Origin: Planctomycetota bacterium
GTDB taxonomy: Bacteria; Planctomycetota; UBA1135; GCA-002686595
NCBI GenBank assembly: GCA_012959525.1
Contig: DUDB01000029.1
Coordinates: 1-64,000 of the forward strand
Length of the DNA stretch: 64,000 bases
Reading direction: 5' to 3'
A program made the position numbers and the translations under genes. The notes beneath the pieces are model-generated. The model was not told the origin of the DNA, did no database searches, and saw nothing but the letters and a program-made list of their open reading frames with translations. Shown piece by piece: positions 1-64,000 of this stretch. Numbering within the stretch: the stretch's first letter is position 1; each line of letters starts with the position of its first letter.

Positions 1-382
1 GCCGCTCAACGGCGGTGATCCCCACCGGCACGGCTATCACCACCCGCGGCTTCACCCAACGTGGGCCGTCTTGGACCTTGTTGATGAAGTAGCGCAGCAT
101 CTTCTCCGTCACCTTGGGGTTGGCGATAACCCCATGGCGCAGTGGCCGGATGGCTTCGATTTCCCCAGGAGTCTTGCCCATCATCTCCTTGGCCCGATAG
201 CCCACGGCGGTGCCGTCGAGGAGGACCTCGTTGGTGCCCTTCTTCACGGCCACGACGGAGGGCTCGTTGAGGATGATCCCCCGATCTCGGGCACAGACAA
301 GGGTGTTGGCGGTCCCGAGGTCGATGCCCACATCGACGGCCAGGCGTTGCGAGACCCACTCCAACGGATTGTTCCAACTCAC
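1..382 (-). CDS. mreB: Rod-shape-determining protein MreB, N-terminal part (runs off the window)
   Basis: Actin-like ATPase that polymerises under the inner membrane and guides lateral wall synthesis. The minus strand read from a GTG at 382 gives 127 residues with the MreB phosphate-1 signature [14 protein letters not shown] followed by [21 protein letters not shown] and [11 protein letters not shown], all classic MreB N-terminal motifs. The GTG start is preferred because AGGAG lies six bases upstream and no in-frame ATG precedes the motif. The gene continues past base 1, so about two thirds are missing. Two genes for membrane proteins, one with a coiled coil, lie just upstream on the same strand. 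Confidence 0.95.
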
Positions 383-578
383 TAGGCACTCCTGCAGAAA
401 TTGAACTTGAAAACCAGCAGGTCCGAGACCCCGAACCGCCCGAGGCCTACCCACCATGGGAAGTGTTCAGAATGGGGAAGGCCGATTCAAGGACGCAATC
501 CGTTGTGGATGGATGGTTTTTCCTGCCGCATCCACAAGTCGCACATGGCCTGAAGCCCTCTCATGCTCCCTCAACGCA

Positions 579-624
579 ACACGCCTCCCGCTAGAGGAGG
601 CGTGTAACCGCCCTTTAGAGGCGG
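579..624 (-). terminator. Two adjacent GC-rich hairpins between mreB and the small membrane gene
   Basis: Bases 579-588 and 596-605 form a perfect 10-bp stem (ACACGCCTCC / GGAGGCGTGT) with a 7-base loop. Bases 608-612 and 620-624 form a second 5-bp stem, also with a 7-base loop. The loops are similar (CGCTAGA and CTTTAGA). They sit about 50 bases past the stop at 672 and about 200 bases before mreB. A terminator or attenuator is plausible, but there is no T-run on either strand. The remainder of 383-671 shows nothing I can assign. Confidence 0.4.
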
Positions 625-671
625 CGAGTCGCGCGCAGAACGCACGACCCATGAGGGCTTGGAGTGCCTTC

Positions 672-896
672 TTAGAAGAAAGTCCCTTGACCGAAGTAAC
701 TGGCCATGTGGTAGTCGACCATCAGGATCGTGGTGATCAGAACGACGGTCGTCACGATGACCATGCCGTCCTCCATGCCCATACCCTTGCCTTCTTCGAC
801 GACCTCCACCTCAGCGGCGGGTGCGGCCTTCTTCTCCTTGCGACCCTTGGATCCGGAACCGCCCCGGGAGCCTCGTTTCTTGCTGGATCTTGCCAT
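672..896 (-). CDS. Small basic single-pass membrane protein, function unknown
   Basis: 74 residues. The first third is very rich in Lys, Arg, Ser and Gly (MARSSKKRGSRGG), followed by an acidic stretch (EVEVVEEG) and one hydrophobic segment near residues 45-60 (VIVTTVVLITTIL). This suggests a cytoplasmic basic tail, a single helix in the inner membrane and a short outside end. The ATG is at 896, 23 bases after the stop of the upstream coiled-coil gene, so the two are probably co-transcribed. I do not recognise a family. Position just upstream of mreB suggests a cell-envelope role, but that is inference only. A longer plus-strand frame crosses this gene, but it has no protein-like features. Confidence 0.6.
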   Translation of the reverse strand: MARSSKKRGSRGGSGSKGRKEKKAAPAAEVEVVEEGKGMGMEDGMVIVTTVVLITTILMVDYHMASYFGQGTFF

Positions 897-919
897 GGTG
901 TGGAGTCCTGTTCGGTTGG

Positions 920-1777
920 CTAGATGCGGGTCGAGGCGCTATCGCCCTGGGAGATGCTGCGACCGTCATAAGTGTTGATGATCACCGCACTGCACATGTC
1001 AGGCTCAACGGTCTCCACGCGCACGCGGCCCTTGAACTGGCCACCGTCGTAGATATCGAAGGTGAAACCGCGCTTCACGCCGTCGTTGGCGCCGCGGTTG
1101 ATGGAAATCAGGCCGGGGTTGATGGCGTGGGACACCATCAGGACCGCTCCGTCAATCTGGGGCATGACGATGAAGTCCTCGGGGCGGGCTCCTGTGACGG
1201 CAATCATGGTGTCGAGGGCCGTCTGGGTGTCGCCAAGGGTCTTCTGGGTGCTGGTCAGATCAGTCGAGAGACTCGAGATCTGGTTGTTGGCCACGTCCAA
1301 GGCGCGCTGCAGTCGAGCCTGCTCAGCCTCGGCGCCCTCTTGAGCGTTTTCGGCGGCGTGACGGGCTTCGTCCGCACTGCGAGCTTGGCCTGCGGCGGCC
1401 TCGGCCCGGCTGGCCTGCTCCTTGTTGGTGGCGTCGTAGCTCTCCAAGGTGCCCGAGATTTTCTGCACGTCGGACTGCAGGCTGTCGTAACGACTCTGCA
1501 GGTCGGAGAGCTCACGCCCGTTGCGGTCGCGCTCAGCCTCGGCGGACTGTTGTCCACCGCGCGTGTTAGCGAGATCGCGCTCTAAGCCGCTCTTCTCGTT
1601 GTTCAGGTCGTCGATCTGACCATCGAGGTCGGCCTTGGTTGCAGCGTGGGCCACTACTTCGGCCTCGTGATCTGCTTTCCAGTTCTGGCTGTTGACGAGG
1701 TTGGAGGAGGCCCAGCCGAGGAAGGTCACGGCGAGTACCAGGTTCAAGACGATGAAGATACGTCCGATCGGGCTCAT
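920..1777 (-). CDS. Coiled-coil inner-membrane protein with a C-terminal beta-domain, possibly MreC-like
   Basis: 285 residues from the ATG at 1777. One N-terminal membrane helix (about residues 7-25) is followed by roughly 150 residues of heptad-rich Ala/Glu/Asp/Gln coiled coil. The last 75 residues look like a beta-domain: INRGANDGVKRGFTFDIYDG and GRVRVETVEP. The pattern N-x-G-x-x-D-G-V-x-x-G ... G-R-V is found in MreC, and similar wording occurs in the FlgT C-terminal domain. The architecture (membrane helix, coiled coil, beta-domain) and a same-strand mreB downstream favour a wall-elongation scaffold. The reading frame stays open to 2047, but the residues before 1777 look like leader noise. 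There is no clear Shine-Dalgarno; the start is preceded by a C-rich tract. Confidence 0.7.
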   Translation of the reverse strand: MSPIGRIFIVLNLVLAVTFLGWASSNLVNSQNWKADHEAEVVAHAATKADLDGQIDDLNNEKSGLERDLANTRGGQQSAEAERDRNGRELSDLQSRYDSLQSDVQKISGTLESYDATNKEQASRAEAAAGQARSADEARHAAENAQEGAEAEQARLQRALDVANNQISSLSTDLTSTQKTLGDTQTALDTMIAVTGARPEDFIVMPQIDGAVLMVSHAINPGLISINRGANDGVKRGFTFDIYDGGQFKGRVRVETVEPDMCSAVIINTYDGRSISQGDSASTRI

Positions 1778-2012
1778 GCTAGATCTGGGGGGGGGAGGGG
1801 AGGCCCCGTGAAGGGCGATCCGGCCATCGGGAGTCGAGCGAACCAACAGGGTCCGGCCGTTGAAAGAGGGGGCAGTCGAGTTCCTACCAGTCGCGCCTAT
1901 CGACACGGCCTGGGAGGGCGCGCGAGTATAGGTGGGGTCTAGGAGGGGGTCAAGCAGGAGTACTGGAGGGGATCGTGCAAGAACCGGAGTTCGAGCATGC
2001 CCCACCGGGCAC
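1778..2012. other. Leader region between lnt and the coiled-coil gene, with a 9-base G/C homopolymer
   Basis: 235 bases without a convincing gene. Bases 1787-1795 are nine consecutive G, then A and GGGG, so the minus-strand transcript has a C-rich pyrimidine tract 10-20 bases before the ATG at 1777 in place of a Shine-Dalgarno. Nothing else recognisable. Confidence 0.5.
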
Positions 2013-3866
2013 TCAGCCGTGGGTGGGCCTAACCCGTCCGGGGGCACCAGTTACCCCCCGGCCCCCGAAGACCACGAGGAGAACCACCAGGAGAGCCCAA
2101 AAAGCGGGCTGGTAGCGGCCCGTACGCACCCAGAAGGTGCGGTGAGCCCCCTCCCGGGGGCGATCGGTCCCAGGAATGTGCCCCCCTAGAGGCACAGGCA
2201 CCTGGACCCCCAGGGTGCCCCGAACCATCTTGCGCCGGCCCTCGCCATCCTCCAGAACGGCCACAGTCCGCCCCTCCGGGTCCACGACGATGGATACCCC
2301 TGAATTCGTAGCGCGGACCACACTGCGCCCCACGGCGACGGCTTTCATGCGCGTCATGGCCACGAGATGATCCATCTCCACGCTGCGCTTGTACCAGGCC
2401 TCGTTGGAGAGAATGCAGAAGAAGTCGACCTCTCCGCGCTCAAGGGGTTCCCGATAGGGGTCGTCGAAGACGTTGTCGTAGCAGATGGAGACGCCCATGG
2501 CCCATGTGAGGCCATCCCGCCCCTTCACGGGCAGGACGCCGGCACGCTCCGCCGGGACGAAGTCGGGCACGTACCCGCCGACCTTGCGCAGGGCCGCCAG
2601 CACAAACGGCATCGAAGTGTAGGGGTCCGCCTGCTCCGCACCGGGAACAAGGTGCACCTTGGAAGCCAGGTGCGGCCCACCTTCGGGCCCCCACAGCGCG
2701 GCGGAGTTCTGCTTGCGGATCACGTCACCGTCCACGACCCAGGTGATGAGCCCTGTCAGAAATGATGTGCCCACCGGCAGGACTCCTACGCCGCGCAGGG
2801 CGTCGGCGTGCCAGGGGGCGCCGGCCATCTGATTCAGGGCCGGGGCCCACCGGCCGCGCCCCGCGGTGAGCGGGTCCACGCGCCCCAGCAACACGCCCTC
2901 CACAAATGTCGCCGCTCCCGCGGCGTTCCTGGCCAACTTGTCGGCGTCCAGGGTCCAGCCAGCGTGTTCCAATGTCCCCATGCCTCCTCGCTGAGCCTCC
3001 ACCACGCCAACTCCTGGAAGGAAGAACGGCAGCATGCTCTCACCCCAGACCACCAGGACCGGCGGCTCCGCCATGGACTGCAACCCTTCATGAGTCAGAT
3101 CCACGGCATCGCGATAGAGCTCCTGGAGCGGATCCGTCCCGAATGCCTTGATGGCCTGCTCGATTCCGGGCTGGACGAGCAACACACGCGGGCCCGGTTC
3201 GGTGGCGGGCGCGGGAGAGAGGCACAGCGCGAACGCTAGGGCCAGGGGCCCCAGGCCAAGCACGTGCACGCAGGAGTGGGGAAAAGCCATGGCCCCTTCG
3301 GGCCCCAATCGCCTCAGGCGCAAGAGATCCGCCACCCAACCGCAGAAGGCTGCGAAGACCCAGGTCAAACCCCAGGTGCCCCAGACGCGGGCGCTCCCGA
3401 TGAGCCAGTCCGTGTCGTGGGCGAAGAGGCCCAAGCGCCACCAGCCGAAGGAGAGGGGCGCGGGCATCAGCCAGCGCAGGAGCTCTGCCATCATCCAAGC
3501 CGTGGGCACGGCCAGAGCAAGGGGATAGCGGCGGACCATGCGACGCAGAGCCACCCCGCCCAGGGCCATCCAAAACCCCGGAATGATGGTCATGGGTATG
3601 AGCAGCCAAGGCAACAAGTGGTGCATCCACAAGCTCATGCCTCCCACCCCCAGGGCGCAGGCCGCCCATTCGGCAAGGAATGCGCGCGGGCCCGGGCGGC
3701 AGCTGTAGTAGGCCCAGGGGACCAGAGCCACGAAGGCCGTATGCCCGAATCCGTCCGGGCGCCCCAAGCCCGGCTGACTGCCATAGATCAGGATCCAGGT
3801 AGCCAGGGTGGCCAGGAAGCGTCGGCCGGGAGCAAGGTCCGGGAGCGATGCGGGGTCGGTGGGCAT
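2013..3866 (-). CDS. lnt: Apolipoprotein N-acyltransferase
   Basis: Inner-membrane enzyme that adds the third acyl chain to the N-terminal Cys of lipoproteins. From ATG 3866 the protein has 617 residues. An N-terminal half with several membrane helices (about residues 18-215) is followed by a periplasmic carbon-nitrogen hydrolase domain (about 225-560) and one C-terminal helix (about 587-602), the usual Lnt layout. The nitrilase-type catalytic triad is visible: Glu276 in VVWGESMLPFF, Lys403 in ASKVHLVPG and Cys462 in GVSICYDNVF. It is longer than the typical 500-550 residues because of extra sequence at about 285-375. Several lipoproteins in this window (for example at 5185 and 30016) would be substrates. 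It follows moeA by 28 bases on the same strand. Confidence 0.93.
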   Translation of the reverse strand: MPTDPASLPDLAPGRRFLATLATWILIYGSQPGLGRPDGFGHTAFVALVPWAYYSCRPGPRAFLAEWAACALGVGGMSLWMHHLLPWLLIPMTIIPGFWMALGGVALRRMVRRYPLALAVPTAWMMAELLRWLMPAPLSFGWWRLGLFAHDTDWLIGSARVWGTWGLTWVFAAFCGWVADLLRLRRLGPEGAMAFPHSCVHVLGLGPLALAFALCLSPAPATEPGPRVLLVQPGIEQAIKAFGTDPLQELYRDAVDLTHEGLQSMAEPPVLVVWGESMLPFFLPGVGVVEAQRGGMGTLEHAGWTLDADKLARNAAGAATFVEGVLLGRVDPLTAGRGRWAPALNQMAGAPWHADALRGVGVLPVGTSFLTGLITWVVDGDVIRKQNSAALWGPEGGPHLASKVHLVPGAEQADPYTSMPFVLAALRKVGGYVPDFVPAERAGVLPVKGRDGLTWAMGVSICYDNVFDDPYREPLERGEVDFFCILSNEAWYKRSVEMDHLVAMTRMKAVAVGRSVVRATNSGVSIVVDPEGRTVAVLEDGEGRRKMVRGTLGVQVPVPLGGHIPGTDRPREGAHRTFWVRTGRYQPAFWALLVVLLVVFGGRGVTGAPGRVRPTHG

Positions 3867-3894
3867 AGGCGAAGAAGCCACTTTGGATTGACGC

Positions 3895-5100
3895 CTATAA
3901 GTAGAGTGAACGGTAGGGCAGGAACTCGCCGGGCTGGGCTTCGCCCCCCGGCTCCAACACGGCCAGTGCCGTGGCGGTCGAGAGGCCCACGATGTCAGCG
4001 GAACCCGACCAGTCAATCGGGGTCAACAGGTCGCGACCCTCATCATCCTGGGTAACCGTCACAGGCAGATGCTGCTGGCGTGGACCGCTATGCAGGCTGG
4101 GTCCGTTCCAGCATCCCAGCCGCAAGTCGATTATCTCCACCGAGGCTCCCTCCAAGCGCGCCAGGGCCGGCCGTACAAACACCTCATGGTCCAGGAGGCA
4201 AGACACGGGGTTTCCCGGGAGGGCGAAGACCAGGGTGCGATCCCGCTTGCCGAACCACAGAGGCTTGCCCGGCTTGATGGCGACCTTGTGGAAGATCTGC
4301 TCGACTCCCAACTCCAAGAACGCCTCTGCCACCAGGTCGTAGCGGCCCATGCTCACACCGCCGGTGGTCAGAACGACGTCCGCGTCCTCAAGGGCTTCAC
4401 CAAAGCTCTGCACCAGCTGTTCGGGTTCATCCCGCACCAGGCCCAGACAGTTCACCTCAGCCCCTGCACGCTCAGCCAGAGCCGCCAGGTGCAGGGTGTT
4501 GGTCTCGCGGATCTGCCCCATTCCAGGAGTCTGAGTGGGCGGCACCAATTCGTCTCCGGTGGTCAGAATCGTCACGCGCGGCTGTCGCCAGACGGGAACG
4601 GGATCACACCCGACGGCGGCGAGGACTGAGAGGTCCGTCGGGCTCAGGCGATGGCCCGCGCTCTTGACCCGTCGGCCCACTTCGAGATCTTCGGCCTTGG
4701 CGCAGATGTTCTGCTGCGCCCGGTGTTGCCCATCGACGTGAACCTTGTCCCCCTCGCGGTGGGTCTGCTCCACCATGACGACCAAATCACAGGCATCAGG
4801 CACCTCGGCACCTGTGTAAATCTCAACGCAGGTCCCCGTGGAAACCGGCCTCTGGAAAGGCGCGCCTGCTCGAGACTCACCCACACAAGTCAAAGGGGAG
4901 CGCTCGGGCTCCGCTAGATCCGCGTAAGACATGGCGAAACCGTCCATGGCACTCTTACGAAAGGGGGGCATGTCCACGTCCGAGAAAACATCTTGAGCGA
5001 GGACACGGCCAGCAGCGGTGCGTAAGGGTATGGTCTGCCCCTCGCACAGAGGCGTGCAAGAGGCGAGAATCTGTGCCCGTGCTTCGTCCGGGTTGAGCAT
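3895..5100 (-). CDS. moeA: Molybdopterin molybdenumtransferase MoeA
   Basis: Inserts molybdate into adenylylated molybdopterin, the last common step of Moco synthesis. 401 residues from the ATG at 5100, normal MoeA length. Motifs seen: MPPFRKSAMDGFA near the N-terminus (MoeA domain I/II), ILTTGDEL and TTGGVSMGRYD (the MogA-like catalytic domain), then KPGKPLWFG and FALPGNPVSCL, and a C-terminal beta-domain. The frame is open to 5145, but the conserved start and the shorter intergenic space favour 5100. It is divergent from the efflux adaptor at 5185. No other Moco gene is in the window. Confidence 0.95.
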   Translation of the reverse strand: MLNPDEARAQILASCTPLCEGQTIPLRTAAGRVLAQDVFSDVDMPPFRKSAMDGFAMSYADLAEPERSPLTCVGESRAGAPFQRPVSTGTCVEIYTGAEVPDACDLVVMVEQTHREGDKVHVDGQHRAQQNICAKAEDLEVGRRVKSAGHRLSPTDLSVLAAVGCDPVPVWRQPRVTILTTGDELVPPTQTPGMGQIRETNTLHLAALAERAGAEVNCLGLVRDEPEQLVQSFGEALEDADVVLTTGGVSMGRYDLVAEAFLELGVEQIFHKVAIKPGKPLWFGKRDRTLVFALPGNPVSCLLDHEVFVRPALARLEGASVEIIDLRLGCWNGPSLHSGPRQQHLPVTVTQDDEGRDLLTPIDWSGSADIVGLSTATALAVLEPGGEAQPGEFLPYRSLYL

Positions 5101-5184
5101 GGTCGGAAGTGTAACTCCCGGCCCAGTGCTTCGCCGCCCTCGCACCTTCCACCTTTTCCTTCAGCCCCGTTCTGCCCACCTGCC
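5101..5184. promoter_or_regulatory. Divergent intergenic region, moeA / efflux operon
   Basis: 84 bases that must contain the start signals for both moeA (minus) and the RND operon (plus). It is pyrimidine-rich on the plus strand (CTTCCACCTTTTCCTTCAG). I see no convincing -10/-35 pair or operator dyad. Confidence 0.35.
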
Positions 5185-6471
5185 GTGTCCCGAACCCACC
5201 TCTCCGTCGTCTGTTTTTCACTCCTGGCTCTCGGGAGCTGCAAGCCAACGGGCGCAGATGCCGCCAGCAACCCGCTTGAAGGCGCGCAGATCAAGCGCAG
5301 CGCCGTCATACAGGTGCGAACGGCCCCCGTGCAGCAGAGGGAGATGGTGCGCACGACTTCAACGACGACCAACATCGAGTCGGTCAACGAGATCCAGATT
5401 TTCCCTCGCTCGACGGGAGTGATCACATCGATCCTGGTGGAAGAAGGGGACCGGGTGGAAGCGGGTGAGGTCTTGGCCGTAATCGATCCACGCGAGGCAC
5501 AGGCCTCCCTGGCCGATGCCCAGATCGCACTCAAGGAAGCAAACGAAGCCACCTCGCGGCTGGCGCTCACCCGCGATGAAGCCGATCAGAGGGTCGCGCG
5601 CGGTCGCCTCGCCTGGGAACAGGCCCAACGCGAGGTGCAGCGCAATGAGGAGGCCGGCCTGCTCTCTGAGGTAGACCTGGATAAATTGCGCCTAACCCGC
5701 GATACCAGCGAGCACGACTACCTCGCCACCAAGCTTTCGGCTCAGGGCAGCCAGCAGGAGCTGGAACGCCAGAAGACGGTCATCGAGCGGGCCGAGCTCA
5801 CGGTGCAACGGCAGGAGCTGGCCCTCAGTTACACCCAGATCGTGGCGCCGTTCACGGGCATCCTCGCCTCGCGCACAATCAAGGTCGGCGACTCGGCTGG
5901 CGGGACTACCGCCGCCTTCACCCTCACCGACCCCGACAATCTTCGCGCCATCGTCTACCGGCCGCAGCGCGAAATGAGATTCTTCCAGACCTCGAGAGAC
6001 CTGAGCGCGATTGAGATCAGGGTGCAGCCCGAAGCCCTGCCCGGTCAGGTTTTCAAAGGCACGATCAACTTCCTCTCCCCCACTATCGACGCGACCTCTG
6101 GCTCGTTCCGGATCACGCTATCTCTAGACCAATTGACCACCGAGAGCGCAGGGCTGCGCCTCGCTCCGGGCATGTTGGCGCGCATCGACATCGTTACCGA
6201 GCGGAGGCCCAATGCGCTGGTCGTTCCCAAGCGCGCTCTTCGCCGTGAAGGAGACGCCCAGTTCATTTTTGTCGTACGCGCGGGCAAGGCCGTCCGGCTG
6301 AAAGTGGAGGAGGGCCTCTCCGACGATGAGTTTGTTGAACTGGTCCTGGCGGCTGAGAACTCCATCGAGGCTGGTGAGGCGGTGATCGTCGTGGGTAACC
6401 GTGACCTGGAAGGCGGCGAAGACGTGCGGGTCAATACGCTGGACGATGGGCAAGAGAACAGCGACGCCTAG
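5185..6471 (+). CDS. RND efflux periplasmic adaptor (membrane-fusion) lipoprotein
   Basis: Links an inner-membrane RND pump to an outer-membrane channel. 428 residues from a GTG. The N-terminus has a lipobox LALGSC, so Cys19 is the likely lipidated residue. A biotinyl-lipoyl-like hairpin follows (GVITSILVEEGDRVEAGEVL), then an alpha-hairpin of about 100 residues, a second lipoyl half (YTQIVAPFTGILASRTIKVG) and the beta-barrel and membrane-proximal parts. This is the AcrA/MdtA (HlyD) layout. The stop at 6471 is one base from the first pump's ATG, so the genes are coupled. Substrate cannot be told from sequence. No regulator or TolC gene is adjacent. Confidence 0.93.
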   Translation: MSRTHLSVVCFSLLALGSCKPTGADAASNPLEGAQIKRSAVIQVRTAPVQQREMVRTTSTTTNIESVNEIQIFPRSTGVITSILVEEGDRVEAGEVLAVIDPREAQASLADAQIALKEANEATSRLALTRDEADQRVARGRLAWEQAQREVQRNEEAGLLSEVDLDKLRLTRDTSEHDYLATKLSAQGSQQELERQKTVIERAELTVQRQELALSYTQIVAPFTGILASRTIKVGDSAGGTTAAFTLTDPDNLRAIVYRPQREMRFFQTSRDLSAIEIRVQPEALPGQVFKGTINFLSPTIDATSGSFRITLSLDQLTTESAGLRLAPGMLARIDIVTERRPNALVVPKRALRREGDAQFIFVVRAGKAVRLKVEEGLSDDEFVELVLAAENSIEAGEAVIVVGNRDLEGGEDVRVNTLDDGQENSDA

Positions 6472-6472
6472 A

Positions 6473-9400
6473 ATGGGACCGAGCTCCGATCAGCCGCCTG
6501 CGTCGGCAGCCTCCTCAGGGAGGTCGTCACTTCTGGCTTTTGTGGCCACACGGCCGGTGGCCATCTCCATGTTCTTCACCGCCTTGGCGGTCTTCGGCCT
6601 GGTGTCCCTGGCCAAGCTGCCCATGGACCTGCTGCCCGAGATCAGCTATCCGACGCTGACGGTTCGCACGGCCTTCCCCGGGGCGGCACCCGAGGATGTG
6701 GAAGACCGCTGCTCGGTACGCATCCAGGAGACCCTCTCCACCATCGGTGGGTTAGTGCGAGCGACCTCCACTAGCCGCGCAGGCTTCTCGGACGTCACCC
6801 TGGAGTTCGAGTGGGGAATGGAAATGACGTACGCCGTCCAGGAGGTGCGCGACCGGCTGGATGGCGTACGCCTTCCCAATGCGGCGGAGCGTCCCTTGAT
6901 CCTGCGCTACGACCCCAACCTGGACCCCATCCTGCGCATCGGCTTGACCCCCCCCGAGGGCACCGCGGACAGCAACTCGCAGTTCATCCACCTGCGCTGG
7001 GTGGCAGAGAAGAAGATCAAGCGCGAGCTGGAGGGCATTGAAGGCGTGGCCGCCGTCCAGGTACGCGGGGGTCTGAACGAAGAGATCCGCGTCAGCGTGG
7101 ATCCGGGCAAGCTGGCGGCTCACAACATTGACTTGGCCACGATCGCTACGCGCCTCAGCCAGGAGAACCTGAACGCGTCCGGAGGGCGCATCAGAGAGGG
7201 CTCCACCGAGTACCTGGTGCGCACGCTGAACGAGTTCCAAGACCTGGAAGAGATCGAGAGCCTCGCTATCGTGCGCCGTGGAGACACCCAGATCCGCATC
7301 AGGGACGTGGCGAATGTGCAGCGCACCCATGCCGAGCGCGAAGTCATCACGCGCCTTGAGGGGCGAGAAGCGGTGGAGATCGCCATCTACCGCGAGGCCG
7401 GAGCCAACATCGTCGACGTGGCCGAGAGCGTACGCAATGCCGTCTTTGGCACGGAGAAAGCGCGCAAGATAGCCCAGGCAAAGCGCGCCGAGGGCAAGAC
7501 GCGCACCCGTGATCTGAACTGGCAGGAACGCCAGCAGTTGAGTTTCCTAGCCTGGACCCTAGCTGACGAAGGGGAACTGGAAGTGCTCTCGGACCAGTCG
7601 ACGTTCATCGGCGCGGCAGTCAAGGACGTGCGTGATGCCGCCATATTCGGCGCTCTCCTGGCCATCGCCGTCATGTGGGTTTTCTTACGGCGCTTGTCTT
7701 CGACCGTGATCATTGGGTTGGCCATTCCGATTTCGGTAACCGTCACCTTTGCGCCCATGTTCCTGCTGGGCGTCTCCTTGAACGTCATGTCACTTGGGGG
7801 CCTCGCTCTTGGGATCGGCATGCTGGTAGACAACGCCATCGTTGTCCTGGAGTCCATCACGCGCTGCCGGGATGAGGGCGACTCCCAGGCGAAGGCTGCC
7901 GTGCGCGGGGTAAGCGAGGTGGCAGGCGCCATCATCGCCTCGACCCTGACCACGGTGGCGGTCTTCGCGCCAATCGTCTTCGTGCACGGGATCAGCGGTC
8001 AGATATTCGGCGACCAGGCGGTGACGGTCGTCTCTGCCCTGCTGGTCTCCCTGCTGGTGGCCGTGCTGTTCATTCCAATGCTGTCCAGCATGGGTCTGGC
8101 GAAGGCCGAGGAAGCGACGGAAGAAACGGAGCCGACGAAGCCCTCGGAGGGGATGCTCTCAAACCTGGAGTGGAGCGCGTCCCAGTTGATTCCCAATGTG
8201 TTGTCCATTGCTGGGCGAGTCGCCTTGGCGGCAATCGCCCTCACGCTACGCGGCGCGCTGGTGCTTGGGGCCGTCCTGGGTCGCGTCCTATCGATCCTGA
8301 CTGCTCCCCTCCGCGGGGCCTTCGATGCAGCATGGAACTCCCTGGAGAGGTCCTACCCCAAGCTCCTGCGCAGGTCCCTGGATCGCCCTGTCCTGGTCTT
8401 GGCACTGGCCGCGTTCCTGACCCTCGGCGCGTGGTTCAAGGTGGACGACCTTGGGGTGGAGCTGCTGCCCGAAATCCACCAAGGGGAGTTCACCGCGCAT
8501 ATCGGCCTGGAGGTGGGCACCCCCATCGCCGTCTCCGATCGGCTCTTCAGCAGCCTGGCACGCGAGATAGGGGCCTTTCCGGAAGTCCAAACCACTGCGC
8601 TGACCGTCGGAGTGGAGAAGGACACCCTGACGCGCGAGATCGAGGGCGATCACACCGCCCGGCTGACTGTGCGCCTAACCCCGGACCACTCGGGGATCGA
8701 GGAGGAGCAGAAGGTGGTGGAAGCTGCCCGACGCGTTTTTGAACTGCGGCCTGAAGTACGCACCGTGGACATCTCCCGGCCCACCCCATTCGCTCTGGAG
8801 TCCCCCATCGCCGTGGAGATCCGCGGTCACGACCTCGAGGTACTGGGTCAGGTCGCGGAGGACGTGCAGGACCGGCTCAGGTCGATCGAGGGCCTGACCG
8901 ACGTGCGCAGCACTGTGCGCCCGGGCCACCCAGAAGCCCGGGTCACGTTTGATCGCGACAAGCTGCTTGAGTACGGCTTGGACCTAGGACAGGTGGCGAC
9001 CCTCGTTCGCAACCAGGTCATGGGAAGTGTCGACACACGCTTTGTCGAAGGTGAAGAGCGCATTGACATCCGGGTCGAGGGCGATGAGCGGGTGCTGACC
9101 AACATCGACAGCGTGCTCGATCTCGTGGTCAACCCCACTTCGGACCGGCCCGTTCGCTTGCGCTCCATCGCACACATCGACGAGACACGCGGGCCGGCCG
9201 AGATCCGTCGCATCGGCAACAGTCGAGCCGTCGTCGTCACCGCGGCCAGCTCGGGAATCGACCTGGGCGGATTGACTACCCGCATCGAAGAGCAGCTCAG
9301 AGGACTCGATCACCCCGCCGACGTGTTGGTGGAGATGGGCGGCCAAAAACGGGAGATGGACGAGGGTCAGCGCAGCCTGATGTTCGCTCTGGCCCTGGCC

Positions 9401-9922
9401 ATCTTCTTGGTCTACGTGGTCATGGCCAGCCAGTTTGAGTCACTCCTGCAGCCCTTCATCATCCTCTTCAGCGTGCCTCTTGCAGCCGTGGGGGTGGTCT
9501 TCACCCTGGCCTTCCTTGACGTGCCTCTCTCGGTGGTCGTCTTCATTGGGTTGATCCTGCTGGCGGGCATCGTGGTCAACAACGCCATCGTTCTGGTGGA
9601 CCGGATCAACGCTCGGCAGGCGGCTGGTCTCGGGGTAATTGAAGCCATCGTTGAGGCGGGCGAGGCACGCTTGCGCCCGATCCTGATGACCACGGCCACA
9701 ACGGTCTTGGGGCTCTTGCCCCTGACCGGTTGGCTGGCGGGTCTCCCCTTGGTCGGCTCGTTCGGCTCCGGTGAGGGAGCCGAGATGCGTGCCCCCATGG
9801 CCATCACGGTCATCGCCGGCCTGATCAGCTCCACGGTCCTCACGCTGATCGTCATACCGGTCATCTACAAGCTGATCGCGGAGCTTCCGTTTGTTGAGGC
9901 GAGGGAGAGGACCACGGCATGA
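6473..9922 (+). CDS. RND efflux transporter, first of two (AcrB/HAE-like)
   Basis: Proton-driven inner-membrane pump, 1149 residues from the ATG at 6473; the frame is open from 6401, but that part overlaps the adaptor. Twelve-helix AcrB layout with two large periplasmic loops. Helix 1 is near VATRPVAISMFFTALAVFG. Helix 4 carries LALGIGMLVDNAIVVLES, with the first proton-relay Asp retained and the second replaced by Asn. Helix 10 has GIVVNNAIVLVDRINARQ. Between helices 6 and 7 (about 8100-8385) is an unusually long, partly hydrophobic linker of about 95 residues. The gene overlaps the second pump by 4 bases (ATGA). Confidence 0.95.
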   Translation: MGPSSDQPPASAASSGRSSLLAFVATRPVAISMFFTALAVFGLVSLAKLPMDLLPEISYPTLTVRTAFPGAAPEDVEDRCSVRIQETLSTIGGLVRATSTSRAGFSDVTLEFEWGMEMTYAVQEVRDRLDGVRLPNAAERPLILRYDPNLDPILRIGLTPPEGTADSNSQFIHLRWVAEKKIKRELEGIEGVAAVQVRGGLNEEIRVSVDPGKLAAHNIDLATIATRLSQENLNASGGRIREGSTEYLVRTLNEFQDLEEIESLAIVRRGDTQIRIRDVANVQRTHAEREVITRLEGREAVEIAIYREAGANIVDVAESVRNAVFGTEKARKIAQAKRAEGKTRTRDLNWQERQQLSFLAWTLADEGELEVLSDQSTFIGAAVKDVRDAAIFGALLAIAVMWVFLRRLSSTVIIGLAIPISVTVTFAPMFLLGVSLNVMSLGGLALGIGMLVDNAIVVLESITRCRDEGDSQAKAAVRGVSEVAGAIIASTLTTVAVFAPIVFVHGISGQIFGDQAVTVVSALLVSLLVAVLFIPMLSSMGLAKAEEATEETEPTKPSEGMLSNLEWSASQLIPNVLSIAGRVALAAIALTLRGALVLGAVLGRVLSILTAPLRGAFDAAWNSLERSYPKLLRRSLDRPVLVLALAAFLTLGAWFKVDDLGVELLPEIHQGEFTAHIGLEVGTPIAVSDRLFSSLAREIGAFPEVQTTALTVGVEKDTLTREIEGDHTARLTVRLTPDHSGIEEEQKVVEAARRVFELRPEVRTVDISRPTPFALESPIAVEIRGHDLEVLGQVAEDVQDRLRSIEGLTDVRSTVRPGHPEARVTFDRDKLLEYGLDLGQVATLVRNQVMGSVDTRFVEGEERIDIRVEGDERVLTNIDSVLDLVVNPTSDRPVRLRSIAHIDETRGPAEIRRIGNSRAVVVTAASSGIDLGGLTTRIEEQLRGLDHPADVLVEMGGQKREMDEGQRSLMFALALAIFLVYVVMASQFESLLQPFIILFSVPLAAVGVVFTLAFLDVPLSVVVFIGLILLAGIVVNNAIVLVDRINARQAAGLGVIEAIVEAGEARLRPILMTTATTVLGLLPLTGWLAGLPLVGSFGSGEGAEMRAPMAITVIAGLISSTVLTLIVIPVIYKLIAELPFVEARERTTA

Positions 9923-12900
9923 GCCTCGCCCCCCAGGAGCGCGGGCTCTACGCCACCCTGGTGCGGCGACCGGTCGGGGTCGGCGTTCTCTTCGTGACGC
10001 TCATCCTGCTGGGTCTCATCGCCTACGCGCGCATCCCGCTGCAGATGATGCCCGATGGAATCAGCGGCTCGCGCCTGACCGTGATGGTCTCCCACCCGGG
10101 CTCTTCAGCCAGCGAGAACGAGGAGAAGGTCGCGAGGGTGATCGAAGAGCAGTTCCGCACTCTTCCGGATCTGAAGGACATCTCCTCCCGGTCCAGCGAA
10201 GGCTCGGTGGACATAAGCGTCAGCTTCAACGGCTCCAGCGACATGGGACTGGCCAAGGCCGAGTTGCGGGATCGGATCGAGCGCGCACGGCCCAACTTGC
10301 CCTCCACCGTTGATCGGATATTCGTCTGGGCTCACGGCGATGGCGACCTGCCGATGATGTTCCTGGGCTTTCTCATCGCCGAGCGCACGCCGGAGATGGA
10401 CTACCTGCTCGAGCATGAGATCCAACGGCGCATCGAAGCGGTGGACGGCGTCAGTCGCGTCCAGATTTTCGGCACCCTCGAGGATTCCGTACGCATCCTC
10501 CTGGATGAAGACAGGGTGCGCGCTGCGCGCCTTGACATCGGATCCCTTGTGGCGGCGCTCATGCGCGACAACTTCGCGCAGCCCATGGGCGAAGTGACTG
10601 ATGGCGGGAGGCGCTTCTTGCTGCGCTCGGACATGCGCATGCGTTCGTTCGCCGAGATAGAGAACTACCCCATCCGCGAGGGGTTACGCCTGAAGGACGT
10701 CGCCTCGGTCGTCCGCGCCAAGACCGTTCGGGACCAGCTGACACGCATCGACGGTCGCGACGCCTACTACGGCATGATCCAGAAGGAGTCCACGGCCAAC
10801 ATGGTTGAGGTCTCCCACGCCTTGCGGGATCTGTTCGAGGACTTCGAGACGGATCCGAAGCTGACTGGGAAGATAGGTGTGAGCGTGTTCTTCGATCAGG
10901 CGAAGTTCATCGAGGTCTCCCTGGGCCAACTCAGCCAGACGGCCCTATGGGGTGGCGGACTGTCGGTCCTCGTGCTGCTCATGTTCCTGCGACGCGTGCG
11001 CATGACCCTGTGCGTAGCCCTCTCGATCCCCGCATCGGCCCTCCTGGCCATCACCTGGGAGCACTTCACCGGCGGCTCCTTCAACGTCTTGACCATGACC
11101 GGGCTGACCCTGGGGATCGGCATGCTGGTGGACAACTCCGTCGTTGTCATGGAGAGCATTGCGCGTCAACGCAGTGAGGGGAAAGGGCCCCTGGATGCGG
11201 CCGTGAGCGGGGCGCGGGACGTCGGCCTCGCGATCTCCCTGGCTACGCTGACAACCGTGGTCGTCTTCCTGCCTCTGATCTTCATGGGGGGCGACCCCAT
11301 GCTGCGCGTCATGTTGGGAGCCATGGGCATCCCACTGTGCATCTCCTTGCTGGTCAGCCTGTTCGTCGCCCTCATTTTCCTGCCGGTCGTCTCGGCGCGC
11401 ATCCTCGGAGAGCGCTCTCAGACGGCCGAGCGCATCGCCACGATCATGGGCGGTGTCATGCTCGTGCCAGTGCGCGCCATCGCTGGTCTGATCACTGTTC
11501 CCCGCGCCGCCTTCCACTGGGGGTTGGCCGCTGGCCACCGTGCGATTCGCCTGAGCCTGCGACTGCTCGTCCCCTTGCGCTGGCCTCTGTCCGCCGCACT
11601 ACTTGGAGCCGGAGCACTGGCCCTGGGACGCGCGGGCCCCGCGCGAGATCTGGTACAGCAGATGAACGGCCTGGGCGTTCCCTCACTTGCGGCCAGCCTG
11701 TCCGTCAACGGGGGCACGAGCGCCGCGGCAGGGAGCATCATCGCCGCGCTGCTTCTGATCTTCGTCGCACCGCGGTGGCGCAGACGTCCTGGTCTTCCGC
11801 CCCAGCGCCCTTCGAGGCTGCGGCCGCAGGGCACCTCCGTCCTGGCCTGGATCCAGGAGGCCAACCGCTCCCTGTTGACCTGGACCATGCGGCATCGCTT
11901 GCTCGCCAGCCTCGCCGCCATGGGCGCCCTCTCATCCGTCTCGATCCCCATGGGCAAGATGAGCATGGCGGCGTTCGGGCGCGAGGAGGAATCCAGCCAG
12001 GTCGAGATCCGGTTGGACATGGAAGACAACTTCACTCTCGCTGAGGTCAGCGACGAGATCGCCCTCTACGAAGGCCAGCTCGAAGGCATGCGCGAAGAGC
12101 TGGGTTTTGCACACATGGTGACGCGCTTCCGGGTCGGTGGCGGGAAGCTTGAACTCCAATGGGATGACCGTCCCGGAGTCGAGAAGATGGAAGCCACTCG
12201 CGCTCGGCTGCGCAAAGAACTGCAACCGCGACCGGGCCAGAAACTCATCTTCTCGAAAGAAACCGGTATGGACGTGGCCTCACGCCAATTCGTCCACTTC
12301 CAACTGCGGGGCACGAACCCTGAGCAACTCGAGCAGTTTGGCATGCAGGCCGTGAAGATCCTGCGCAACGTACCCGGGTTGGCCGATGTGACCACGTCCC
12401 TTGAGAGTGCGCCCGAGCAGGTGCGCCTACAGATCGATCGTGAGGCGGCGACGACCTATGGAGTCACGTCCAACGCCGCCATCCAAAGCCTGACCTGGGC
12501 CCTGCGTGGAGCGGCCCTGCCGCGCTACCAGGACGTCGATCGCGAGCTGCCCCTGATTATCGAATACGACGAAGAAGAGGTGGCAGGCCTCGACACGATT
12601 CGGGACTTGAGCGTGTTCACCGCGACCAGCGTCGTGCCCCTCTCGGCCTTCAGCGAAATTGAGTTCCAGCCAGGGGCCGGGCAGATCCGCCGCTGGAACG
12701 GAAAGATCACCTTCGACATCCAGGCCCGGGTCGACAATCCCTCGCGCCAGACGGAGCTGGTCAAGGCGGGCTACGCAGCCCTCCAGGCCCTAGAGATGCC
12801 ACGTGGGTTCAGCCTCGGCATGGACGACTCCGCAGCGGCACGCCAAGCGGAGGAGGTCAACGAACTGACCAACGCCCTCCTGCTCTCGGTCGTGCTGATT

Positions 12901-13404
12901 TTTCTGCTCATGGGCATCCTCTTTGAGTCCTTGCTGCTGCCCATCTCCGTCCTGACCACGATCCCCTTCGCCATCCTGGGTGCGCTGTGGACCATCTATC
13001 TAACGGGCACCACCATGGACTCGGTGGGCTTCATCGGTCTGATCATTCTCGTAGGCGTCGTAGTGAACAACGGCATCGTCCTAATCGACAAGATCCACCG
13101 CAGCAGGGGGTCGACGGCAAATCGCACGGAAGCTGTTCTCGCAGGCAGCGCGGCGCGCGTGCGTCCCATCCTGATGACCGCCCTGACGACGGTCTTCGGC
13201 TTGCTGCCCATGGCCCTGGGCGAAGCCAGCAACGACGGAATCGACTACCGCGCCCTGGCGACGTGCGTAGCGGGAGGACTGGTGATATCCACCTTCTTCA
13301 CGCTCTGGATCGTGCCTCTCGCCTACACGGTAATGGACGATCTGACGCACACGCTGGGCGGCACTCTGCGCAGCAATCTCCCGGGCGGCCGCAAGCGCTC
13401 CTGA
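9919..13404 (+). CDS. RND efflux transporter, second of two (AcrB/HAE-like)
   Basis: 1161 residues, the same family as the preceding gene but clearly diverged. Helix 4 has GIGMLVDNSVVVMES and helix 10 has GVVVNNGIVLIDKIHRSRG. Periplasmic porter segments start at ASVSVNG-type and GISGSRLTVMVSHPGSS-type strands after helix 1. The linker between helices 6 and 7 (about 11405-11890) is about 160 residues and holds two or three extra hydrophobic stretches, far longer than in AcrB. Tandem pumps with one adaptor recall MdtBC heterotrimers, so a mixed pump is plausible. The ATGA overlap supports matched expression. Confidence 0.94.
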   Translation: MSLAPQERGLYATLVRRPVGVGVLFVTLILLGLIAYARIPLQMMPDGISGSRLTVMVSHPGSSASENEEKVARVIEEQFRTLPDLKDISSRSSEGSVDISVSFNGSSDMGLAKAELRDRIERARPNLPSTVDRIFVWAHGDGDLPMMFLGFLIAERTPEMDYLLEHEIQRRIEAVDGVSRVQIFGTLEDSVRILLDEDRVRAARLDIGSLVAALMRDNFAQPMGEVTDGGRRFLLRSDMRMRSFAEIENYPIREGLRLKDVASVVRAKTVRDQLTRIDGRDAYYGMIQKESTANMVEVSHALRDLFEDFETDPKLTGKIGVSVFFDQAKFIEVSLGQLSQTALWGGGLSVLVLLMFLRRVRMTLCVALSIPASALLAITWEHFTGGSFNVLTMTGLTLGIGMLVDNSVVVMESIARQRSEGKGPLDAAVSGARDVGLAISLATLTTVVVFLPLIFMGGDPMLRVMLGAMGIPLCISLLVSLFVALIFLPVVSARILGERSQTAERIATIMGGVMLVPVRAIAGLITVPRAAFHWGLAAGHRAIRLSLRLLVPLRWPLSAALLGAGALALGRAGPARDLVQQMNGLGVPSLAASLSVNGGTSAAAGSIIAALLLIFVAPRWRRRPGLPPQRPSRLRPQGTSVLAWIQEANRSLLTWTMRHRLLASLAAMGALSSVSIPMGKMSMAAFGREEESSQVEIRLDMEDNFTLAEVSDEIALYEGQLEGMREELGFAHMVTRFRVGGGKLELQWDDRPGVEKMEATRARLRKELQPRPGQKLIFSKETGMDVASRQFVHFQLRGTNPEQLEQFGMQAVKILRNVPGLADVTTSLESAPEQVRLQIDREAATTYGVTSNAAIQSLTWALRGAALPRYQDVDRELPLIIEYDEEEVAGLDTIRDLSVFTATSVVPLSAFSEIEFQPGAGQIRRWNGKITFDIQARVDNPSRQTELVKAGYAALQALEMPRGFSLGMDDSAAARQAEEVNELTNALLLSVVLIFLLMGILFESLLLPISVLTTIPFAILGALWTIYLTGTTMDSVGFIGLIILVGVVVNNGIVLIDKIHRSRGSTANRTEAVLAGSAARVRPILMTALTTVFGLLPMALGEASNDGIDYRALATCVAGGLVISTFFTLWIVPLAYTVMDDLTHTLGGTLRSNLPGGRKRS

Positions 13405-13513
13405 GCAACATTTGGAGCCTTGAGGCTGCGCCCATGCAGGGTCCAGCCTAGACTTGTCCCTCGCGTTCGGCTCCTTCCCACCCCCCACCTCTCCCTCCGG
13501 TCCGACCCGGCCC

Positions 13514-14041
13514 ATGGCACGCAACCCCTCAAGTCCCGGTCAACCCACGTGTCCGCCTCTGGCGACTGGCACGCGGCTGGCAGTGGTGGTGTCCGAGTTT
13601 CACTCGGAGCTGACCCTCGCCATGCTGGAGAGTGCCCAGGGAGTCTGGAATGCGGCGGGTCTGCCCGCCAAGGACCTGGAGGTGGCGCGAGTGCCCGGCG
13701 CATTCGAGCTCCCCCTTGTCGCCCGCCGCTTCGCCCGGCGAGCGGACATCGATGCCGTGGTCTGCCTCGGCCTAGTGCTCAAGGGCGAGACAACCCACGA
13801 CCAGTGGGTCGCCCACGCGGCCACCGAGGGCATACTAAAAGTTGGACTCGATACGGACACGCCGGTTCTGTTCGGCGTCCTGACCTGCGACACCCTCGAG
13901 CAGGCCCGCGCCCGTGCTCTGCCTGAATCCATGGGGGGCATCCACGATAAGGGTGGTGAGTTGGCGCGCGCGACCCTGCAAGTCCTAGCCGCCTTGGACG
14001 TGGCGGACGGAACAACATCCGGCGAACAGGAGCAGAATTGA
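13514..14041 (+). CDS. ribH: 6,7-dimethyl-8-ribityllumazine synthase
   Basis: Condenses 5-amino-6-ribitylaminouracil with 3,4-dihydroxy-2-butanone 4-phosphate in riboflavin synthesis. 175 residues from the ATG at 13514 (a TTG at 13454 would add 20 Pro/Ser-rich residues that look non-coding). Motifs: RVPGAFELPL, CLGLVLKGETTHDQWVAHA with the catalytic His, and PVLFGVLTCDTLEQA. The aromatic residue that usually follows the catalytic His is Asp here. The gene overlaps nusB by 4 bases, a common ribH-nusB pairing. No FMN riboswitch is visible upstream. Confidence 0.95.
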   Translation: MARNPSSPGQPTCPPLATGTRLAVVVSEFHSELTLAMLESAQGVWNAAGLPAKDLEVARVPGAFELPLVARRFARRADIDAVVCLGLVLKGETTHDQWVAHAATEGILKVGLDTDTPVLFGVLTCDTLEQARARALPESMGGIHDKGGELARATLQVLAALDVADGTTSGEQEQN

Positions 14042-14511
14042 AGAGCCGTACACGAGCAAGGCAACTGGCGCTGCAGTTCCTGTACCAGGTAGACCTCCTG
14101 GGGCAGGAGAAGATCGAGGATCTGACGGGATTCCTGCAAGGGGAGGAGAAGAAGGGCGAAGCGCGCACCTATGCCCGGCACCTGGTAGAGGGCACGCTGG
14201 AGGCACGCGAGAGCCTGGATGCAACCATCCAATCCGTCGCCCAGAACTGGAAGATCTCCCGCATGGCGGTGATTGACCGGAACGTCCTGAGACTGGCGAC
14301 CTTTGAGCTGCTGAAGTGTGACGACATCCCCCCCAACGTGGCCATCAACGAGGCCATCGAGCTGGGCAAGCGCTTCTCCACCGCGCAGTCCGGGTCCTTC
14401 ATCAATGGCATCCTCGACAAGATCAAGAGCCTGGACCAGGGAGACCAGCCTCTGGAGAGCGTGACTCCAGAGGCTGGAGCCGACAGCCCTGAAGAGCCGG
14501 AGACCCCGTGA
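14038..14511 (+). CDS. nusB: Transcription antitermination factor NusB
   Basis: Small helical RNA-binding protein that joins NusE/S10 on boxA in rRNA antitermination. 157 residues. Starts at TTG 14038 with AGGAG seven bases upstream inside ribH. Conserved blocks: SRTRARQLALQFLYQVD at the N-terminus, then AQNWKISRMAVIDRNVLRLA and PPNVAINEAIELGKRF followed by SGSFINGILDKI. Acidic, Pro-rich tail of about 25 residues after the fold. Overlaps ftsY by 4 bases. Confidence 0.96.
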   Translation: MKSRTRARQLALQFLYQVDLLGQEKIEDLTGFLQGEEKKGEARTYARHLVEGTLEARESLDATIQSVAQNWKISRMAVIDRNVLRLATFELLKCDDIPPNVAINEAIELGKRFSTAQSGSFINGILDKIKSLDQGDQPLESVTPEAGADSPEEPETP

Positions 14512-15443
14512 GCCTCTTCCAGCGCCTCGCCCAGCGCTTGGCTAGCACACGTGGGGCCCTTGCCGATGGCCTCTCGTCCCTCTTTCGCGGAGGCCGGCCC
14601 ATCGACGATGAGCTGCTGGGAGAGCTGGAGCGGCTGCTCTACACCGCTGATCTCGGGCCCACGGCCACGGCCGTCACCGCCGAACTCAAGCGCCTCCATG
14701 GGCGCGGTGAACTGCACGGGGAAGAAGACGTGCGTCAGGCCCTGCACACCATGCTCATGGAGCGCATGGAGCAGGACAGCGGCGAGGTGGACCTCGACAC
14801 CCACTCCCCGACGGTAATCCTCGTGGTCGGCGTCAACGGCTCGGGCAAGACGACGACCATCGCCAAGCTCGCTCACCGCTTTCAGGAGGCAGGCAAGAGC
14901 GTGCTGCTGGGCGCAGCGGACACCTACCGCGCCGCAGCCGCCGACCAATTGGAGATCTGGGCCGAGCGCAATGGTGCCCAGCTCGTTCGACAGCACACGG
15001 ATCGGGCCGACCCGGCGGCGGTTGCCTTCGATGCGGTAACCGCTGGAGTGGCCCGCGAGGTCGACGTCGTATTGATCGATACGGCCGGACGCCTGCACAC
15101 GCAGAAGAACCTGATGGATGAGCTCGATAAGGTGCGGCGCGTCATCGACAAGTGCCTGCCCGGAGCCCCACACCACACCTGGCTCGTGCTCGATGGCACC
15201 AACGGTCAGAACGCCATTCAGCAGGCACGGCACTTCACGGAGTCCGTGGACGTGTCGGGCCTGATCGTCGCCAAGCTCGACGGCACCGCGCGCGGCGGCG
15301 CGCTGTTCGGTATCAAGGAGGCCCTTGGCTTGCCCGTGCTCTACGTCGGAACCGGCGAACAGCTTGAACTGCTGGAGGTCTTCGAACCGGAGGCCTTCGT
15401 GAATGCGATCGTCTCTGCCGGTCTGGAAACACCGAGCGACTGA
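14508..15443 (+). CDS. ftsY: Signal recognition particle receptor FtsY
   Basis: SRP-type GTPase that docks Ffh-ribosome complexes at the membrane. 311 residues from GTG, so it is the short type lacking the acidic A domain of E. coli FtsY. N domain about residues 1-95; G domain with P-loop GVNGSGKTTTIAKLA, ADTYRAAAADQLEIW, the switch motif DTAGRLHTQKNLMDEL and AKLDGTARGGALFG. It is translationally coupled to nusB. The following membrane protein starts 40 bases later. Confidence 0.96.
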   Translation: MSLFQRLAQRLASTRGALADGLSSLFRGGRPIDDELLGELERLLYTADLGPTATAVTAELKRLHGRGELHGEEDVRQALHTMLMERMEQDSGEVDLDTHSPTVILVVGVNGSGKTTTIAKLAHRFQEAGKSVLLGAADTYRAAAADQLEIWAERNGAQLVRQHTDRADPAAVAFDAVTAGVAREVDVVLIDTAGRLHTQKNLMDELDKVRRVIDKCLPGAPHHTWLVLDGTNGQNAIQQARHFTESVDVSGLIVAKLDGTARGGALFGIKEALGLPVLYVGTGEQLELLEVFEPEAFVNAIVSAGLETPSD

Positions 15444-15483
15444 CTGCAGCGAATCAGCCCACGACCCCACGACCGCCCTCCCC

Positions 15484-17727
15484 ATGGCCTCCCACGAGCA
15501 CTCCACTTCGAAGCCCACGGACCTGGATGGGTTGCAGGGCTGGTTGGTAGCCCTCCCGGCCCTCGTGCTGGCCTTGCCCGGCCGCGCCTCCCTGCTGAGG
15601 GACGTCCCCACCACCACCTCGGCGGCAGCGGGCATCCTGGCTCTTTCCTGCCTGCCCGCCCTGGGAATCCTGGCCCTGCGCCGGCAACCGATTCAACTGC
15701 GTGGTCTGTTGCTCTGGTTGGCCCTCATGCTGGTAGCCACAGTGGGAGCACGCACGGCAGCGGATCCATTCGAAGCTCGGCGTGCGCTCGTGGGCCTGAC
15801 CGCGGGCATCGGACTTGTCCTGGCAGGCGCCAGCCTTGGAGAGGCGGGGCGCCTGAATCTCATCCGTGGGCTCTGCGTGGCGAGCGGCATGCTGTTGATC
15901 GACACGCTGCTGGATTGGTTTGGAAGTGGAGCACACGTACCCCTGGGAAACAGCGGGGACCTGTCAGAGGCGGTCCTGCCCGGCGCCGTCCTAGCCCTGA
16001 TCGGAGCGGGCACCCTGCCGCGCGCCTGGAGAGGGCTCGCCCTGCTCATGGGAGTGGGGACGATCCTGCTCATGGGATGCACACCGGTCATCGCGGGGCT
16101 CGTCGCCCTCTTGGGAACGGGGCTGCTGTGCTTCTTCACCGGCCGTTCGTCCTCCTCACCGGAAGTCCCCTGGGCCAGGAACCTGCTCCTGGTGGGAATC
16201 GGGGGCTGGCTCGTGCTGGCAGCAAGCTCCATCAATCGGGGCACGGGTTCCGTTGCGAGTGAGGAGCCCACCGCAACCGTGGCCACCGCGCCTGGAAGTT
16301 CGGGGGGCGTCAAGGTGCGCGCCCTCATCTGGGCCAGCCTGCCCGCAGTGGTTGGCGATGCGCCTTGGCTCGGTCACGGGCCTGGTCAGTTCAGGCGCGT
16401 CTACCCCCTTTATCGCGACCCCGTGGAGTTGGAGCTCTCCAGCCACGGACGCAGCGAGCCCACTCCGATCGAGGTCGAGCACGCCCACAACGACTGGATC
16501 CAGCCTTTCGTGGAGTGGGGCCTGCTCGCAGGTCTGGCCTGGATGGGACTCCTCCTGATCACCGCTCGTCGAGCCCTGGCTCTCCTGGCCCGGCCCGACC
16601 CGGGCGCACGCGCCCTTGCCGCAGCCACGCTCGCCGTCCTGATTAACGCTCTCTTCAACTCCACTCTGCTCTACGGCGTGGCCTCCCCCGCCTGGGCCTG
16701 GCCTCTCGTGGGAGTGTGCCTCGGCTGCCAGCCGGCCGATTCCAGCAGCCGACTCGCCCGCCGCGCTGGCATGCTCGCCCCTGGCCTGGTGCTGTTGATC
16801 CTGCTCGCCAACGCGCGGAGCGCGCTCGCCTTCTACAGGCACGGGGCGCACTTGGCCCTAGTCGTGACGGCCCCGGTGGTGGAGACGAACGGAGTGGCCC
16901 GGCAAGCCCCGGAGACCATCGGGCCTCATATCACAAGGGCCCTGCAGGCCGTCCCCGATTCCGTGGTAGCCCTTGAGAAGTACCACCAACTGCAACGCGC
17001 CACGGGGGCTGCCCCCGAGGAGCGCCGCGTCACTTTGTCGCGCATCCTCTCCGCCCGGCCCAACTCCGTGGGTCCGCTGATGGAGCGCGGCGTTCTCGCC
17101 GCCCAGGAAGGAAACGTGGCCGAGGCGCTCGCCGTCTTCGCACGCGCCAGGGCGGTGGATCCCGAGAACGCCACACTGCGCCGCAATGAACTGATGCTGG
17201 CCGTGGACGTGGGTGGGCTCGAAGAGGTTCGAAAGTTGCGTGATGCACTCCTAGCCAAAGGACAGGCGGAGCGAGGCTGGTTCGAGCAAGTGGCCGCACA
17301 CGCCCTGATGAATGGGCGCATCGTGGTGGGCCGGGCGCTGTTGAGCTTGGAGGCTGACGCATGGCAACACGGCGAAGAGCTCCTGGCTCAGAGTCAGCTG
17401 GCCGGCCGGGCAGACACTCGCTTGGGAGAGGCCTTCGTGACCGCCAGCAACGCGCTCTTCGCCCGCGACCACGCTGCCCGCGGGGACTTTGAGAGCGCTC
17501 GCAGGCTCTACCGTCAAGCTCTGCGCAGCTCGGAGAAGTACCCGGACCTGCCCGGACGGGGTCGGCGTCTGCGGCTGGAGTTGGCGGGTGTCCTGTGCAA
17601 GCTCGGCCGTGAAGCGGAGGCCAAGAGCCTGCTCGAAGGGTGGAGCGCTTCGGGGGTGCACGACCTGCGCGACCTGCCGGAGTGGGCTGGCCAGGCCCTC
17701 CTCGATGCGGGCTTGCTCGGGACCTAG
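15484..17727 (+). CDS. O-antigen ligase/polymerase-like (Wzy_C) membrane protein with a TPR tail
   Basis: 747 residues from the ATG at 15484. About ten hydrophobic helices span residues 10-450. The large loop has the Wzy_C-type signature GHGPGQFRRVYPLYRDP followed by EHAHNDWIQPFVEWGLLAG, which is the conserved core of O-antigen ligase and polymerase enzymes. After residue 470 comes a soluble helical region with TPR-like repeats (for example GNVAEALAVFARARAVDPEN). The probable role is joining or polymerising surface glycans at the periplasmic face. It converges tail-to-tail with the YfhO-family gene, overlapping by 4 bases. The exact substrate is unknown. Confidence 0.82.
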   Translation: MASHEHSTSKPTDLDGLQGWLVALPALVLALPGRASLLRDVPTTTSAAAGILALSCLPALGILALRRQPIQLRGLLLWLALMLVATVGARTAADPFEARRALVGLTAGIGLVLAGASLGEAGRLNLIRGLCVASGMLLIDTLLDWFGSGAHVPLGNSGDLSEAVLPGAVLALIGAGTLPRAWRGLALLMGVGTILLMGCTPVIAGLVALLGTGLLCFFTGRSSSSPEVPWARNLLLVGIGGWLVLAASSINRGTGSVASEEPTATVATAPGSSGGVKVRALIWASLPAVVGDAPWLGHGPGQFRRVYPLYRDPVELELSSHGRSEPTPIEVEHAHNDWIQPFVEWGLLAGLAWMGLLLITARRALALLARPDPGARALAAATLAVLINALFNSTLLYGVASPAWAWPLVGVCLGCQPADSSSRLARRAGMLAPGLVLLILLANARSALAFYRHGAHLALVVTAPVVETNGVARQAPETIGPHITRALQAVPDSVVALEKYHQLQRATGAAPEERRVTLSRILSARPNSVGPLMERGVLAAQEGNVAEALAVFARARAVDPENATLRRNELMLAVDVGGLEEVRKLRDALLAKGQAERGWFEQVAAHALMNGRIVVGRALLSLEADAWQHGEELLAQSQLAGRADTRLGEAFVTASNALFARDHAARGDFESARRLYRQALRSSEKYPDLPGRGRRLRLELAGVLCKLGREAEAKSLLEGWSASGVHDLRDLPEWAGQALLDAGLLGT

Positions 17728-20579
17728 GGTTCCCCCGGGGCCGACCTGAACCCCAACCCCAGCATCCCGATTAGGCCCAACAGGGCCACCCACCAGGCCC
17801 AGGCCCATGAGCTTGGGCGGAATTCGAACACCACCACATGTTCGCCCGGCTCCAGGCTAATGCCGCGCAGCAGACTGTTCACAGTCCAAACCTCAACCGC
17901 CTCGCCATCCACCGTCGCGGTCCAGCCCGGGTAGTTCTGCTCGCACAACACCAGGAGGCCCTCGCCATCGAGGGTCGCTCGCAGCTCGATGCGCTCGGGC
18001 TCACGGAGCGTCACCTCCACGGAACTGGTCTCGAACGGATGTTCGATCGACCAGCCACGCCCCTGCTCCAAGAAGGCCTCTCTTCTCGGATCAAACGTCC
18101 CAGGATCTTCCAGGACCTCCTCCCGGCTCACCAACCGGTTCACGCAGAACGCCCGCGGAAGAGGGTTGACCGCCCGATAGACATACACCTCCGCCGCGAA
18201 CTCTCCCGCAACGTCCGGGCCCGCGATCCGCTCCCACTCCTCGCTGCCCTGCGCCCCGAACATGGGCGCCGCCGTCGCCAGATAACGGCAACCCAAGAGG
18301 CGCAGCGCGGGCGAGCCAAGATCCACCCCGCGCGCGTTCCAGTCCAAGAGCGGGCCGCGACCCGGAAGCTGGGCAAAGGACTTGAAACCGTCGAAGGTGT
18401 CCACGTCCAGGGCGTCATACCCGTCGAGGCACACCAGACCGTGGACCAGCCCCGTGTTGTAGGGCAGGACGCCTGGGCCACCCAGGATCCGGCCGGGTAG
18501 GACGTCCCGCTCCTGCTCCGCGCGCAGCAGCTCCACCGCTCGGTTGTTGGGGAACACCTGCTCCACAGGTGTTGCTGGGTTGCGGCCATGACCCACGTAG
18601 AGTCCCTGGAGCAGAGCGAGGCCCAGGAGCAGCCCAACCCACCCACCGGCGCCCAGCACCTCGGCTCCCAACCAGAGGGCGGCGATCACGATGGACCAGA
18701 GTGCGAGCCCGGCGCCGCTGCGCGTGGGCAGCTCGACACGCGTCGCCCCCAGCAGACGCTCCCCCAAAGTGACCATGTCGCCACCGTCGGAGCGGGCCAG
18801 GATCTCCAGCGTGAAGGTCCACACTCCCGTGGACAGTCGGGCGGCTTCGAGCTCGGGGCTGGAGAAGACCACGCTGTCCGGAGGAGCACCGGGTTCCAGG
18901 CCGCTGGGATCCCGATCCACGGCCAACCCCAGGCGCAGGGTCCTCTCGGCCCGGGGCCGACCTGACGGATCGAGGTTCTCCACCCGCAGGTTCAGACTCT
19001 CGAAGGGCACGCCGCGGTGAATCCAGCCACCCAGGTCGAGAGAGCGACCATCCGAATCGGCCGGGAGCGGAGCGAGGAGCCCGTGGAGGGAGTCGGCGGG
19101 TGCCGCCTGGGGCAGGGGCGCCTGGCCCGGTGCGGGCAGGTGCATGACGAGCAGAGCCAGGGCCAGGACCCCTGCCGCGCCCCGGCGGGCACCGCGAACC
19201 CGCGACCCCAGCCCCTCGCCCGCGAGGAGCGCCATGCCAAGGGTGGAAATGACCGCCGCGCGACTACCCGCTCCCTGACCCACCACGGGGATGCTCCCCC
19301 ACATGGACCGGATGCCGTCCAACTCAAGGCTGAGACCGAGCGCGAGGAGCGTCCCCACCGCGACCATCCCACGGCCGCGCAAGGGGCCGGAGGGCGAGAG
19401 TATGGAGACGCAGGCCAGGGCCACGGCACAGGCGTTCACCCAGACGGAGGCCTGCTCCACGAAGTCGCCTCCGCCGCCATAGCCCCCCCACCCGGGCAGC
19501 CCGTGGACCCCTGGCAGTAGGAGGAGCATGCGGCCGCCGTGGCCGCTCTTGAGAGTCACGAGCCACAGGGTCGCCACCAGGATCATCCCTCCAAGGATCC
19601 TCCCACCCAGGACGTGCGAGCCTTCTCTACGGCGCATCAATCCCGTGCCCAGGCAAACCAGCGCTATCAGCCGCATCCCCCGCCCGATGCCCGATCCGGC
19701 GGTGGACTCCAGACTCTGGCGAGCAAGGCGGGCCCCGGAGTGGGCCAGGTATTCCACAAAGGGAAAGATCGATGGGGCCGCCAGCATCAGGCCCAGCCCC
19801 AGGAACAGTCCCGCGCGACGGCCCGCCACGCGATCCGTCAGGTAGAGGCGCGCGGCCCAAAGCGCGGCTGCCCCAAGACAGAAGAAGGCCGTCTCCGGAT
19901 GGCCGCCGAGCCAAGTCAGAAGTGCCGTGAGCGAGATGCCCAGCGGCGCCCAGCGGCGGGCCCCGAGCGACGTGCGCTCTATGGTCCAGAGGAGCCAGGG
20001 CAGCACGGGCGCTACGTGGCCGAGGCTATGACCCAACCACCCCACCACAAAGCCGGAGGTCTGGAAGGTGATGGCCACCAGCGCGGCGCCGCTCACGGAC
20101 AAGCCCAAGGAGCGCGCCAGAAGCCACGCCCCCAGCCCCGCCGCGAACAACCGGCCCAGTGCAAGCCAAGCCAGGCCGTGATCGAAAGCCCTTCGTCCCC
20201 CCAGACGCTCCAGCAAACCCAGGATCATGACTTGAGGGTCAAGCACGCCCCATTGCGGATTGGCGAGCGAGGGCACCCCAGCGTGGATGTCCGGGTTCCA
20301 AAGTGGCATCTCACCCCTAGCCCAACGCTCGGCCACCTGTCGATAAGCCGGGTAGAACACCATGCCCTGATCGGACAGGTCTGGAGCCGGAGCGGGGCCG
20401 GTCGCCTCCGCCAGGACCGCGCTCCAAGGCAAGTGGCGCGCCGGTTGATGCAGGGACAACTGGATCTGCCCCGCATCCCACACCGACGGCCCCACTTGAG
20501 CGATGGCAAGAGCCAACAACAAGAGCGCGGCCCAGCGTGTGGGCCGGGATTGACCGGAGACGGGGGGCGTGGAGTCCAT
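17724..20579 (-). CDS. YfhO-family polytopic membrane protein
   Basis: 951 residues. A first cytoplasmic-to-membrane helix is followed by a loop with the YfhO landmarks: DQGMVFYPAYRQVAERWARG, GEMPLWNPDIHAGVPSLANPQ-type text and LSLHQPARHLPW. Then come about ten helices, a long extracytoplasmic part and a C-terminal helix (AWAWWVALLGLIGMLGLG) just after a beta-domain containing CEQNYPGWTATVDGEAV. That C-terminal pattern is typical of YfhO proteins, which help glycosylate cell-wall polymers (for example lipoteichoic acid in Gram-positives). It faces the GT2 gene divergently, so a lipid-linked sugar made by GT2 could be its donor; that is inference. Confidence 0.82.
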   Translation of the reverse strand: MDSTPPVSGQSRPTRWAALLLLALAIAQVGPSVWDAGQIQLSLHQPARHLPWSAVLAEATGPAPAPDLSDQGMVFYPAYRQVAERWARGEMPLWNPDIHAGVPSLANPQWGVLDPQVMILGLLERLGGRRAFDHGLAWLALGRLFAAGLGAWLLARSLGLSVSGAALVAITFQTSGFVVGWLGHSLGHVAPVLPWLLWTIERTSLGARRWAPLGISLTALLTWLGGHPETAFFCLGAAALWAARLYLTDRVAGRRAGLFLGLGLMLAAPSIFPFVEYLAHSGARLARQSLESTAGSGIGRGMRLIALVCLGTGLMRRREGSHVLGGRILGGMILVATLWLVTLKSGHGGRMLLLLPGVHGLPGWGGYGGGGDFVEQASVWVNACAVALACVSILSPSGPLRGRGMVAVGTLLALGLSLELDGIRSMWGSIPVVGQGAGSRAAVISTLGMALLAGEGLGSRVRGARRGAAGVLALALLVMHLPAPGQAPLPQAAPADSLHGLLAPLPADSDGRSLDLGGWIHRGVPFESLNLRVENLDPSGRPRAERTLRLGLAVDRDPSGLEPGAPPDSVVFSSPELEAARLSTGVWTFTLEILARSDGGDMVTLGERLLGATRVELPTRSGAGLALWSIVIAALWLGAEVLGAGGWVGLLLGLALLQGLYVGHGRNPATPVEQVFPNNRAVELLRAEQERDVLPGRILGGPGVLPYNTGLVHGLVCLDGYDALDVDTFDGFKSFAQLPGRGPLLDWNARGVDLGSPALRLLGCRYLATAAPMFGAQGSEEWERIAGPDVAGEFAAEVYVYRAVNPLPRAFCVNRLVSREEVLEDPGTFDPRREAFLEQGRGWSIEHPFETSSVEVTLREPERIELRATLDGEGLLVLCEQNYPGWTATVDGEAVEVWTVNSLLRGISLEPGEHVVVFEFRPSSWAWAWWVALLGLIGMLGLGFRSAPGEP

Positions 20580-20587
20580 CGGAGGAA

Positions 20588-20593
20588 TATAAT
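20588..20593 (+). promoter_or_regulatory. Perfect TATAAT -10 box ahead of the GT2/two-component run
   Basis: TATAAT in an otherwise GC-rich 72-base gap, 59 bases before the GT2 ATG. There is no good -35 at 17 bases; TTGACC occurs at 20550-20555, but that is 32 bases away. Probably the promoter for the plus-strand genes. Confidence 0.45.
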
Positions 20594-20611
20594 TGGAGGT
20601 GGGCGCCTCCA
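20594..20611. promoter_or_regulatory. Short inverted repeat in the YfhO / GT2 divergent region
   Basis: TGGAGG (20594-20599) and CCTCCA (20606-20611) form a 6-bp dyad around TGGGCG, directly after the TATAAT. It would lie at or just past the transcription start, so it could be an operator or a leader hairpin. Confidence 0.3.
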
Positions 20612-20651
20612 GCGACGATGCTGCCGATCCGAGACGCCGATTGCCACTTTC

Positions 20652-21563
20652 ATGACCACCTCACACACATCTCCCGGCCCCCCTGTTGCCGGAATCCCCT
20701 CGAAGGACCCTCACACCCTGAGCATCGTGCTTCCGGTGTACGACGAGGAGGCGGTACTGGGCCGCTCCATCGAGCGGCTTCTCGACACCCTGCGGGAATG
20801 GAAATCGGAGTTGCTGGTGGTCGATGACGGCTCACGAGACGGAAGCGCGGACGTCGCGCGCCGCTGGGCGGAACGTGATGCCCGAGTGCGCCTGGTGCAG
20901 TTGAAGCGCAACCAGGGCAAGGGCGCAGCCGTGCGAGCCGGCCTGAAAGCAGCGCGCGGAGAGTGGATGCTGATCACCGACGCGGACCTCTCAACGGATC
21001 CCGCCTGCGCCAACGACCTGCTCAACGCCCTCGGGCACGGGGCCGACCTGGTCTTCGGCTCCCGCCGAGCGCAGGGTGCCCAACTGCTGCAACGTCAGCC
21101 CCGCCTCCGGGAAGGGCTGGGACGCGGATTCACGGCCCTGACCAACAGCCTCCTCGGATTGGGCCTGGGGGACCTGACCTGCGGGTTCAAGGCCCTGAAC
21201 CGCCCCACCGCTGAAGCGCTCCTGAGCTGCACCCATGTGGATGGCTGGGCTTTCGACGTGGAGTGGGCCGTGTGTGCGCGGGCTCAAGGACTTCGCCTAG
21301 AGGAGGTCCCGGTGCGCTGGGCCCACCAGCGGGACAGCAAGGTACGCGTAGGCCACGCCGTTCTGACCTCCCTCTTGGACCTCGCGCAGATCTGGCGCCG
21401 CAGGCGCACGGGCCACTATGGTGCGCTGGCTCCTGGAACAGGACCTTTACGCGATCGGAGTGATCCCTCGGCCGGTGAACCCCGTATGAATGGCCCCGCC
21501 GGCCCCCCGCAGGGGTTCCCCCTGCCTCGAGAGAGCGGTCGCGTTACCATTCCCACCTCCTGA
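20652..21563 (+). CDS. Family 2 glycosyltransferase, dolichyl-phosphate glucosyltransferase-like
   Basis: 303 residues from ATG 20652. The frame is open far upstream, but that part is antisense to the YfhO gene. GT-A fold motifs: SIVLPVYDEEAVLGRSIERL, VVDDGSRDGSADVARRW (nucleotide binding), ITDADLSTDP (DxD metal site) and LTCGFKALNR. This set matches the ALG5/dolichyl- or polyprenyl-phosphate glucosyltransferase branch. There is no long C-terminal membrane segment. It probably makes a polyprenyl-phosphate-linked sugar on the cytoplasmic side for the neighbouring glycan proteins. The last 40 residues are Pro/Gly-rich and look disordered. Confidence 0.85.
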   Translation: MTTSHTSPGPPVAGIPSKDPHTLSIVLPVYDEEAVLGRSIERLLDTLREWKSELLVVDDGSRDGSADVARRWAERDARVRLVQLKRNQGKGAAVRAGLKAARGEWMLITDADLSTDPACANDLLNALGHGADLVFGSRRAQGAQLLQRQPRLREGLGRGFTALTNSLLGLGLGDLTCGFKALNRPTAEALLSCTHVDGWAFDVEWAVCARAQGLRLEEVPVRWAHQRDSKVRVGHAVLTSLLDLAQIWRRRRTGHYGALAPGTGPLRDRSDPSAGEPRMNGPAGPPQGFPLPRESGRVTIPTS

Positions 21564-21569
21564 ACGCCC

Positions 21570-22325
21570 ATGCCCATGTCTGATCCCAACTCTCAAGTCT
21601 CCGGTTTCCCCGAGTCCACTTCCGACCAGAACGCCGCGGCCAAGACCGTACTCGTCATCGAAGATGAGCAGGCCCTAGCGCTTGGCTTGCGAGATGCCCT
21701 GGAACATGCGGGCTACAACGCCCACCTCTGCCTCGACGGTGCCTCGGCCTCGGCGGCCATCACCGAGCACAACCCGGACCTCCTGGTCTTGGACTTGATG
21801 CTGCCGGGCAAGAACGGCCTCGACGTGCTACGCGACCTGCGTGCTGACGGCAACAAGGTCCGCGTCCTGATCCTGTCCGCCCTGGCCTCCGAGGAGGACC
21901 TACTGGCCGGGTTCCAATTGGGCGCCGATGACTACATGAAAAAACCCTTCTCGCCGCGCGAATTGCTCGCGCGGGTGGAAGCGCAATTCCGCCGCGTCGA
22001 ACTCGACACGACGCCGCCCGAGATGCTGGATCTACCCGGGGACATCCGTGTGGACCTGGCACGGCTTGAAGTGCACCGCGATGGCGCGGTCCTCGCTCTA
22101 ACTCCGCGTGAAGGGGACATGCTCACCTACCTCATCGCCAATCGCGACCGGGTCGTCACCCGCGATGATCTCCTCCTTGACGTGTGGCACTACAAGAGCG
22201 CCAACGTGGAGACGCGCACGGTGGATATCCACATCGTCGGTCTACGCCGCAAGGTCGAACCCAACCCGTCCGAGCCGACGCTCATACAGACCGTGCGGGG
22301 TAAGGGCTATCGGTGGTACAGCTGA
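21570..22325 (+). CDS. OmpR/PhoB-family response regulator
   Basis: 251 residues (ATG 21570; a second ATG at 21576 is equally possible). Receiver domain at about residues 25-140: acidic pocket EDE at 31-33, phospho-acceptor Asp75 in LLVLDLMLPGKNG and the conserved Lys in ADDYMKKPFSPREL. Winged-helix effector at about 155-250 with LTPREGDMLTYL and TVDIHIVGLRRKVEP, ending in TVRGKGYRWY, the typical OmpR-type close. It overlaps the histidine kinase by 13 bases, so the two form one pair. Targets unknown; context suggests surface-glycan genes. Confidence 0.95.
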   Translation: MPMSDPNSQVSGFPESTSDQNAAAKTVLVIEDEQALALGLRDALEHAGYNAHLCLDGASASAAITEHNPDLLVLDLMLPGKNGLDVLRDLRADGNKVRVLILSALASEEDLLAGFQLGADDYMKKPFSPRELLARVEAQFRRVELDTTPPEMLDLPGDIRVDLARLEVHRDGAVLALTPREGDMLTYLIANRDRVVTRDDLLLDVWHYKSANVETRTVDIHIVGLRRKVEPNPSEPTLIQTVRGKGYRWYS

Positions 22326-24259
22326 GCCAAGCGGCAACGCCTGCCCCGCATCCGACTCGGGCCACCCGCACAGACAAGCGGGCGCTCCTGCTCTATACGG
22401 TCTTGGTTCTCGTTCCCGCCCTGGTACTCGGGGGCCTGCTTCTCTCCCAACTCCTGGCCAGCCACTCCAACCAATTGGCGCAGCTGCCCCGAGAGGTACG
22501 CGATAGTGCGGCACGCCTGCGATCGGGCATAGAGAGCCGCCTACGGGACCTCATGGCGCGCGAGGATGCGCGCGAGTTCTATCACTACCACCAGGACTAC
22601 TGGGAGAAGGGGACCATCCTGGGAGCCGAAGGCCGCCCAACCCTGGCCCCGATCACGTCCAATCTGGCCCTCAAGCTGCGCCCCCCCGGAGTCTTGGCCT
22701 GGTTCTCCTGGAACCAGACTCAGGAGGGCGAACAGGAACCCCTGCTCCTGCGCGGCCGCCCGCAATTCCCCCACGGGCTCACGAGCGAGCAGGAGGTGAA
22801 CCTGTGGTCCGCGGAGGCCACGCGCGGGCTGGAGCAGCAGGACTTCGTGCGCGAGGTGCTCATGTGGCGCGAGTCCCAGAAGCCCTTCGAAGCCCCCAGC
22901 GACGAATTCCAGCTCGGGGAGACCAGCGTGGGAGAGCCTTTCCCCATCGAACTCCTAGCCCTCAACCTCGGGGCGCGCCGGGACCCCGCCTGCCTCAACG
23001 CCGACATCGGCCTTCTGCGCCGGAGCATCGGGGACCTGCAGACGCTGCGAGTGCACACGGGTGCGCTGAGACTCGAAGGGCGCCGCGATCAGCAGGGACA
23101 ATTGAGACTGATCGCCATCCGCAAGGTCTACGTCGAGCCCCTTCCCGCCCTCATTCCCATCCCCGCCTGCTTTCAGGAGCTGGGCCGAGACACCGTGCTC
23201 GTTCAGGGCTTCGAGTTGGATACTGAGTGGTTCCTTCACGAACTTCCCCAAGCGGAGGCCCTGCGCATCCTGGGGCCGAACATCAAGATGTTCGGTCCTA
23301 ACGATGGGTGGGACGATCAGTCGGAGGACCTTGTCACGTCCCGCTTCAATCTGTTCGAGGAGTTGGACGTGGCTCTGGACGACGACCAGGACCTCGAGAA
23401 AGCCTGGGTAGAGGTCGCCTTTCCAAGCAGCGAGCTGCGCAAGCGCCTGCGCACCACTCTCGCCTCCCTTCTCGGGGTGGGGACGGTCATGATCATCTCT
23501 TTGGTAGTGGGTGTGCGTCTACTCCGCTCCAGCGTCCAGGACTCCCAGGAACGCGCTCGCCGCACGGAGAACTTCGTGGCCGCCGTGACCCACGAGCTGC
23601 GCACGCCCCTGGCCTCGGTCAAGCTCTATAGCGAGATGCTGCGGGACGGATGGGCGGGTGATGAGCAGAAACGGGCGGACTATCTTCAACGCATCGTGCG
23701 GGAGACCAATCGGCTCGACACCCTGGTGGACGGCCTCCTGGAGTCGAGGCGCCTAGCTGACATGGAGGCCGCACCCGAGCCGGGCTCCCTCAACGACGCC
23801 GTGCGTGCCACCATGCCCGAGCTCCAGATGACCGATGGGACCGAGGCCACCGATATCACGTTCCATCTCCAAGAGGGCCTGCCTACCGTGCTCCTGGAAG
23901 AAGCAGCCGTCCGAGGCATCCTGGTCAATCTGGTAGAGAATGCACGCAAGTACGCGCCCGTCGAAGAGGGCGCGGCACCCCTAGAGGTACGCACCAGCCT
24001 CGACCGCCGGGGGCGTGTCCTGCTGGAGGTGGCGGACCGTGGCCCAGGCATCCCCTCGAGTGAGCGAAGCCGCATCTTCGATGCTTTTTACCGGGTGGGC
24101 GATGAGAGCACACGCACGACTCACGGCACGGGGCTGGGGCTGCACCTGGTGCAGATGCACGTGGATGCCATCCGCGCCCGCATTCGGGTGAGCACGCGCA
24201 AGGGCGGGGGCTCCGTCTTCCAGGTCACCCTGCGGAACACAACCCGGAAGAGAGTATGA
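22313..24259 (+). CDS. Membrane sensor histidine kinase partnered with the upstream response regulator
   Basis: 648 residues from GTG 22313, inside the end of the regulator gene. Two membrane helices (about 24-46 and 383-405) bracket a periplasmic sensor region of about 335 residues that matches no domain I can name. HisKA: His427 in AAVTHELRTPLASVKLYSEM. HATPase: N-box LVNLVENARKYAP, G1 VADRGPGIPSSE, F-box IFDAFYRVGDES and G2 THGTGLGLHLVQMH, all intact. It should be an active kinase. It overlaps the following methyltransferase by 4 bases. Confidence 0.95.
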   Translation: MVQLSQAATPAPHPTRATRTDKRALLLYTVLVLVPALVLGGLLLSQLLASHSNQLAQLPREVRDSAARLRSGIESRLRDLMAREDAREFYHYHQDYWEKGTILGAEGRPTLAPITSNLALKLRPPGVLAWFSWNQTQEGEQEPLLLRGRPQFPHGLTSEQEVNLWSAEATRGLEQQDFVREVLMWRESQKPFEAPSDEFQLGETSVGEPFPIELLALNLGARRDPACLNADIGLLRRSIGDLQTLRVHTGALRLEGRRDQQGQLRLIAIRKVYVEPLPALIPIPACFQELGRDTVLVQGFELDTEWFLHELPQAEALRILGPNIKMFGPNDGWDDQSEDLVTSRFNLFEELDVALDDDQDLEKAWVEVAFPSSELRKRLRTTLASLLGVGTVMIISLVVGVRLLRSSVQDSQERARRTENFVAAVTHELRTPLASVKLYSEMLRDGWAGDEQKRADYLQRIVRETNRLDTLVDGLLESRRLADMEAAPEPGSLNDAVRATMPELQMTDGTEATDITFHLQEGLPTVLLEEAAVRGILVNLVENARKYAPVEEGAAPLEVRTSLDRRGRVLLEVADRGPGIPSSERSRIFDAFYRVGDESTRTTHGTGLGLHLVQMHVDAIRARIRVSTRKGGGSVFQVTLRNTTRKRV

Positions 24260-25167
24260 GCGTCCGACGGCTCGACGATTCGCCTTCCGCAGTCTTGCAG
24301 GATGCCCCCTGCCCCATGTGCGGAGGAACCCAGCGCAAGTCCCGTTTCCAGCAGCCCCCCTTCGGGGTGTGGCTGTGCTCGGGCTGCGACCTGACCTACG
24401 TCAGCCCTCGTATGTCCGACGATACACTCTTGCGCGAGGTCTATGACGCCAGCTACTGGGCCTCCCCCGCGCCGCGACTGCGTGGCTATCGGGACTACCT
24501 TGGCGATGGCGACCTGATCGCCGAGACCTTCCGGCGGCGCCTCCGCGGCCTGTCCCGCCACCTGCCGGAGCCCGGGTCCGTGTTGGACGTGGGATGCGCG
24601 GCAGGCGGCTTCCTCCAGGTCATGGAGGAAGCAGGTTGGCGCGTCCTCGGGCTCGAGCCTTCCCAGCCCATGTGCGGGGTGGCACAGGAGCGCCTGGGAG
24701 CCGAACGCGTCCGGGCTGGCGGCATGGAGTGCCTGGAAGATGGCGAACTCTTCGACCTGATCACCTTCTGGGACGTGCTCGAGCACCTGCCCCTACCCAA
24801 AGCCGCCCTACAGCGGGCGGCCGCCCACCTCGCCCCCGGCGGTCGCATCCTGATCTTGACCCAGAATGTGGCCAGCCCCTTCGCCCGGCTCCTGGGGCGT
24901 CGATGGCAGCACTACAAACACGTCGAACACCTGGCGCATTTCCACCGGGGCACCCTGCGGGCGGCCTTGGAGGGAGCGGGGTTCGCCGTGGAGACGATGG
25001 GAGCGCGCCACGCTGGCAAGTTGATCCGGCTGGACTTCCTTGTGGAGCGCGCCGCACGCATCTCCCCGTGGCTCGAGCGCTGCTTGCGTCCGCTCCTTCG
25101 ATTGGGCAACCCACGCTTCTACTGCAACCCGATGGACGAACTGGTAGCCGTGGCCAGCCACCGCTGA
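24256..25167 (+). CDS. Class I SAM-dependent methyltransferase with an N-terminal zinc ribbon
   Basis: 303 residues. The N-terminus has CPMCGG and CSGCDLTYVSPR, a four-Cys ribbon often found before this methyltransferase type. The Rossmann domain follows with motif I VLDVGCAAGGFLQVM, then ITFWDVLEHLPLP (motif II area) and LAPGGRILILTQN (post-motif). The family is usually annotated as methyltransferase type 11/23 and is frequent in polysaccharide and lipid clusters. Substrate unknown. Start ATG overlaps the kinase stop; its own TGA overlaps the next ATG by one base. Confidence 0.85.
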   Translation: MSVRRLDDSPSAVLQDAPCPMCGGTQRKSRFQQPPFGVWLCSGCDLTYVSPRMSDDTLLREVYDASYWASPAPRLRGYRDYLGDGDLIAETFRRRLRGLSRHLPEPGSVLDVGCAAGGFLQVMEEAGWRVLGLEPSQPMCGVAQERLGAERVRAGGMECLEDGELFDLITFWDVLEHLPLPKAALQRAAAHLAPGGRILILTQNVASPFARLLGRRWQHYKHVEHLAHFHRGTLRAALEGAGFAVETMGARHAGKLIRLDFLVERAARISPWLERCLRPLLRLGNPRFYCNPMDELVAVASHR

Positions 25168-25934
25168 TGGACGCCCTGGCGTCTCAGCAACTCGCCGATC
25201 TGGAGGCGGGTCACTGGTGGTTCCGTGGCCGGCGTGCTCTGTGCATGGCCCTGGAAGAGGCCACGCGCAATGGCCAACCCACAGGTCGCGTGCTGGATGC
25301 GGGCGCCGGCGTGGGAGGTTTCCTCGACACCCTGGGTTCGGTGGGCACGCAGCTCCACCACCTCGATGCCAGTACCACGCACCTGCAGGCCTGTCGCATG
25401 CGCGGCCACGCGCGTGGGGTGCAAGCTGATTCTGAACGTCTGCCATTTGAAGCGAAAGCGTTTGACCTGGTGTGCCTGTTCGACGTGCTCGAGCATCTCG
25501 ACGACGACGGTGCGGCCCTGATGGAAGTGCGGCGCGTCCTGCGCCCCGGAGGCCGGGTGCTGATCCACGTGCCGGCTCACCCCATCTTGTTCGCACAGAA
25601 CGACGAGGTCTCGGGCCATCGACGGCGTTACACGCGGCGGCGTCTGCGCCGGGTGGTTGAGGAGTCGGGGTTGGACGTGCAACGCCTGAGCGGCAGTGAT
25701 TTTATTCTCCTGCCCCTGATCGCCCCGGCAGTCATGACTCTCAAGGGCCTGGAAGCGCTGGGCCTGGGCCGACGCAAGCCGCACACCAACCTCAGTTGGA
25801 AACTCCCCCGCTGGGCCAACCGCCTCTGCGGTTGGGTGTATGGGCTCGAGGCCAGATGGGTCAAGCGTTTCGACCTACCCACAGGCCACTCTCTCGCCCT
25901 AGTTGCCCGCCTCAGCCCGGCAGACAGGGGATAG
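25167..25934 (+). CDS. Class I SAM-dependent methyltransferase (methyltransferase type 11)
   Basis: 255 residues from ATG 25167; a longer open frame from 24594 is only a shadow inside the previous gene. N-terminal LEAGHWWFRGRRALC is typical of a planctomycete and cyanobacterial group of these enzymes. Motif I VLDAGAGVGGFLDTLG, then FDVLEHLDDDGAALMEV and LRPGGRVLIHVPAHPI. C-terminal region with a hydrophobic stretch (FILLPLIAPAVMTL) that may touch the membrane. Second of two adjacent methyltransferases at the end of the glycan run; the next gene converges 2 bases after its stop. Confidence 0.85.
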   Translation: MDALASQQLADLEAGHWWFRGRRALCMALEEATRNGQPTGRVLDAGAGVGGFLDTLGSVGTQLHHLDASTTHLQACRMRGHARGVQADSERLPFEAKAFDLVCLFDVLEHLDDDGAALMEVRRVLRPGGRVLIHVPAHPILFAQNDEVSGHRRRYTRRRLRRVVEESGLDVQRLSGSDFILLPLIAPAVMTLKGLEALGLGRRKPHTNLSWKLPRWANRLCGWVYGLEARWVKRFDLPTGHSLALVARLSPADRG

Positions 25935-25936
25935 GA

Positions 25937-28156
25937 CTACTGCCCGGGATCGCTGGCGGGTTCTGCGTCGGCGCCATCATCCGCTGCCGCTCGGTTCCAA
26001 GGATCAAAGTCCACCTTGAACCGCTCCTTGAACCAATCGCTGTTAAAACGGAAGAGTGAATCACCCAGGAGGTTGGCGTTCTGGATGGCCACCTGCTGAC
26101 GCAGATTCAGGAGGTCGGAGGCCTTTATCTCTTCGATGGGCCGGTCCCGCTTCCCGGAGTAGCGCACCAGGATGGCGTGGGTCTTCTCGAAATTGGCCAG
26201 AGCGGCGGGAACCTGTCCCGACTCCAACTCGAACCAGTCTGGGTTGACCCGGATGGTCTTGTCTGCAGCGCTCATGGCATCGTAGTCGTCGTCCGGCACC
26301 TCGAACTGCTCCAGCCAGGGGCGATTCACCATCTCGAAGCCAGCTGCGATCAGGAGCGCCTTGAAGGCGGCTTCGTCCGCAATGGGAAGCCACGGGGTCG
26401 GCTCATCAATCAGACCAGTGTCATCCGCGGCGTCATCGTCGGTGCCCTCCGCAGCAGGACGCTCGCCCAGACCGTCCCGGAGAGATTCAAGGGTCTCCAC
26501 CGCCAGATTCACGGCGCGTTCCTGGGCCCACTCCTCCCCCACGGCCTCGCGGATCTGATCGATGGGCGGCTCTTGACGGGGCAACTTGGTAGTCAACTGC
26601 CCCGCGATGATGGCGCCTTCTTCGAGGATAATTGAAGAGAGCAGGTCGCCTTCGAGGGCGTAGGTGAATTGGTTGGAGAGGAACTTGCCGCCCCAGCCCT
26701 CTTGTTCTTCCAGTTGGGCCCGGGTCAGGGGTTCGTCGATACGCACCAAGGTGAGCCCGGCGGCCTCCGCTTCGGTGGCGAAGTCCAGGGGCGCGTCCTC
26801 GGGCGCGGCGCTCATGCGCATGCGCAGGTCCGCAAACCAAGCAGTCAGCGCGGCGTGGAGCGGAGCCTCTAGCAGGCACTGCGCGGCCACTTCCTCGTAG
26901 GGCTTGTAGAGAGGAACCTGCTGGGGCTCGTCCGCGCCGGACTCGTCATCGGTTTCACACTCGTCGGGGATGCCGTTCGCATTGAGGTCGGCGCTGGCGC
27001 CACTGGCAATGTCGACCATGTCTTCGATGCCATTGCGATTGCAGTCCAGGAACTCCGAGTCCTGGGTGGCATCCTCCGTCACCTCCACGGCCGCAGCGTC
27101 TTCCTCCTCGTCCTGGGGAGCGGGGGCGGGGAAGTTCTCCTCACCAGCTTCTTCGGTGGCCTCCTCGACCGGAGCAGATTCGCCCTCATCGGGAACGGGA
27201 GCCTCCTCGACCGGCACCTCGTTCTTGAAGCGCACGTTGTTGAAGCGGTTGTAGTAGCTGCGCGCCTGAACCTCGGGGTCCAGACCCTCGGGAGCCGGGA
27301 ACTGCTCTAGGAGCATCGTGGCGTCGAAGGGCTCATCGAGGCTGGCGTAGGCCACTAGGCCACTGAAGCTCTCTTCGGTGAAGTGCTCCTGCTGCTTGAA
27401 CAGGGGTTGAGCGTGGAACCACTCGAGCAGGCCCTCATCTGCTGGCAGCGCGGCGCGCGCCTGATCGAGATACTCGACGCCCTCAACCTCGGCGTACTGG
27501 AAGGCGAATTGGGGATGCTCTTCCTTCCACAGCGCTTCCACGTCACCTGAATCGGCGCCTGCCGCAGCGCCCGTGCTCAAGAAGCTCATCAGCTTGGCCA
27601 CGCGTAGATGGTTGCGCAGCACATCCTCGAGACCGGGTACCGTCATGTGTCGCTGGCGCGCAAACATCTGCTCGTTCTCCTGCGTCTGAAAAGAGCTGAG
27701 CAGGAACTGGACGAACTCGGCGTCGGTGACCGCGATGCCCGCATCGGTGGCCATCTGGTCGAGCACCATGATCAGGCCCACGTCCTCCTGAGAGACGCTC
27801 GGGCGCCGCTTGCCTTCGGGCACGTGGCGTGGCTGGAACGCTCCGATGGAGTGCAGCGTGCCCAGATCTTTGAAGCGCCGCATGAAGACGTCGTAGCGCA
27901 CCTCATGTCGGACCTGGGTCGTGGGGTCCGTCCAGCTCAGATGGATCGGGTTGGTCTCCTCGCCTCCAATGATGCCGCCCATGCTGCTCTGAAAACTGCC
28001 GCCCACGGTGAAGATGAGCAGCACGAAGAGCAGGAGCCCAATGGTGCCGTAGAACTGCCACTTACTGCGCCCCTTGGGCACGATGATCAGATCATCGTCG
28101 TGCGAGGGGGAGTCGTGGGAGGGGGAGTCGTGGGATTGAGAGGCGGCTTGCGGCAT
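25937..28156 (-). CDS. Membrane-anchored SurA/PpiD-like chaperone with an inserted Asp/Asn-rich repeat
   Basis: 739 residues from ATG 28156; the frame extends to 28255 without support. One N-terminal helix (about 35-52) after a short, His/Ser/Asp-rich tail puts the rest outside the cytoplasm, like PpiD. Residues about 75-200 resemble a SurA N-terminal helical domain. An acidic Pro/Glu/Ala linker (about 315-370) leads to two units, DCNRNGIEDMVDI and DLNANGIPDECE (residues 371-401), of the calcium-loop type common in planctomycete secreted proteins. The C-terminal half is helical. I cannot see an intact parvulin active site, so it may be only a chaperone. Last gene of the long minus-strand run. 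Confidence 0.65.
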   Translation of the reverse strand: MPQAASQSHDSPSHDSPSHDDDLIIVPKGRSKWQFYGTIGLLLFVLLIFTVGGSFQSSMGGIIGGEETNPIHLSWTDPTTQVRHEVRYDVFMRRFKDLGTLHSIGAFQPRHVPEGKRRPSVSQEDVGLIMVLDQMATDAGIAVTDAEFVQFLLSSFQTQENEQMFARQRHMTVPGLEDVLRNHLRVAKLMSFLSTGAAAGADSGDVEALWKEEHPQFAFQYAEVEGVEYLDQARAALPADEGLLEWFHAQPLFKQQEHFTEESFSGLVAYASLDEPFDATMLLEQFPAPEGLDPEVQARSYYNRFNNVRFKNEVPVEEAPVPDEGESAPVEEATEEAGEENFPAPAPQDEEEDAAAVEVTEDATQDSEFLDCNRNGIEDMVDIASGASADLNANGIPDECETDDESGADEPQQVPLYKPYEEVAAQCLLEAPLHAALTAWFADLRMRMSAAPEDAPLDFATEAEAAGLTLVRIDEPLTRAQLEEQEGWGGKFLSNQFTYALEGDLLSSIILEEGAIIAGQLTTKLPRQEPPIDQIREAVGEEWAQERAVNLAVETLESLRDGLGERPAAEGTDDDAADDTGLIDEPTPWLPIADEAAFKALLIAAGFEMVNRPWLEQFEVPDDDYDAMSAADKTIRVNPDWFELESGQVPAALANFEKTHAILVRYSGKRDRPIEEIKASDLLNLRQQVAIQNANLLGDSLFRFNSDWFKERFKVDFDPWNRAAADDGADAEPASDPGQ

Positions 28157-28295
28157 CGGCTGGACCGTGGACCTAGGGACTTGCGGGGCGGCGAACCGCT
28201 CCCGATGGAGGGATATGAACCGCAGAGGATACGGGCGAGGCCGGAAGGCGTGCAAGCCGGGTGGTCTATACCCTAGGCAGGACCCGGGGCTGAGA

Positions 28296-29009
28296 TCAGT
28301 CCCGAGCCAGTTCAGAGTCTCTGGGAAGGTCTCCCAGGTCCATCAAACCGAAGCGATCCAGGAATTCCTTGTCCGTACCGTATTGAAGGGGATGGCCGGG
28401 AACATCGGCACGGCCCAGGACCCGCACCAGACCTCGGTCCACCAGGGATCGCAGTATGGGCCCGGCCTGGACGCCACGGATGGCCTCTACCTCCGCCTTG
28501 GTCACGGGCTGCCGATAGGCGATCACGGCCAGGGTCTCAAGGGCCGCTGGGCTGATGCGCTCGACGGCGTTCCCCTTGCCGAGACGACCCACGACCTCGC
28601 CCAGATCGGCGCTGGTCATGAGCGTGTGCCCACCCCGGATCCCACGCACCTCAAAGGGCAGTCCGGTCTCGGAGAGCTTCTGGGTGAGCAACTCCAGAGC
28701 CGCCAGGACGCGTGGTCGCCGGGGGCGGTCCAGAAGTTGGACCAAGCGATCCACTCCGATGGGGTCGGATGAGGCGAAGAGCAGCGCAGCCAGGTGCCGC
28801 ACGAGCTCGGCGTCGGAGAGCTTATCCCCCGGGCCCACCCGCGAGCGCTTCTTCGGCTTGGGGTCGGAATCCTCAGCGACTTCGGATTCCGATGTCTCCG
28901 CAGAGGTCTCGCCCTTGCGGTCCTCGGGCATGTCTTCCGGAGGGTCTGCCTGGGAGTCGTCGTGTAGGTCCATGGGCTCAAGCAAAGCGGCGTCGGGTTT
29001 GGATTCCAT
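28296..29009 (-). CDS. scpB: Segregation and condensation protein ScpB
   Basis: Kleisin-complex winged-helix subunit that works with Smc and ScpA in chromosome compaction. 237 residues from ATG 29009 (TTG 29045 is an alternative). The first 70 residues are acidic and low-complexity. Then two winged-helix units: LVRHLAALLFASSDPI, LIGVDRL-type text, and the diagnostic ISPAALETLAVIAYRQPVTK with GVQAGPILRSLVDRGLVRV and QYGTDKEFLDRFGL. ScpA is not in the window. It is separated from the chaperone gene downstream by 139 bases and from the parvulin gene upstream by 74 bases. Confidence 0.93.
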   Translation of the reverse strand: MESKPDAALLEPMDLHDDSQADPPEDMPEDRKGETSAETSESEVAEDSDPKPKKRSRVGPGDKLSDAELVRHLAALLFASSDPIGVDRLVQLLDRPRRPRVLAALELLTQKLSETGLPFEVRGIRGGHTLMTSADLGEVVGRLGKGNAVERISPAALETLAVIAYRQPVTKAEVEAIRGVQAGPILRSLVDRGLVRVLGRADVPGHPLQYGTDKEFLDRFGLMDLGDLPRDSELARD

Positions 29010-29083
29010 TGGGTGCAGGATCGGCTTTCGGCGCCCCTCGATCAAGCCCCACCGGAGAATGGTGATTTCGGCAGGCGCTACGG

Positions 29084-30016
29084 TCAGTCCAGCGCCACGT
29101 CTCCCATCAGGCGAAGAAAAGGAGTCATGTCCACTTCATGCTCCAAGACCACGGCGGCCTTCCACTGCCAGTACTCCGGATCCTCGATGGGCCTCTGCAA
29201 GAGGCTGGCCTCCACCGCCCGGGACAACTCATCGGAGTGCTCCGGTGACATGGGTGCCGGCCTCGCATCCACCCGCATCAAAAGCCAGCGATCACCTTCG
29301 CGCACGGGGCCGCCCACCTCACCCACTGGAGTCTCAAAAGCCACCAGCGCCAGGGGTGCCCGACCGCGCACGACCGGCGGGACGCGACCACCCTCGGCAC
29401 CTGAGTCGTCCACGCTCCAGGTCCGAGCCAGATGGTCAAAGGACTCCCCGGCGGCGAGCAGGGCCCGAACCTCGCTCACCTGCTCGCGGGTTTCGAGAAC
29501 GATCACGCGCACCTGAGCGTGTGGGGTGCACAGAAGCCACGCACGCACCACGCGCTCGGCCAACAGATCCAGTTCAGCCTGCCGCTGGATGCGCTCCTTG
29601 TAGGGGCCCGGGTTCAGGCCCAGCCTCTGCCGCAGAAACTCGTCGCTGCCCATGCCGCTGACCCCGCTGGCCGCCACCTCCTGATCCAGGCGGTCCAGAG
29701 CCTGCCGTCGAGCCGCCTTCCGCAGCCCAGGGTCCACTCTCACACCCAGCCGGATGGACTCAAGCACGATCAGGCGCTCGAGAATCAACTCGTCGAGCAG
29801 GGCGCGCACCCCCGGACTGTCCCTGTGCAGCCATGACTGGAGGAGCTCGGCCGTGGTCAGAGATTGGCCCGCGATGTGGGCCACGAAGGAGGGCTCCCCG
29901 GCTTCAACCGTGGGCCCGCTGGCCTCTTGAGGGGCCACCAACACGCCCGACCGGGGACCGGCGCAGGCGCCCAAGCCCAGGAGCAGCAGACAGACAGATG
30001 CGTGGGCGACGGGCAC
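29084..30016 (-). CDS. Parvulin-type peptidyl-prolyl isomerase lipoprotein
   Basis: 310 residues from GTG 30016, nine bases after the upstream stop. The longer frame to 30157 lies inside the neighbour. The N-terminus VCLLLLGLGAC is a signal peptide with lipobox LGAC, so it should be membrane-tethered in the periplasm. A SurA_N-like helical part (about 40-165) is followed by a parvulin segment with ESFDHLARTWSVDDSGAEGG. Likely helps fold exported proteins such as the neighbouring pseudopilins. One of three SurA/PpiC-related genes in the window. Confidence 0.75.
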   Translation of the reverse strand: MPVAHASVCLLLLGLGACAGPRSGVLVAPQEASGPTVEAGEPSFVAHIAGQSLTTAELLQSWLHRDSPGVRALLDELILERLIVLESIRLGVRVDPGLRKAARRQALDRLDQEVAASGVSGMGSDEFLRQRLGLNPGPYKERIQRQAELDLLAERVVRAWLLCTPHAQVRVIVLETREQVSEVRALLAAGESFDHLARTWSVDDSGAEGGRVPPVVRGRAPLALVAFETPVGEVGGPVREGDRWLLMRVDARPAPMSPEHSDELSRAVEASLLQRPIEDPEYWQWKAAVVLEHEVDMTPFLRLMGDVALD

Positions 30017-30024
30017 GCTCGCGC

Positions 30025-31575
30025 TCAGCGGAAGTACACGCGGCGAGTCACAGCGACGCCCCGGCAGGCGTGGCAGGGCACGATCTGCACGGAGGAGGCC
30101 TGCTTGCTGCCGCCCCCACCTGCGTAGATCATCTCCAATGCCCCACGGCCTCCACATGTGGAGCAGGCCTTGAGGTAGGGGTGGTCACGGAGCTCGTAGT
30201 CCCCGGCGAACTCCACGTAGAAGGCCTTGATCCAATTGGCGCGCTTACTGAGGGAGAAGGCGTCCCAGAAAACCTGGAACTGGTCCTCCTGGGCGGCCTG
30301 GGCCTGGGCGCGACGAGCATTGCGCTGGTTCTTCAGGAAGCGCTGGATCTTGTCCTCCAGTGCGGCCCGCTCCTTGTCCTTGTCGGTCATGGTCTCGCGC
30401 TGGGCGGTAGTGTCCTCGGTACCCGCACGGGCCTTGTCCTCCCCGAGCATCCAGGTCCCCTCGCCGTAGGTGGCGTTGTTGTAGCGCAGCTTCTGACGCG
30501 AGACCCAGTGGGCCACAATCTGATCCTCACTCGCCTCAGAGTTGTACTGTCCCTGAACGTCTTCAAGCACAGCCTCTCGGATGGCCTCGCCAAGCCCCTC
30601 TTCCGCAAAAGCCAAGGCACCGACGTAGTCGAGACTGCCAGCCGCCTGCCGGGTCAATCGCGAGAGCCAGTAGCTCCAGCGCCTGCGCACGAAATCGGTC
30701 ACCGCCTCATCACGCGCGAGCATGATCTGGATTTCCTTGGCCTTGACCTCCAGTACCAAGGGACTACCCGGGAACACGTTGGCGAAATCCGCCAGATGCT
30801 CAAGCGCCTTCTCATACTGCCCCTTCTTGCGCAGCACGTCGACGCTACGCAGGTAGTCGATCTGGGCCTGCTGGGCGGCCTTGACCTCGGCCAAGGCGAC
30901 GGCATTGACGAGGTCCGGATGCTCTCCGGCCTCGTCGAGGGCCACGGCAGCCTGGAAGTGCTCCAGGGCATGCTGGAAATCGAGAAACTTCTCGCAGGTG
31001 TGCGCCAACTCGATCTGGCCCTGGAGGTCCGTCTCCACCAGCTCGGCGGAGTGACGGGCATACAGTTCCTCGCGACTGTAGATATCCAAGGCGGGAGCCT
31101 GCCCCCCCTTGGAGACACTCTGCACCCGGCGCTTGGGCACCAACTGCAGGTTGCCGTCTACCTGAACGACGAAGTCCGTGCCTTCCCGCGAGAGGATGAC
31201 GCCCACGACCTCGTACCCGTCCACCAGGATCAGGCGCTCAACGTCCACCATCAGCTCGTCCGTGGCCACGTCCACGTAACCCAACTGTTCGCGCAACTCC
31301 TGCTGTTGGCTGGGATCCAGCGCGGTCCAGGCCACACTCGCCACTCCGCCATGGGACAGGAGCGTGAAGCGGAAACCATCCGGGTCGTGGTCGAGGATGT
31401 GGCCCCACCGGATCTGGCCACTGCGCAGCCTCAGCATCAGCGCCGGCTGCATCTCCACTTCAGAAGACGGCTCAGGCGTGAGACCGCCGGGGTCTTGCCC
31501 GGGGGTCTGGAGCGCCGAGGCGCTGGCACACAGGAGAAGGGCAAGGCTCAGGGATTTGAGAGTGTCAATCATCAC
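30025..31575 (-). CDS. Secreted protein with TPR-like helices and DnaJ-type Cys motifs
   Basis: 516 residues. Signal peptide MMIDTLKSLSLALLLCASASA. Two short beta-units follow (LRLRSGQIRWGHILDHDPDG and LILVDGYEVVGVILSREGTD). A helical middle has TPR-like repeats at about residues 185-275 (FLDFQHALEHFQAAVALDEA, GQYEKALEHLADFAN), then a charged helix. Near the C-terminus are CSTCGGRGAL and CHACRGVA, two CxxCxG units like the DnaJ zinc finger. Overlaps the GspI-like gene by 4 bases, so it belongs to the pseudopilin operon. I cannot name a function; a periplasmic assembly or quality-control factor is one guess. Confidence 0.7.
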   Translation of the reverse strand: MMIDTLKSLSLALLLCASASALQTPGQDPGGLTPEPSSEVEMQPALMLRLRSGQIRWGHILDHDPDGFRFTLLSHGGVASVAWTALDPSQQQELREQLGYVDVATDELMVDVERLILVDGYEVVGVILSREGTDFVVQVDGNLQLVPKRRVQSVSKGGQAPALDIYSREELYARHSAELVETDLQGQIELAHTCEKFLDFQHALEHFQAAVALDEAGEHPDLVNAVALAEVKAAQQAQIDYLRSVDVLRKKGQYEKALEHLADFANVFPGSPLVLEVKAKEIQIMLARDEAVTDFVRRRWSYWLSRLTRQAAGSLDYVGALAFAEEGLGEAIREAVLEDVQGQYNSEASEDQIVAHWVSRQKLRYNNATYGEGTWMLGEDKARAGTEDTTAQRETMTDKDKERAALEDKIQRFLKNQRNARRAQAQAAQEDQFQVFWDAFSLSKRANWIKAFYVEFAGDYELRDHPYLKACSTCGGRGALEMIYAGGGGSKQASSVQIVPCHACRGVAVTRRVYFR

Positions 31576-32096
31576 GGTCGGTCAGGGGTAGAAGACGCAG
31601 CGGACTGGCCCTCCTCGTCCGAAGCCATCTCCGGGGGAGGGGGGAATGAGCGGGCTTGGATGAAGCGTCGGCGCAGTCGCTCTCCAAAGGGTACTTCACG
31701 TAGCAGCAGGGTGGTGAATTTGCGCGCGCGTTGCACTCCGGCGGCCTCCCAGGAGACATTCACATCCACGGCGAACTCGTCCGGGTTGTCGGGGTTGATC
31801 CGCGCCAGGGCCGAGTAGATAACGCCGGTGGTGCCAGGCACCGGGCGATCGACGATCACCCGCGGGTCCCCCACACTGCCGTCCTCCTCCAAGGGAAAGA
31901 GGGACTCCTCCAGGTCGGCCACCACGGCCTCGATGGCCGTGGAGGCAGCCGTGCGCAGGGCGGCGGTACGAGTCAGGGCTGCGCCGAAGGTGAACAGCCC
32001 CAGGAGCGAGGTCATGGCCATGACCAGCAATCCCATGGCCAGAACAACCTCCAGGATGGTGAACCCTGACTGGGCGCGGGTGGGTGTGGAGCTCAT
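31572..32096 (-). CDS. Minor pseudopilin, GspI/PilV-like
   Basis: 174 residues. A ten-residue leader ending in Gly is followed by the prepilin motif G-FTILEVVLAMGLLVMAM with Glu at mature position 5, then a hydrophobic helix. The remainder is short, with VIVDRPVPGTTGVIYSALAR and a strand-rich region. A prepilin peptidase would cut and methylate it before assembly in the inner membrane. The C-terminus is Pro/Ser/Asp-rich. It overlaps both neighbours by 4 bases. Confidence 0.85.
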   Translation of the reverse strand: MSSTPTRAQSGFTILEVVLAMGLLVMAMTSLLGLFTFGAALTRTAALRTAASTAIEAVVADLEESLFPLEEDGSVGDPRVIVDRPVPGTTGVIYSALARINPDNPDEFAVDVNVSWEAAGVQRARKFTTLLLREVPFGERLRRRFIQARSFPPPPEMASDEEGQSAASSTPDRP

Positions 32097-33307
32097 CGGC
32101 CACTCCCCAGCCGGGCCGAGGACGCCGGGCGTCCCAGGTTCCAGTCGTCACTGTGCATGGCCACGGGCACCTCCACAGTGACCGTCTGTCCATAGTGCAG
32201 GTGTGCGCCGATCTCGTGGGGCATCGCGGCCGTTCCGCGCGCGGCGCGTTTCACGCTCACGCGGTCGCCACGCAGGTTCTGCACCTCCATCCACTCGCCG
32301 TCGATGAGGATGTGACGCCCTTTTCGGTAGGGAACTCCGGAGCCATCGCTCACCTCAAATGAGGTCGTCTGTTTTTCAAGAGGTTCAAGCAGGGTCGGAC
32401 GCCTCCGAAGATCCGCCGGACGCTCGAACTCCAGCTCGACGCGCACCCGGCGGGGGAGCAGCGGGCTGCCAGACAAGGCCGGCATCCCCGCACCCGCCTT
32501 GTTCCAGGGATGCGCCTGCCAGTCCGGACAGAGAGGATCGTCGCTGGATCGTTTCCAGGCATCCCAGGAAGCACAGGAGTGCTCCAGTCCGGCGCCAAGG
32601 TTCCAACCATCCCAGATGATGCTCGTCTGGGTAGCGAACTGCAGTCCCAACCAGAGGAGCCCTCCGGAGACCTCCTCCAGGCCCCCCACTTTGGGGCGAC
32701 CCGATGAGGAGAAGAAGTCGGACTTGAAGAAGTTCCCGACGGAGCCCGGGGCCAGAAGGGCCTCGCCGCGCATGAGAAGGCCCTGTCCGCGTGAAAGGGC
32801 GTCGGTACCCACGGGCACCACGGCCCAGGCCACCTCCATCAACCCGCTCTGTATGGCCGGCGTGGGGCGCTGATCCTCGGGAATGAGAGTCTCCACGTCG
32901 ACACCCAACTCTGCTGCTTGGGCCACCAGCGCGGGGTCCACATCCCGAGCCGCCAGGCGCACGACGTCCGCCATGGATGCCGACCGCACCAAGCGCAGCC
33001 GCGGCCAGACGCGATCCACGCGCCCATCCTGGTCCACGTCGAAGTTGACCCAGTCGACGAGGAGGTCCCCTTGGTTTCCGCTGTGCAGAGCACGTAGATC
33101 TTTAGCCAGAAGCTCAGCAGTCGCGGCCCCACGCTCGACGATCAGACGTTGATCCTCTCCCCGGGTCCACATGTCGAGCGCTGTGTCGAGCAGGCGGAAG
33201 AGCGCCACCATCAGAACGGCGGCCAGCCCCGCCGCCACCATCAACTCCACCATGGTGAAACCCTGTCGAGCAAGGGAGCCCTGAGAGTTCAGACGGGAGC
33301 CTCTCAT
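32093..33307 (-). CDS. Minor pseudopilin, GspJ/PilW-like, with a tail-fibre-type beta-repeat
   Basis: 404 residues from ATG 33307 (the frame is open to 33592). Prepilin motif QG-FTMVELMVAAGLAAVLMVAL with Glu5. Residues 90-98 read DVDQDGRVD, an EF-hand-like acidic loop. Residues about 330-376 contain GRHILIDGEWMEVQNLRGD and RAARGTAAMPHEIGAHLHYG, the repeat type found several times in the adjacent 1708-residue protein. Twice the length of a usual GspJ. Overlaps the giant gene by 4 bases (ATGA). Confidence 0.82.
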   Translation of the reverse strand: MRGSRLNSQGSLARQGFTMVELMVAAGLAAVLMVALFRLLDTALDMWTRGEDQRLIVERGAATAELLAKDLRALHSGNQGDLLVDWVNFDVDQDGRVDRVWPRLRLVRSASMADVVRLAARDVDPALVAQAAELGVDVETLIPEDQRPTPAIQSGLMEVAWAVVPVGTDALSRGQGLLMRGEALLAPGSVGNFFKSDFFSSSGRPKVGGLEEVSGGLLWLGLQFATQTSIIWDGWNLGAGLEHSCASWDAWKRSSDDPLCPDWQAHPWNKAGAGMPALSGSPLLPRRVRVELEFERPADLRRRPTLLEPLEKQTTSFEVSDGSGVPYRKGRHILIDGEWMEVQNLRGDRVSVKRAARGTAAMPHEIGAHLHYGQTVTVEVPVAMHSDDWNLGRPASSARLGSGR

Positions 33308-36300
33308 TGCTCCACACTCCTCAGCACCTGACCGGGTGCCTGATAGCCCACACCCAGGCGTTTCAGGCGCGGCGTTTCCTTCCAACCGTGCGAGAGGCCC
33401 GCCGTGGGGTCGAAGGCGCCCGGGTCGTAGCGCACGAAGACGCGCCAGTCGATGCGCTGGGACTGCACGCCCACCGGCAGAGCCTCGTCCCCGTTCCGGC
33501 CCCGCAGCAGGAGCTGCAAGCCGCTCTCCTCTTCGGGGTCCGCGTCCCAGGGAACCGATGGGTCCGTGCGTTGCAACACACCCAGGTGACACTGACCGTG
33601 GGTGGCGGGCTCAGAGTCCCAGAAGGACTCGGACCACCAGGCACCGGGCTGCTCCAACTCAAAACCGAAGTACGACATCTCAGGGGCGTCGGCCTGCTCC
33701 GCCCAACGATCCCAATAGCGGAACGGGAAGGAGATCACGGTGGAGCGCATTGCGTGCGCGCTGGGCACGGTGCCATAGCGGCCCCGGAACAGCCCCGCTC
33801 CGCCCCCATCGTCACTGCTGGAGCTGGAATCCGGATCGTCGGCGTCGTAGCCGGAGCGCGGCATCTCCAGCGAACCTCGGCGCTGACGCGTGAAGTGGAT
33901 CAGCTCGTCCCCGATCAGGACCGTACCGGAGGTGCCGAAACCGGTGGCGCTCTCCAGAGGCAGGGTAGAGTCGGAGGGGCCGATCCCTCCAGTCAGGGAG
34001 CTCACTGCCCAGCCTTCCATGAACGTCACGAGCTCGGTCTGTTGGTGAGGCTGGGGATCCGTACCCAGGAGGCCGCGACCGTCGGGGGCGATGACGAGTT
34101 CGCCGGTTTCCGCGACGCGCTCGGTGTAGGCCAGGATCTCGTCGCCGATGCGCAGGAGGCCTCCATCGCTGTCCAAGGCCTCGAGCACACCACGCGCGCC
34201 GCCCCAGCGACCGCCCGGAATTACGAACCCCGTCTGCTCTAGGAGCATCGTCTTGCTGCTCTCATCCATGGGTAAGGCCAGGATCATCTGCGCGCCCGCG
34301 CTGTGCATGGGGGGGCTGGTGAGGGGCAAGCCCGTCAGGAATTGTTGCGAGCCAAAAACCACCTCGTCCACGACCGCCGAAGGCACCTCCCCTCCCTGGG
34401 CATCGAAGGTCGAGCCTACGCTGACCGACGAGACGGTGCGCGGCCTCTCTCCGGAGGGAAATTTGGTGATGCGCGACAGGAGGCGGGGGTCCGTTGTGGT
34501 CGTGCCGACCGTGGCCATGGCGATCGACTCGGGGCAGGGCTTGTCGAAGGCCACGTAGATGTGCTGCACGTTGAACTCCGAGTGATTGACCTCGAAACTC
34601 TCAGGGGAGCTGGGAATGGCCGTCTGGTCTCCGGCCGGATCGAAGTCCCAGCCGTAACCGGTGTGTTCGGCCGCAGGCAGGTGAGCCCGCTCCACGACCA
34701 TGGGCCATCCCAGGTGGTCCGGATTGGCGCCCGACACGAAGACCGCATCCCCAGCACCGGGTCGGCCCCCGTCCACCCCCCTGTCGAAGAGATGGAAGAC
34801 CGGCAGGACCTGGGTTCCGGCGGGATGCTCGTGGGTGTGGGTTCCCAGAACACCGCGGAACTGAAAGACCGAGGAGACCGCCCGGGACAGGTAGAACTCA
34901 TCCAACTCGGATTCTCCGCGCAGGGGGTCCCAGTCGGACCCGGCAGACCCAGCCGGGTTTGAGGACGCCACCGGAGGAGCGGTGGCAGGTGCATAGTTAC
35001 CGCCACCGCCTCCGCCTCCGCCACCACCACCACCCACACCACCACCGCCGTTGTCGTCGATGGTTCCACGCAGGTCGTTCATGACGCCGCCGGAGGTCAG
35101 GGTGACATAGACGGCGCGTAGAGCCTGATTGCGGTCACGCACGAGTTGACCCTGGGCTGTGGCCAAGGTGTCGTAGCGCACCCACTCGGTGAACTCGGCT
35201 GCGTCCGGCCGCGTGAGCTGGACAAACTCCGAGCTGTTCAGGGCCGGCAGATACATAAGGTCGTCGGCACCCGGACACGGAAGGGAAATGGGAACGCAAT
35301 AGCAGCCCATGCCCATCATGCCCTGCACCAGATCTCCTTCTGCGTTGGTGGTGCCCTCCCAGTCCACAACGTAGACACGCACACCGCCGGCAAATCCGGT
35401 GGGGTCCTGGTTGCCATAGTTGGGCAGCTCGTTGGCCACGACGTCTCCGCGGGCCGTGACGTTGAGGACGGTTCCCGTGTAACCCGAGTAGCGGATGATC
35501 TCCAGCCCGCCCAGGGGCGCGTTGGGAGGGATGGCCGAGGTACCCGTCTCGTCAAAGGCCCAGCTCTGCTGAACAAGGGCGGCGTAGCCTCCGGTGGGGT
35601 TGAAGGCCGTCATGACGTCGGTCTCACCTGCATCACCGGTGGGGTCGTCACCCGAAGCCAGCATCAGGCCACTCATGTTGGTGGCCTCGTACCCGTCACC
35701 GAAGTCGAAGAAACCGCCCAGGATGGGATCAGGACCCGTCCCCGTCGAGGCGTCCACTCCGATCACCCGCGCCACCCTGAACGGGCCAATGGCCTCAGGT
35801 AGTTGCGCGTTGCCTGCGGGCAGATTGGAGGCCAGGGGCGCCGAGTAGCCGTAGAGGGACACGCTCGCGCCGGACGGGTGATCCGTGGTGATGAACCCGA
35901 GGTTGGCGGGCAGACCCTCCACGCTCCAGCGCGTGCGCGCCAGGCGGCCGCCGTGCCCGGCGTCAGGGCCAACCTCTATATGGGTGGCTTCAAGCCCTCC
36001 GGAGGAGAGCACGTACTCCACCAGCTCGTTACCAACGCGCACCACCCCTCGAGAGGGGAAGCCCTCAGTGTCCTCCAGAGCCAGAAAACCCGTGCCCTGG
36101 CCGGCCCCCGCACTGAGCTTCGACATTCCCGGACGCCGCACACCCGAGGCGGAACCGTTGACCATCAGGCCCAGCTGATCCGGACGCGTACCAAGCACCT
36201 CCACGGAGATGTGGCTCCAGGTATCCACGGGAAGCCCGGGCCCATCCCCCTCTGCAAGGGCGAAACGGGCCTCGGCTGCCTCCCGGAAACCGGGGGTGTC

Positions 36301-38430
36301 CACGTGATCCCCGAACCCATCAAGGACCCGCAACACGAGGTCGTCGCCCTCCATCAATAGGCTGACGCGGTCCGACTCGCGGCTGGTCATGCCTGCGTCC
36401 AACAGGTAGCCCCCACCCAGCACAGCGGGCTTGACCCACAACTCAAAAAGGACCGGGTTCATCAAGCCGCCCGCTCGCGCGTCAGCCCAAGCCACGCGCC
36501 TGTCGTTTACGGCGAATCCCAGAGTCTCGTCCGGCAGATAGCGGCCCTCTAGATCGCGGGTCTCCCGGTCGAAGTGCAGGCTGCGACCGCGATAGCGCCA
36601 CTGTTCCTCCAAGCGGGAGGGCCACAGCTGCGCCCAGGCCTCGTCCTCGCGCGAGGCGAACACGTGCTCGCCGGGGCCCGGCTCCGCGCTGTCGGAGTCA
36701 TCGGGAGTGAGACCGGGCAAGTAGACGCGGCCGTCACGGGTGCCCATGTGGGGCCAGACCCGCGAGGGAGGTGTAGTGCCTCCGTCCCACTGGGACGTGG
36801 CCTCGGGGCCCGTGGCCCACCAGGTGGCGCGCCGGGTCAGGCGCATGGACTCGTCGAAGGCCTCTTGTGTTCCCCACAGGGTGAAGAGATCGCGCTGGGG
36901 CACAATCCACTCGACACGCTCCCGCAGCGCATGGGTGCGTTCCAATCCACTCGGCGCATTGACCGAAGCGCGCAACTGCATGGAGTACACGTCGCGTGAC
37001 GTGAAACACAGGGGCATGGTCGAGAAAGCCAGGGAGGCGTCATTGGCGTTCAGGCTGTTCACGTAGAGCGCCAGCGCATCGGCCGAGGAGATAGCCGCAC
37101 CCGCGTTGCCGACGAAGCGGTCAGGGGCCGCAGGCGAACCCGAGGGCAGCTCTTCAATCCCCGCCGCGGGCAGGACGATGCGTCGCATCCAGTCCTCAAG
37201 TCCCTCGAAGGGGCGGCTCTGGGCCGTCAGCTCCGCAAGGAGCTTGGCCTCGCTCGTGGTGATGCGCGAGTTCTGCCCGCGCAGTTGGAGGTTCTCAAAC
37301 AGTGCGCGCAAGACGAGCTCGGGCGCCGTGTTGACGTTCACGGGCCGGCGTGCCAGCACGCGCACCTCCGTCTCCCACGCTAGGTAGTCCCGATCCAGAA
37401 CATGGTTAAAGAGGATGCGCCCGTTGTTGCTGCGCGACTGCACGTAACGCAGCTCGCCCCCCTGCTTGTCACCGATCCAAATCGTTGCACCCTCGTTGAG
37501 GTAGCGTGAATCATCCACGCCCATGGAGAGGGTCATGCCACCTTCGATGGGAGTGATCAGGCGCACGGACTTCTGCCAGGCGCTGCCCGCGCAAACTCCG
37601 GCGTGCACGCTCCCTACCTCACCCAGTGCGTTGTAGGCGCCGTCCCCGACGCCCCCCACAATGGCGAAGTTATCGGACTCTCGTAGCTGCTCGATGGTGT
37701 CGAACTCGCGCAGCCGACCGTTGGGGCCCGAGATGCGCCAGATCACTGGGGCGAAGGAACGCTGATCCATGACGTGCGCACCCACCGGATGATCGGAGGG
37801 GGGACGCGGGCCATCGGTCATCCAATCGCCGTCATCATTCTGATGGGTGTTCACTCCCCGCACCCGAACCTGGATCTCGCCCTCTTCATCGAGAACGTAG
37901 TGGATGATCTCACCTTGAATGATGAGGAAACCCTCGCGCTCACCGAAGGTCCCGGCGTCATTGAGGGCCATTGCATCTGCGTCTCCCCCGAGTACGTCCG
38001 AGGTGCGGGTGATAAGACCCATGGCACTGGCCAGCAGCTGGGGCGGCGCGCTGTTCAGATCAATCAGCCCCGCCACGTCGCGTACGTCCAGGTCCCACAT
38101 GGCGCCCGTCGGGTCGTTGGCCTTCAGGAACGCCTCGTCAAAGTTGTTGTCCACGCTCAACTCCTCCAGGGAGTCGGCCCAGGGCGAGAGGTCCGGCAAG
38201 CCCGCGTGGGAGGCTCCCAGCTTCCCTCGGGCGTGACGCGCAGCGGAGTCCAGCAACAGGCGCGCCTCGGCTCGATCGGCCAGGTGTACGCTGGCCCGAT
38301 CCGCATTGCGGGCGGCCAACAGGAACGGGGCACACAGCACCAGTAGCGAGAGGACCACGAGCAGCACCGCCATCAAGGCGAAGCCCTCGCGCCCGCGGTC
38401 GGGTAGAAGAATCGGCTTGCGAACTCTCAT
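33304..38430 (-). CDS. Giant GspK-like minor pseudopilin (1708 residues) with LamG and beta-repeats
   Basis: Starts with a short basic leader and EG-FALMAVLLVVLSLLVLCAPF. Like GspK it lacks Glu5. GspK-type helix-turn motifs follow at about 119-130 (VAGLIDLNSAPP) and 363-371 (PVNVNTAPE). GspK normally has about 330 residues and this one has 1708. Added parts: a LamG-like region (about 655-760; LFELWVKPAVLGGGYLLDAG, DTWSHISVEVLG), at least four copies of a G-x-E-x-x-x-Y ... RG-x-x-GT-x-x-x-H repeat (about 167-220, 790-855, 1421-1470, 1497-1566), and a poly-Gly tract (1128-1143). Probably the tip of a pseudopilus, displayed outside. Overlaps both neighbours by 4 bases. Confidence 0.8.
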   Translation of the reverse strand: MRVRKPILLPDRGREGFALMAVLLVVLSLLVLCAPFLLAARNADRASVHLADRAEARLLLDSAARHARGKLGASHAGLPDLSPWADSLEELSVDNNFDEAFLKANDPTGAMWDLDVRDVAGLIDLNSAPPQLLASAMGLITRTSDVLGGDADAMALNDAGTFGEREGFLIIQGEIIHYVLDEEGEIQVRVRGVNTHQNDDGDWMTDGPRPPSDHPVGAHVMDQRSFAPVIWRISGPNGRLREFDTIEQLRESDNFAIVGGVGDGAYNALGEVGSVHAGVCAGSAWQKSVRLITPIEGGMTLSMGVDDSRYLNEGATIWIGDKQGGELRYVQSRSNNGRILFNHVLDRDYLAWETEVRVLARRPVNVNTAPELVLRALFENLQLRGQNSRITTSEAKLLAELTAQSRPFEGLEDWMRRIVLPAAGIEELPSGSPAAPDRFVGNAGAAISSADALALYVNSLNANDASLAFSTMPLCFTSRDVYSMQLRASVNAPSGLERTHALRERVEWIVPQRDLFTLWGTQEAFDESMRLTRRATWWATGPEATSQWDGGTTPPSRVWPHMGTRDGRVYLPGLTPDDSDSAEPGPGEHVFASREDEAWAQLWPSRLEEQWRYRGRSLHFDRETRDLEGRYLPDETLGFAVNDRRVAWADARAGGLMNPVLFELWVKPAVLGGGYLLDAGMTSRESDRVSLLMEGDDLVLRVLDGFGDHVDTPGFREAAEARFALAEGDGPGLPVDTWSHISVEVLGTRPDQLGLMVNGSASGVRRPGMSKLSAGAGQGTGFLALEDTEGFPSRGVVRVGNELVEYVLSSGGLEATHIEVGPDAGHGGRLARTRWSVEGLPANLGFITTDHPSGASVSLYGYSAPLASNLPAGNAQLPEAIGPFRVARVIGVDASTGTGPDPILGGFFDFGDGYEATNMSGLMLASGDDPTGDAGETDVMTAFNPTGGYAALVQQSWAFDETGTSAIPPNAPLGGLEIIRYSGYTGTVLNVTARGDVVANELPNYGNQDPTGFAGGVRVYVVDWEGTTNAEGDLVQGMMGMGCYCVPISLPCPGADDLMYLPALNSSEFVQLTRPDAAEFTEWVRYDTLATAQGQLVRDRNQALRAVYVTLTSGGVMNDLRGTIDDNGGGGVGGGGGGGGGGGGNYAPATAPPVASSNPAGSAGSDWDPLRGESELDEFYLSRAVSSVFQFRGVLGTHTHEHPAGTQVLPVFHLFDRGVDGGRPGAGDAVFVSGANPDHLGWPMVVERAHLPAAEHTGYGWDFDPAGDQTAIPSSPESFEVNHSEFNVQHIYVAFDKPCPESIAMATVGTTTTDPRLLSRITKFPSGERPRTVSSVSVGSTFDAQGGEVPSAVVDEVVFGSQQFLTGLPLTSPPMHSAGAQMILALPMDESSKTMLLEQTGFVIPGGRWGGARGVLEALDSDGGLLRIGDEILAYTERVAETGELVIAPDGRGLLGTDPQPHQQTELVTFMEGWAVSSLTGGIGPSDSTLPLESATGFGTSGTVLIGDELIHFTRQRRGSLEMPRSGYDADDPDSSSSSDDGGGAGLFRGRYGTVPSAHAMRSTVISFPFRYWDRWAEQADAPEMSYFGFELEQPGAWWSESFWDSEPATHGQCHLGVLQRTDPSVPWDADPEEESGLQLLLRGRNGDEALPVGVQSQRIDWRVFVRYDPGAFDPTAGLSHGWKETPRLKRLGVGYQAPGQVLRSVEQ
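35002..35049. repeat. GGN trinucleotide tract encoding poly-Gly
   Basis: Sixteen codons in the giant GspK-like gene give eleven consecutive Gly preceded by GGGGV. On the plus strand it reads as CCN triplets. A flexible linker and a possible slippage site. Confidence 0.85.
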
Positions 38431-39437
38431 TCCACCGTCCCGTATACGTTGACTCGAATCGTCTCAACACCACCCTCGCCGAAGTCGAGGCCCACCTCCA
38501 CCGGCCGCAGATGAGCCGTTGGATCCAAACCGCCACCGGCCATGAACTCCACGGAGGCCGGGGTCTGCGGGGTGAAGTCCACGCCCAGGGGCAGCACACC
38601 CCGCTCGCTGCCCACCACGACCGCCAGGACCAGTCGGTCCAGGACTCCCGAGGGCAGGGTGGTTCCACCGCCCACGAGCAAGGGCCCCTCCACGTTCCAC
38701 ACGGGCACGTCGGAGGCGGTTGAGGCCAGCGGGACTCCGTTGACCAGAAGGCGCAGGGTGCGCCGGTCGTAGACGCACCGCACGTGGTTCCATTGGTTCG
38801 GCCGTAGAGCCGTGGCACGGGTCTGCACACCGACCCTTCCTCCACGCCGGGGCTGGCCCAGCGCATCCACCTCGCGCCGGTATAGGGTGGCCGAGAGGCC
38901 TCCGCCGGAGGTGGTCTGCAGCTGGAAGGCGTCGCCGATCTCGATCAGCTTGGCCCCCACCATGAGCTCGGGCTTGAAGCTGATCTCCAGACTGAACCCG
39001 TCGGTCAAATCGAAGGCAGGGTCGTCCTGCACGGGGAACTCCGCCCGGGCGCCGGCGGGCGCCCCGTCGAACGAGAGGCCGCGCCCCATGAACCCATCGT
39101 CGTCCAGCAGGGAGCCGCTCCCCAGGAAGACACCGTCGATGCCATCTGAACCGCTGAGGGTCTCGTCCTCGAAATGCCAGGTGCCCACCACGCGCATGCC
39201 CACGGTCAGGATCTCGCCCGTCTTCCGATCGAGGGTCACGCGAGCCGGAGCACCCAATGCCACAGCGGTGTTGTGCGCGGTGCGCAACAAGCTCGTGACC
39301 TGACCCAGCGCTGCGCGCCGACCGGGATCAAGGGTGGCGAAGGCCCCCAGGCCCATGCCCATCATCACGGCGATCAGCCCCATCACGAGCATCAGCTCGA
39401 TCAGGGTCATGCCCGCATTGGAACGGGCAGGACGCAT
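38427..39437 (-). CDS. Pseudopilin, GspH/FimT-like N-terminus fused to a LamG domain
   Basis: 336 residues from ATG 39437; upstream residues in the open frame overlap the next gene. Prepilin motif NAG-MTLIELMLVMGLIAVMMG with Glu5, followed by RTAHNTAVALGAPARVTLDR, a GspH-like beta-start. Residues about 95-280 are a concanavalin-like LamG fold: GTWHFEDE, GRGLSFDGAPAGARAEFPV, DGFSLEISFKPE, NQWNHVRCVYDRRTLRLLVN. A LamG domain on a pseudopilin is unusual; it may bind a glycan or protein outside. Third pseudopilin in the run. Confidence 0.82.
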   Translation of the reverse strand: MRPARSNAGMTLIELMLVMGLIAVMMGMGLGAFATLDPGRRAALGQVTSLLRTAHNTAVALGAPARVTLDRKTGEILTVGMRVVGTWHFEDETLSGSDGIDGVFLGSGSLLDDDGFMGRGLSFDGAPAGARAEFPVQDDPAFDLTDGFSLEISFKPELMVGAKLIEIGDAFQLQTTSGGGLSATLYRREVDALGQPRRGGRVGVQTRATALRPNQWNHVRCVYDRRTLRLLVNGVPLASTASDVPVWNVEGPLLVGGGTTLPSGVLDRLVLAVVVGSERGVLPLGVDFTPQTPASVEFMAGGGLDPTAHLRPVEVGLDFGEGGVETIRVNVYGTVE

Positions 39438-39441
39438 GGGA

Positions 39442-40143
39442 CTAGTCCCGCTCAATCTCGAAGTTGGCGATGTCATCTGCGTTCCCGAAAATGCCGTCGG
39501 GGCCGGCGGAGATGATCTGGAAGCTGGACTTGCGGTGGGGATCTCCCGTCTTGCGAGAAACGCCCCCCTTGACCGGGCCCTCAATGTCCAGACCCACCTC
39601 GTCATAGGTGAGGTAGTGGATTTCCTTCTCGTAGTCCCGACGGTGGATGTAGGCCAGGGGATTCCCCCAAACGTCGGTCAATTCGAAGGCCTCCGGGCTG
39701 CTGAAGCGCGTCAGGCTGGTCTTGGTGCTGTCGCCATCCGTGTTGCCCAGGGCATCCTCGCCTATATCTGCAGCCTGCCATGGACGGCCCTGGCTCCATA
39801 GGCTGATGACGAGCATCTCCACGCCCATGTTGATGCGGTTGGGCTTGGGATCGAGGCTGGCCGGGAACGTCGAGGGCGGGTAGCGCTGGAACTCGTTGTT
39901 GTACTCCTCCACCAGCCCACCGATGGTCTGGATCAGGGCCTTGGTGTTGCCCACCTCCACGCTGATCTGAGCGCTGCGCACGGAGCGCACCAGGAAGGTC
40001 ACCAGGATGGAAAGGATCAGGAGCACCGCCAGGAGCTCGATCAGGGTGAACCCGCCCTGGGCTCCATTCCGTTCGGGGCGCGCCGCGGCGCGCGACGCCG
40101 AGGAAGGCGCCAGGAGGGAGAGAAGGGACTTGGAGATTTGCAT
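39442..40143 (-). CDS. Major pseudopilin, GspG-like
   Basis: 233 residues. A 31-residue leader, long for this family, precedes GG-FTLIELLAVLLILSILVTF with Glu5. The C-terminal half has the GspG pattern: YPPSTFPASLD, ALGNTDGDSTK, ELTDVWGNPLAYIHRRDYEK and SAGPDGIFGNADDIANFEI, the last being the Asp-rich loop that binds calcium in GspG. It lies 15 bases past the TPR gene and 4 bases before the GspH-like gene. Confidence 0.9.
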   Translation of the reverse strand: MQISKSLLSLLAPSSASRAAARPERNGAQGGFTLIELLAVLLILSILVTFLVRSVRSAQISVEVGNTKALIQTIGGLVEEYNNEFQRYPPSTFPASLDPKPNRINMGVEMLVISLWSQGRPWQAADIGEDALGNTDGDSTKTSLTRFSSPEAFELTDVWGNPLAYIHRRDYEKEIHYLTYDEVGLDIEGPVKGGVSRKTGDPHRKSSFQIISAGPDGIFGNADDIANFEIERD

Positions 40144-40158
40144 GGTCGAGCCTGGGTT

Positions 40159-42855
40159 CTAGAGCCGCCGCCGGACGACCCCTACGTGATCAACAGAAAC
40201 CGAAGCCCGCCGACCGGCACGGCCCTCAACGAAGATGCCAAAGCGCAGCGGCTGGCTGGAACGGCCCAGGGTGGGCAGAGCCAGGTTCTCGATCACCGGT
40301 ACGCCGTCGACCCACAGGGTGACCGTGGTGTCCGAAGAGGTTTCGCCGCGCTTCTCGATACCCACGCGCATGGGCTCCCCCACATTCCATTGGGCGGTGT
40401 ACAGATCCTGCGCCGCCGCATCCAACTCACCCTTCTTGGTCAGCGTCGCGCGCACGGCGCCGTCCCAGTAGCGCACCAACTCCACGGCTGCATGGGTGCG
40501 GATGTCTCCGGTGCGGCCTTCGGTCTCCCGCGCTACAAAGATGCCCACGGTCACGTCCCGTGAATCGGGATGAACGGTGAGCTCGGCTTCCAGGGAGAGC
40601 AAGCGGTCCGCGGGAAGCTCCCTGTACAGGCGTGTCCGGCTCTCCTTGGTAAGCTGCCCCTCGATCCACACGGCTCCGTCCCGCAGGCGCACCTCCGCGC
40701 CATAGCCCTGGTCGTAGGTCCAGCCGTTACCCACACGACCCACGCGGTCGAACCGGTCGCGCCAGAACTCTTTGCTCTCGTGGTCGCGGATACGGGCGCT
40801 CTGGGCCTCGGCATATTGACTGGGAGCATCGCCCTCGGCTTCGCCGCGGCGGATGTCCACCAGCTCCGCGAAGCTGGCCTGGGCCTGCCCCGAATCGCCG
40901 CTCAGGTACTGCCACCAGGCCAGGCCGTTGCGTGCCGACGCGAGGTCGGGGTTGAGTGCCAACGCGGCTCCAAAAGCGGCCTCGGCCTTACCCAACTCTC
41001 CCAGCACCAAGAAGTTCAAACCGCGCCGCGCGTGTACGGAGGGGCGGGCGGATTCGATGCTGAGAGCCCGCTCGTAGTAGCGCTCGGCCGAATCCGGATC
41101 GCCACCTTCGCTGGCCAGGGCCCCCATGGCCACCAGCGCATCGGGGAAGTCCAGTTCCTGATCGAGGGCGTCGCGGAAACTCGACATGGCCTCGTCATCC
41201 TCATCGCGCTGTGTCTGCAAGCGCCCGCGCTGATAGAGAGTCCAAGTGTCTTCGGGGTTGGCGGCGTAGGCCATTTCGATGTAGGTCCAGGCCTCCTCCG
41301 GATGGCTGGTGATCTCGGCCAGCCAACTCAAGCTGCGCCAGCAGAGCCACGCCCGGAAGGGATCGACTGCGGCGGCCTGCAGCAGAGAGCGTACGGCAAC
41401 TCCATCCTCTTGCGCCTGCAGGGCAGCCAGTCCGCGGGCGAAGAGCAGATCGAAACTGGCGTCCGGCCCGTCACGGGCTTCCTCATTCTCCAGCCCTTCG
41501 CTCTCACCTAGCAGGACGGAGGCCGCCAAGACTCCCGCGGGGCCCAGGTCCGCATCAGGGTCGGCGCTGGCGCCGCGCTCGAATGCGTCCCGCGCCGCCT
41601 GCACTTCCCCGCGAGCCATCAGCACGCGGCCGAAGTCCGTGCGGATACCCACACGCTCAGCGCGCAGGTCGTTGCCCGTGGGTTCGCGCTTTTGAGCCTC
41701 GTTCAAGTGTTCAAAGGCCTGGTCATACTGACCGGCATCCAGAAGGAACCGTCCGTACAGCCAGCGCACAAGCCAGTCCGTACGCGAGCGGCGCAGACCC
41801 TCGTCGAAGGCCTGCTGCGCCGGGCCCCGCATGCGGAAACGAGCGTACAGGTCCCCCAGCCGGGCCCAGGGTTCGGGCTCCGTGTGCAGGTCGCCTTCGG
41901 TCAGATTCGCGTAGACGTCCAAGGCCGCCTGGAAGTCAAAACCCAACTCATGGCACCGAGCCAGTCCCAGGTGAGGTCGCACATCGGTGGGCTGTAGCCC
42001 CACGCACATACGGTAGAGATCCTCGGCGACTTCCAGGGCACGCGGAGTCTCATTGCGCAGCTGCAGACACTCCCCGGCAAAGCGCATGGCACCGTCAAAG
42101 TCCCCCGCGCGCAAAGACGACCCGAAGCCGAAGCGGCCCAGCTCGACCCTGTTCGTCGGGGTATCGGCAAAGCCGAACTCCTGCACGCGCTCGGCGTCAT
42201 AGGACACGGCTTGCTGACCAGGGAAGCGCTCCCTGCCGGTGCTGGGGTCGATCTCAAGGAACGAGATGGCCTCGCCGCTTCCTCTCAGAGCAAAACGATC
42301 CGTGTTGTCGATGTGGCCGAACTTCAGGTTGGCCACGACAATCCAGTCGTAGAGTTTCTTGCGCGCTTCAATGCGCGCAAGGCGCTCGTCGACGGTGAGA
42401 TCCGCGTCCGAAGCGCCACTCACAGTCGTGACCCCCTCCGAGTCGCCGACGCCGATGGACGCGGGCTCCATCGAGGAGGCCTCGAACAGGCCCGGAGCCG
42501 ATCGAGCCGAGAGTTGGGTACGCAGCTGCTTACCCATGTGCTTGGCCGCAGGACCGTACGCGCTTGGAGGGGCCAAGGCAGGCAGGGGCTCAAGTGGGGG
42601 CGGAATCAGCTCCAACAACGGCAGAGGTGTGGTGTCCCGCGGAGGCGAGAAGAGATCTCGCTCGAGGGTTCCCTGACGGCTCCCTGCCGGGAGGGCCAGG
42701 CCGCTGTCGGGCACGGCGGCCTGCGAGTAGCTCTTGGCAACACCCGAATCTCTCCCGCGCAGGTCGACGGCCCCATCGGAGATCAAGCCGTAGGCGCTCC
42801 AACCGAGAATGCCCGCTACCGCGAGGAAAATACCGGTTTCTTTTTTCATCTCCAT
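40159..42855 (-). CDS. Membrane-anchored TPR protein with a C-terminal jelly-roll-like domain
   Basis: 898 residues. Helix at about 7-25 (GIFLAVAGILGWSAYGLISD), then a Pro-rich spacer. About ten TPR-like units span residues 240-690 (for example WARLGDLYARFRMRGPAQQA, GQYDQAFEHLNEAQKREPTG, GELGKAEAAFGAALALNPDL). The last 200 residues look like a beta-sandwich (RFDRVGRVGNGWTYDQGYGA, MRVGIEKRGETSSDTTVTLW, PLRFGIFVEGRAGRRASV). Position between PilO-like and GspG-like genes suggests a scaffold for the pilus-type machine, comparable to PilF or PilP in place, but not in sequence. Confidence 0.68.
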   Translation of the reverse strand: MEMKKETGIFLAVAGILGWSAYGLISDGAVDLRGRDSGVAKSYSQAAVPDSGLALPAGSRQGTLERDLFSPPRDTTPLPLLELIPPPLEPLPALAPPSAYGPAAKHMGKQLRTQLSARSAPGLFEASSMEPASIGVGDSEGVTTVSGASDADLTVDERLARIEARKKLYDWIVVANLKFGHIDNTDRFALRGSGEAISFLEIDPSTGRERFPGQQAVSYDAERVQEFGFADTPTNRVELGRFGFGSSLRAGDFDGAMRFAGECLQLRNETPRALEVAEDLYRMCVGLQPTDVRPHLGLARCHELGFDFQAALDVYANLTEGDLHTEPEPWARLGDLYARFRMRGPAQQAFDEGLRRSRTDWLVRWLYGRFLLDAGQYDQAFEHLNEAQKREPTGNDLRAERVGIRTDFGRVLMARGEVQAARDAFERGASADPDADLGPAGVLAASVLLGESEGLENEEARDGPDASFDLLFARGLAALQAQEDGVAVRSLLQAAAVDPFRAWLCWRSLSWLAEITSHPEEAWTYIEMAYAANPEDTWTLYQRGRLQTQRDEDDEAMSSFRDALDQELDFPDALVAMGALASEGGDPDSAERYYERALSIESARPSVHARRGLNFLVLGELGKAEAAFGAALALNPDLASARNGLAWWQYLSGDSGQAQASFAELVDIRRGEAEGDAPSQYAEAQSARIRDHESKEFWRDRFDRVGRVGNGWTYDQGYGAEVRLRDGAVWIEGQLTKESRTRLYRELPADRLLSLEAELTVHPDSRDVTVGIFVARETEGRTGDIRTHAAVELVRYWDGAVRATLTKKGELDAAAQDLYTAQWNVGEPMRVGIEKRGETSSDTTVTLWVDGVPVIENLALPTLGRSSQPLRFGIFVEGRAGRRASVSVDHVGVVRRRL

Positions 42856-42872
42856 GATGATTGTCTCCGAGG

Positions 42873-43667
42873 CTACTGCCCGGCCTCCTCGTCACCCAGG
42901 TTGTCCTTGATGCGCACGACCTGATACTCGATCTCCGCCTTGACCGATCCGATCTTGTTGCGCTCGTTCTTGACGTTGAACTGACCGATGGCCAACGGCC
43001 CGCCGCTCCCGTCTTCCAACGCGGGCTCCTGGCTGGCCACGATCATGTCGGTCACCGACTCAGCGCTGGACAGGAGCGTAAAGGTGACACTCGTACGCTC
43101 CACCGCTCCGAGCCCACTGCGGGACCCAAAGCCCGGATCGAGCTTAACGGCGATACGGCTGATGCGATGGACGCCAGCGTCCGCGGCGAGTCGCGCCACG
43201 CGCTCCAAGAGGTCCAAGGCCTCAAGCCGACGCTCGATCTCCGGCAGGCTGTTGGTCTCCAGCATCTCAATGCCCCATCCATCGGGGTAGTTCATGCGAC
43301 GGCGGCTGGCTAGGAGGTCGAGGTCCTCACGCACCTCCTCCACGCGCGTGAAGTAGATCCCGCTCGCTGAGCCGGCACCCGCCTCGACAACGAAGCCGGG
43401 ACGCGGCCGGAAAGCCGTAGCCCCGGACATGACGCGGATGGCCTCGAGCAGGGCATCATTTTCCTCACCGGCAGCATCGCGATGGGCGGTGGAGTAGCGC
43501 TCGGTCTTGAGGTCTCCACGATTGCGGTTGCGTAGGCGCTTGGCCGTGCCCAAGTCCTCGCCGTAGAGGCTCTGCACCACGAGCAGACCGATCACGAAGA
43601 CGAGAATGCCGCTGCCAAGGGTGACAAGGAAGCGCTTGTTCTCTTGCCAGTAGTCGTTCATGTCCAT
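42873..43667 (-). CDS. PilO/GspM-like inner-membrane protein
   Basis: 264 residues. Short cytoplasmic N-terminus (MDMNDYWQENKRF), one helix (about 13-33; LVTLGSGILVFVIGLLVVQS), a charged stretch and two ferredoxin-like halves (ALDLLERVARLAADAGVHRI; SVTFTLLSSAESVTDMIVAS). Size, topology and position right after a PilM-PilN fusion identify it as the PilO-type partner, although sequence similarity is weak as usual for this family. The ATG lies two bases after the PilM-PilN stop. Confidence 0.7.
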   Translation of the reverse strand: MDMNDYWQENKRFLVTLGSGILVFVIGLLVVQSLYGEDLGTAKRLRNRNRGDLKTERYSTAHRDAAGEENDALLEAIRVMSGATAFRPRPGFVVEAGAGSASGIYFTRVEEVREDLDLLASRRRMNYPDGWGIEMLETNSLPEIERRLEALDLLERVARLAADAGVHRISRIAVKLDPGFGSRSGLGAVERTSVTFTLLSSAESVTDMIVASQEPALEDGSGGPLAIGQFNVKNERNKIGSVKAEIEYQVVRIKDNLGDEEAGQ

Positions 43668-43669
43668 GG

Positions 43670-45367
43670 CTAGTACTCCTCCCCTCCGTCATCATCCGCG
43701 TCGCCGTCAGCCTCGGGTGGTGGCACACCGAACAGGCATAGGTCCAAGGAGAACTGGTCCCGGTCGATGGACTCTTTCATCCGACCGCCGCCCTTGCCAT
43801 CCCCCACGAGTGCCTCGCGCATGGTGCGCGTCATCTCCTGGAACTGGCGGCTGGGGGAGTCGGTTCCGGGCCGGATCATGCCACGCACCATGAGCATCGG
43901 CCGCTCGGCGTTGCGCTCGACTCCCAGCTCTGGGTCAAAGGTCCACTCACTGTTCAGCTCAGAGACCCAGAAGTCGCTGGGCAGGGAGTTGTCGAGCTGA
44001 CTCATCGCACGCGCGCCCTGTTCACCCAAACCCGCGACCCACTGAAGCTGTGAGGCGAGCACCCGCAGGGACTCGTTCTCCTCGATCAACTGCTCAGCCT
44101 CGCGATGGATCCGAGTGGCTCGAGAGAGGCGAGACTGTAGCCCGGCGTTCTCGCTATTGACCCGGTCAAGTTCATCGGCGAGGTGGACCGTTTTGAAACC
44201 CAGGTAGCAGACGGCCAACACGGCGGCCGCGATGAGCCAGATGGTCTCGCCCCAGAAGGCTCGCTTCTTGGCCAGGCTGGCTGGCAGAATCTCTAGGCTG
44301 TAGGCATCTGAATCGGAGCCCATGGTGGCCAGCCCTAGGGCCACGACCGCCTCCAGCTTGAACTCTTCAAGCAGATCCGCGCTGGCCGCGTCCAGCTTGT
44401 CCGTCTCCACCATGCGGAAGGCGTCGAAGAGCTCCACAGTCACGCCCATGCCACCCGAGATGTACTGGGGCAAGCCGTCCAGGGCCGCGCCGCCGCCGCA
44501 GAGCATGACGCGATCCACCTTCAGGCCGCTGATCTTGACCTGACTCTTGCAGAACAGGATGGCCGACTGGAGCAATGACAGGACCTGACCCGCGGCGCCC
44601 ATGATGGCGCGGCTGGCTTTCTCATGGTTGGGGGTCGGGTGGGCGGCTCCTGGACGCAAGCTGGCGTACTTCAGCTTGAGCTTCTCGGCCTGTGCCGGGC
44701 CCACGTTGAAGCGCTGGGCCAGGGCCTGGTCAAAGAGCCGGCTACCCCCTGAGAGGTTGCGCGCAAACAAGAGATCCGGTCCCCGGGCGATGACCACGTC
44801 GATGTTGTCGTGACCAATATTGGCTAGGAGGACGGTCTCGTCTTCCACCACGCCGAAGTGCGTCCAGGCGTTGTGCAGGGCGATGGCGCTGGGACTGAAG
44901 CTGTCCAGGTTCCCGCCCGTCAGGGCCAGGCCCTCAAGGTGGTCGTCCAGGAGGCCTTCGCGTGCCATTGCCAAGAGGACCACGTCCTCGCCTTCCACCT
45001 CGGGGAGCTCGGGCAGGAGGTTGAAGTCGCTCGCCACCTCGGTACCGGACTGATCACCTATCTCGGATACCTCGAACCGCATCAGGTTGCGCAGCTGCCA
45101 GTCGGGCACCCGCGGCACGCGGGTGTAGCGCACGTTGACGTCACGCCCGGTCAGCCCCACCCGTGCCGCCACGGGCTTGAAGCCCTGAGCTAGCTCCTCC
45201 CAACCGCTCATCAACCAACTGGAGTCCCCTTCACCCGTACTGGAGCTCACGGAGGGATTGGCACGGGCGTTGAAGTCCGTGACGTGGAAGGTGTTCCCCT
45301 TGTACTGTCCGCACAGGGCAATGGCCGAACCGGCACCTACGTCGATACCTGTGGAGGTGCGCGCCAT
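43670..45367 (-). CDS. PilM-PilN fusion (actin-like ATPase plus membrane partner)
   Basis: 565 residues. Residues 1-355 are a PilM/GspL-type actin fold: TGIDVGAGSAIALCGQYKG, RVPDWQLRNLMRFEVSEIGD, TVLLANIGHDNIDVVIARG, KVDRVMLCGGGAALDGLPQY. Residues about 370-395 are a membrane helix (WLIAAAVLAVCYLGFKTVHL), then a coiled coil (RVNSENAGLQSRLSRATRIH) and a PilN-like periplasmic part with VSELNSEWTFDP. In most bacteria PilM and PilN are separate and joined by the PilN N-terminal peptide; GspL carries both. The ATG overlaps the upstream stop by one base (TAATG). Confidence 0.8.
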   Translation of the reverse strand: MARTSTGIDVGAGSAIALCGQYKGNTFHVTDFNARANPSVSSSTGEGDSSWLMSGWEELAQGFKPVAARVGLTGRDVNVRYTRVPRVPDWQLRNLMRFEVSEIGDQSGTEVASDFNLLPELPEVEGEDVVLLAMAREGLLDDHLEGLALTGGNLDSFSPSAIALHNAWTHFGVVEDETVLLANIGHDNIDVVIARGPDLLFARNLSGGSRLFDQALAQRFNVGPAQAEKLKLKYASLRPGAAHPTPNHEKASRAIMGAAGQVLSLLQSAILFCKSQVKISGLKVDRVMLCGGGAALDGLPQYISGGMGVTVELFDAFRMVETDKLDAASADLLEEFKLEAVVALGLATMGSDSDAYSLEILPASLAKKRAFWGETIWLIAAAVLAVCYLGFKTVHLADELDRVNSENAGLQSRLSRATRIHREAEQLIEENESLRVLASQLQWVAGLGEQGARAMSQLDNSLPSDFWVSELNSEWTFDPELGVERNAERPMLMVRGMIRPGTDSPSRQFQEMTRTMREALVGDGKGGGRMKESIDRDQFSLDLCLFGVPPPEADGDADDDGGEEY

Positions 45368-47439
45368 TACTGATTCTCTCCGCTGCCGAGGGACACGTGA
45401 TACTCCTCTTGGAGATAGGATCGCATGCGCGCCACCAACCCTTTGGCGTCGCGACTCTCAAGGGTCTGAAGGATGGACTGCAAGCGCTGCACCTCGCGAC
45501 GGTCGAGGTCGGTTTCCAGGGCCGCCAGGTCCTCATCCACGCGAGCCACCATGGCCTGGGCCCCGCTCTCGACCTCCGAGCCGGCGTAGCGACCGGCGAT
45601 GTCCCTCGCGTGGTTGCGGCACTCCCGATACAGGCCGGCCAGGCGGAAGAAACTCGCACGCTCGATCTGGCCCTCCAGGGAGCGCACGGCTTCAAAGCCC
45701 GTGCGCAGGAGAATGGCACGCTGAGATTCGGCGCGCTGCACGAGGTGATCCTCGAAGGGGTACCTATCGAGAAGTTGCTGCCAAAGGGTGAGGCACTCGC
45801 CCAAACGCCCTGTCCGCTCTGCCGCTTCCGCATCTGCGGCCAGGTTGATGGCAGTCGTGCGTTCCTCCTGGAAGCGCACCTGTATCAGGGGTTTAGCGCC
45901 GCTGGAGAGCTCAACGGTCACATGGAATGCCCCGGCCTTGCTCAAGCCGCGCACGTTTGAGGGCTCGCCCAGGGCCACGCGCAGGAGATTGACGCCCTTG
46001 CCAAGCACGAGGTCCGTCACGCCCTGCGCCTCAAAGTCCTCCTGCTGCAGAGCGTAGCCACCCTCCCCCATGGTCGCCAGACCACCGTCCAGTGAGCTCG
46101 GTTCGGCCGTCCAAACGAGGAGCAGCCCCGCACCACCGCCCGGGTCGAGCCGCACGCCGTTGGCCTCTTCGGTGAGTTGCAGGTCGATGGCGGCACGAGC
46201 CCTGGTGCCCGCCTGACGCAGGTGCATCCCTGAAAGCAGAGTGGCGTCAACCTTGAACAGGTTCAGATGGCGCCCCGTCTCGAAGAAACGGTACTCGTCA
46301 AGTACCGCTCGGGGTTCACCGCCCCCACTAGAAACAAGGCTGGCGTCATCCACGGAGACGCGCCCCGCATCATCCGGGTCATCCTCGCCGCCGCCATCCC
46401 CTTCCACCACGGCAGCCAGCAGGAGGCGTGCGCGGTCGTAGCCCTGGGGGACGGCCAAGGAGAGGGTCTGCTCAGCAAAAGCGGGGCTCTGAGAGATCGC
46501 ATCCCCAAAGCTCGCGTACGGGGTGGGATCTTGGGTTTGGCTGCCTCGGGCCAATTCGATTCCCAGTCGGAGCTGCGCCGCGCCCGAGACACGCACCCGG
46601 GCGCTGGCCACGAGCTGCTGGCTGTGGCGCACGTCCACCCATTGGGAAGCATGCACGGCGCTCTCACCCGCAACCAGGGAAGCGGACAGGCCGAGCTCTC
46701 CGGAGTAGGCGGCACGGGCCGAACTGCCGAATGCTGCCTCGCCCTCATCCAGGGCATCCCAATCATTGGGACCCTCAAACGAGAAGCCGTCTTCCAAGAG
46801 GTTGCCCACGAGGGCCGGCACGGGGCGTCCGCCGGAACTCTCGTCGCCGCCGCGACTCATGGCCCACCAGGCGCCAGCCGATCCGGCGGCGAGGAGGACA
46901 AGGAGCAGCGCACCCAGCGGTGACTTCTTTTTGGCTCTGGCCAGGTTCTCGGCGCTGATCGTGTGCTGTTCGCTCTCAGCCGGCGCGCTGGCGAGTGCGG
47001 GAGTCGGCTCAGCCCGAACCTGCGGGGCCCTCGCCGGAACACTACCGGGAATAGGGCGAGCAGGCTCTTCCAGAGTCAGCTCCCCCGAATCACCCTCGAG
47101 GACGATGTCGTCCATCCCACCGGAGTCATGATCCTGCTCGGCGTCGACTTGCGAGAGGGTGCAGTGAATCGCACCGAAGGTCACCCTCTGTCCAACTTCA
47201 AGGCGAGCTTCCAAGATCTTGGCGCTGCCGATGCGCGTGCCGTTGGTGCTCCCCAGATCGCGCACGCTGATCCCTTGATCGTCCACACTCAAGCGAGCGT
47301 GCGAGCCCGACACGGAGGCGTCAGCCAGCTGGAGGGATGAGCCCGACTTGCGGCCCACGGTGAATCCGTCCCCCTCAATGGGGAAGGACTGACCCTCTAG
47401 TGCGCCGTTCTCAACGCGTAGGGAATACCGATGGAGCAT
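45367..47439 (-). CDS. FHA-domain membrane protein heading the pseudopilin run
   Basis: 690 residues from ATG 47439. FHA domain at residues about 1-95 with all binding residues: FTVGRKSGSSLQL, VSGSHARLSV and LGSTNGTRIG, so it should read phosphothreonine. After an acidic Pro/Ala linker comes a helix (about 173-192; SPLGALLLVLLAAGSAGAWW). The outside part has two carbohydrate-binding-like beta-sandwiches (EDGFSFEGPNDWDALDEGEA, QLRLGIELARGSQTQDP; YALQQEDFEAQG) and a helical C-terminus. It could connect cytoplasmic Thr phosphorylation to machine assembly. A Ser/Thr kinase gene lies 3.3 kb upstream. Confidence 0.78.
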   Translation of the reverse strand: MLHRYSLRVENGALEGQSFPIEGDGFTVGRKSGSSLQLADASVSGSHARLSVDDQGISVRDLGSTNGTRIGSAKILEARLEVGQRVTFGAIHCTLSQVDAEQDHDSGGMDDIVLEGDSGELTLEEPARPIPGSVPARAPQVRAEPTPALASAPAESEQHTISAENLARAKKKSPLGALLLVLLAAGSAGAWWAMSRGGDESSGGRPVPALVGNLLEDGFSFEGPNDWDALDEGEAAFGSSARAAYSGELGLSASLVAGESAVHASQWVDVRHSQQLVASARVRVSGAAQLRLGIELARGSQTQDPTPYASFGDAISQSPAFAEQTLSLAVPQGYDRARLLLAAVVEGDGGGEDDPDDAGRVSVDDASLVSSGGGEPRAVLDEYRFFETGRHLNLFKVDATLLSGMHLRQAGTRARAAIDLQLTEEANGVRLDPGGGAGLLLVWTAEPSSLDGGLATMGEGGYALQQEDFEAQGVTDLVLGKGVNLLRVALGEPSNVRGLSKAGAFHVTVELSSGAKPLIQVRFQEERTTAINLAADAEAAERTGRLGECLTLWQQLLDRYPFEDHLVQRAESQRAILLRTGFEAVRSLEGQIERASFFRLAGLYRECRNHARDIAGRYAGSEVESGAQAMVARVDEDLAALETDLDRREVQRLQSILQTLESRDAKGLVARMRSYLQEEYHVSLGSGENQ

Positions 47440-47694
47440 GGACGGCGGAGGGGGGACGAGTCGACTCCCACCGCCAAGCAACCTGGAAAGGGGTGCCGAC
47501 CGTGGAGGGCTGGGGAGATTGTGGGGCGGGACGGGGCGCAGGGCCTATCCCCATTGGTGCGCCCGGTAACCCTCCCCGTGCCCACGGAAAGGGCAATGAG
47601 AACGCATCGGGCGGGGGCGAGGGTAGCGCAGAGGCGGGGCCCCCGCAAAGGGGACCTTTACTCCCTGGCTCCCTGGCTCTGGCCCCGGGGCTCC
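47440..47694. promoter_or_regulatory. Intergenic region between radC and the pseudopilin run
   Basis: 255 bases; the likely promoter region for the 21-kb minus-strand run, and the 3' end of radC. Bases 47634-47646 (GCGGGGCCCCCGC) are a GC palindrome 50 bases past the radC stop and may be a weak terminator. A short direct repeat CTCCCTGG occurs near 47660-47680. I see no convincing -10/-35. Confidence 0.35.
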
Positions 47695-48306
47695 TCAGAA
47701 GCCCATGGATTCCCGCAATGAGACCCAACGGCCATGCCCCAAGACCACGTGATCCAGCAAGGGTACGCCCACCAGGCGGCCCACCTCCAGGAGCCTCCGG
47801 GTCACGGCCTTGTCCTCTGAACTGGGCTCTGGGTCCCCTGAAGGGTGGTTGTGCGCCACGATCAGCGCTGCGGCCCCACGCCTGAGGGCGGGCGCGAACA
47901 CCTCCCGGGGATGGACCAGGGAGGAGGTCAGGGTGCCCAGACTGACGATCTGTCGCCCCTTCAGGCGGTGCCTGGGATCCAAGAAGAGTGCGTGAAAGCT
48001 CTCCTGTTGCTCCCCGCGCAGCTCTGGCGCCAGGAGGCGGTAGACCGCCTCCGGCCTACTAAAGTGAGGGCACGGATCCAGCCGCTCCCGCTCGACCCAG
48101 CGCCCGAGGGCAAAGGCCGCTTCCAGGCGTCCAGCCTGGCCGGGGGTCAAGGCGTGACCCTGGGTGAGCTCTTCCCCGCAGAGCCGCGACAAGCCGTGGA
48201 GGCCGTACATGGCGAGCAACTCTCTGGCCGGTTCCCCCTCGCTGGCCCTGCCCCCGATGAGCCTGGACAGAAGTGCCTCGGGCTGCGGATCGGGGGAGAC
48301 TATCAC
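47695..48306 (-). CDS. radC: RadC/JAMM-domain protein
   Basis: Metal-dependent MPN/JAB-type fold often annotated as DNA repair protein RadC; the true activity is unclear in the family. 203 residues if started at GTG 48306. The frame is open to 48492, but the first 60 residues there look non-coding. N-terminal helical part with ARELLAMYGLHGLSRLCGEE. JAMM motif AHNHPSGDPEPSSEDKAVT with both His, Ser and Asp intact, then LLDHVVLGHGRWVSLRESG-type ending. No ATG start exists near the conserved N-terminus. It runs towards the FHA gene on the same strand. Confidence 0.88.
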   Translation of the reverse strand: MIVSPDPQPEALLSRLIGGRASEGEPARELLAMYGLHGLSRLCGEELTQGHALTPGQAGRLEAAFALGRWVERERLDPCPHFSRPEAVYRLLAPELRGEQQESFHALFLDPRHRLKGRQIVSLGTLTSSLVHPREVFAPALRRGAAALIVAHNHPSGDPEPSSEDKAVTRRLLEVGRLVGVPLLDHVVLGHGRWVSLRESMGF

Positions 48307-48473
48307 ACCTTGAATGACGCTTGCCCGCCGGGGCGGTGTCCTGGCGAACTCCAATTCCCGCAAATGGGAAGGTTCAAATTTTGCTTTTGGATTGTGGGAA
48401 TCAACCCAGGCTCCCTGGCCGAAGTGGATTCCTGCCGGGCCTTCTGGCCCGCGAACGAAGCGAAGGAGGAAAC

Positions 48474-48611
48474 GTGAGCATTCTTGCAACAATCCTAGGC
48501 GCGGCCCTCTTGGGGGTCTGGTTGGTGGAATCCCTGATTTTCGCCTACTACTGGCGCAATTTGGAGCGAAGCGGGAATGCGCGGCCCCTCAAGCCCATCC
48601 CTACGGGATAG
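48474..48611 (+). CDS. Very small membrane protein (45 residues) with its own terminator
   Basis: GTG at 48474 is preceded by GAAGGAGGAA, the strongest Shine-Dalgarno I noticed in the window. The peptide MSILATILGAALLGVWLVES continues with IFAYYWRNLERSGNARPLK: a single hydrophobic helix followed by a basic tail, so an inner-membrane protein with the C-terminus probably inside. It is alone on the plus strand between two minus-strand genes and ends 52 bases before an intrinsic terminator. I do not recognise a family. Confidence 0.6.
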   Translation: MSILATILGAALLGVWLVESLIFAYYWRNLERSGNARPLKPIPTG

Positions 48612-48662
48612 GCCAAAGGGTCGAAGGGGGGGCCTCCCCCACATTGGACGGGAGAGGCTGAC

Positions 48663-48710
48663 GAGCGGCCGCGCTTAGAGCACAAGCTCAAGGCGGCTGC
48701 TCTCTTTTGT
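48663..48710 (+). terminator. Intrinsic terminator after the 45-residue membrane protein gene
   Basis: Bases 48663-48702 fold into one long hairpin: outer arms GAGCGGCCGC and GGCGGCTGCTC, inner arm TTAGAGC with GCTCAA, and an ACAA loop. About 17 pairs with one bulge. It is followed by TCTTTTGT. It points away from the small ORF and lies just before the converging peptidase gene. Confidence 0.75.
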
Positions 48711-48728
48711 CCCGACCCCCGGGTGCTC

Positions 48729-49913
48729 TCAGCGGGGTGGAAACACGTCCTCGAGCAGGGAATCCAGCTCCAAGCCCACACGCGCCTTAAAGACGGCCCC
48801 TGGAGAGACGCCCTTCGGATCACCCTCGATCATCTCCTGCAGCAGGTGGGCGCCGAAGTGGCTCTCGATGTGGGCCACCAGCAGAAGCGACTGTGCGTAG
48901 GCGCGCTCGATAGCCTTCGGGTCCTCCCACTTGGCGAGGGAGCCTTTCAGTTGATCCAGAGGGAAGGGCCGCTCTGAGCCCATCGCCTTCCGCGCGCGCT
49001 CCAGGTCACCGGCCGCCGGGCCCTGGCGCCCTCGCTCCAGCCATTGGGCCAAGCCCTCGTTGAGCCAACCGGGAACCGAGGTTCCACCGGCCCCGTGAAC
49101 GAAAGCGTGCAGCAGCTCGTGGCGCAGGACACTCACCACGCGCACCAGTTCACGCGAGAGGTCTGCCACGGGAACGCGAATCGTGCCGTCGTACACGCCC
49201 CCAGCCCAGGCCCCCACCCGCGTCACCTCACTGAAGCCCTCCTGAGTGTAGATCACCACGCGAATGGGCTGGCCGCGATCGGCGGGCCGCGTGCCGAATC
49301 GCTCCCCATATTCCAGATAGGCATTTTCCAACGCCAGCACCAGGGTCTGGACGTCGGCGCGTACCTCCGTTCGATTCAGGTCGAAGGCCACCTCGAAGTG
49401 CAGAGTGTGTCGGGTGAAGAAGCCCTCCTCGACCTCCTCACTGCGACGGTATCGATCCAGGAGGTCGGACAGATCAAGGCGCTCGGGATGCAGGTCCACG
49501 GCCTGCTGTAGGAGTTCAATCGAGCGCGTGCGGTCCCAGGAATCTCCGGCGTGCAGGGACATCGCCCAGCGCGCGTAGGTCTCGGCCAGGTTATGGGCGT
49601 AGACGGCTTCATTCGGGCGTGCGGCCAGACAAGCGGCGAAGTTCTCAGCGGCTTCTTCGAAAGCGTCCCTCTCCAGGGCCCCGATGCCCGCCTTGTTACG
49701 CGCCGTCCAGGGAGAACGCGTGAGGGAAGGTACGGCGGTCTGCTCAGTAGGCGCGGGCTCAGGGGCGAAGGTCGGGCCCGCGTCCCCGAGGCCTTCAGGG
49801 GTCTGGGTACGGGCGGGCCCCGATGGGGCGCGAAAGCCCTCCAAGAACCGATGCCCCATCAGGAGCACGAACAATGCCACCAGAGCGGCGACCAAGGTGA
49901 ATTTAAACTTCAT
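48729..49913 (-). CDS. Gluzincin-type membrane-anchored metallopeptidase (peptidase MA-like)
   Basis: 394 residues. N-terminal helix (about 5-22; FTLVAALVALFVLLMG) anchors it or acts as a signal. A short helical segment (about 75-150, TPR-like ALERDAFEEAAENFAACLAA) is followed by the catalytic part: LRHELLHAFVHG has the HExxH zinc motif, and WLNEGLAQWLE supplies the downstream Glu typical of gluzincins. Acts outside the cytoplasm. The start overlaps the stop of the YkgJ gene by 4 bases. Substrate unknown. Confidence 0.82.
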   Translation of the reverse strand: MKFKFTLVAALVALFVLLMGHRFLEGFRAPSGPARTQTPEGLGDAGPTFAPEPAPTEQTAVPSLTRSPWTARNKAGIGALERDAFEEAAENFAACLAARPNEAVYAHNLAETYARWAMSLHAGDSWDRTRSIELLQQAVDLHPERLDLSDLLDRYRRSEEVEEGFFTRHTLHFEVAFDLNRTEVRADVQTLVLALENAYLEYGERFGTRPADRGQPIRVVIYTQEGFSEVTRVGAWAGGVYDGTIRVPVADLSRELVRVVSVLRHELLHAFVHGAGGTSVPGWLNEGLAQWLERGRQGPAAGDLERARKAMGSERPFPLDQLKGSLAKWEDPKAIERAYAQSLLLVAHIESHFGAHLLQEMIEGDPKGVSPGAVFKARVGLELDSLLEDVFPPR

Positions 49914-50770
49914 GCTCCGCCCCCCTCTCGCCCTATTCCTCGGGCACCGGCCATGGCTGGGAAGAGGCCGTAGCTCGCAGGATACCCCAAGCCAGATTCC
50001 AGTTTCCGCACCCGTGCCAAGTAGGACTCGTGCAACGCCTCCAGCTCATCACGTTTGGAGTCGTCACAATAATAGGTACGACAGCCGAGCGGGCGACCTT
50101 CGCGGGCCTGACAGCGGCCGGCCACGTGATAGGGGCAGCGGCCCTCGGCCTCGGGTTCAGGGGCGTGAGGATGGCGGTCGGCGGTGAAGTCGGTTTCCAG
50201 CCCTGTGGCGTAGAGCTCGTGGTCGGCCTCTTCGAAGCGGCAGCACAGGCCACTCATCTCGCACCGGGGAGAGAGGTCGTTCAACTCGACTTCCAGTTCT
50301 GCGTAGAGGGCCTCGAGTTCGGCGAATGCGCGCTCGCGTAAATCCCCGGGAACGACCACTGCGATTCCCGGGCACACCGCGCGCGCATTCTCGAAGCCGC
50401 TCGCGTCACCCAGTACGCTGGGCCAGTAGGGAAACGTCCGACAGTGGACCGGACGCTGCTCGTAGACGGTGCACTCGCGCGTGCCCTCCAGCAGAACACA
50501 GCGTCCCTGATCGTCCCGCAGAGACGTGCGCAAATGCCCGCTCTTGGGGTCGGGCACCTGGCGCACGTGGCGGGTGGCAAAGGCCGCAGGCTCCATGGCC
50601 AAGGTGGTGGCCAGGGCCTCGATCTCCCCGTCTTCGAGCCAGACGTGCCCCTCACCAAAAGTGCAGCAGCGGCCGGACCGCTGGCAACCAAAGCGGAAGG
50701 GTACAACGCCCTCTAGGCCCGGATCTGGAGCACCCTGCGCGCTGGCTGGTTCTACTTCGGGCTTGTCCAT
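49910..50770 (-). CDS. YkgJ-family Cys-cluster protein, duplicated
   Basis: 286 residues. The family (UPF0153) has a zinc- or iron-binding Cys cluster of unknown role. Here the cluster occurs twice: GCQRSGRCCTFGEGHVWLED with ECTVYEQRPVHCRTFPYW, and CEMSGLCCRFEEADHELYAT with REGRPLGCRTYYCDD. The C-terminal 45 residues are a helical extension. Overlaps the peptidase gene and starts six bases after the kinase gene, so kinase, Cys-cluster protein and peptidase form a unit. Confidence 0.85.
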   Translation of the reverse strand: MDKPEVEPASAQGAPDPGLEGVVPFRFGCQRSGRCCTFGEGHVWLEDGEIEALATTLAMEPAAFATRHVRQVPDPKSGHLRTSLRDDQGRCVLLEGTRECTVYEQRPVHCRTFPYWPSVLGDASGFENARAVCPGIAVVVPGDLRERAFAELEALYAELEVELNDLSPRCEMSGLCCRFEEADHELYATGLETDFTADRHPHAPEPEAEGRCPYHVAGRCQAREGRPLGCRTYYCDDSKRDELEALHESYLARVRKLESGLGYPASYGLFPAMAGARGIGREGGGA

Positions 50771-50776
50771 CTGGGC

Positions 50777-51853
50777 CTAACGCCCCGGGGGCCGGCGGCG
50801 ACGGATCCCGCTACGGGTCTTGCTCTTGCTCGAATCAGACGCCGTGAAGTCGAGGTCCTGGTAGCCCTTGAGTTGGCCGCGCACCTCGCCGAGAAACTCC
50901 TCCCAGGACTGAAAGCGCACGCCGGCATCCTTGGCCATCATCTTCTCGATAATGAAATGCAGGTGTGGGGAGAAGGCCTTGCTCTTCAACTCGGGGCTCT
51001 TGAGGTTGTCCATCACGGCCATGCGCAGGGTGTCCTCGTCTCCGTCGCCTTCAAAGGGTAGGCGGCCCACGACCAACTGAAAGAGTGTCACTCCAAGGCT
51101 GTAGATGTCGCTGCGAATGTCGGCGCCAGCACCTCCTTCAGCCTGATTGGGATCCAGGTAGGCCACGGTACCCACGGCCGAGTCCTCCGGATTGCGCTCA
51201 TCACAACTGGCACAGAAGCCCAAGTCGATGAGCTTCACCTCAGCTCCCGCCGAGAGCATGATGTTCCCCGGCTTGACGTCCCGATGAACCAGATCCTTGC
51301 TGGCCATGTACTCCAGAACCTCTGCCACCGAGAGGATGATCTTGAGAGCCGGCGCTTCCGAGAAGGCCATACCCTCATCGAGGAGCTCGAGCAGGGTCTT
51401 GCCCTCGACAAGCTCCTGCCGGCAGAGGTAAGTCTCGCCGCTGCGATTGACCCCGTAGCCGCGGACCAGACCGGGATGGTCCAGCTTCTCTAGCAGCCGC
51501 GCCTCCTTCACGAACGAGGCCAGTTGGACCTTGTCCTCGGTGCAGCGCCGATTGAGCACCTTCATCGCGATCACTCGCCCGCCCTTGCGCTCCTGGACGC
51601 GGAACACGTCGGCCGTCCCACCGGACCCGAGGAGGCCGAGAATCTCCAGCCCCGGGACCTCCGGGTGCTCACCGGCACGTGTCCGCCGCAGCATCTGGAT
51701 CCGCTCAGCCTCCCAACCCAGCCGGGCCTCCAACAGGTCGTCGAGCGGCTCCCCCTGTTTGAGTGGCTCGAGCATGGGTTCAGCCACATCGCGGGTGAGA
51801 TACCCGCGATGAACGAGAAGGGCTAAGAAGCGGGCGTCGTGTTGGGGGCTCAT
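50777..51853 (-). CDS. Soluble Ser/Thr protein kinase (Hanks type)
   Basis: 358 residues, no membrane helix. An N-terminal helical extension of about 65 residues precedes the kinase. Glycine loop LGLLGSGGTADVFRVQE, Lys in RVIAMKVLN, catalytic loop DLVHRDVKPGNIML, metal loop LIDLGFC (DLG in place of DFG), and GTVAYLDPNQAEGGAGADIR followed by SDIYSLGVTLFQLVVGRLPF. All catalytic residues are present. The C-terminal tail is basic (SKSKTRSGIRRRRPPGR). It could phosphorylate the FHA-protein pathway encoded 3.3 kb downstream; that is inference. Divergent from the phosphoesterase gene. Confidence 0.92.
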   Translation of the reverse strand: MSPQHDARFLALLVHRGYLTRDVAEPMLEPLKQGEPLDDLLEARLGWEAERIQMLRRTRAGEHPEVPGLEILGLLGSGGTADVFRVQERKGGRVIAMKVLNRRCTEDKVQLASFVKEARLLEKLDHPGLVRGYGVNRSGETYLCRQELVEGKTLLELLDEGMAFSEAPALKIILSVAEVLEYMASKDLVHRDVKPGNIMLSAGAEVKLIDLGFCASCDERNPEDSAVGTVAYLDPNQAEGGAGADIRSDIYSLGVTLFQLVVGRLPFEGDGDEDTLRMAVMDNLKSPELKSKAFSPHLHFIIEKMMAKDAGVRFQSWEEFLGEVRGQLKGYQDLDFTASDSSKSKTRSGIRRRRPPGR

Positions 51854-51924
51854 TCGCAGAGAGAATCGTCCGAGGTCAAGGAAGCAAGAGTGTAGCGCTC
51901 CCTGTGCATGCTACCGTAGCCAGC

Positions 51925-53889
51925 ATGTCCGCATACCGCTCCAGAAGATTTGCGCTACTCGCGTGCATGTGGACTCTCGGCTCTGCCCAGGTCAGCGCTC
52001 AAGATCCGGATCGACTCCAAACGGACCGGCCCGGTCGAGAGCTTCTCGATCTACCCGCCGAGGACGAGGCCTTCACTTTTGCAGTGTTCGGGGACCGCAC
52101 CGGCGGCCCCGCGGACGGTGTCAAGATCCTGGCCCAGGCCGTGGCAGACGTTAACCTGGTGCAGCCCGACCTGGTGATGACCGTGGGCGACCTGGTCAAC
52201 GGCTACAACACCCGGCCCGAGTGGATGGTGCAGATGACCGAGTTCACAGGCATCATGGACCGCTTGCTGTGCCCCTGGTATCCGGTGGCGGGCAACCATG
52301 ACGTGTACTGGCGCGGTGCGGGCCGCCCCGAGCGCGAGCACGAGGCGGATTACGAGACGCACTTCGGTCCCCTTTGGTACGCGCTGCGCCACAAGGACTG
52401 CTGGTTTCTGAGCCTGTACACCGACGAGGCCAATCCCAAGACAGGTGAACGCAACTTCAGCAAACCCGAATGCCAGCGCATGAGCCCCGAGCAGATGGCC
52501 TTCCTTGACCAGACCCTGAAGCGCGCCTCGGATGCGCGGCACGTGTTTGTCTTCCTGCATCACCCGCGTTGGCTTGGAGGCAACTACGGGGACGATTGGG
52601 AGAAGGTCCATCAGCGGCTCGTGGCAGCGGGCAACGTGACGGCCGTCTTCGGTGGGCACATCCACCGCATGGTGCACAGCGGCGTGCGCGATGGAATCGA
52701 GTACATGACCCTGGCCACGGTGGGTGGCGGCCAGTCAGGCATTTCCCCGGAAGCGGGCTACCTGCATCATTGGAACTTGGTCACGGTCCGCGAGGGCCAC
52801 ATCGCGGTCTCCACATTCCCGGTGGGCGCGGCCATCGATCCGCGTCAGATCACGGAAGAGGTCAGCAATCAGGTGCGCGCCCTAAGCAGCGGCTTGCAAC
52901 TCAAGGTTATCTCCTCGCCGAAGATTGACGCCCAGGGCGCAGTGGATGGAGAGATCGTCGTGGAGGTCACAAACCCCCAATCCACCCCGATCGAGGTGCA
53001 GATAGGCCTGGAGAGTGCCGACTCGCGCTGGCTCTTCATGCGCGGCCACCACCACGAGCGCTTGGAGGAGGGGCAGAAGACCCAGTTCCGCGCGCTGGCC
53101 CTGCACCCCAGAGCAGGAATCGATGAGAGCCTGCGTTTCCCCGTGGCCCAACTGCAGGCCGACTACCTGGGAGAGAACGTACGCATCTCCCTTCCGGCGC
53201 GCTCCATCGAGATCGCCCCACGCCTCGAGGCCACCCCCGAGGATCTCCCCCCTCTGCCGCCGGGCTGGGACCTCTCGATGGACTTCAACGGAACCACGGA
53301 TGCTCTGCTCCTCGCGAGCGACTACCTCGAATTGCCCGACGGCCCCTTCACCTTGGAAGCCTGGCTGAACGCCAAGAGCTTCGGTGAACGCACGGGACTC
53401 ATCTGCAAGACCGAGGGCTCCGAATTCGGGATGTTCGTCAACGGGGGAAAGCCCAGCTTCATCGTGCACCTGAATGGGGCCTACGTGTCCGCCGTCGTGG
53501 ACACACCGGTTCTTGAAGTCGGCCGCTGGCACCACCTCGCAGGCGTCTTCGATGGCAAGGAGGTTCGGCTGTACCTGGACGGTCAGTTAGTGGCGACTGC
53601 GCCCGGCACGGGCAAGCGCACGCGCAACGCCCTGCCCCTGATCATCGGTGCCGACGTGGACTCCAAGGGAGACACCACCTCGCCCTTCCACGGCAGCCTC
53701 GACGCCGTCCATCTCTCGAGCGGGGCGCGCTACGCGGGCGCCTTCGACCCCATCGCCCGCCCCGAGGCGGACGACACCTCTCGATTGCTCCTGCAGTTCG
53801 ACGGTCTTGTGGGACCCTGGTCTCTGGACTCGTCCGGCCAGGGCAGCCACCCCCGCATCCAAGGGCAGCCGGACCTGACCCGGCGCTAG
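51925..53889 (+). CDS. Secreted metallophosphoesterase with a C-terminal LamG domain
   Basis: 654 residues from ATG 51925. Signal peptide with cleavage after VSA (residues about 1-25). Calcineurin-type phosphoesterase at about 45-290: FAVFGDRTGG, TVGDLVNGYN, PVAGNHDVYW, FVFLHHPRWLGGNYG and VFGGHIHRMVHS, all metal-binding residues present. A middle beta-region (about 320-440) is followed by LamG at about 450-640 (MDFNGTTDALLLASDYLELP; GRWHHLAGVFDGKEVRLYLD). Typical planctomycete architecture for an exported enzyme. Substrate unknown. The 61-base gap after it has a weak GC hairpin. Confidence 0.88.
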   Translation: MSAYRSRRFALLACMWTLGSAQVSAQDPDRLQTDRPGRELLDLPAEDEAFTFAVFGDRTGGPADGVKILAQAVADVNLVQPDLVMTVGDLVNGYNTRPEWMVQMTEFTGIMDRLLCPWYPVAGNHDVYWRGAGRPEREHEADYETHFGPLWYALRHKDCWFLSLYTDEANPKTGERNFSKPECQRMSPEQMAFLDQTLKRASDARHVFVFLHHPRWLGGNYGDDWEKVHQRLVAAGNVTAVFGGHIHRMVHSGVRDGIEYMTLATVGGGQSGISPEAGYLHHWNLVTVREGHIAVSTFPVGAAIDPRQITEEVSNQVRALSSGLQLKVISSPKIDAQGAVDGEIVVEVTNPQSTPIEVQIGLESADSRWLFMRGHHHERLEEGQKTQFRALALHPRAGIDESLRFPVAQLQADYLGENVRISLPARSIEIAPRLEATPEDLPPLPPGWDLSMDFNGTTDALLLASDYLELPDGPFTLEAWLNAKSFGERTGLICKTEGSEFGMFVNGGKPSFIVHLNGAYVSAVVDTPVLEVGRWHHLAGVFDGKEVRLYLDGQLVATAPGTGKRTRNALPLIIGADVDSKGDTTSPFHGSLDAVHLSSGARYAGAFDPIARPEADDTSRLLLQFDGLVGPWSLDSSGQGSHPRIQGQPDLTRR

Positions 53890-53950
53890 CCGCCGCAGAA
53901 TCCGCTGCGCGGCAGGGCACAATACGCCGGTCGAAAGTAGGCTGCTGGAC

Positions 53951-55423
53951 ATGACCCGCCCCGCGACCTCGACCCCGCTATCGACGGCTCTCGGCTCAGC
54001 TGCCCTACGGGCCCTGACCTGGGTCCTCATCTGTACCCTGGGCATGGGTCAGGTCGAGGAACCGCCCACGCCCCAAGATTCCGCCAAAGCGTCGCCCCGC
54101 CTCGGCACGGATCTGGCTGCTCGGTCGGATGACACAAGCCTCTCCTTTGAGGAGTTGGACGAGTTGCTCTTGTGGCGCTATGGACGGTCCCCCGATGGCC
54201 AGGCCGCACTGAAGCAGCTGATTGAGCTGCACGTACTGGAAGCCCTGGCTACCGACGCCAAGATCGAAATCTCCTCGTCCGACCTCTCGCGCCGTTGGTC
54301 TGAGTTGGAAGCGGACATCAAGGCCTCGGGTGTGGCCGAAGACCTCCCCGCCTATCTGGCCCAGAGCGGTATCACCCGTGAGACGTTCTTGGAGTACCTG
54401 CGACTGGCCCTGGTGCACGAGGCCCTGACCCGCGCGGCCCTCGGCCTGCAGCCTGGCGAGCCGATCACCGGGGACCAGCAGAGCACGTGGCTGGAGTCCG
54501 TACTGGCCGCACGCGGGGTGGAACATCAGGTGCATCCCTGGCCGGACGGCATCGTCGTTCGCAGCGCGGAGGTGGAGATCACCCGTGGCGTTTTCGCCGA
54601 GCACCTGCGCAAGATGCTGCCGCCCGATGACCTCACGGCGGCCTGTCACCAGTTGATCCTGCAGCGACGGCTCCTGGCGCGCATGCCCGACCTCTCCGCA
54701 GAAGCCATGGGGCGTCTGGTAGAAGAAGGAATCGAGCGTCGGCGGGCCTCAACGGAAGACGACCCGCGCTACCAGGGGGTGAGCTACGAGCGACTTCTCG
54801 AGGCTCAGGGCCTCTCCATCGAGGCGGTGCGGCGGGATCCCGCTCTCGCCATCGCCGTACTCTCGCGCTTCTGGATCGACCGCGCTCACGATGACGCATC
54901 CCTGCGCGAGATCTACGCCGCAGAGCGCGCGTTGTTCGACGGGGCCTACGGGGAGGGCGTGGAGAGTCTCGCCCTAGTGCTCAAGGCGGCCAAGCTCCCC
55001 AACGACCTCGTGCCGCGCAGCTTTGAGGACGCTGAGGTGGAGCTCGTGGAGCTGAGATCTAAGATCGGTTCCATTGCGGACTTCAAGCGCCTGACCGCCG
55101 AGCACTCCGAGGATCCGGTCAGCCGCGAGCGTGGGGGCAGCCTGGGCATCGTCACCCGGGACACCAAGGGGGTTCCTGAGAGCGTGCGCAAGTCGATCTT
55201 CGCGGCCCTCGACGCGGCCCGCTCCGCGGGCGTGGATGACGTCTCGGGGACCATCCTGGGCCCGCTGCGCTTTGGTGGTGGAACCCTCCTGCTGGCCCTG
55301 GGCCAGCGCCGGCCCGCGCCCACCTGGGAAGAGATGGCCACCAAGGTTCAAGGTGAACTCAGGCGGCGATTCCTTGTAGAGTTGCTGCCGCCGGACTCGG
55401 TAGTGACCTGGCTCAACCAATGA
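53951..55423 (+). CDS. SurA-like periplasmic chaperone/parvulin isomerase
   Basis: 490 residues. Signal peptide with hydrophobic core ALRALTWVLICTLGMGQV. Helical N-terminal region with LKQLIELHVLEALATDAKIE (SurA_N type), then a second helical part and a parvulin domain at about 355-455: FKRLTAEHSEDPVSRERGGS followed by LGIVTRDTKGVP. Assists folding of exported or outer-membrane proteins. It is 27 bases upstream of the first microcompartment gene on the same strand, but whether it shares that operon is uncertain. Confidence 0.8.
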   Translation: MTRPATSTPLSTALGSAALRALTWVLICTLGMGQVEEPPTPQDSAKASPRLGTDLAARSDDTSLSFEELDELLLWRYGRSPDGQAALKQLIELHVLEALATDAKIEISSSDLSRRWSELEADIKASGVAEDLPAYLAQSGITRETFLEYLRLALVHEALTRAALGLQPGEPITGDQQSTWLESVLAARGVEHQVHPWPDGIVVRSAEVEITRGVFAEHLRKMLPPDDLTAACHQLILQRRLLARMPDLSAEAMGRLVEEGIERRRASTEDDPRYQGVSYERLLEAQGLSIEAVRRDPALAIAVLSRFWIDRAHDDASLREIYAAERALFDGAYGEGVESLALVLKAAKLPNDLVPRSFEDAEVELVELRSKIGSIADFKRLTAEHSEDPVSRERGGSLGIVTRDTKGVPESVRKSIFAALDAARSAGVDDVSGTILGPLRFGGGTLLLALGQRRPAPTWEEMATKVQGELRRRFLVELLPPDSVVTWLNQ

Positions 55424-55450
55424 CCCCCTGCGGATAGCACGCCCACCCCC

Positions 55451-55750
55451 ATGATGATCTCCAAAGTGGTCGGCAGCGTTGTTGCGACCCAGAAAGACGA
55501 GAAGCTCGAAGACCTCAAGCTGTTGGTGCTTGAGGTCCACGACCAGAACGGAGAGGCCGCCGGCTCCTACGTGGTGGCCGTGGATTCCGTCGGCGCAGGT
55601 CTGGGGGACATGGTGCTCTATGCCACGGGCTCCAGCGCGCGCCAGACGACCCTCACCGACGGTCGCCCCTGCGACGCGGTGACCATGGCCATCGTCGACT
55701 CCTGGGACCTGGGTGGCGAGAACGTCTACGAAAAATGGAAGGACGTCTGA
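55451..55750 (+). CDS. Bacterial microcompartment vertex protein (EutN/CcmL family), first of three
   Basis: Pentamer-forming shell protein that caps vertices of a microcompartment. 99 residues. N-terminal MMISKVVGSVVATQKDEKLE and KLLVLEVHDQNGEAAGSYVV, then AVDSVGAGLGDMVLYATGSS, the conserved G-A-G-x-G-D pore loop of the family. Starts with two consecutive ATG codons. First gene of a BMC-P trio ending in an aldolase. No hexameric (BMC-H) shell gene is in the window. Confidence 0.93.
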   Translation: MMISKVVGSVVATQKDEKLEDLKLLVLEVHDQNGEAAGSYVVAVDSVGAGLGDMVLYATGSSARQTTLTDGRPCDAVTMAIVDSWDLGGENVYEKWKDV

Positions 55751-55751
55751 G

Positions 55752-56048
55752 ATGTTCCTGGCACGGGTAACCGGACGGTTGGTGGCGACGATCTCCTACG
55801 AAGGACTCGACGGAGTTCCCCTGCAGTGGATCCAGCCCCTGGACGAGGACGGTAAGGCCCATGGCCCGCAGCTCGTGGCCTGCGCCGCCATCAGCAGTGG
55901 GCCCGGAGACCTGGTGCACTTCGTGGACGGCCGCGAGGCGGCGCTGGCCCTCGAGGAGACCTACGTGCCCGTGGACGCGACGATCATCGGCTACGTGGAG
56001 CAGGTCCAGCGCGCGGGCAGCACGCACTTCGCGGAGTCGCCATCGTGA
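55752..56048 (+). CDS. Bacterial microcompartment vertex protein (EutN/CcmL family), second of three
   Basis: 98 residues from ATG 55752; the ORF is open 39 bases earlier inside the first gene. N-terminal MFLARVTGRLVATISYEGLD and the pore loop AISSGPGDLVHFVDGREAAL. More diverged than the other two: the loop reads S-S-G-P-G-D. It overlaps the third gene by 4 bases and starts one base after the first gene's stop. The three paralogues may occupy different vertices. Confidence 0.9.
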   Translation: MFLARVTGRLVATISYEGLDGVPLQWIQPLDEDGKAHGPQLVACAAISSGPGDLVHFVDGREAALALEETYVPVDATIIGYVEQVQRAGSTHFAESPS

Positions 56049-56344
56049 TCCTCGCCGACGTGATCGGCACGGTGGTGTCGCCTGTCCAGATTCCCGTCCT
56101 GGATGGGCGCAAGCTCCTGCTCCTGAAGCCCGTGTCACCCAGCGGCGCTCCCGCGGGCCAGGCGCGCATCGGGATCGACACGATCGGCGCCGGCATGGGC
56201 GACCGCGTGCTCGTCATTCAGGAGGGCAACTCCTCCCGACAAGTACTCGAAGAGCCCCAAGGCGCCGTCAAGACGGTGATCGTCGGCTTTGTCGACGAAG
56301 TCGAAATGGCGGGCGAGATCGTCTTCGACCACGCCAGTCCCTAG
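56045..56344 (+). CDS. Bacterial microcompartment vertex protein (EutN/CcmL family), third of three
   Basis: 99 residues from GTG 56045. N-terminal MILADVIGTVVSPVQIPVLD and KLLLLKPVSPSGAPAGQARI, then IDTIGAGMGDRVLVIQEGNS with the classic pore loop and VIVGFVDEVEM near the end. Closest in pattern to CcmL/EutN. The aldolase ATG follows 15 bases after its stop. Confidence 0.93.
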   Translation: MILADVIGTVVSPVQIPVLDGRKLLLLKPVSPSGAPAGQARIGIDTIGAGMGDRVLVIQEGNSSRQVLEEPQGAVKTVIVGFVDEVEMAGEIVFDHASP

Positions 56345-56359
56345 GCTACAATCGGCACC

Positions 56360-57076
56360 ATGAGTGAAGCGGCAACCTCCCTGCCCCAGGACGGGGGCGA
56401 CGAGCAGACGCGCCTGCGCAAGGCCATCTGCCGCATCTCGGCGCTGGCCTACGAGCGCGGCTTCACCTCCGGCTCCGAGGGCAACGTCAGCGCCAGGCTC
56501 ACCGATGGCACCCTCCTGATCACCCCAACCGCCTTGATGAAGGGGTTTCTTGAGCCCCATCACATCGCACACGTAGACATGCAGGGCCGAGTGGTCGACG
56601 GCGGCCCGAGCCCTTCAAGCGAGGTAGGCATCCACTTCGTGGCCTACGAGGAACGATCCGACGTACGCGCCGTCTGCCACGCGCATCCGCCGCACGCCGT
56701 GGCCATGACCATTGCCGGCATCGACATGCAGATGCCCATCATCCCTGAGGCCGTCGTCTCCATCGGCGGCATCCCCACGGCCCCCTTCGGCATCCCCGGC
56801 ACTCCAGATCTTGGTGAGACCATTCGAGAAATCGTGCGCTGCTCGGACACCATGGTCATGAAGAACCACGGCTCGGTGACCCTGGGCGCAAACCTGATCG
56901 ACGCCTACAAGAAGCTCGACATGCTCGAGCACACGGCGCACATCCTGTGGCTGGCTCACACGGTCCGCGGTGGGCTTGAGCCCCTGCCTCCCGAAGACGT
57001 CAAGCGACTTCTGGATACGCGCCGGGAGCTGGGGTTCACCAACCTCAACACCCTCGAGAATCAGTGCGGGTTGTAG
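56360..57076 (+). CDS. Class II aldolase/adducin-family enzyme, fuculose-phosphate aldolase-like
   Basis: 238 residues. Cleaves a phosphorylated deoxysugar into DHAP and lactaldehyde in the known planctomycete fucose/rhamnose microcompartment pathway. Seen here: SGSEGNVSARLTDGTLLITP (phosphate loop), catalytic Glu in SPSSEVGIHFVAYE, zinc ligands in CHAHPPHAVAM and third His in VMKNHGSVTLG. The metal set is complete. C-terminus has DAYKKLDMLEHTAHILWLAH. Directly behind the three vertex genes, so very likely encapsulated. Confidence 0.9.
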   Translation: MSEAATSLPQDGGDEQTRLRKAICRISALAYERGFTSGSEGNVSARLTDGTLLITPTALMKGFLEPHHIAHVDMQGRVVDGGPSPSSEVGIHFVAYEERSDVRAVCHAHPPHAVAMTIAGIDMQMPIIPEAVVSIGGIPTAPFGIPGTPDLGETIREIVRCSDTMVMKNHGSVTLGANLIDAYKKLDMLEHTAHILWLAHTVRGGLEPLPPEDVKRLLDTRRELGFTNLNTLENQCGL

Positions 57077-57084
57077 AAAGGTCC

Positions 57085-57179
57085 GTGGGCCTTGGCTGGC
57101 CCTAGGGCCCGGCCATCGAAGGCGACGGCCGGGAATCAAGCCGGGTTCTTACCTGGAAAAGGATTCCCGATGGGCCCAC
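57085..57179. ncRNA. Candidate structured RNA, multibranched fold after the aldolase gene
   Basis: GTGGGCC (57085-57091) pairs with GGCCCAC (57173-57179) and closes a junction. Inside are CCGGCC/GGCCGG (57109-57114 with 57127-57132), and GGGAATC/GATTCCC (57131-57137 with 57162-57168) enclosing CCGGGT/ACCTGG (57141-57146 with 57151-57156) across an AAG/AAAAG internal loop. An alternative stem GGCTGGCC with GGCC-C-GGCC (57094-57114) competes with the second helix. No known family motif matches on either strand. Confidence 0.4.
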
Positions 57180-57278
57180 ATGAGTGGCCTCCCCTGCAAC
57201 CGTCTATCCAAGGTTCCCGTAGCCGGGTAACACTTAAGCGGGTATTGCCTGCGCCGTGCCCCACATAGGTTGTCATCA

Positions 57279-59846
57279 ATGATCCAACTCGCCGCGCTCC
57301 TAGCACTCTGCTCCCTCTCCCCCACCCAAGAGCCGGCCCACGTCCAGGTCATTCAGGCTGGCAAGCGCCACCGCATCCTGCTCGACGGCCAGGCGCTGCA
57401 CTCCAGCGCGCGCACCCTCGCGAATGCTCGTCACGTGGACCTGCGCCCCGTTTTCTCGGGCGCCTCCCAAGCCCATGAGCATGGAGTCCTGCTGTGGAAC
57501 GAGGTCAGCCCCAAGGGTCGCAAGAAGCCCCACTACCGGGTGCAGCTTGCGGACGGTCGCTGGGCAAGAGCACGGGTAGCGGACGAGCGGTTGCATACGC
57601 TGTGGGCGCTCTTCGACCCCCTGACACAATCGCCCCAAGACCTACCTTCCCCCCTGGGTGAGTCCGGCGCGCTGGCTATCATTCAGTACGAGACCCAGCC
57701 CCTGGACTCCTACCGGCACAGGGTGGAAGCCGCCGGTGGCAAGGTCCTACGCTTTCTGCCCGGCCACGGGCACATTGCGCACCTGCCGCGCTCGTCCTGG
57801 GAACAGCTGCGGGCCATGCCCTTCGTGCGCTGGGTGGGTGCCTACGACCCGCGCATGCGGGTGGAGCCTGCCCTCCTCGAGCGCATGCACTCCGGCCAGG
57901 CCCTCGGGACTGGACGCTATCTGATCCAACTCACCGAGCGCGGCTCCGCAACGCGCAAGGCCACCGCGGCGCGCCTCGTTGAGGCGGGTGCCCGGATGCA
58001 TGCGAGCGCCGATCAGGGCTGGATGCTGAACGCGACCCTGGATGAGGTGCTGCTACGCGAAGTCCTGGCCTGGGATACGGTGCTGTACGTGGATCGCTGG
58101 CAGCCGGCTCGCACCTACATGGAAAAAGTGCGCGTGGATGGAGGGGCGGATTACCTGGAGTCGCTCACGGGCTTCACGGGCCAAGGGGTGGCGGGCGAAG
58201 TCTGCGACTCGGGCCTCCTGACCTCCCACCAGGACTTCCAATCCAACGCACCCTTGATGCACAACGGCAACAACGCCGACGACTGGCACGGAACATCCGT
58301 GGCGGGCATTGTCTTCGGCGATGGCCAGGGCAGCGCCACGGCGCGCGGCATGCTGCCCGACGGCGACCACGTGTTCGCGACCTTCTACAACCTCAACAAC
58401 CGCTACACACACACGGCCCAGTTGCTCCAGCCCCCCTACGAGTGTGTCTTCCAGACCAACTCATGGGGTTGGGGCTACAGCAACAGCTACACCAATCAGA
58501 CCACGACCCTGGATGACGTGGCCTTCAAGAACGACCTGGTCATCTGTCAGGCTCAGGGCAACAGCGGCACCGCCCAGTCCGAACAGCTCTCCTGGGCAAA
58601 AAACGTCCTGTCGGTGGGCGGCATCAACCACCTCAATACCCAGACCCTGAGCGATGACTTCCACAATGGCGCTGGTGGGAGCCATGGCCCGGCCCCGGAT
58701 GGACGCATCAAGCCGGATCTGTGCTACTGGTACGACTCGATCCGGACGACCTCCGATAGCGGTGGCTACACCAACAGCTTCGGCGGAACCAGTGCCGCCA
58801 CACCGGAGACCGCCGGACACGTCGGCCTGCTATATCAGATGTGGCACCAGGATCTGTTTGGAACAAGTTCTGGGGGCACGACGGTTTTTGATAGCGCGCC
58901 TAAGGCCACCACGGCCAAGGCCATGATGATCAACACGGCCAACCAATACTCCTTCACCCAGGGCAGCGACCTGCGGCGAGTGCGACAGGGTTGGGGCCGG
59001 CCCAGCGTGCAGCGGCTGCACGACCTGCGCGATGAGTTCTTCATCGTGGATGAGACCGACGTGCTCCAGAACCTGGACACCATCGTCTACCAGGTCAGCG
59101 TGGCCGCGGGCACTCCCGAGTTGCGCGCCACCCTGGTCTACCTAGACCCGGCCGGGACGACCTCGGCCAGCCAGCACCGCATCAACGACGTCTCCATGCG
59201 TCTAACCTCACCCAGCGGCGTGAAGTACTGGGGCAACCAGGGCATGAAGACGGGGATGTTCACTTCCTCGGGCGGTAGTTCCAACAAGCTGGACACCGTC
59301 GAAAATGTCTGGCTCGCCAACCCGGAGGCGGGCAACTGGACGGTCAAGATTTTCGCGGACGAGGTCAACCAGGATGCCCACCTGGAGACCGCCGCCGTGG
59401 ACGTGGACTTTGCCCTGGTGGTGTCGGGAGTCACGACGAGCTCCTGCGCCGACCCCATCAACTACTGCAGCACAAGCTCCAACTCAGCGGGCGTGGGCGC
59501 GGTGATGGGCTTCACGGGCAGCGCCTCCCTGGCCGCCAACGACCTGACCCTGACCACCTCCGGCCTGCCGGCCAGCACCTTTGGGGTCTACCTCTACGGG
59601 CCGACCCAGGACAACCAGCCCGCAGGCAACGGCACCCTGTGTGTGGCCCAGCCCTTCGGCATTCTGGGCGTGGTCCGTGCGAGCGTGGGTGGCACGAGCA
59701 GCCTGCTCCTGAATACGACCAGCCTGCCCGGAGGCCCGATCAACACCGGCGACACCCTGCACTTCCAGCTCTGGTATCGCGACCGTCAGGGTGGAGGCTC
59801 GGGTAACAACCTCTCGGACGGACTGCAGGCCACCTTCTGCGACTAG
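57279..59846 (+). CDS. Secreted subtilase (S8 peptidase) with a C-terminal planctomycete-type domain
   Basis: 855 residues from ATG 57279. N-terminal hydrophobic signal (MIQLAALLALCSL). A propeptide-like region (about 20-270), then the S8 domain: Asp310 in AGEVCDSGLL, His337 in DWHGTSVAGIVFG, Asn428 in QAQGNSGTA and Ser505 in SFGGTSAATPETAGH, a full catalytic set. A P-proprotein-like beta-domain follows (about 610-710; RLTSPSGVKYWGNQG, GNWTVKIFADEVN). The last 130 residues start at SCADPINYC and end LSDGLQATFC, a Cys-bounded domain I associate with planctomycete exported proteins. The next gene converges after one base. Confidence 0.88.
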   Translation: MIQLAALLALCSLSPTQEPAHVQVIQAGKRHRILLDGQALHSSARTLANARHVDLRPVFSGASQAHEHGVLLWNEVSPKGRKKPHYRVQLADGRWARARVADERLHTLWALFDPLTQSPQDLPSPLGESGALAIIQYETQPLDSYRHRVEAAGGKVLRFLPGHGHIAHLPRSSWEQLRAMPFVRWVGAYDPRMRVEPALLERMHSGQALGTGRYLIQLTERGSATRKATAARLVEAGARMHASADQGWMLNATLDEVLLREVLAWDTVLYVDRWQPARTYMEKVRVDGGADYLESLTGFTGQGVAGEVCDSGLLTSHQDFQSNAPLMHNGNNADDWHGTSVAGIVFGDGQGSATARGMLPDGDHVFATFYNLNNRYTHTAQLLQPPYECVFQTNSWGWGYSNSYTNQTTTLDDVAFKNDLVICQAQGNSGTAQSEQLSWAKNVLSVGGINHLNTQTLSDDFHNGAGGSHGPAPDGRIKPDLCYWYDSIRTTSDSGGYTNSFGGTSAATPETAGHVGLLYQMWHQDLFGTSSGGTTVFDSAPKATTAKAMMINTANQYSFTQGSDLRRVRQGWGRPSVQRLHDLRDEFFIVDETDVLQNLDTIVYQVSVAAGTPELRATLVYLDPAGTTSASQHRINDVSMRLTSPSGVKYWGNQGMKTGMFTSSGGSSNKLDTVENVWLANPEAGNWTVKIFADEVNQDAHLETAAVDVDFALVVSGVTTSSCADPINYCSTSSNSAGVGAVMGFTGSASLAANDLTLTTSGLPASTFGVYLYGPTQDNQPAGNGTLCVAQPFGILGVVRASVGGTSSLLLNTTSLPGGPINTGDTLHFQLWYRDRQGGGSGNNLSDGLQATFCD

Positions 59847-59847
59847 C

Positions 59848-60744
59848 CTACGGGGTCACGGGACACACGTACCCCTGCGGCTTCAGCATGAGGAGTGAGC
59901 AGTTGGTACGGCCCAGCAGGCGCTCGGCCGTGCCGCCCACCAACAACCCCGGCTCACCCTCCGTGGTGAGGCTCCCCATGACCAGCAGGTCGGGGTGCAA
60001 GTGCTCGCCCGCCTCACGGATCGCCAGGTAAGGCTGGCGCCGGCTCAGGTGAACGGCGGACTCCCCGTCGAAAGGTCCACTGGAAATCCTCTCGTCCACG
60101 AGGGCCCCGGCGCACGCCTTTTGCTTGTCCAAGAGGGCTTCGCGCTCTTCCCCTTCAGACGCCCCATAGCCTTCTGGGTTGGAGAGCGCGTGCACCACGT
60201 GCAAGCGCGCACCCTGGTGCTCGGCAACCCAGGCTGCCAGGTCCAACGCCTGCCCCCCCACCTCGGAGAGGTCGGTCGCGGCAAGAACCAGCTTGTGGTT
60301 CTGATCGTGCTCGGGCCGCACGGCCCAGACGGGGACCGGACACTTGCGCAAGACCTTGACGGCCACGGCGCCCAGCCGGCGTCCCTCCGCGGTGGGCGAA
60401 TCGCGCTTGCCCAGCACGACCATCTGCCCGCGGCCCTGAACGGCCAGCAGGACCAGGGCGCGCCACGGACGGAGGTCGGTCACCTCGGATGTCACCTTCA
60501 GCCCATGGGCGCTGCAACGCTCCACCGCCTCCACCAATCCCGGTGCATCCCCTGCCCCGAGAGCGGAAGCCGAGGCGGCATCGGACTCTGCTTGACCGTG
60601 GGTCGAGTGCACGAGATGCAACTCCGCACCCGCCGTTTGGGCCACCCAGAGGGCTTGATCCAAGGCGCGATCGCTACCCAGGGTGAGCGCCCCCTCAGGG
60701 AAGGCGACCTGCAGACCAACCAGGATCGTTTGCAGTTCTCGCAT
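59848..60744 (-). CDS. Tandem universal stress protein (UspA-type)
   Basis: 298 residues made of two UspA domains. First about residues 5-145 (LTLGSDRALDQALWVAQTAG, GQMVVLGKRDSPTAEGRRL), second about 150-290 (KLVLAATDLSEVGGQALDLA, HPDLLVMGSLTTEGEPGLLV, ERLLGRTNCSLLMLKPQG). Tandem Usp proteins dimerise internally and often bind ATP; the second domain keeps the Gly-rich C-terminal motif better. Cytoplasmic stress role. It is 12 bases after pgi and may be cotranscribed. Confidence 0.85.
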   Translation of the reverse strand: MRELQTILVGLQVAFPEGALTLGSDRALDQALWVAQTAGAELHLVHSTHGQAESDAASASALGAGDAPGLVEAVERCSAHGLKVTSEVTDLRPWRALVLLAVQGRGQMVVLGKRDSPTAEGRRLGAVAVKVLRKCPVPVWAVRPEHDQNHKLVLAATDLSEVGGQALDLAAWVAEHQGARLHVVHALSNPEGYGASEGEEREALLDKQKACAGALVDERISSGPFDGESAVHLSRRQPYLAIREAGEHLHPDLLVMGSLTTEGEPGLLVGGTAERLLGRTNCSLLMLKPQGYVCPVTP

Positions 60745-60756
60745 GGGGCAAGGGTC

Positions 60757-62148
60757 CTAGATGCGTCTGGCCGTCGTGCCGCTGGACGCCTCGATCTCCT
60801 GGCGCCGCTCTTCAAAGCCCGAGCGCCCCATCAGGGCATAGGCTGCGATCTTGCCAGCCTCCACGCCGGGCTGGTCAAACGCATCCACGCCGTAGTGCTC
60901 GCCCATGACCGCCACGGCGAGCTCCATCATGTACAGGTACTGCCCCACGGTGGCCGCATTCACCTTGGGGAAGATCACGTCCACGGAAGGGCGGCCCGCT
61001 TCGGTGAGGGCGATACGCGTGCCCTCGCGTTCGGCCTCAAAGAGATCGTTGAGGGTCCGTCCGCCCAGGTAGGCCAGCGCATCCCGATCGGAGTAGGCCT
61101 TGGGGATGGTGATTGTGTGGTCGGAGTTCTCCACAGACAGGAAGGTGAACCACTTGTCCGCCGGGCCTTCGGCGTAGAGCTGCACCTGGGAGTGTTGATC
61201 CGTCACGCCCACGGCGCGCACGGGCGTCGGCCCGACGAACACCTCCTGCCCATCCCTTGAGAGCCGCTTGCCGATGGACTCCGCGAGGAGCTGTGCATAC
61301 CAATCCGCCAAGTCGCGCAGGCGCTGGCTGTAGGCAAAGGTCACCGCGATGTTCTTGTTGCCTTCCGACTGCATCAGCCACTGGATGGCCGCGTAGATCA
61401 GGGCCGGGTTCTCCTCAAAGGGCGCCTGCCTGCAGCGCACATCCATGTCGGCGGCACCCGCCGCCAGCCCGCGGATGTCGATACCCACGAGCGCTGCGGA
61501 CAGCAATCCCACCGGAGAGAGCACGCTGAAGCGGCCCCCCACACCTTCGGGTACCACGAAAGACGCGTAGCCTTCTTCCTCGACAATGGGGCGCAGCACG
61601 CCCTGGCTCCCATCGGTGGTCACCACCACGTGCTGCTTGTGTCCCTCTTGACCCAGAGCCTCGATCAGCGCCTTTTGAAAGATCAGGAACTGACTCATGG
61701 TCTCCGCGGTGGAGCCGGACTTGGAGATCACGTTGAAGAGGCACTTGCGCAGATCCACGTGGGCAAGAAACTCGCCGATCCAGTCGGGATCCACGTTGTC
61801 CAGGACGTGCAGTCGCGGAAGGTCCGCGGGGGGCTGCAAATCGTGGTAGGGGCTATTCAGAGCCGTGTGCAGGGCACGTGGCCCCAGTGCGGAGCCTCCG
61901 ATCCCGAGCACGACCACATTCTCGAACTGCCCGCGCACAGAGGCTGCGTAGGCCACGATCTCGTCCAGCATCTCGTCCTGGTGTGGCAGATCGAGCCAGC
62001 GCAGGTCCGTGGTGCGGCGCGCCTGCACGGCGGCCAGTGCAGCCATGGATGGCGCGGCCAATGCCATCAGGCTCTGCTCATCCAGTCCGTGGGGCGCACC
62101 GATCGAATCGGCCAGGATGTGGGTGTAGTCCAGTTGAATGCGGTCCAT
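60757..62148 (-). CDS. pgi: Glucose-6-phosphate isomerase
   Basis: Interconverts glucose 6-phosphate and fructose 6-phosphate. 463 residues, the shorter type also seen in Firmicutes and Thermotogales. Motifs: VVVLGIGGSALGPRALHTAL, NVISKSGSTAETMSQFL (sugar-phosphate site), VGGRFSVLSPVGLLSAALVG, VTDQHSQVQLYAEGPADKW with the conserved His, and GVDAFDQPGVEAGK, with the Lys of the C-terminal signature. Same strand as the YugP-like gene, 51 bases downstream of it. Confidence 0.95.
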   Translation of the reverse strand: MDRIQLDYTHILADSIGAPHGLDEQSLMALAAPSMAALAAVQARRTTDLRWLDLPHQDEMLDEIVAYAASVRGQFENVVVLGIGGSALGPRALHTALNSPYHDLQPPADLPRLHVLDNVDPDWIGEFLAHVDLRKCLFNVISKSGSTAETMSQFLIFQKALIEALGQEGHKQHVVVTTDGSQGVLRPIVEEEGYASFVVPEGVGGRFSVLSPVGLLSAALVGIDIRGLAAGAADMDVRCRQAPFEENPALIYAAIQWLMQSEGNKNIAVTFAYSQRLRDLADWYAQLLAESIGKRLSRDGQEVFVGPTPVRAVGVTDQHSQVQLYAEGPADKWFTFLSVENSDHTITIPKAYSDRDALAYLGGRTLNDLFEAEREGTRIALTEAGRPSVDVIFPKVNAATVGQYLYMMELAVAVMGEHYGVDAFDQPGVEAGKIAAYALMGRSGFEERRQEIEASSGTTARRI

Positions 62149-62199
62149 TGTCGCGCGGATCCTAAGACCCGTTGGAGAGGTGTGGGCAGGTCACGTTCC

Positions 62200-62877
62200 C
62201 TAGTCGCGGGAACGCATGATGAGATAGAGCAATGTCGCGATCGAGGTCAAGGCTGAAGCCACGTAGGTCATGGCCGCTGCGTTGAGAACCTTGGCGACGC
62301 CCTGTTCCTCTTCCGCGTTGATCACGATCCCGGTCTCAGCCAGAACGAGCTTGGCCCGGCGCGAGGCGTCGAACTCGACGGGCAGGGTGACCAATTGAAA
62401 CACCACGGTGACACCGAAGACGATGATACCCACCGTGACCAGAGGCTTGATGCTGAGGATCATGCCGGCAAAGAAAATCCACAGCCAACCCTTCGACCCG
62501 AACTGGGTGATGGGGACCATGAACGACCGCAACTGCAGGGGAGCATAGGCCCGCGCATCCTGGATCGCATGCCCAGCTTCGTGTGCAGCCACGGCGACGG
62601 CAGAGATTGAGCGCCCTCCGTAGACGTCCGGCGAGAGGCGCAGGACCTTCCCTCTGGGGTCGTAGTGATCCGAAAGGAAACCGCTGGACTGTTCGATGCG
62701 AACGGCAATCCCTGCCGAGCGGGCCACGGCCGCCGCGGCTTCCGCACCGGTCATCCCTGAGCGAACACCTACACGAGAGAAACGCTGAAACGTGGACTTC
62801 ACCCGGGCGCTGGCGACCATGGCAATGAGCATGCACGGGCCGACGATTAGGAAATACCAGGGATCGAACAAGTACAT
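62200..62877 (-). CDS. YugP-like membrane zinc metallopeptidase (Zn_peptidase_2)
   Basis: 225 residues. First helix about 6-25 (PWYFLIVGPCMLIAMVASAR), then a cytoplasmic-side loop with AVAAHEAGHAIQDARAYAPL (HExxH-type: HEAGH), followed by three further helices (VPITQFGSKGWLWIFFAGMI; VTVGIIVFGVTVVFQLVTLP; YVASALTSIATLLYLIMR). FDASRRAKLVL and a downstream Glu-rich stretch are also family features. Function unknown in most bacteria. Divergent from the MerR gene. Confidence 0.9.
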   Translation of the reverse strand: MYLFDPWYFLIVGPCMLIAMVASARVKSTFQRFSRVGVRSGMTGAEAAAAVARSAGIAVRIEQSSGFLSDHYDPRGKVLRLSPDVYGGRSISAVAVAAHEAGHAIQDARAYAPLQLRSFMVPITQFGSKGWLWIFFAGMILSIKPLVTVGIIVFGVTVVFQLVTLPVEFDASRRAKLVLAETGIVINAEEEQGVAKVLNAAAMTYVASALTSIATLLYLIMRSRD

Positions 62878-63097
62878 GATCAGTAAGGGCAGGGATTAGT
62901 GCGCCACGATACGCCGTTGGACTGCGAGGTCCACCAAGGAGAACCCCTACGTTCCTGAACCCCATGAGGGAAGGGCTGATGGGACCATGGCAGCCTCGTC
63001 CCGATTGAGCCTATGCCCCCCAGCGGTCTTCCGCTACCGTAAGGGACAGAGTGTGGTACGGGCCTTCCCTCCCGACTCCTCCATACCCCTCCCCCAC
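62878..63097. other. Divergent intergenic region, YugP-like gene / MerR gene
   Basis: 220 bases. The frame in front of the MerR ATG is open to 62987, but its residues look non-coding. No tRNA or known riboswitch motif seen. A partial dyad near 63037-63061 is listed separately. Confidence 0.45.
63037..63061. promoter_or_regulatory. Possible MerR-type operator dyad
   Basis: CCGTA (63037-63041) and TACGG (63057-63061) are inverted with 15 bases between, about 40 bases before the MerR start. MerR proteins bind such dyads inside promoters with long spacers, but the arms are short and I see no clear -10. Confidence 0.25.
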
Positions 63098-63580
63098 ATG
63101 ACCGTCCAGCCTGATCCCCCCGATCTACTCAAGATCGGCAAGTTCGCCAAGCTCGCGAAGACCAATCTGCGCACGCTCCGATACTACGAGGAGTTGGGAC
63201 TGGTCACGCCCTCTCGCCGGAGCAAGGGTGGCTTTCGCTACTACCGTCCCACGGATCTCGCACGCGTCGAGATGATCCAATTCCTGCAGGAATTGGGCCT
63301 ACAACTGGAGGAGATCGGGAACTCCCTCCGCGGGATCCCAGACGCCAGCCAGCGCGAAGAGTGGCTGATGCGACTGCAGGGCATTCTAACGCAACAAGAT
63401 GATCTGCTTTGCAAGCGCATCGATGCCCTGGAATCTCAACGCAACCTAGTCGAAGAATCCTTGAGCCACCTGGATACGTGCAAGACCTGTGAGCACCATC
63501 CGCAGCCCAGCAATAATTTCTGCGAACCCTGCCAGAGTTCGGGCAACCCTCTGCCCAAGCTGCTGAGCGCACTCTTCTAG
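63098..63580 (+). CDS. MerR-family regulator with a C-terminal CxxC-x10-CxxC cluster
   Basis: 160 residues from ATG 63098. Winged helix-turn-helix: LLKIGKFAKLAKTNLRTLRY, YEELGLVTPSRRSKGGFRYY. A long dimerisation helix follows (about 65-125). The end carries CKTC and CEPC separated by ten residues, a potential zinc or iron-sulfur site. SoxR has a different four-Cys spacing, so the sensed signal cannot be read directly. It starts 55 bases before the cysteine desulfurase gene on the same strand, which suggests control of Fe-S or sulfur metabolism. Confidence 0.85.
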   Translation: MTVQPDPPDLLKIGKFAKLAKTNLRTLRYYEELGLVTPSRRSKGGFRYYRPTDLARVEMIQFLQELGLQLEEIGNSLRGIPDASQREEWLMRLQGILTQQDDLLCKRIDALESQRNLVEESLSHLDTCKTCEHHPQPSNNFCEPCQSSGNPLPKLLSALF

Positions 63581-63635
63581 GCATGCCCCGGGCGCGGGTT
63601 CTGCCGAGCTCGCAATCATGCATAGGCTGAGCCCC

Positions 63636-64000
63636 ATGCAACGCATCTACCTGGACAACAACTCCACGACCCGGCCGGCGCCTGAAGTGGTCGAAGCCAT
63701 GGGCCCGTGGATGGGTGAGCGCCATGCAAATCCCTCCAGCCCCCACCCCGATGGCGAGGCGAGCGCTGACGCCATCCGAGCAGCCCGTGGCCAGGTGGCC
63801 TCACTCCTGGGTTGCCGCCCTTCAGAAATCTGTTTCACGTCCGGCGCCAGCGAGAGCATCGCTACGGCCTTCGCGTCGGTCCAAGCCACCGCGCCAGCTG
63901 AGCGCCGCAAGCTGATCGTCTCCAGCACCGAGCACAGCGCGGTGAAGTACAACGCCAAGCGAGCCAAGGATGAAGGGTGGGATCTGGTCGTCATCGGCGT
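63636..64000 (+). CDS. Cysteine desulfurase (NifS/IscS family), N-terminal part
   Basis: PLP enzyme that takes sulfur from cysteine for Fe-S clusters and other uses. About 121 residues are in the window before it runs off. YLDNNSTTRPAPEVVEAM is the standard N-terminal motif (usually YLDNAATT), followed by NPSSPHPDGEAS, ICFTSGASESIATAF (PLP-phosphate loop) and STEHSAVKYNAK with the conserved His that stacks on PLP. The Ala-Ala of the first motif is Asn-Ser here. The catalytic Lys and Cys lie beyond the end. Confidence 0.9.
   Translation, partial: MQRIYLDNNSTTRPAPEVVEAMGPWMGERHANPSSPHPDGEASADAIRAARGQVASLLGCRPSEICFTSGASESIATAFASVQATAPAERRKLIVSSTEHSAVKYNAKRAKDEGWDLVVIG

What the first reader, a model, noticed from the sequence alone, without database searches (positions are those of the whole stretch)
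33304..38430. GspK-like pseudopilin of 1708 residues
The N-terminus (prepilin helix without Glu5, NVNTAP-type motif) is GspK-like, but GspK normally has about 330 residues. Here roughly 1300 extra residues follow, including a LamG region and repeats. Since GspK sits at the pseudopilus tip, this would put a giant multidomain adhesin-like body at the tip.
Basis: partly seen in the sequence, partly recalled or inferred. Interest (0 to 1): 0.72.

Follow-up and report, generated by a model that had tools for sequence, protein, structure and literature searches.

The report
Giant GspK-like tip pilin, Planctomycetota
A bacterial pilus subunit that normally has about 330 residues has here grown to 1708, by carrying a sugar-binding-type domain and four copies of a module also seen in phage tail proteins, and this giant form is conserved in about half of the sampled genomes of a whole phylum, so it is a real and unusual protein whose function is still untested.

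Summary
The ORF (minus strand, 33304-38430, 1708 aa) is one intact gene. It overlaps the GspH-like gene before it and the GspJ-like gene after it by ATGA, keeps one codon-position GC pattern throughout, and is under purifying selection along its whole length (dN/dS 0.07-0.09).

It is not an assembly artefact. 60 of 61 relatives and 208 of 392 genomes across the phylum (Planctomycetota by named relatives) have a match, and nearly all strong matches sit in stop-free frames of 1300-2400 codons. The order FHA-PilM-264aa-TPR-G-H-K-J-I is conserved in most of 20 distant loci.

Residues 1-515 are a GspK homologue: profile-profile comparison with canonical GspKs gives 96.7% and 94.6% for two collinear regions, against 0.3% or less in controls. 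The structure test failed (pLDDT 33), so the fold remains unproven.

A separate GspK of normal size exists in the same genome.

Best reading: a giant modular K subunit that caps a type IV-like filament and presents a ligand-binding body. Tip position and adhesion are inferred. New variant of a known kind.

The parts
33304..38430 (-). giant GspK-like pseudopilin gene, 1708 aa
   Evidence: homologues in 60/61 relatives and 208/392 phylum genomes; dN/dS 0.07-0.09
38383..38430 (-). class III (prepilin) leader, residues 1-16, cleavage G16|F17, no Glu at +5
   Evidence: sequence; conserved G-[FMYL]-A in the family and similar phylum-wide
37996..38382 (-). GspK core, N-terminal part (residues 17-145): hydrophobic helix and DVAGLIDLNSA motif
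   Evidence: hhalign to 16 canonical GspKs, P 96.7%, E 4.6e-10
37759..37992 (-). phage-tail-type module M1 (residues 147-224), inserted between the two GspK motifs
   Evidence: module HMM E 1e-15; PHROG tail/baseplate families hit this copy in homologues
36886..37395 (-). GspK core, C-terminal part (residues 346-515) with NVNTAP
   Evidence: hhalign P 94.6%, E 7.3e-8 for 352-440; T2SSK at 364-382 E 0.002; NF037980 at 357-392 E 8e-5
36091..36618 (-). LamG (ConA-like lectin) region, about residues 605-780
   Evidence: PF13385 in 10/20 homologues, located at the equivalent place; not significant in this protein alone
35839..36090 (-). phage-tail-type module M2 (residues 781-864)
   Evidence: module HMM E 4e-21
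34996..35064 (-). Gly-rich linker (residues 1123-1145), within the least constrained stretch
   Evidence: dN/dS 0.17-0.22 for residues 1111-1165
34015..34185 (-). phage-tail-type module M3 (residues 1416-1472)
   Evidence: module HMM E 7e-12; phrog_1101 tail protein E 1e-4 at 1423-1478
33721..33975 (-). phage-tail-type module M4 (residues 1486-1570)
   Evidence: module HMM E 3e-21
33307..33708 (-). conserved C-terminal domain (residues 1575-1708), no known relative found
   Evidence: present in distant homologues (A3 profile); no PDB match
38427..39605 (-). GspH-like minor pilin with a LamG domain (N_methyl E 7e-5; LamG E 8e-8)
   Evidence: conserved upstream neighbour
39442..40143 (-). GspG-like pilin
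   Evidence: TIGR01710 E 9e-9, below its cut-off
32093..33307 (-). GspJ-like pilin, 404 aa; marginal copy of the module near its C-terminus
   Evidence: N_methyl E 1.4e-4, start, module E 0.008 here but down to 5.6e-11 in homologous J proteins
31572..32096 (-). GspI-like pilin
   Evidence: XpsI NF047828 E 1.5e-8, below its cut-off
43670..45367 (-). PilM / Amuc_1101-like protein
   Evidence: PF11104 E 6e-14; NF045709 E 2e-30, below its cut-off
42873..43667 (-). 264-aa protein with one N-terminal hydrophobic stretch, in the PilN/PilO/GspM position, no family
   Evidence: position-based inference
40159..42855 (-). TPR protein of the cluster
45367..47481 (-). FHA-domain protein of the cluster

Best explanation
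The gene encodes the K subunit of a G-H-K-J-I pseudopilin set in a planctomycete. The first ~515 residues form a GspK-type pilin, which in other systems caps the H-I-J-K complex that starts the filament (homology shown; cap position inferred). A ~1190-residue body follows: a LamG lectin-type domain, three further copies of a phage-tail-type module (the fourth is inserted in the pilin head) and a conserved C-terminal domain. The body would be presented at the filament tip as a multi-site ligand-binding (most likely glycan- or surface-binding) device. LamG on H and the module on J would make the tip complex as a whole a receptor-binding head. The filament would use the prepilin peptidase, assembly ATPases, PilT-type retraction ATPases and secretins encoded elsewhere in the genome; a likely use is attachment to particles and/or capture of polysaccharide. 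Step by step: K homology ~0.9; in a filament with H, I and J ~0.75; tip position ~0.7; extracellular ligand binding rather than a periplasmic role ~0.55; polysaccharide capture specifically ~0.3.
For: GspK homology: (with controls). Pilin neighbours in fixed order. Gene overlaps H-K-J. Whole-length conservation and purifying selection. LamG in K homologues; LamG in H. Tail-type modules in K and J. The genome encodes a prepilin peptidase, T2SSF proteins, secretins and four PilT-family proteins. Precedents from papers: GspK is described as a modular pilin proposed to be at the tip (PMC8179133); the S. sanguinis PilC lectin module binds glycans and is modelled at the tip (PMC9934059); planctomycete pili-like fibres bind dextran (PMC5394234); a PilM/pilin locus is linked to attachment and glycan use in Verrucomicrobiota (PMC13174399).
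Against: No usable structural model. This protein alone scores below the curated cut-offs of T2SSK and NF037980. No secretin or GspF gene was found in the cluster, so the assembling machine is unknown. The body evolves slowly (dN/dS about 0.1 or less outside the linker), unlike many adhesins. Dextran-binding fibres were seen in Planctopirus and Gemmata; whether those species have this K was not tested. No ligand is known.
Confidence: 0.5

Rival explanations
1. The giant K works inside the envelope: it caps a short type II pseudopilus and its body is a cargo-recognition or gating platform in the periplasm, sorting exoproteins to a secretin.
For: The neighbours are pseudopilin-like (G, H, J, I). 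T2SS-type D-E-F genes exist elsewhere in the genome (L068). The T2SS pseudopilus tip is thought to contact substrate and secretin (background knowledge). Slow evolution fits an internal role. A body of over 1000 residues would be hard to pass through a secretin.
Against: LamG and tail-type modules are typical of extracellular binding. The genome also has a separate normal-size GspK beside secretin-domain ORFs, which could serve the T2SS. No conserved link to GspD/E/F genes in distant loci.
Confidence: 0.3
2. A membrane-anchored giant surface or periplasmic protein that merely uses a prepilin-like N-terminus as anchor and is not part of a filament.
For: Other large prepilin-start proteins exist in this phylum (many ORFs of about 800-1560 codons matching only the N-terminus of Verru_Chthon_A).
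Against: It has both GspK core regions, not only the N-terminal helix, and lies between H and J in a conserved pilin cluster.
Confidence: 0.12
3. Assembly or annotation artefact fusing several genes.
For: Unusual size only.
Against: Same architecture in stop-free frames in dozens of independent genomes; even codon-position GC.
Confidence: 0.01

Closest known systems
GspK (type II secretion minor pseudopilin K; PF03934, NF037980; E. coli K-12 b3332)
   Same: Prepilin site without Glu5, hydrophobic helix, NLN-type and NVNTA motifs in order, position in a G/H/I/J cluster.
   Different: 1708 instead of ~330 aa (327 in E. coli K-12); ~200-residue insertion in the head and ~1190-residue body; gene order G-H-K-J-I instead of G-H-I-J-K; weak scores to curated models.
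Modular pilins (S. sanguinis PilB with vWA, PilC with a ConA-like lectin; PMC8179133, PMC9934059)
   Same: Pilin module plus grafted ligand-binding module, lectin-type fold included.
   Different: K-type pilin, with no N_methyl-type signature hit, so a survey by that signature (IPR012902) would miss it; about twice the largest case reported there (860 residues); phage-tail-type modules; one architecture conserved across much of a phylum.
PilC/PilY1 tip adhesin
   Same: Very large tip-presented multidomain protein in the working model.
   Different: PilY1 is not a pilin; no PF05567 match in this protein nor in 61 genomes (but no control genome rang).
Verru_Chthon cassette protein A (TIGR02600, 1296 positions)
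   Same: Large protein with a similar prepilin-type N-terminus; PVC bacteria (background knowledge for its hosts).
   Different: Matches cover only about model positions 1-72 at 19-31 bits, cut-off 332; the rest unrelated at this sensitivity.
Phage tail/baseplate proteins and GTA megatron Rcc01698 (PHROGs 4406, 2885, 1101; PF23666)
   Same: Share the ~50-80 residue 'GxVxIGxExIxY ... RGxxGT ... HxxG' module.
   Different: Only the module is shared; no other tail domain was recognised in K.
Akkermansia MUL2 / Amuc_1099-1102 locus
   Same: PilM homologue (NF045709, E 2e-30, below cut-off) linked to a pilin-like gene and attachment/glycan use.
   Different: No giant K mentioned in the passages read; different pilins.

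Membership tests
GspK (T2SS K subunit) | Class III leader, G|F cleavage, hydrophobic helix, no Glu at +5 | tested here: met
GspK (T2SS K subunit) | Sequence homology over both conserved regions (N-terminus to NLN; NVNTA region), collinear | tested here: met
   P 96.7% and 94.6%; controls 0.3% or less
GspK (T2SS K subunit) | Curated model cut-offs (NF037980 130 bits; PF03934 24.2 bits) | tested here: not met
   22.3 and 18.8 bits, so it is called a GspK homologue, not an NF037980 equivalog
GspK (T2SS K subunit) | Size about 300-400 aa | tested here: not met
   1708 aa; canonical GspKs collected here are mostly 312-437 aa frames
GspK (T2SS K subunit) | Encoded with GspG, H, I, J | tested here: met
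GspK (T2SS K subunit) | Pilin fold with alpha-domain inserted in the sheet (3CI0-type) | tested here: inconclusive
   model pLDDT 33; PDB sequence profile found no GspK
GspK (T2SS K subunit) | I-J-K tip complex | not testable with these tools
   needs biochemistry or cryo-EM
Modular pilin | Pilin module plus extra functional domain | tested here: met
   by sequence: LamG in homologues, tail-type modules
PilY1 | PF05567 domain | tested here: not met
   no hit in P0001
Verru_Chthon cassette A | TIGR02600 over its cut-off | tested here: not met
   0 of 20 genomes over the cut-off, N-terminus only
T2SS as a complete system | GspD, E, F encoded with the pseudopilins | tested here: not met
   not found in the window cluster nor as a conserved part of distant clusters; present elsewhere in the genome

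The most novel reading that the evidence does not exclude
In much of Planctomycetota the pilin tip complex (K, J, H) has been turned into a phage-tail-tip-like receptor-binding head on a retractable filament, which captures polysaccharides or particles and brings them to the cell.
Probability: 0.2. Interest if true: 0.87.

Novelty: new variant of a known kind. Interest (0 to 1): 0.63.

Why it matters
Modular pilins were surveyed through a pilin signature and the largest reported had 860 residues; K-type giants in frames of 1300-2400 codons, matched in about half of the sampled phylum, were not described in the papers I could search. Planctomycetes bind dextran on pili-like fibres and take up macromolecules by an unknown route, and this cluster gives concrete candidate genes for a test. 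Sharing of one small module between a pilus tip complex and phage tail/baseplate proteins would, if borne out structurally, link two kinds of receptor-binding tips.

Tried and rejected
AlphaFold on residues 1-560 and 1163-1708 with the only admissible rows (window plus two ~91% identical orthologues): pLDDT 33 and 27, discarded, no fold search made. PDB search with the single protein gave only Gly-linker-type matches, mostly scFv chains; profiles A2, A3 and A4 gave nothing useful. PDB search with the module profile: best a phage minor tail protein, 8vjh, E 0.18, not significant. tblastn of a homologue against phages: one hit, a baseplate wedge protein, E 1e-4. Verru_Chthon A considered and rejected. 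Alignment A9 contained a mistyped row and was not used; redone as A10. PilY1 absence is not informative because no control rang. A search in another phylum was not possible with the handles at hand, so the distribution outside the phylum is untested. The E. coli GspK search of plasmids was not used further.
Full report
What is there. The ORF lies on the minus strand, 33304-38430, 1708 aa, ATG start. Its start overlaps the stop of the GspH-like gene and its stop overlaps the start of the GspJ-like gene, both as ATGA; codon-position GC is even along its length, so nothing suggests a frameshift or fusion by error. The genome held is a 4.0 Mb draft of 84 contigs; its nearest named relatives are Planctomycetota MAGs.

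Real and conserved. With the protein as query, 60 of 61 relatives match, many as one frame of 1600-2150 codons without stops. A profile of residues 1-560 matches 208 of 392 genomes sampled across the phylum; nearly all strong matches lie in frames of 1300-2400 codons. In 20 distant loci the head, middle and C-terminal profiles match the same ORF, one of them being cut by a contig end. Between congeners dN/dS is 0.07-0.09 overall and below 0.14 everywhere but in the Gly-rich linker: the whole protein is under purifying selection.

GspK homology. The protein alone scores weakly (T2SSK E 0.002; NF037980 E 8e-5), but all 17 family members and 18 of 20 in the distant set hit NF037980. Sixteen canonical GspKs, E. 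coli K-12 GspK included, were aligned. hhalign gives 96.7% (E 5e-10) for residues 1-145 and 94.6% (E 7e-8) for residues 352-440, in the right order; unrelated parts of the same protein and column-shuffled profiles give 0.3% or less. The two GspK motifs are separated by a ~200-residue insertion, which helps to explain the weak single-model scores. Part of the N-terminal signal could come from any prepilin helix, but the NLN and NVNTA motifs are K-type. The fold itself could not be tested.

The rest of the body. A LamG domain is recognised in half of the distant set, just after residue ~600 where located. A module of ~50-80 residues, consensus FPxxGxVxIGxExIxYxRxxGxxL...GLxRGxxGTxxxxHxxGxxV, occurs four times at fixed positions in the family: 147-224, 781-864, 1416-1472 and 1486-1570. 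In distant homologues the same module is matched by PHROG families annotated as virion structural, baseplate and tail proteins (best E 5e-23; 17, 13 and 14 of 20 members) and by Pfam Rcc01698_C, the C-terminal domain of the GTA baseplate megatron (3 of 20, best E 1e-4, below its cut-off). This protein itself reaches E 1e-4. The J neighbour in many distant loci has one copy near its C-terminus (E to 6e-11); the window's J has a marginal one. The function of the module is not established by these matches.

Neighbourhood. FHA, PilM-like, 264-aa, TPR, G, H(+LamG), K, J, I, 516-aa, PPIase, ScpB; this order is kept in most distant loci. Secretin, E and F genes were not found in the cluster but lie elsewhere in the genome, as do a prepilin peptidase and four PilT-family ATPases. 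A second GspK of normal size (481-codon frame, NVNTA present) sits beside secretin-domain ORFs on another contig, so the giant is not the only K.

Interpretation. K subunits cap the H-I-J-K tip complex that initiates type IV filaments (PMC9934059), GspK has been discussed as a modular pilin (PMC8179133), and a lectin-bearing modular pilin binds glycans (PMC9934059). By analogy this K would present a large binding body at the tip. That step, the location outside the cell and the ligand are inferred. Polysaccharide capture is a suggestion from two outside observations: dextran binds to planctomycete pili-like fibres (PMC5394234), and a PilM/pilin locus is linked to attachment and glycan use in Verrucomicrobiota (PMC13174399). 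The main rival is a periplasmic role in protein secretion.

Novelty. A new variant of modular pilins and GspK rather than a new kind of system: several times larger than GspK, about twice the largest modular pilin in the 2021 survey (860 residues), with tail-type modules, and conserved over much of the phylum. The library searched is open-access only, so prior description elsewhere cannot be excluded.

Noticed in passing
window 51904-53889 (+): Calcineurin-like phosphoesterase fused to a strong LamG domain (E 3e-26); LamG is thus on K homologues, H and this protein near each other.
   Followed up: no
window 30025-31575 (-): Conserved cluster member of ~516 aa with TPR-like region and a C-terminal zinc-finger-like CxxCxG...CxxCxG stretch.
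   Followed up: partly
L067 9055-10500 (G000 contig 9): Normal-size GspK with NVNTAP beside two secretin-domain ORFs of ~500 aa.
   Followed up: partly
G097, several contigs: One genome has about a dozen ORFs, mostly of ~1000-1350 codons, starting with a Verru_Chthon_A-like prepilin N-terminus: an expanded set of large prepilin-like proteins.
   Followed up: no
L023: A contig filed under a Chloroflexi MAG carries a 96% identical piece of this K, probably mis-binned.
   Followed up: no
window 33304-38430: The GspK model NF037980 did not pick up this gene in the scan of its own genome, so such giants are likely to be annotated as hypothetical.
   Followed up: partly
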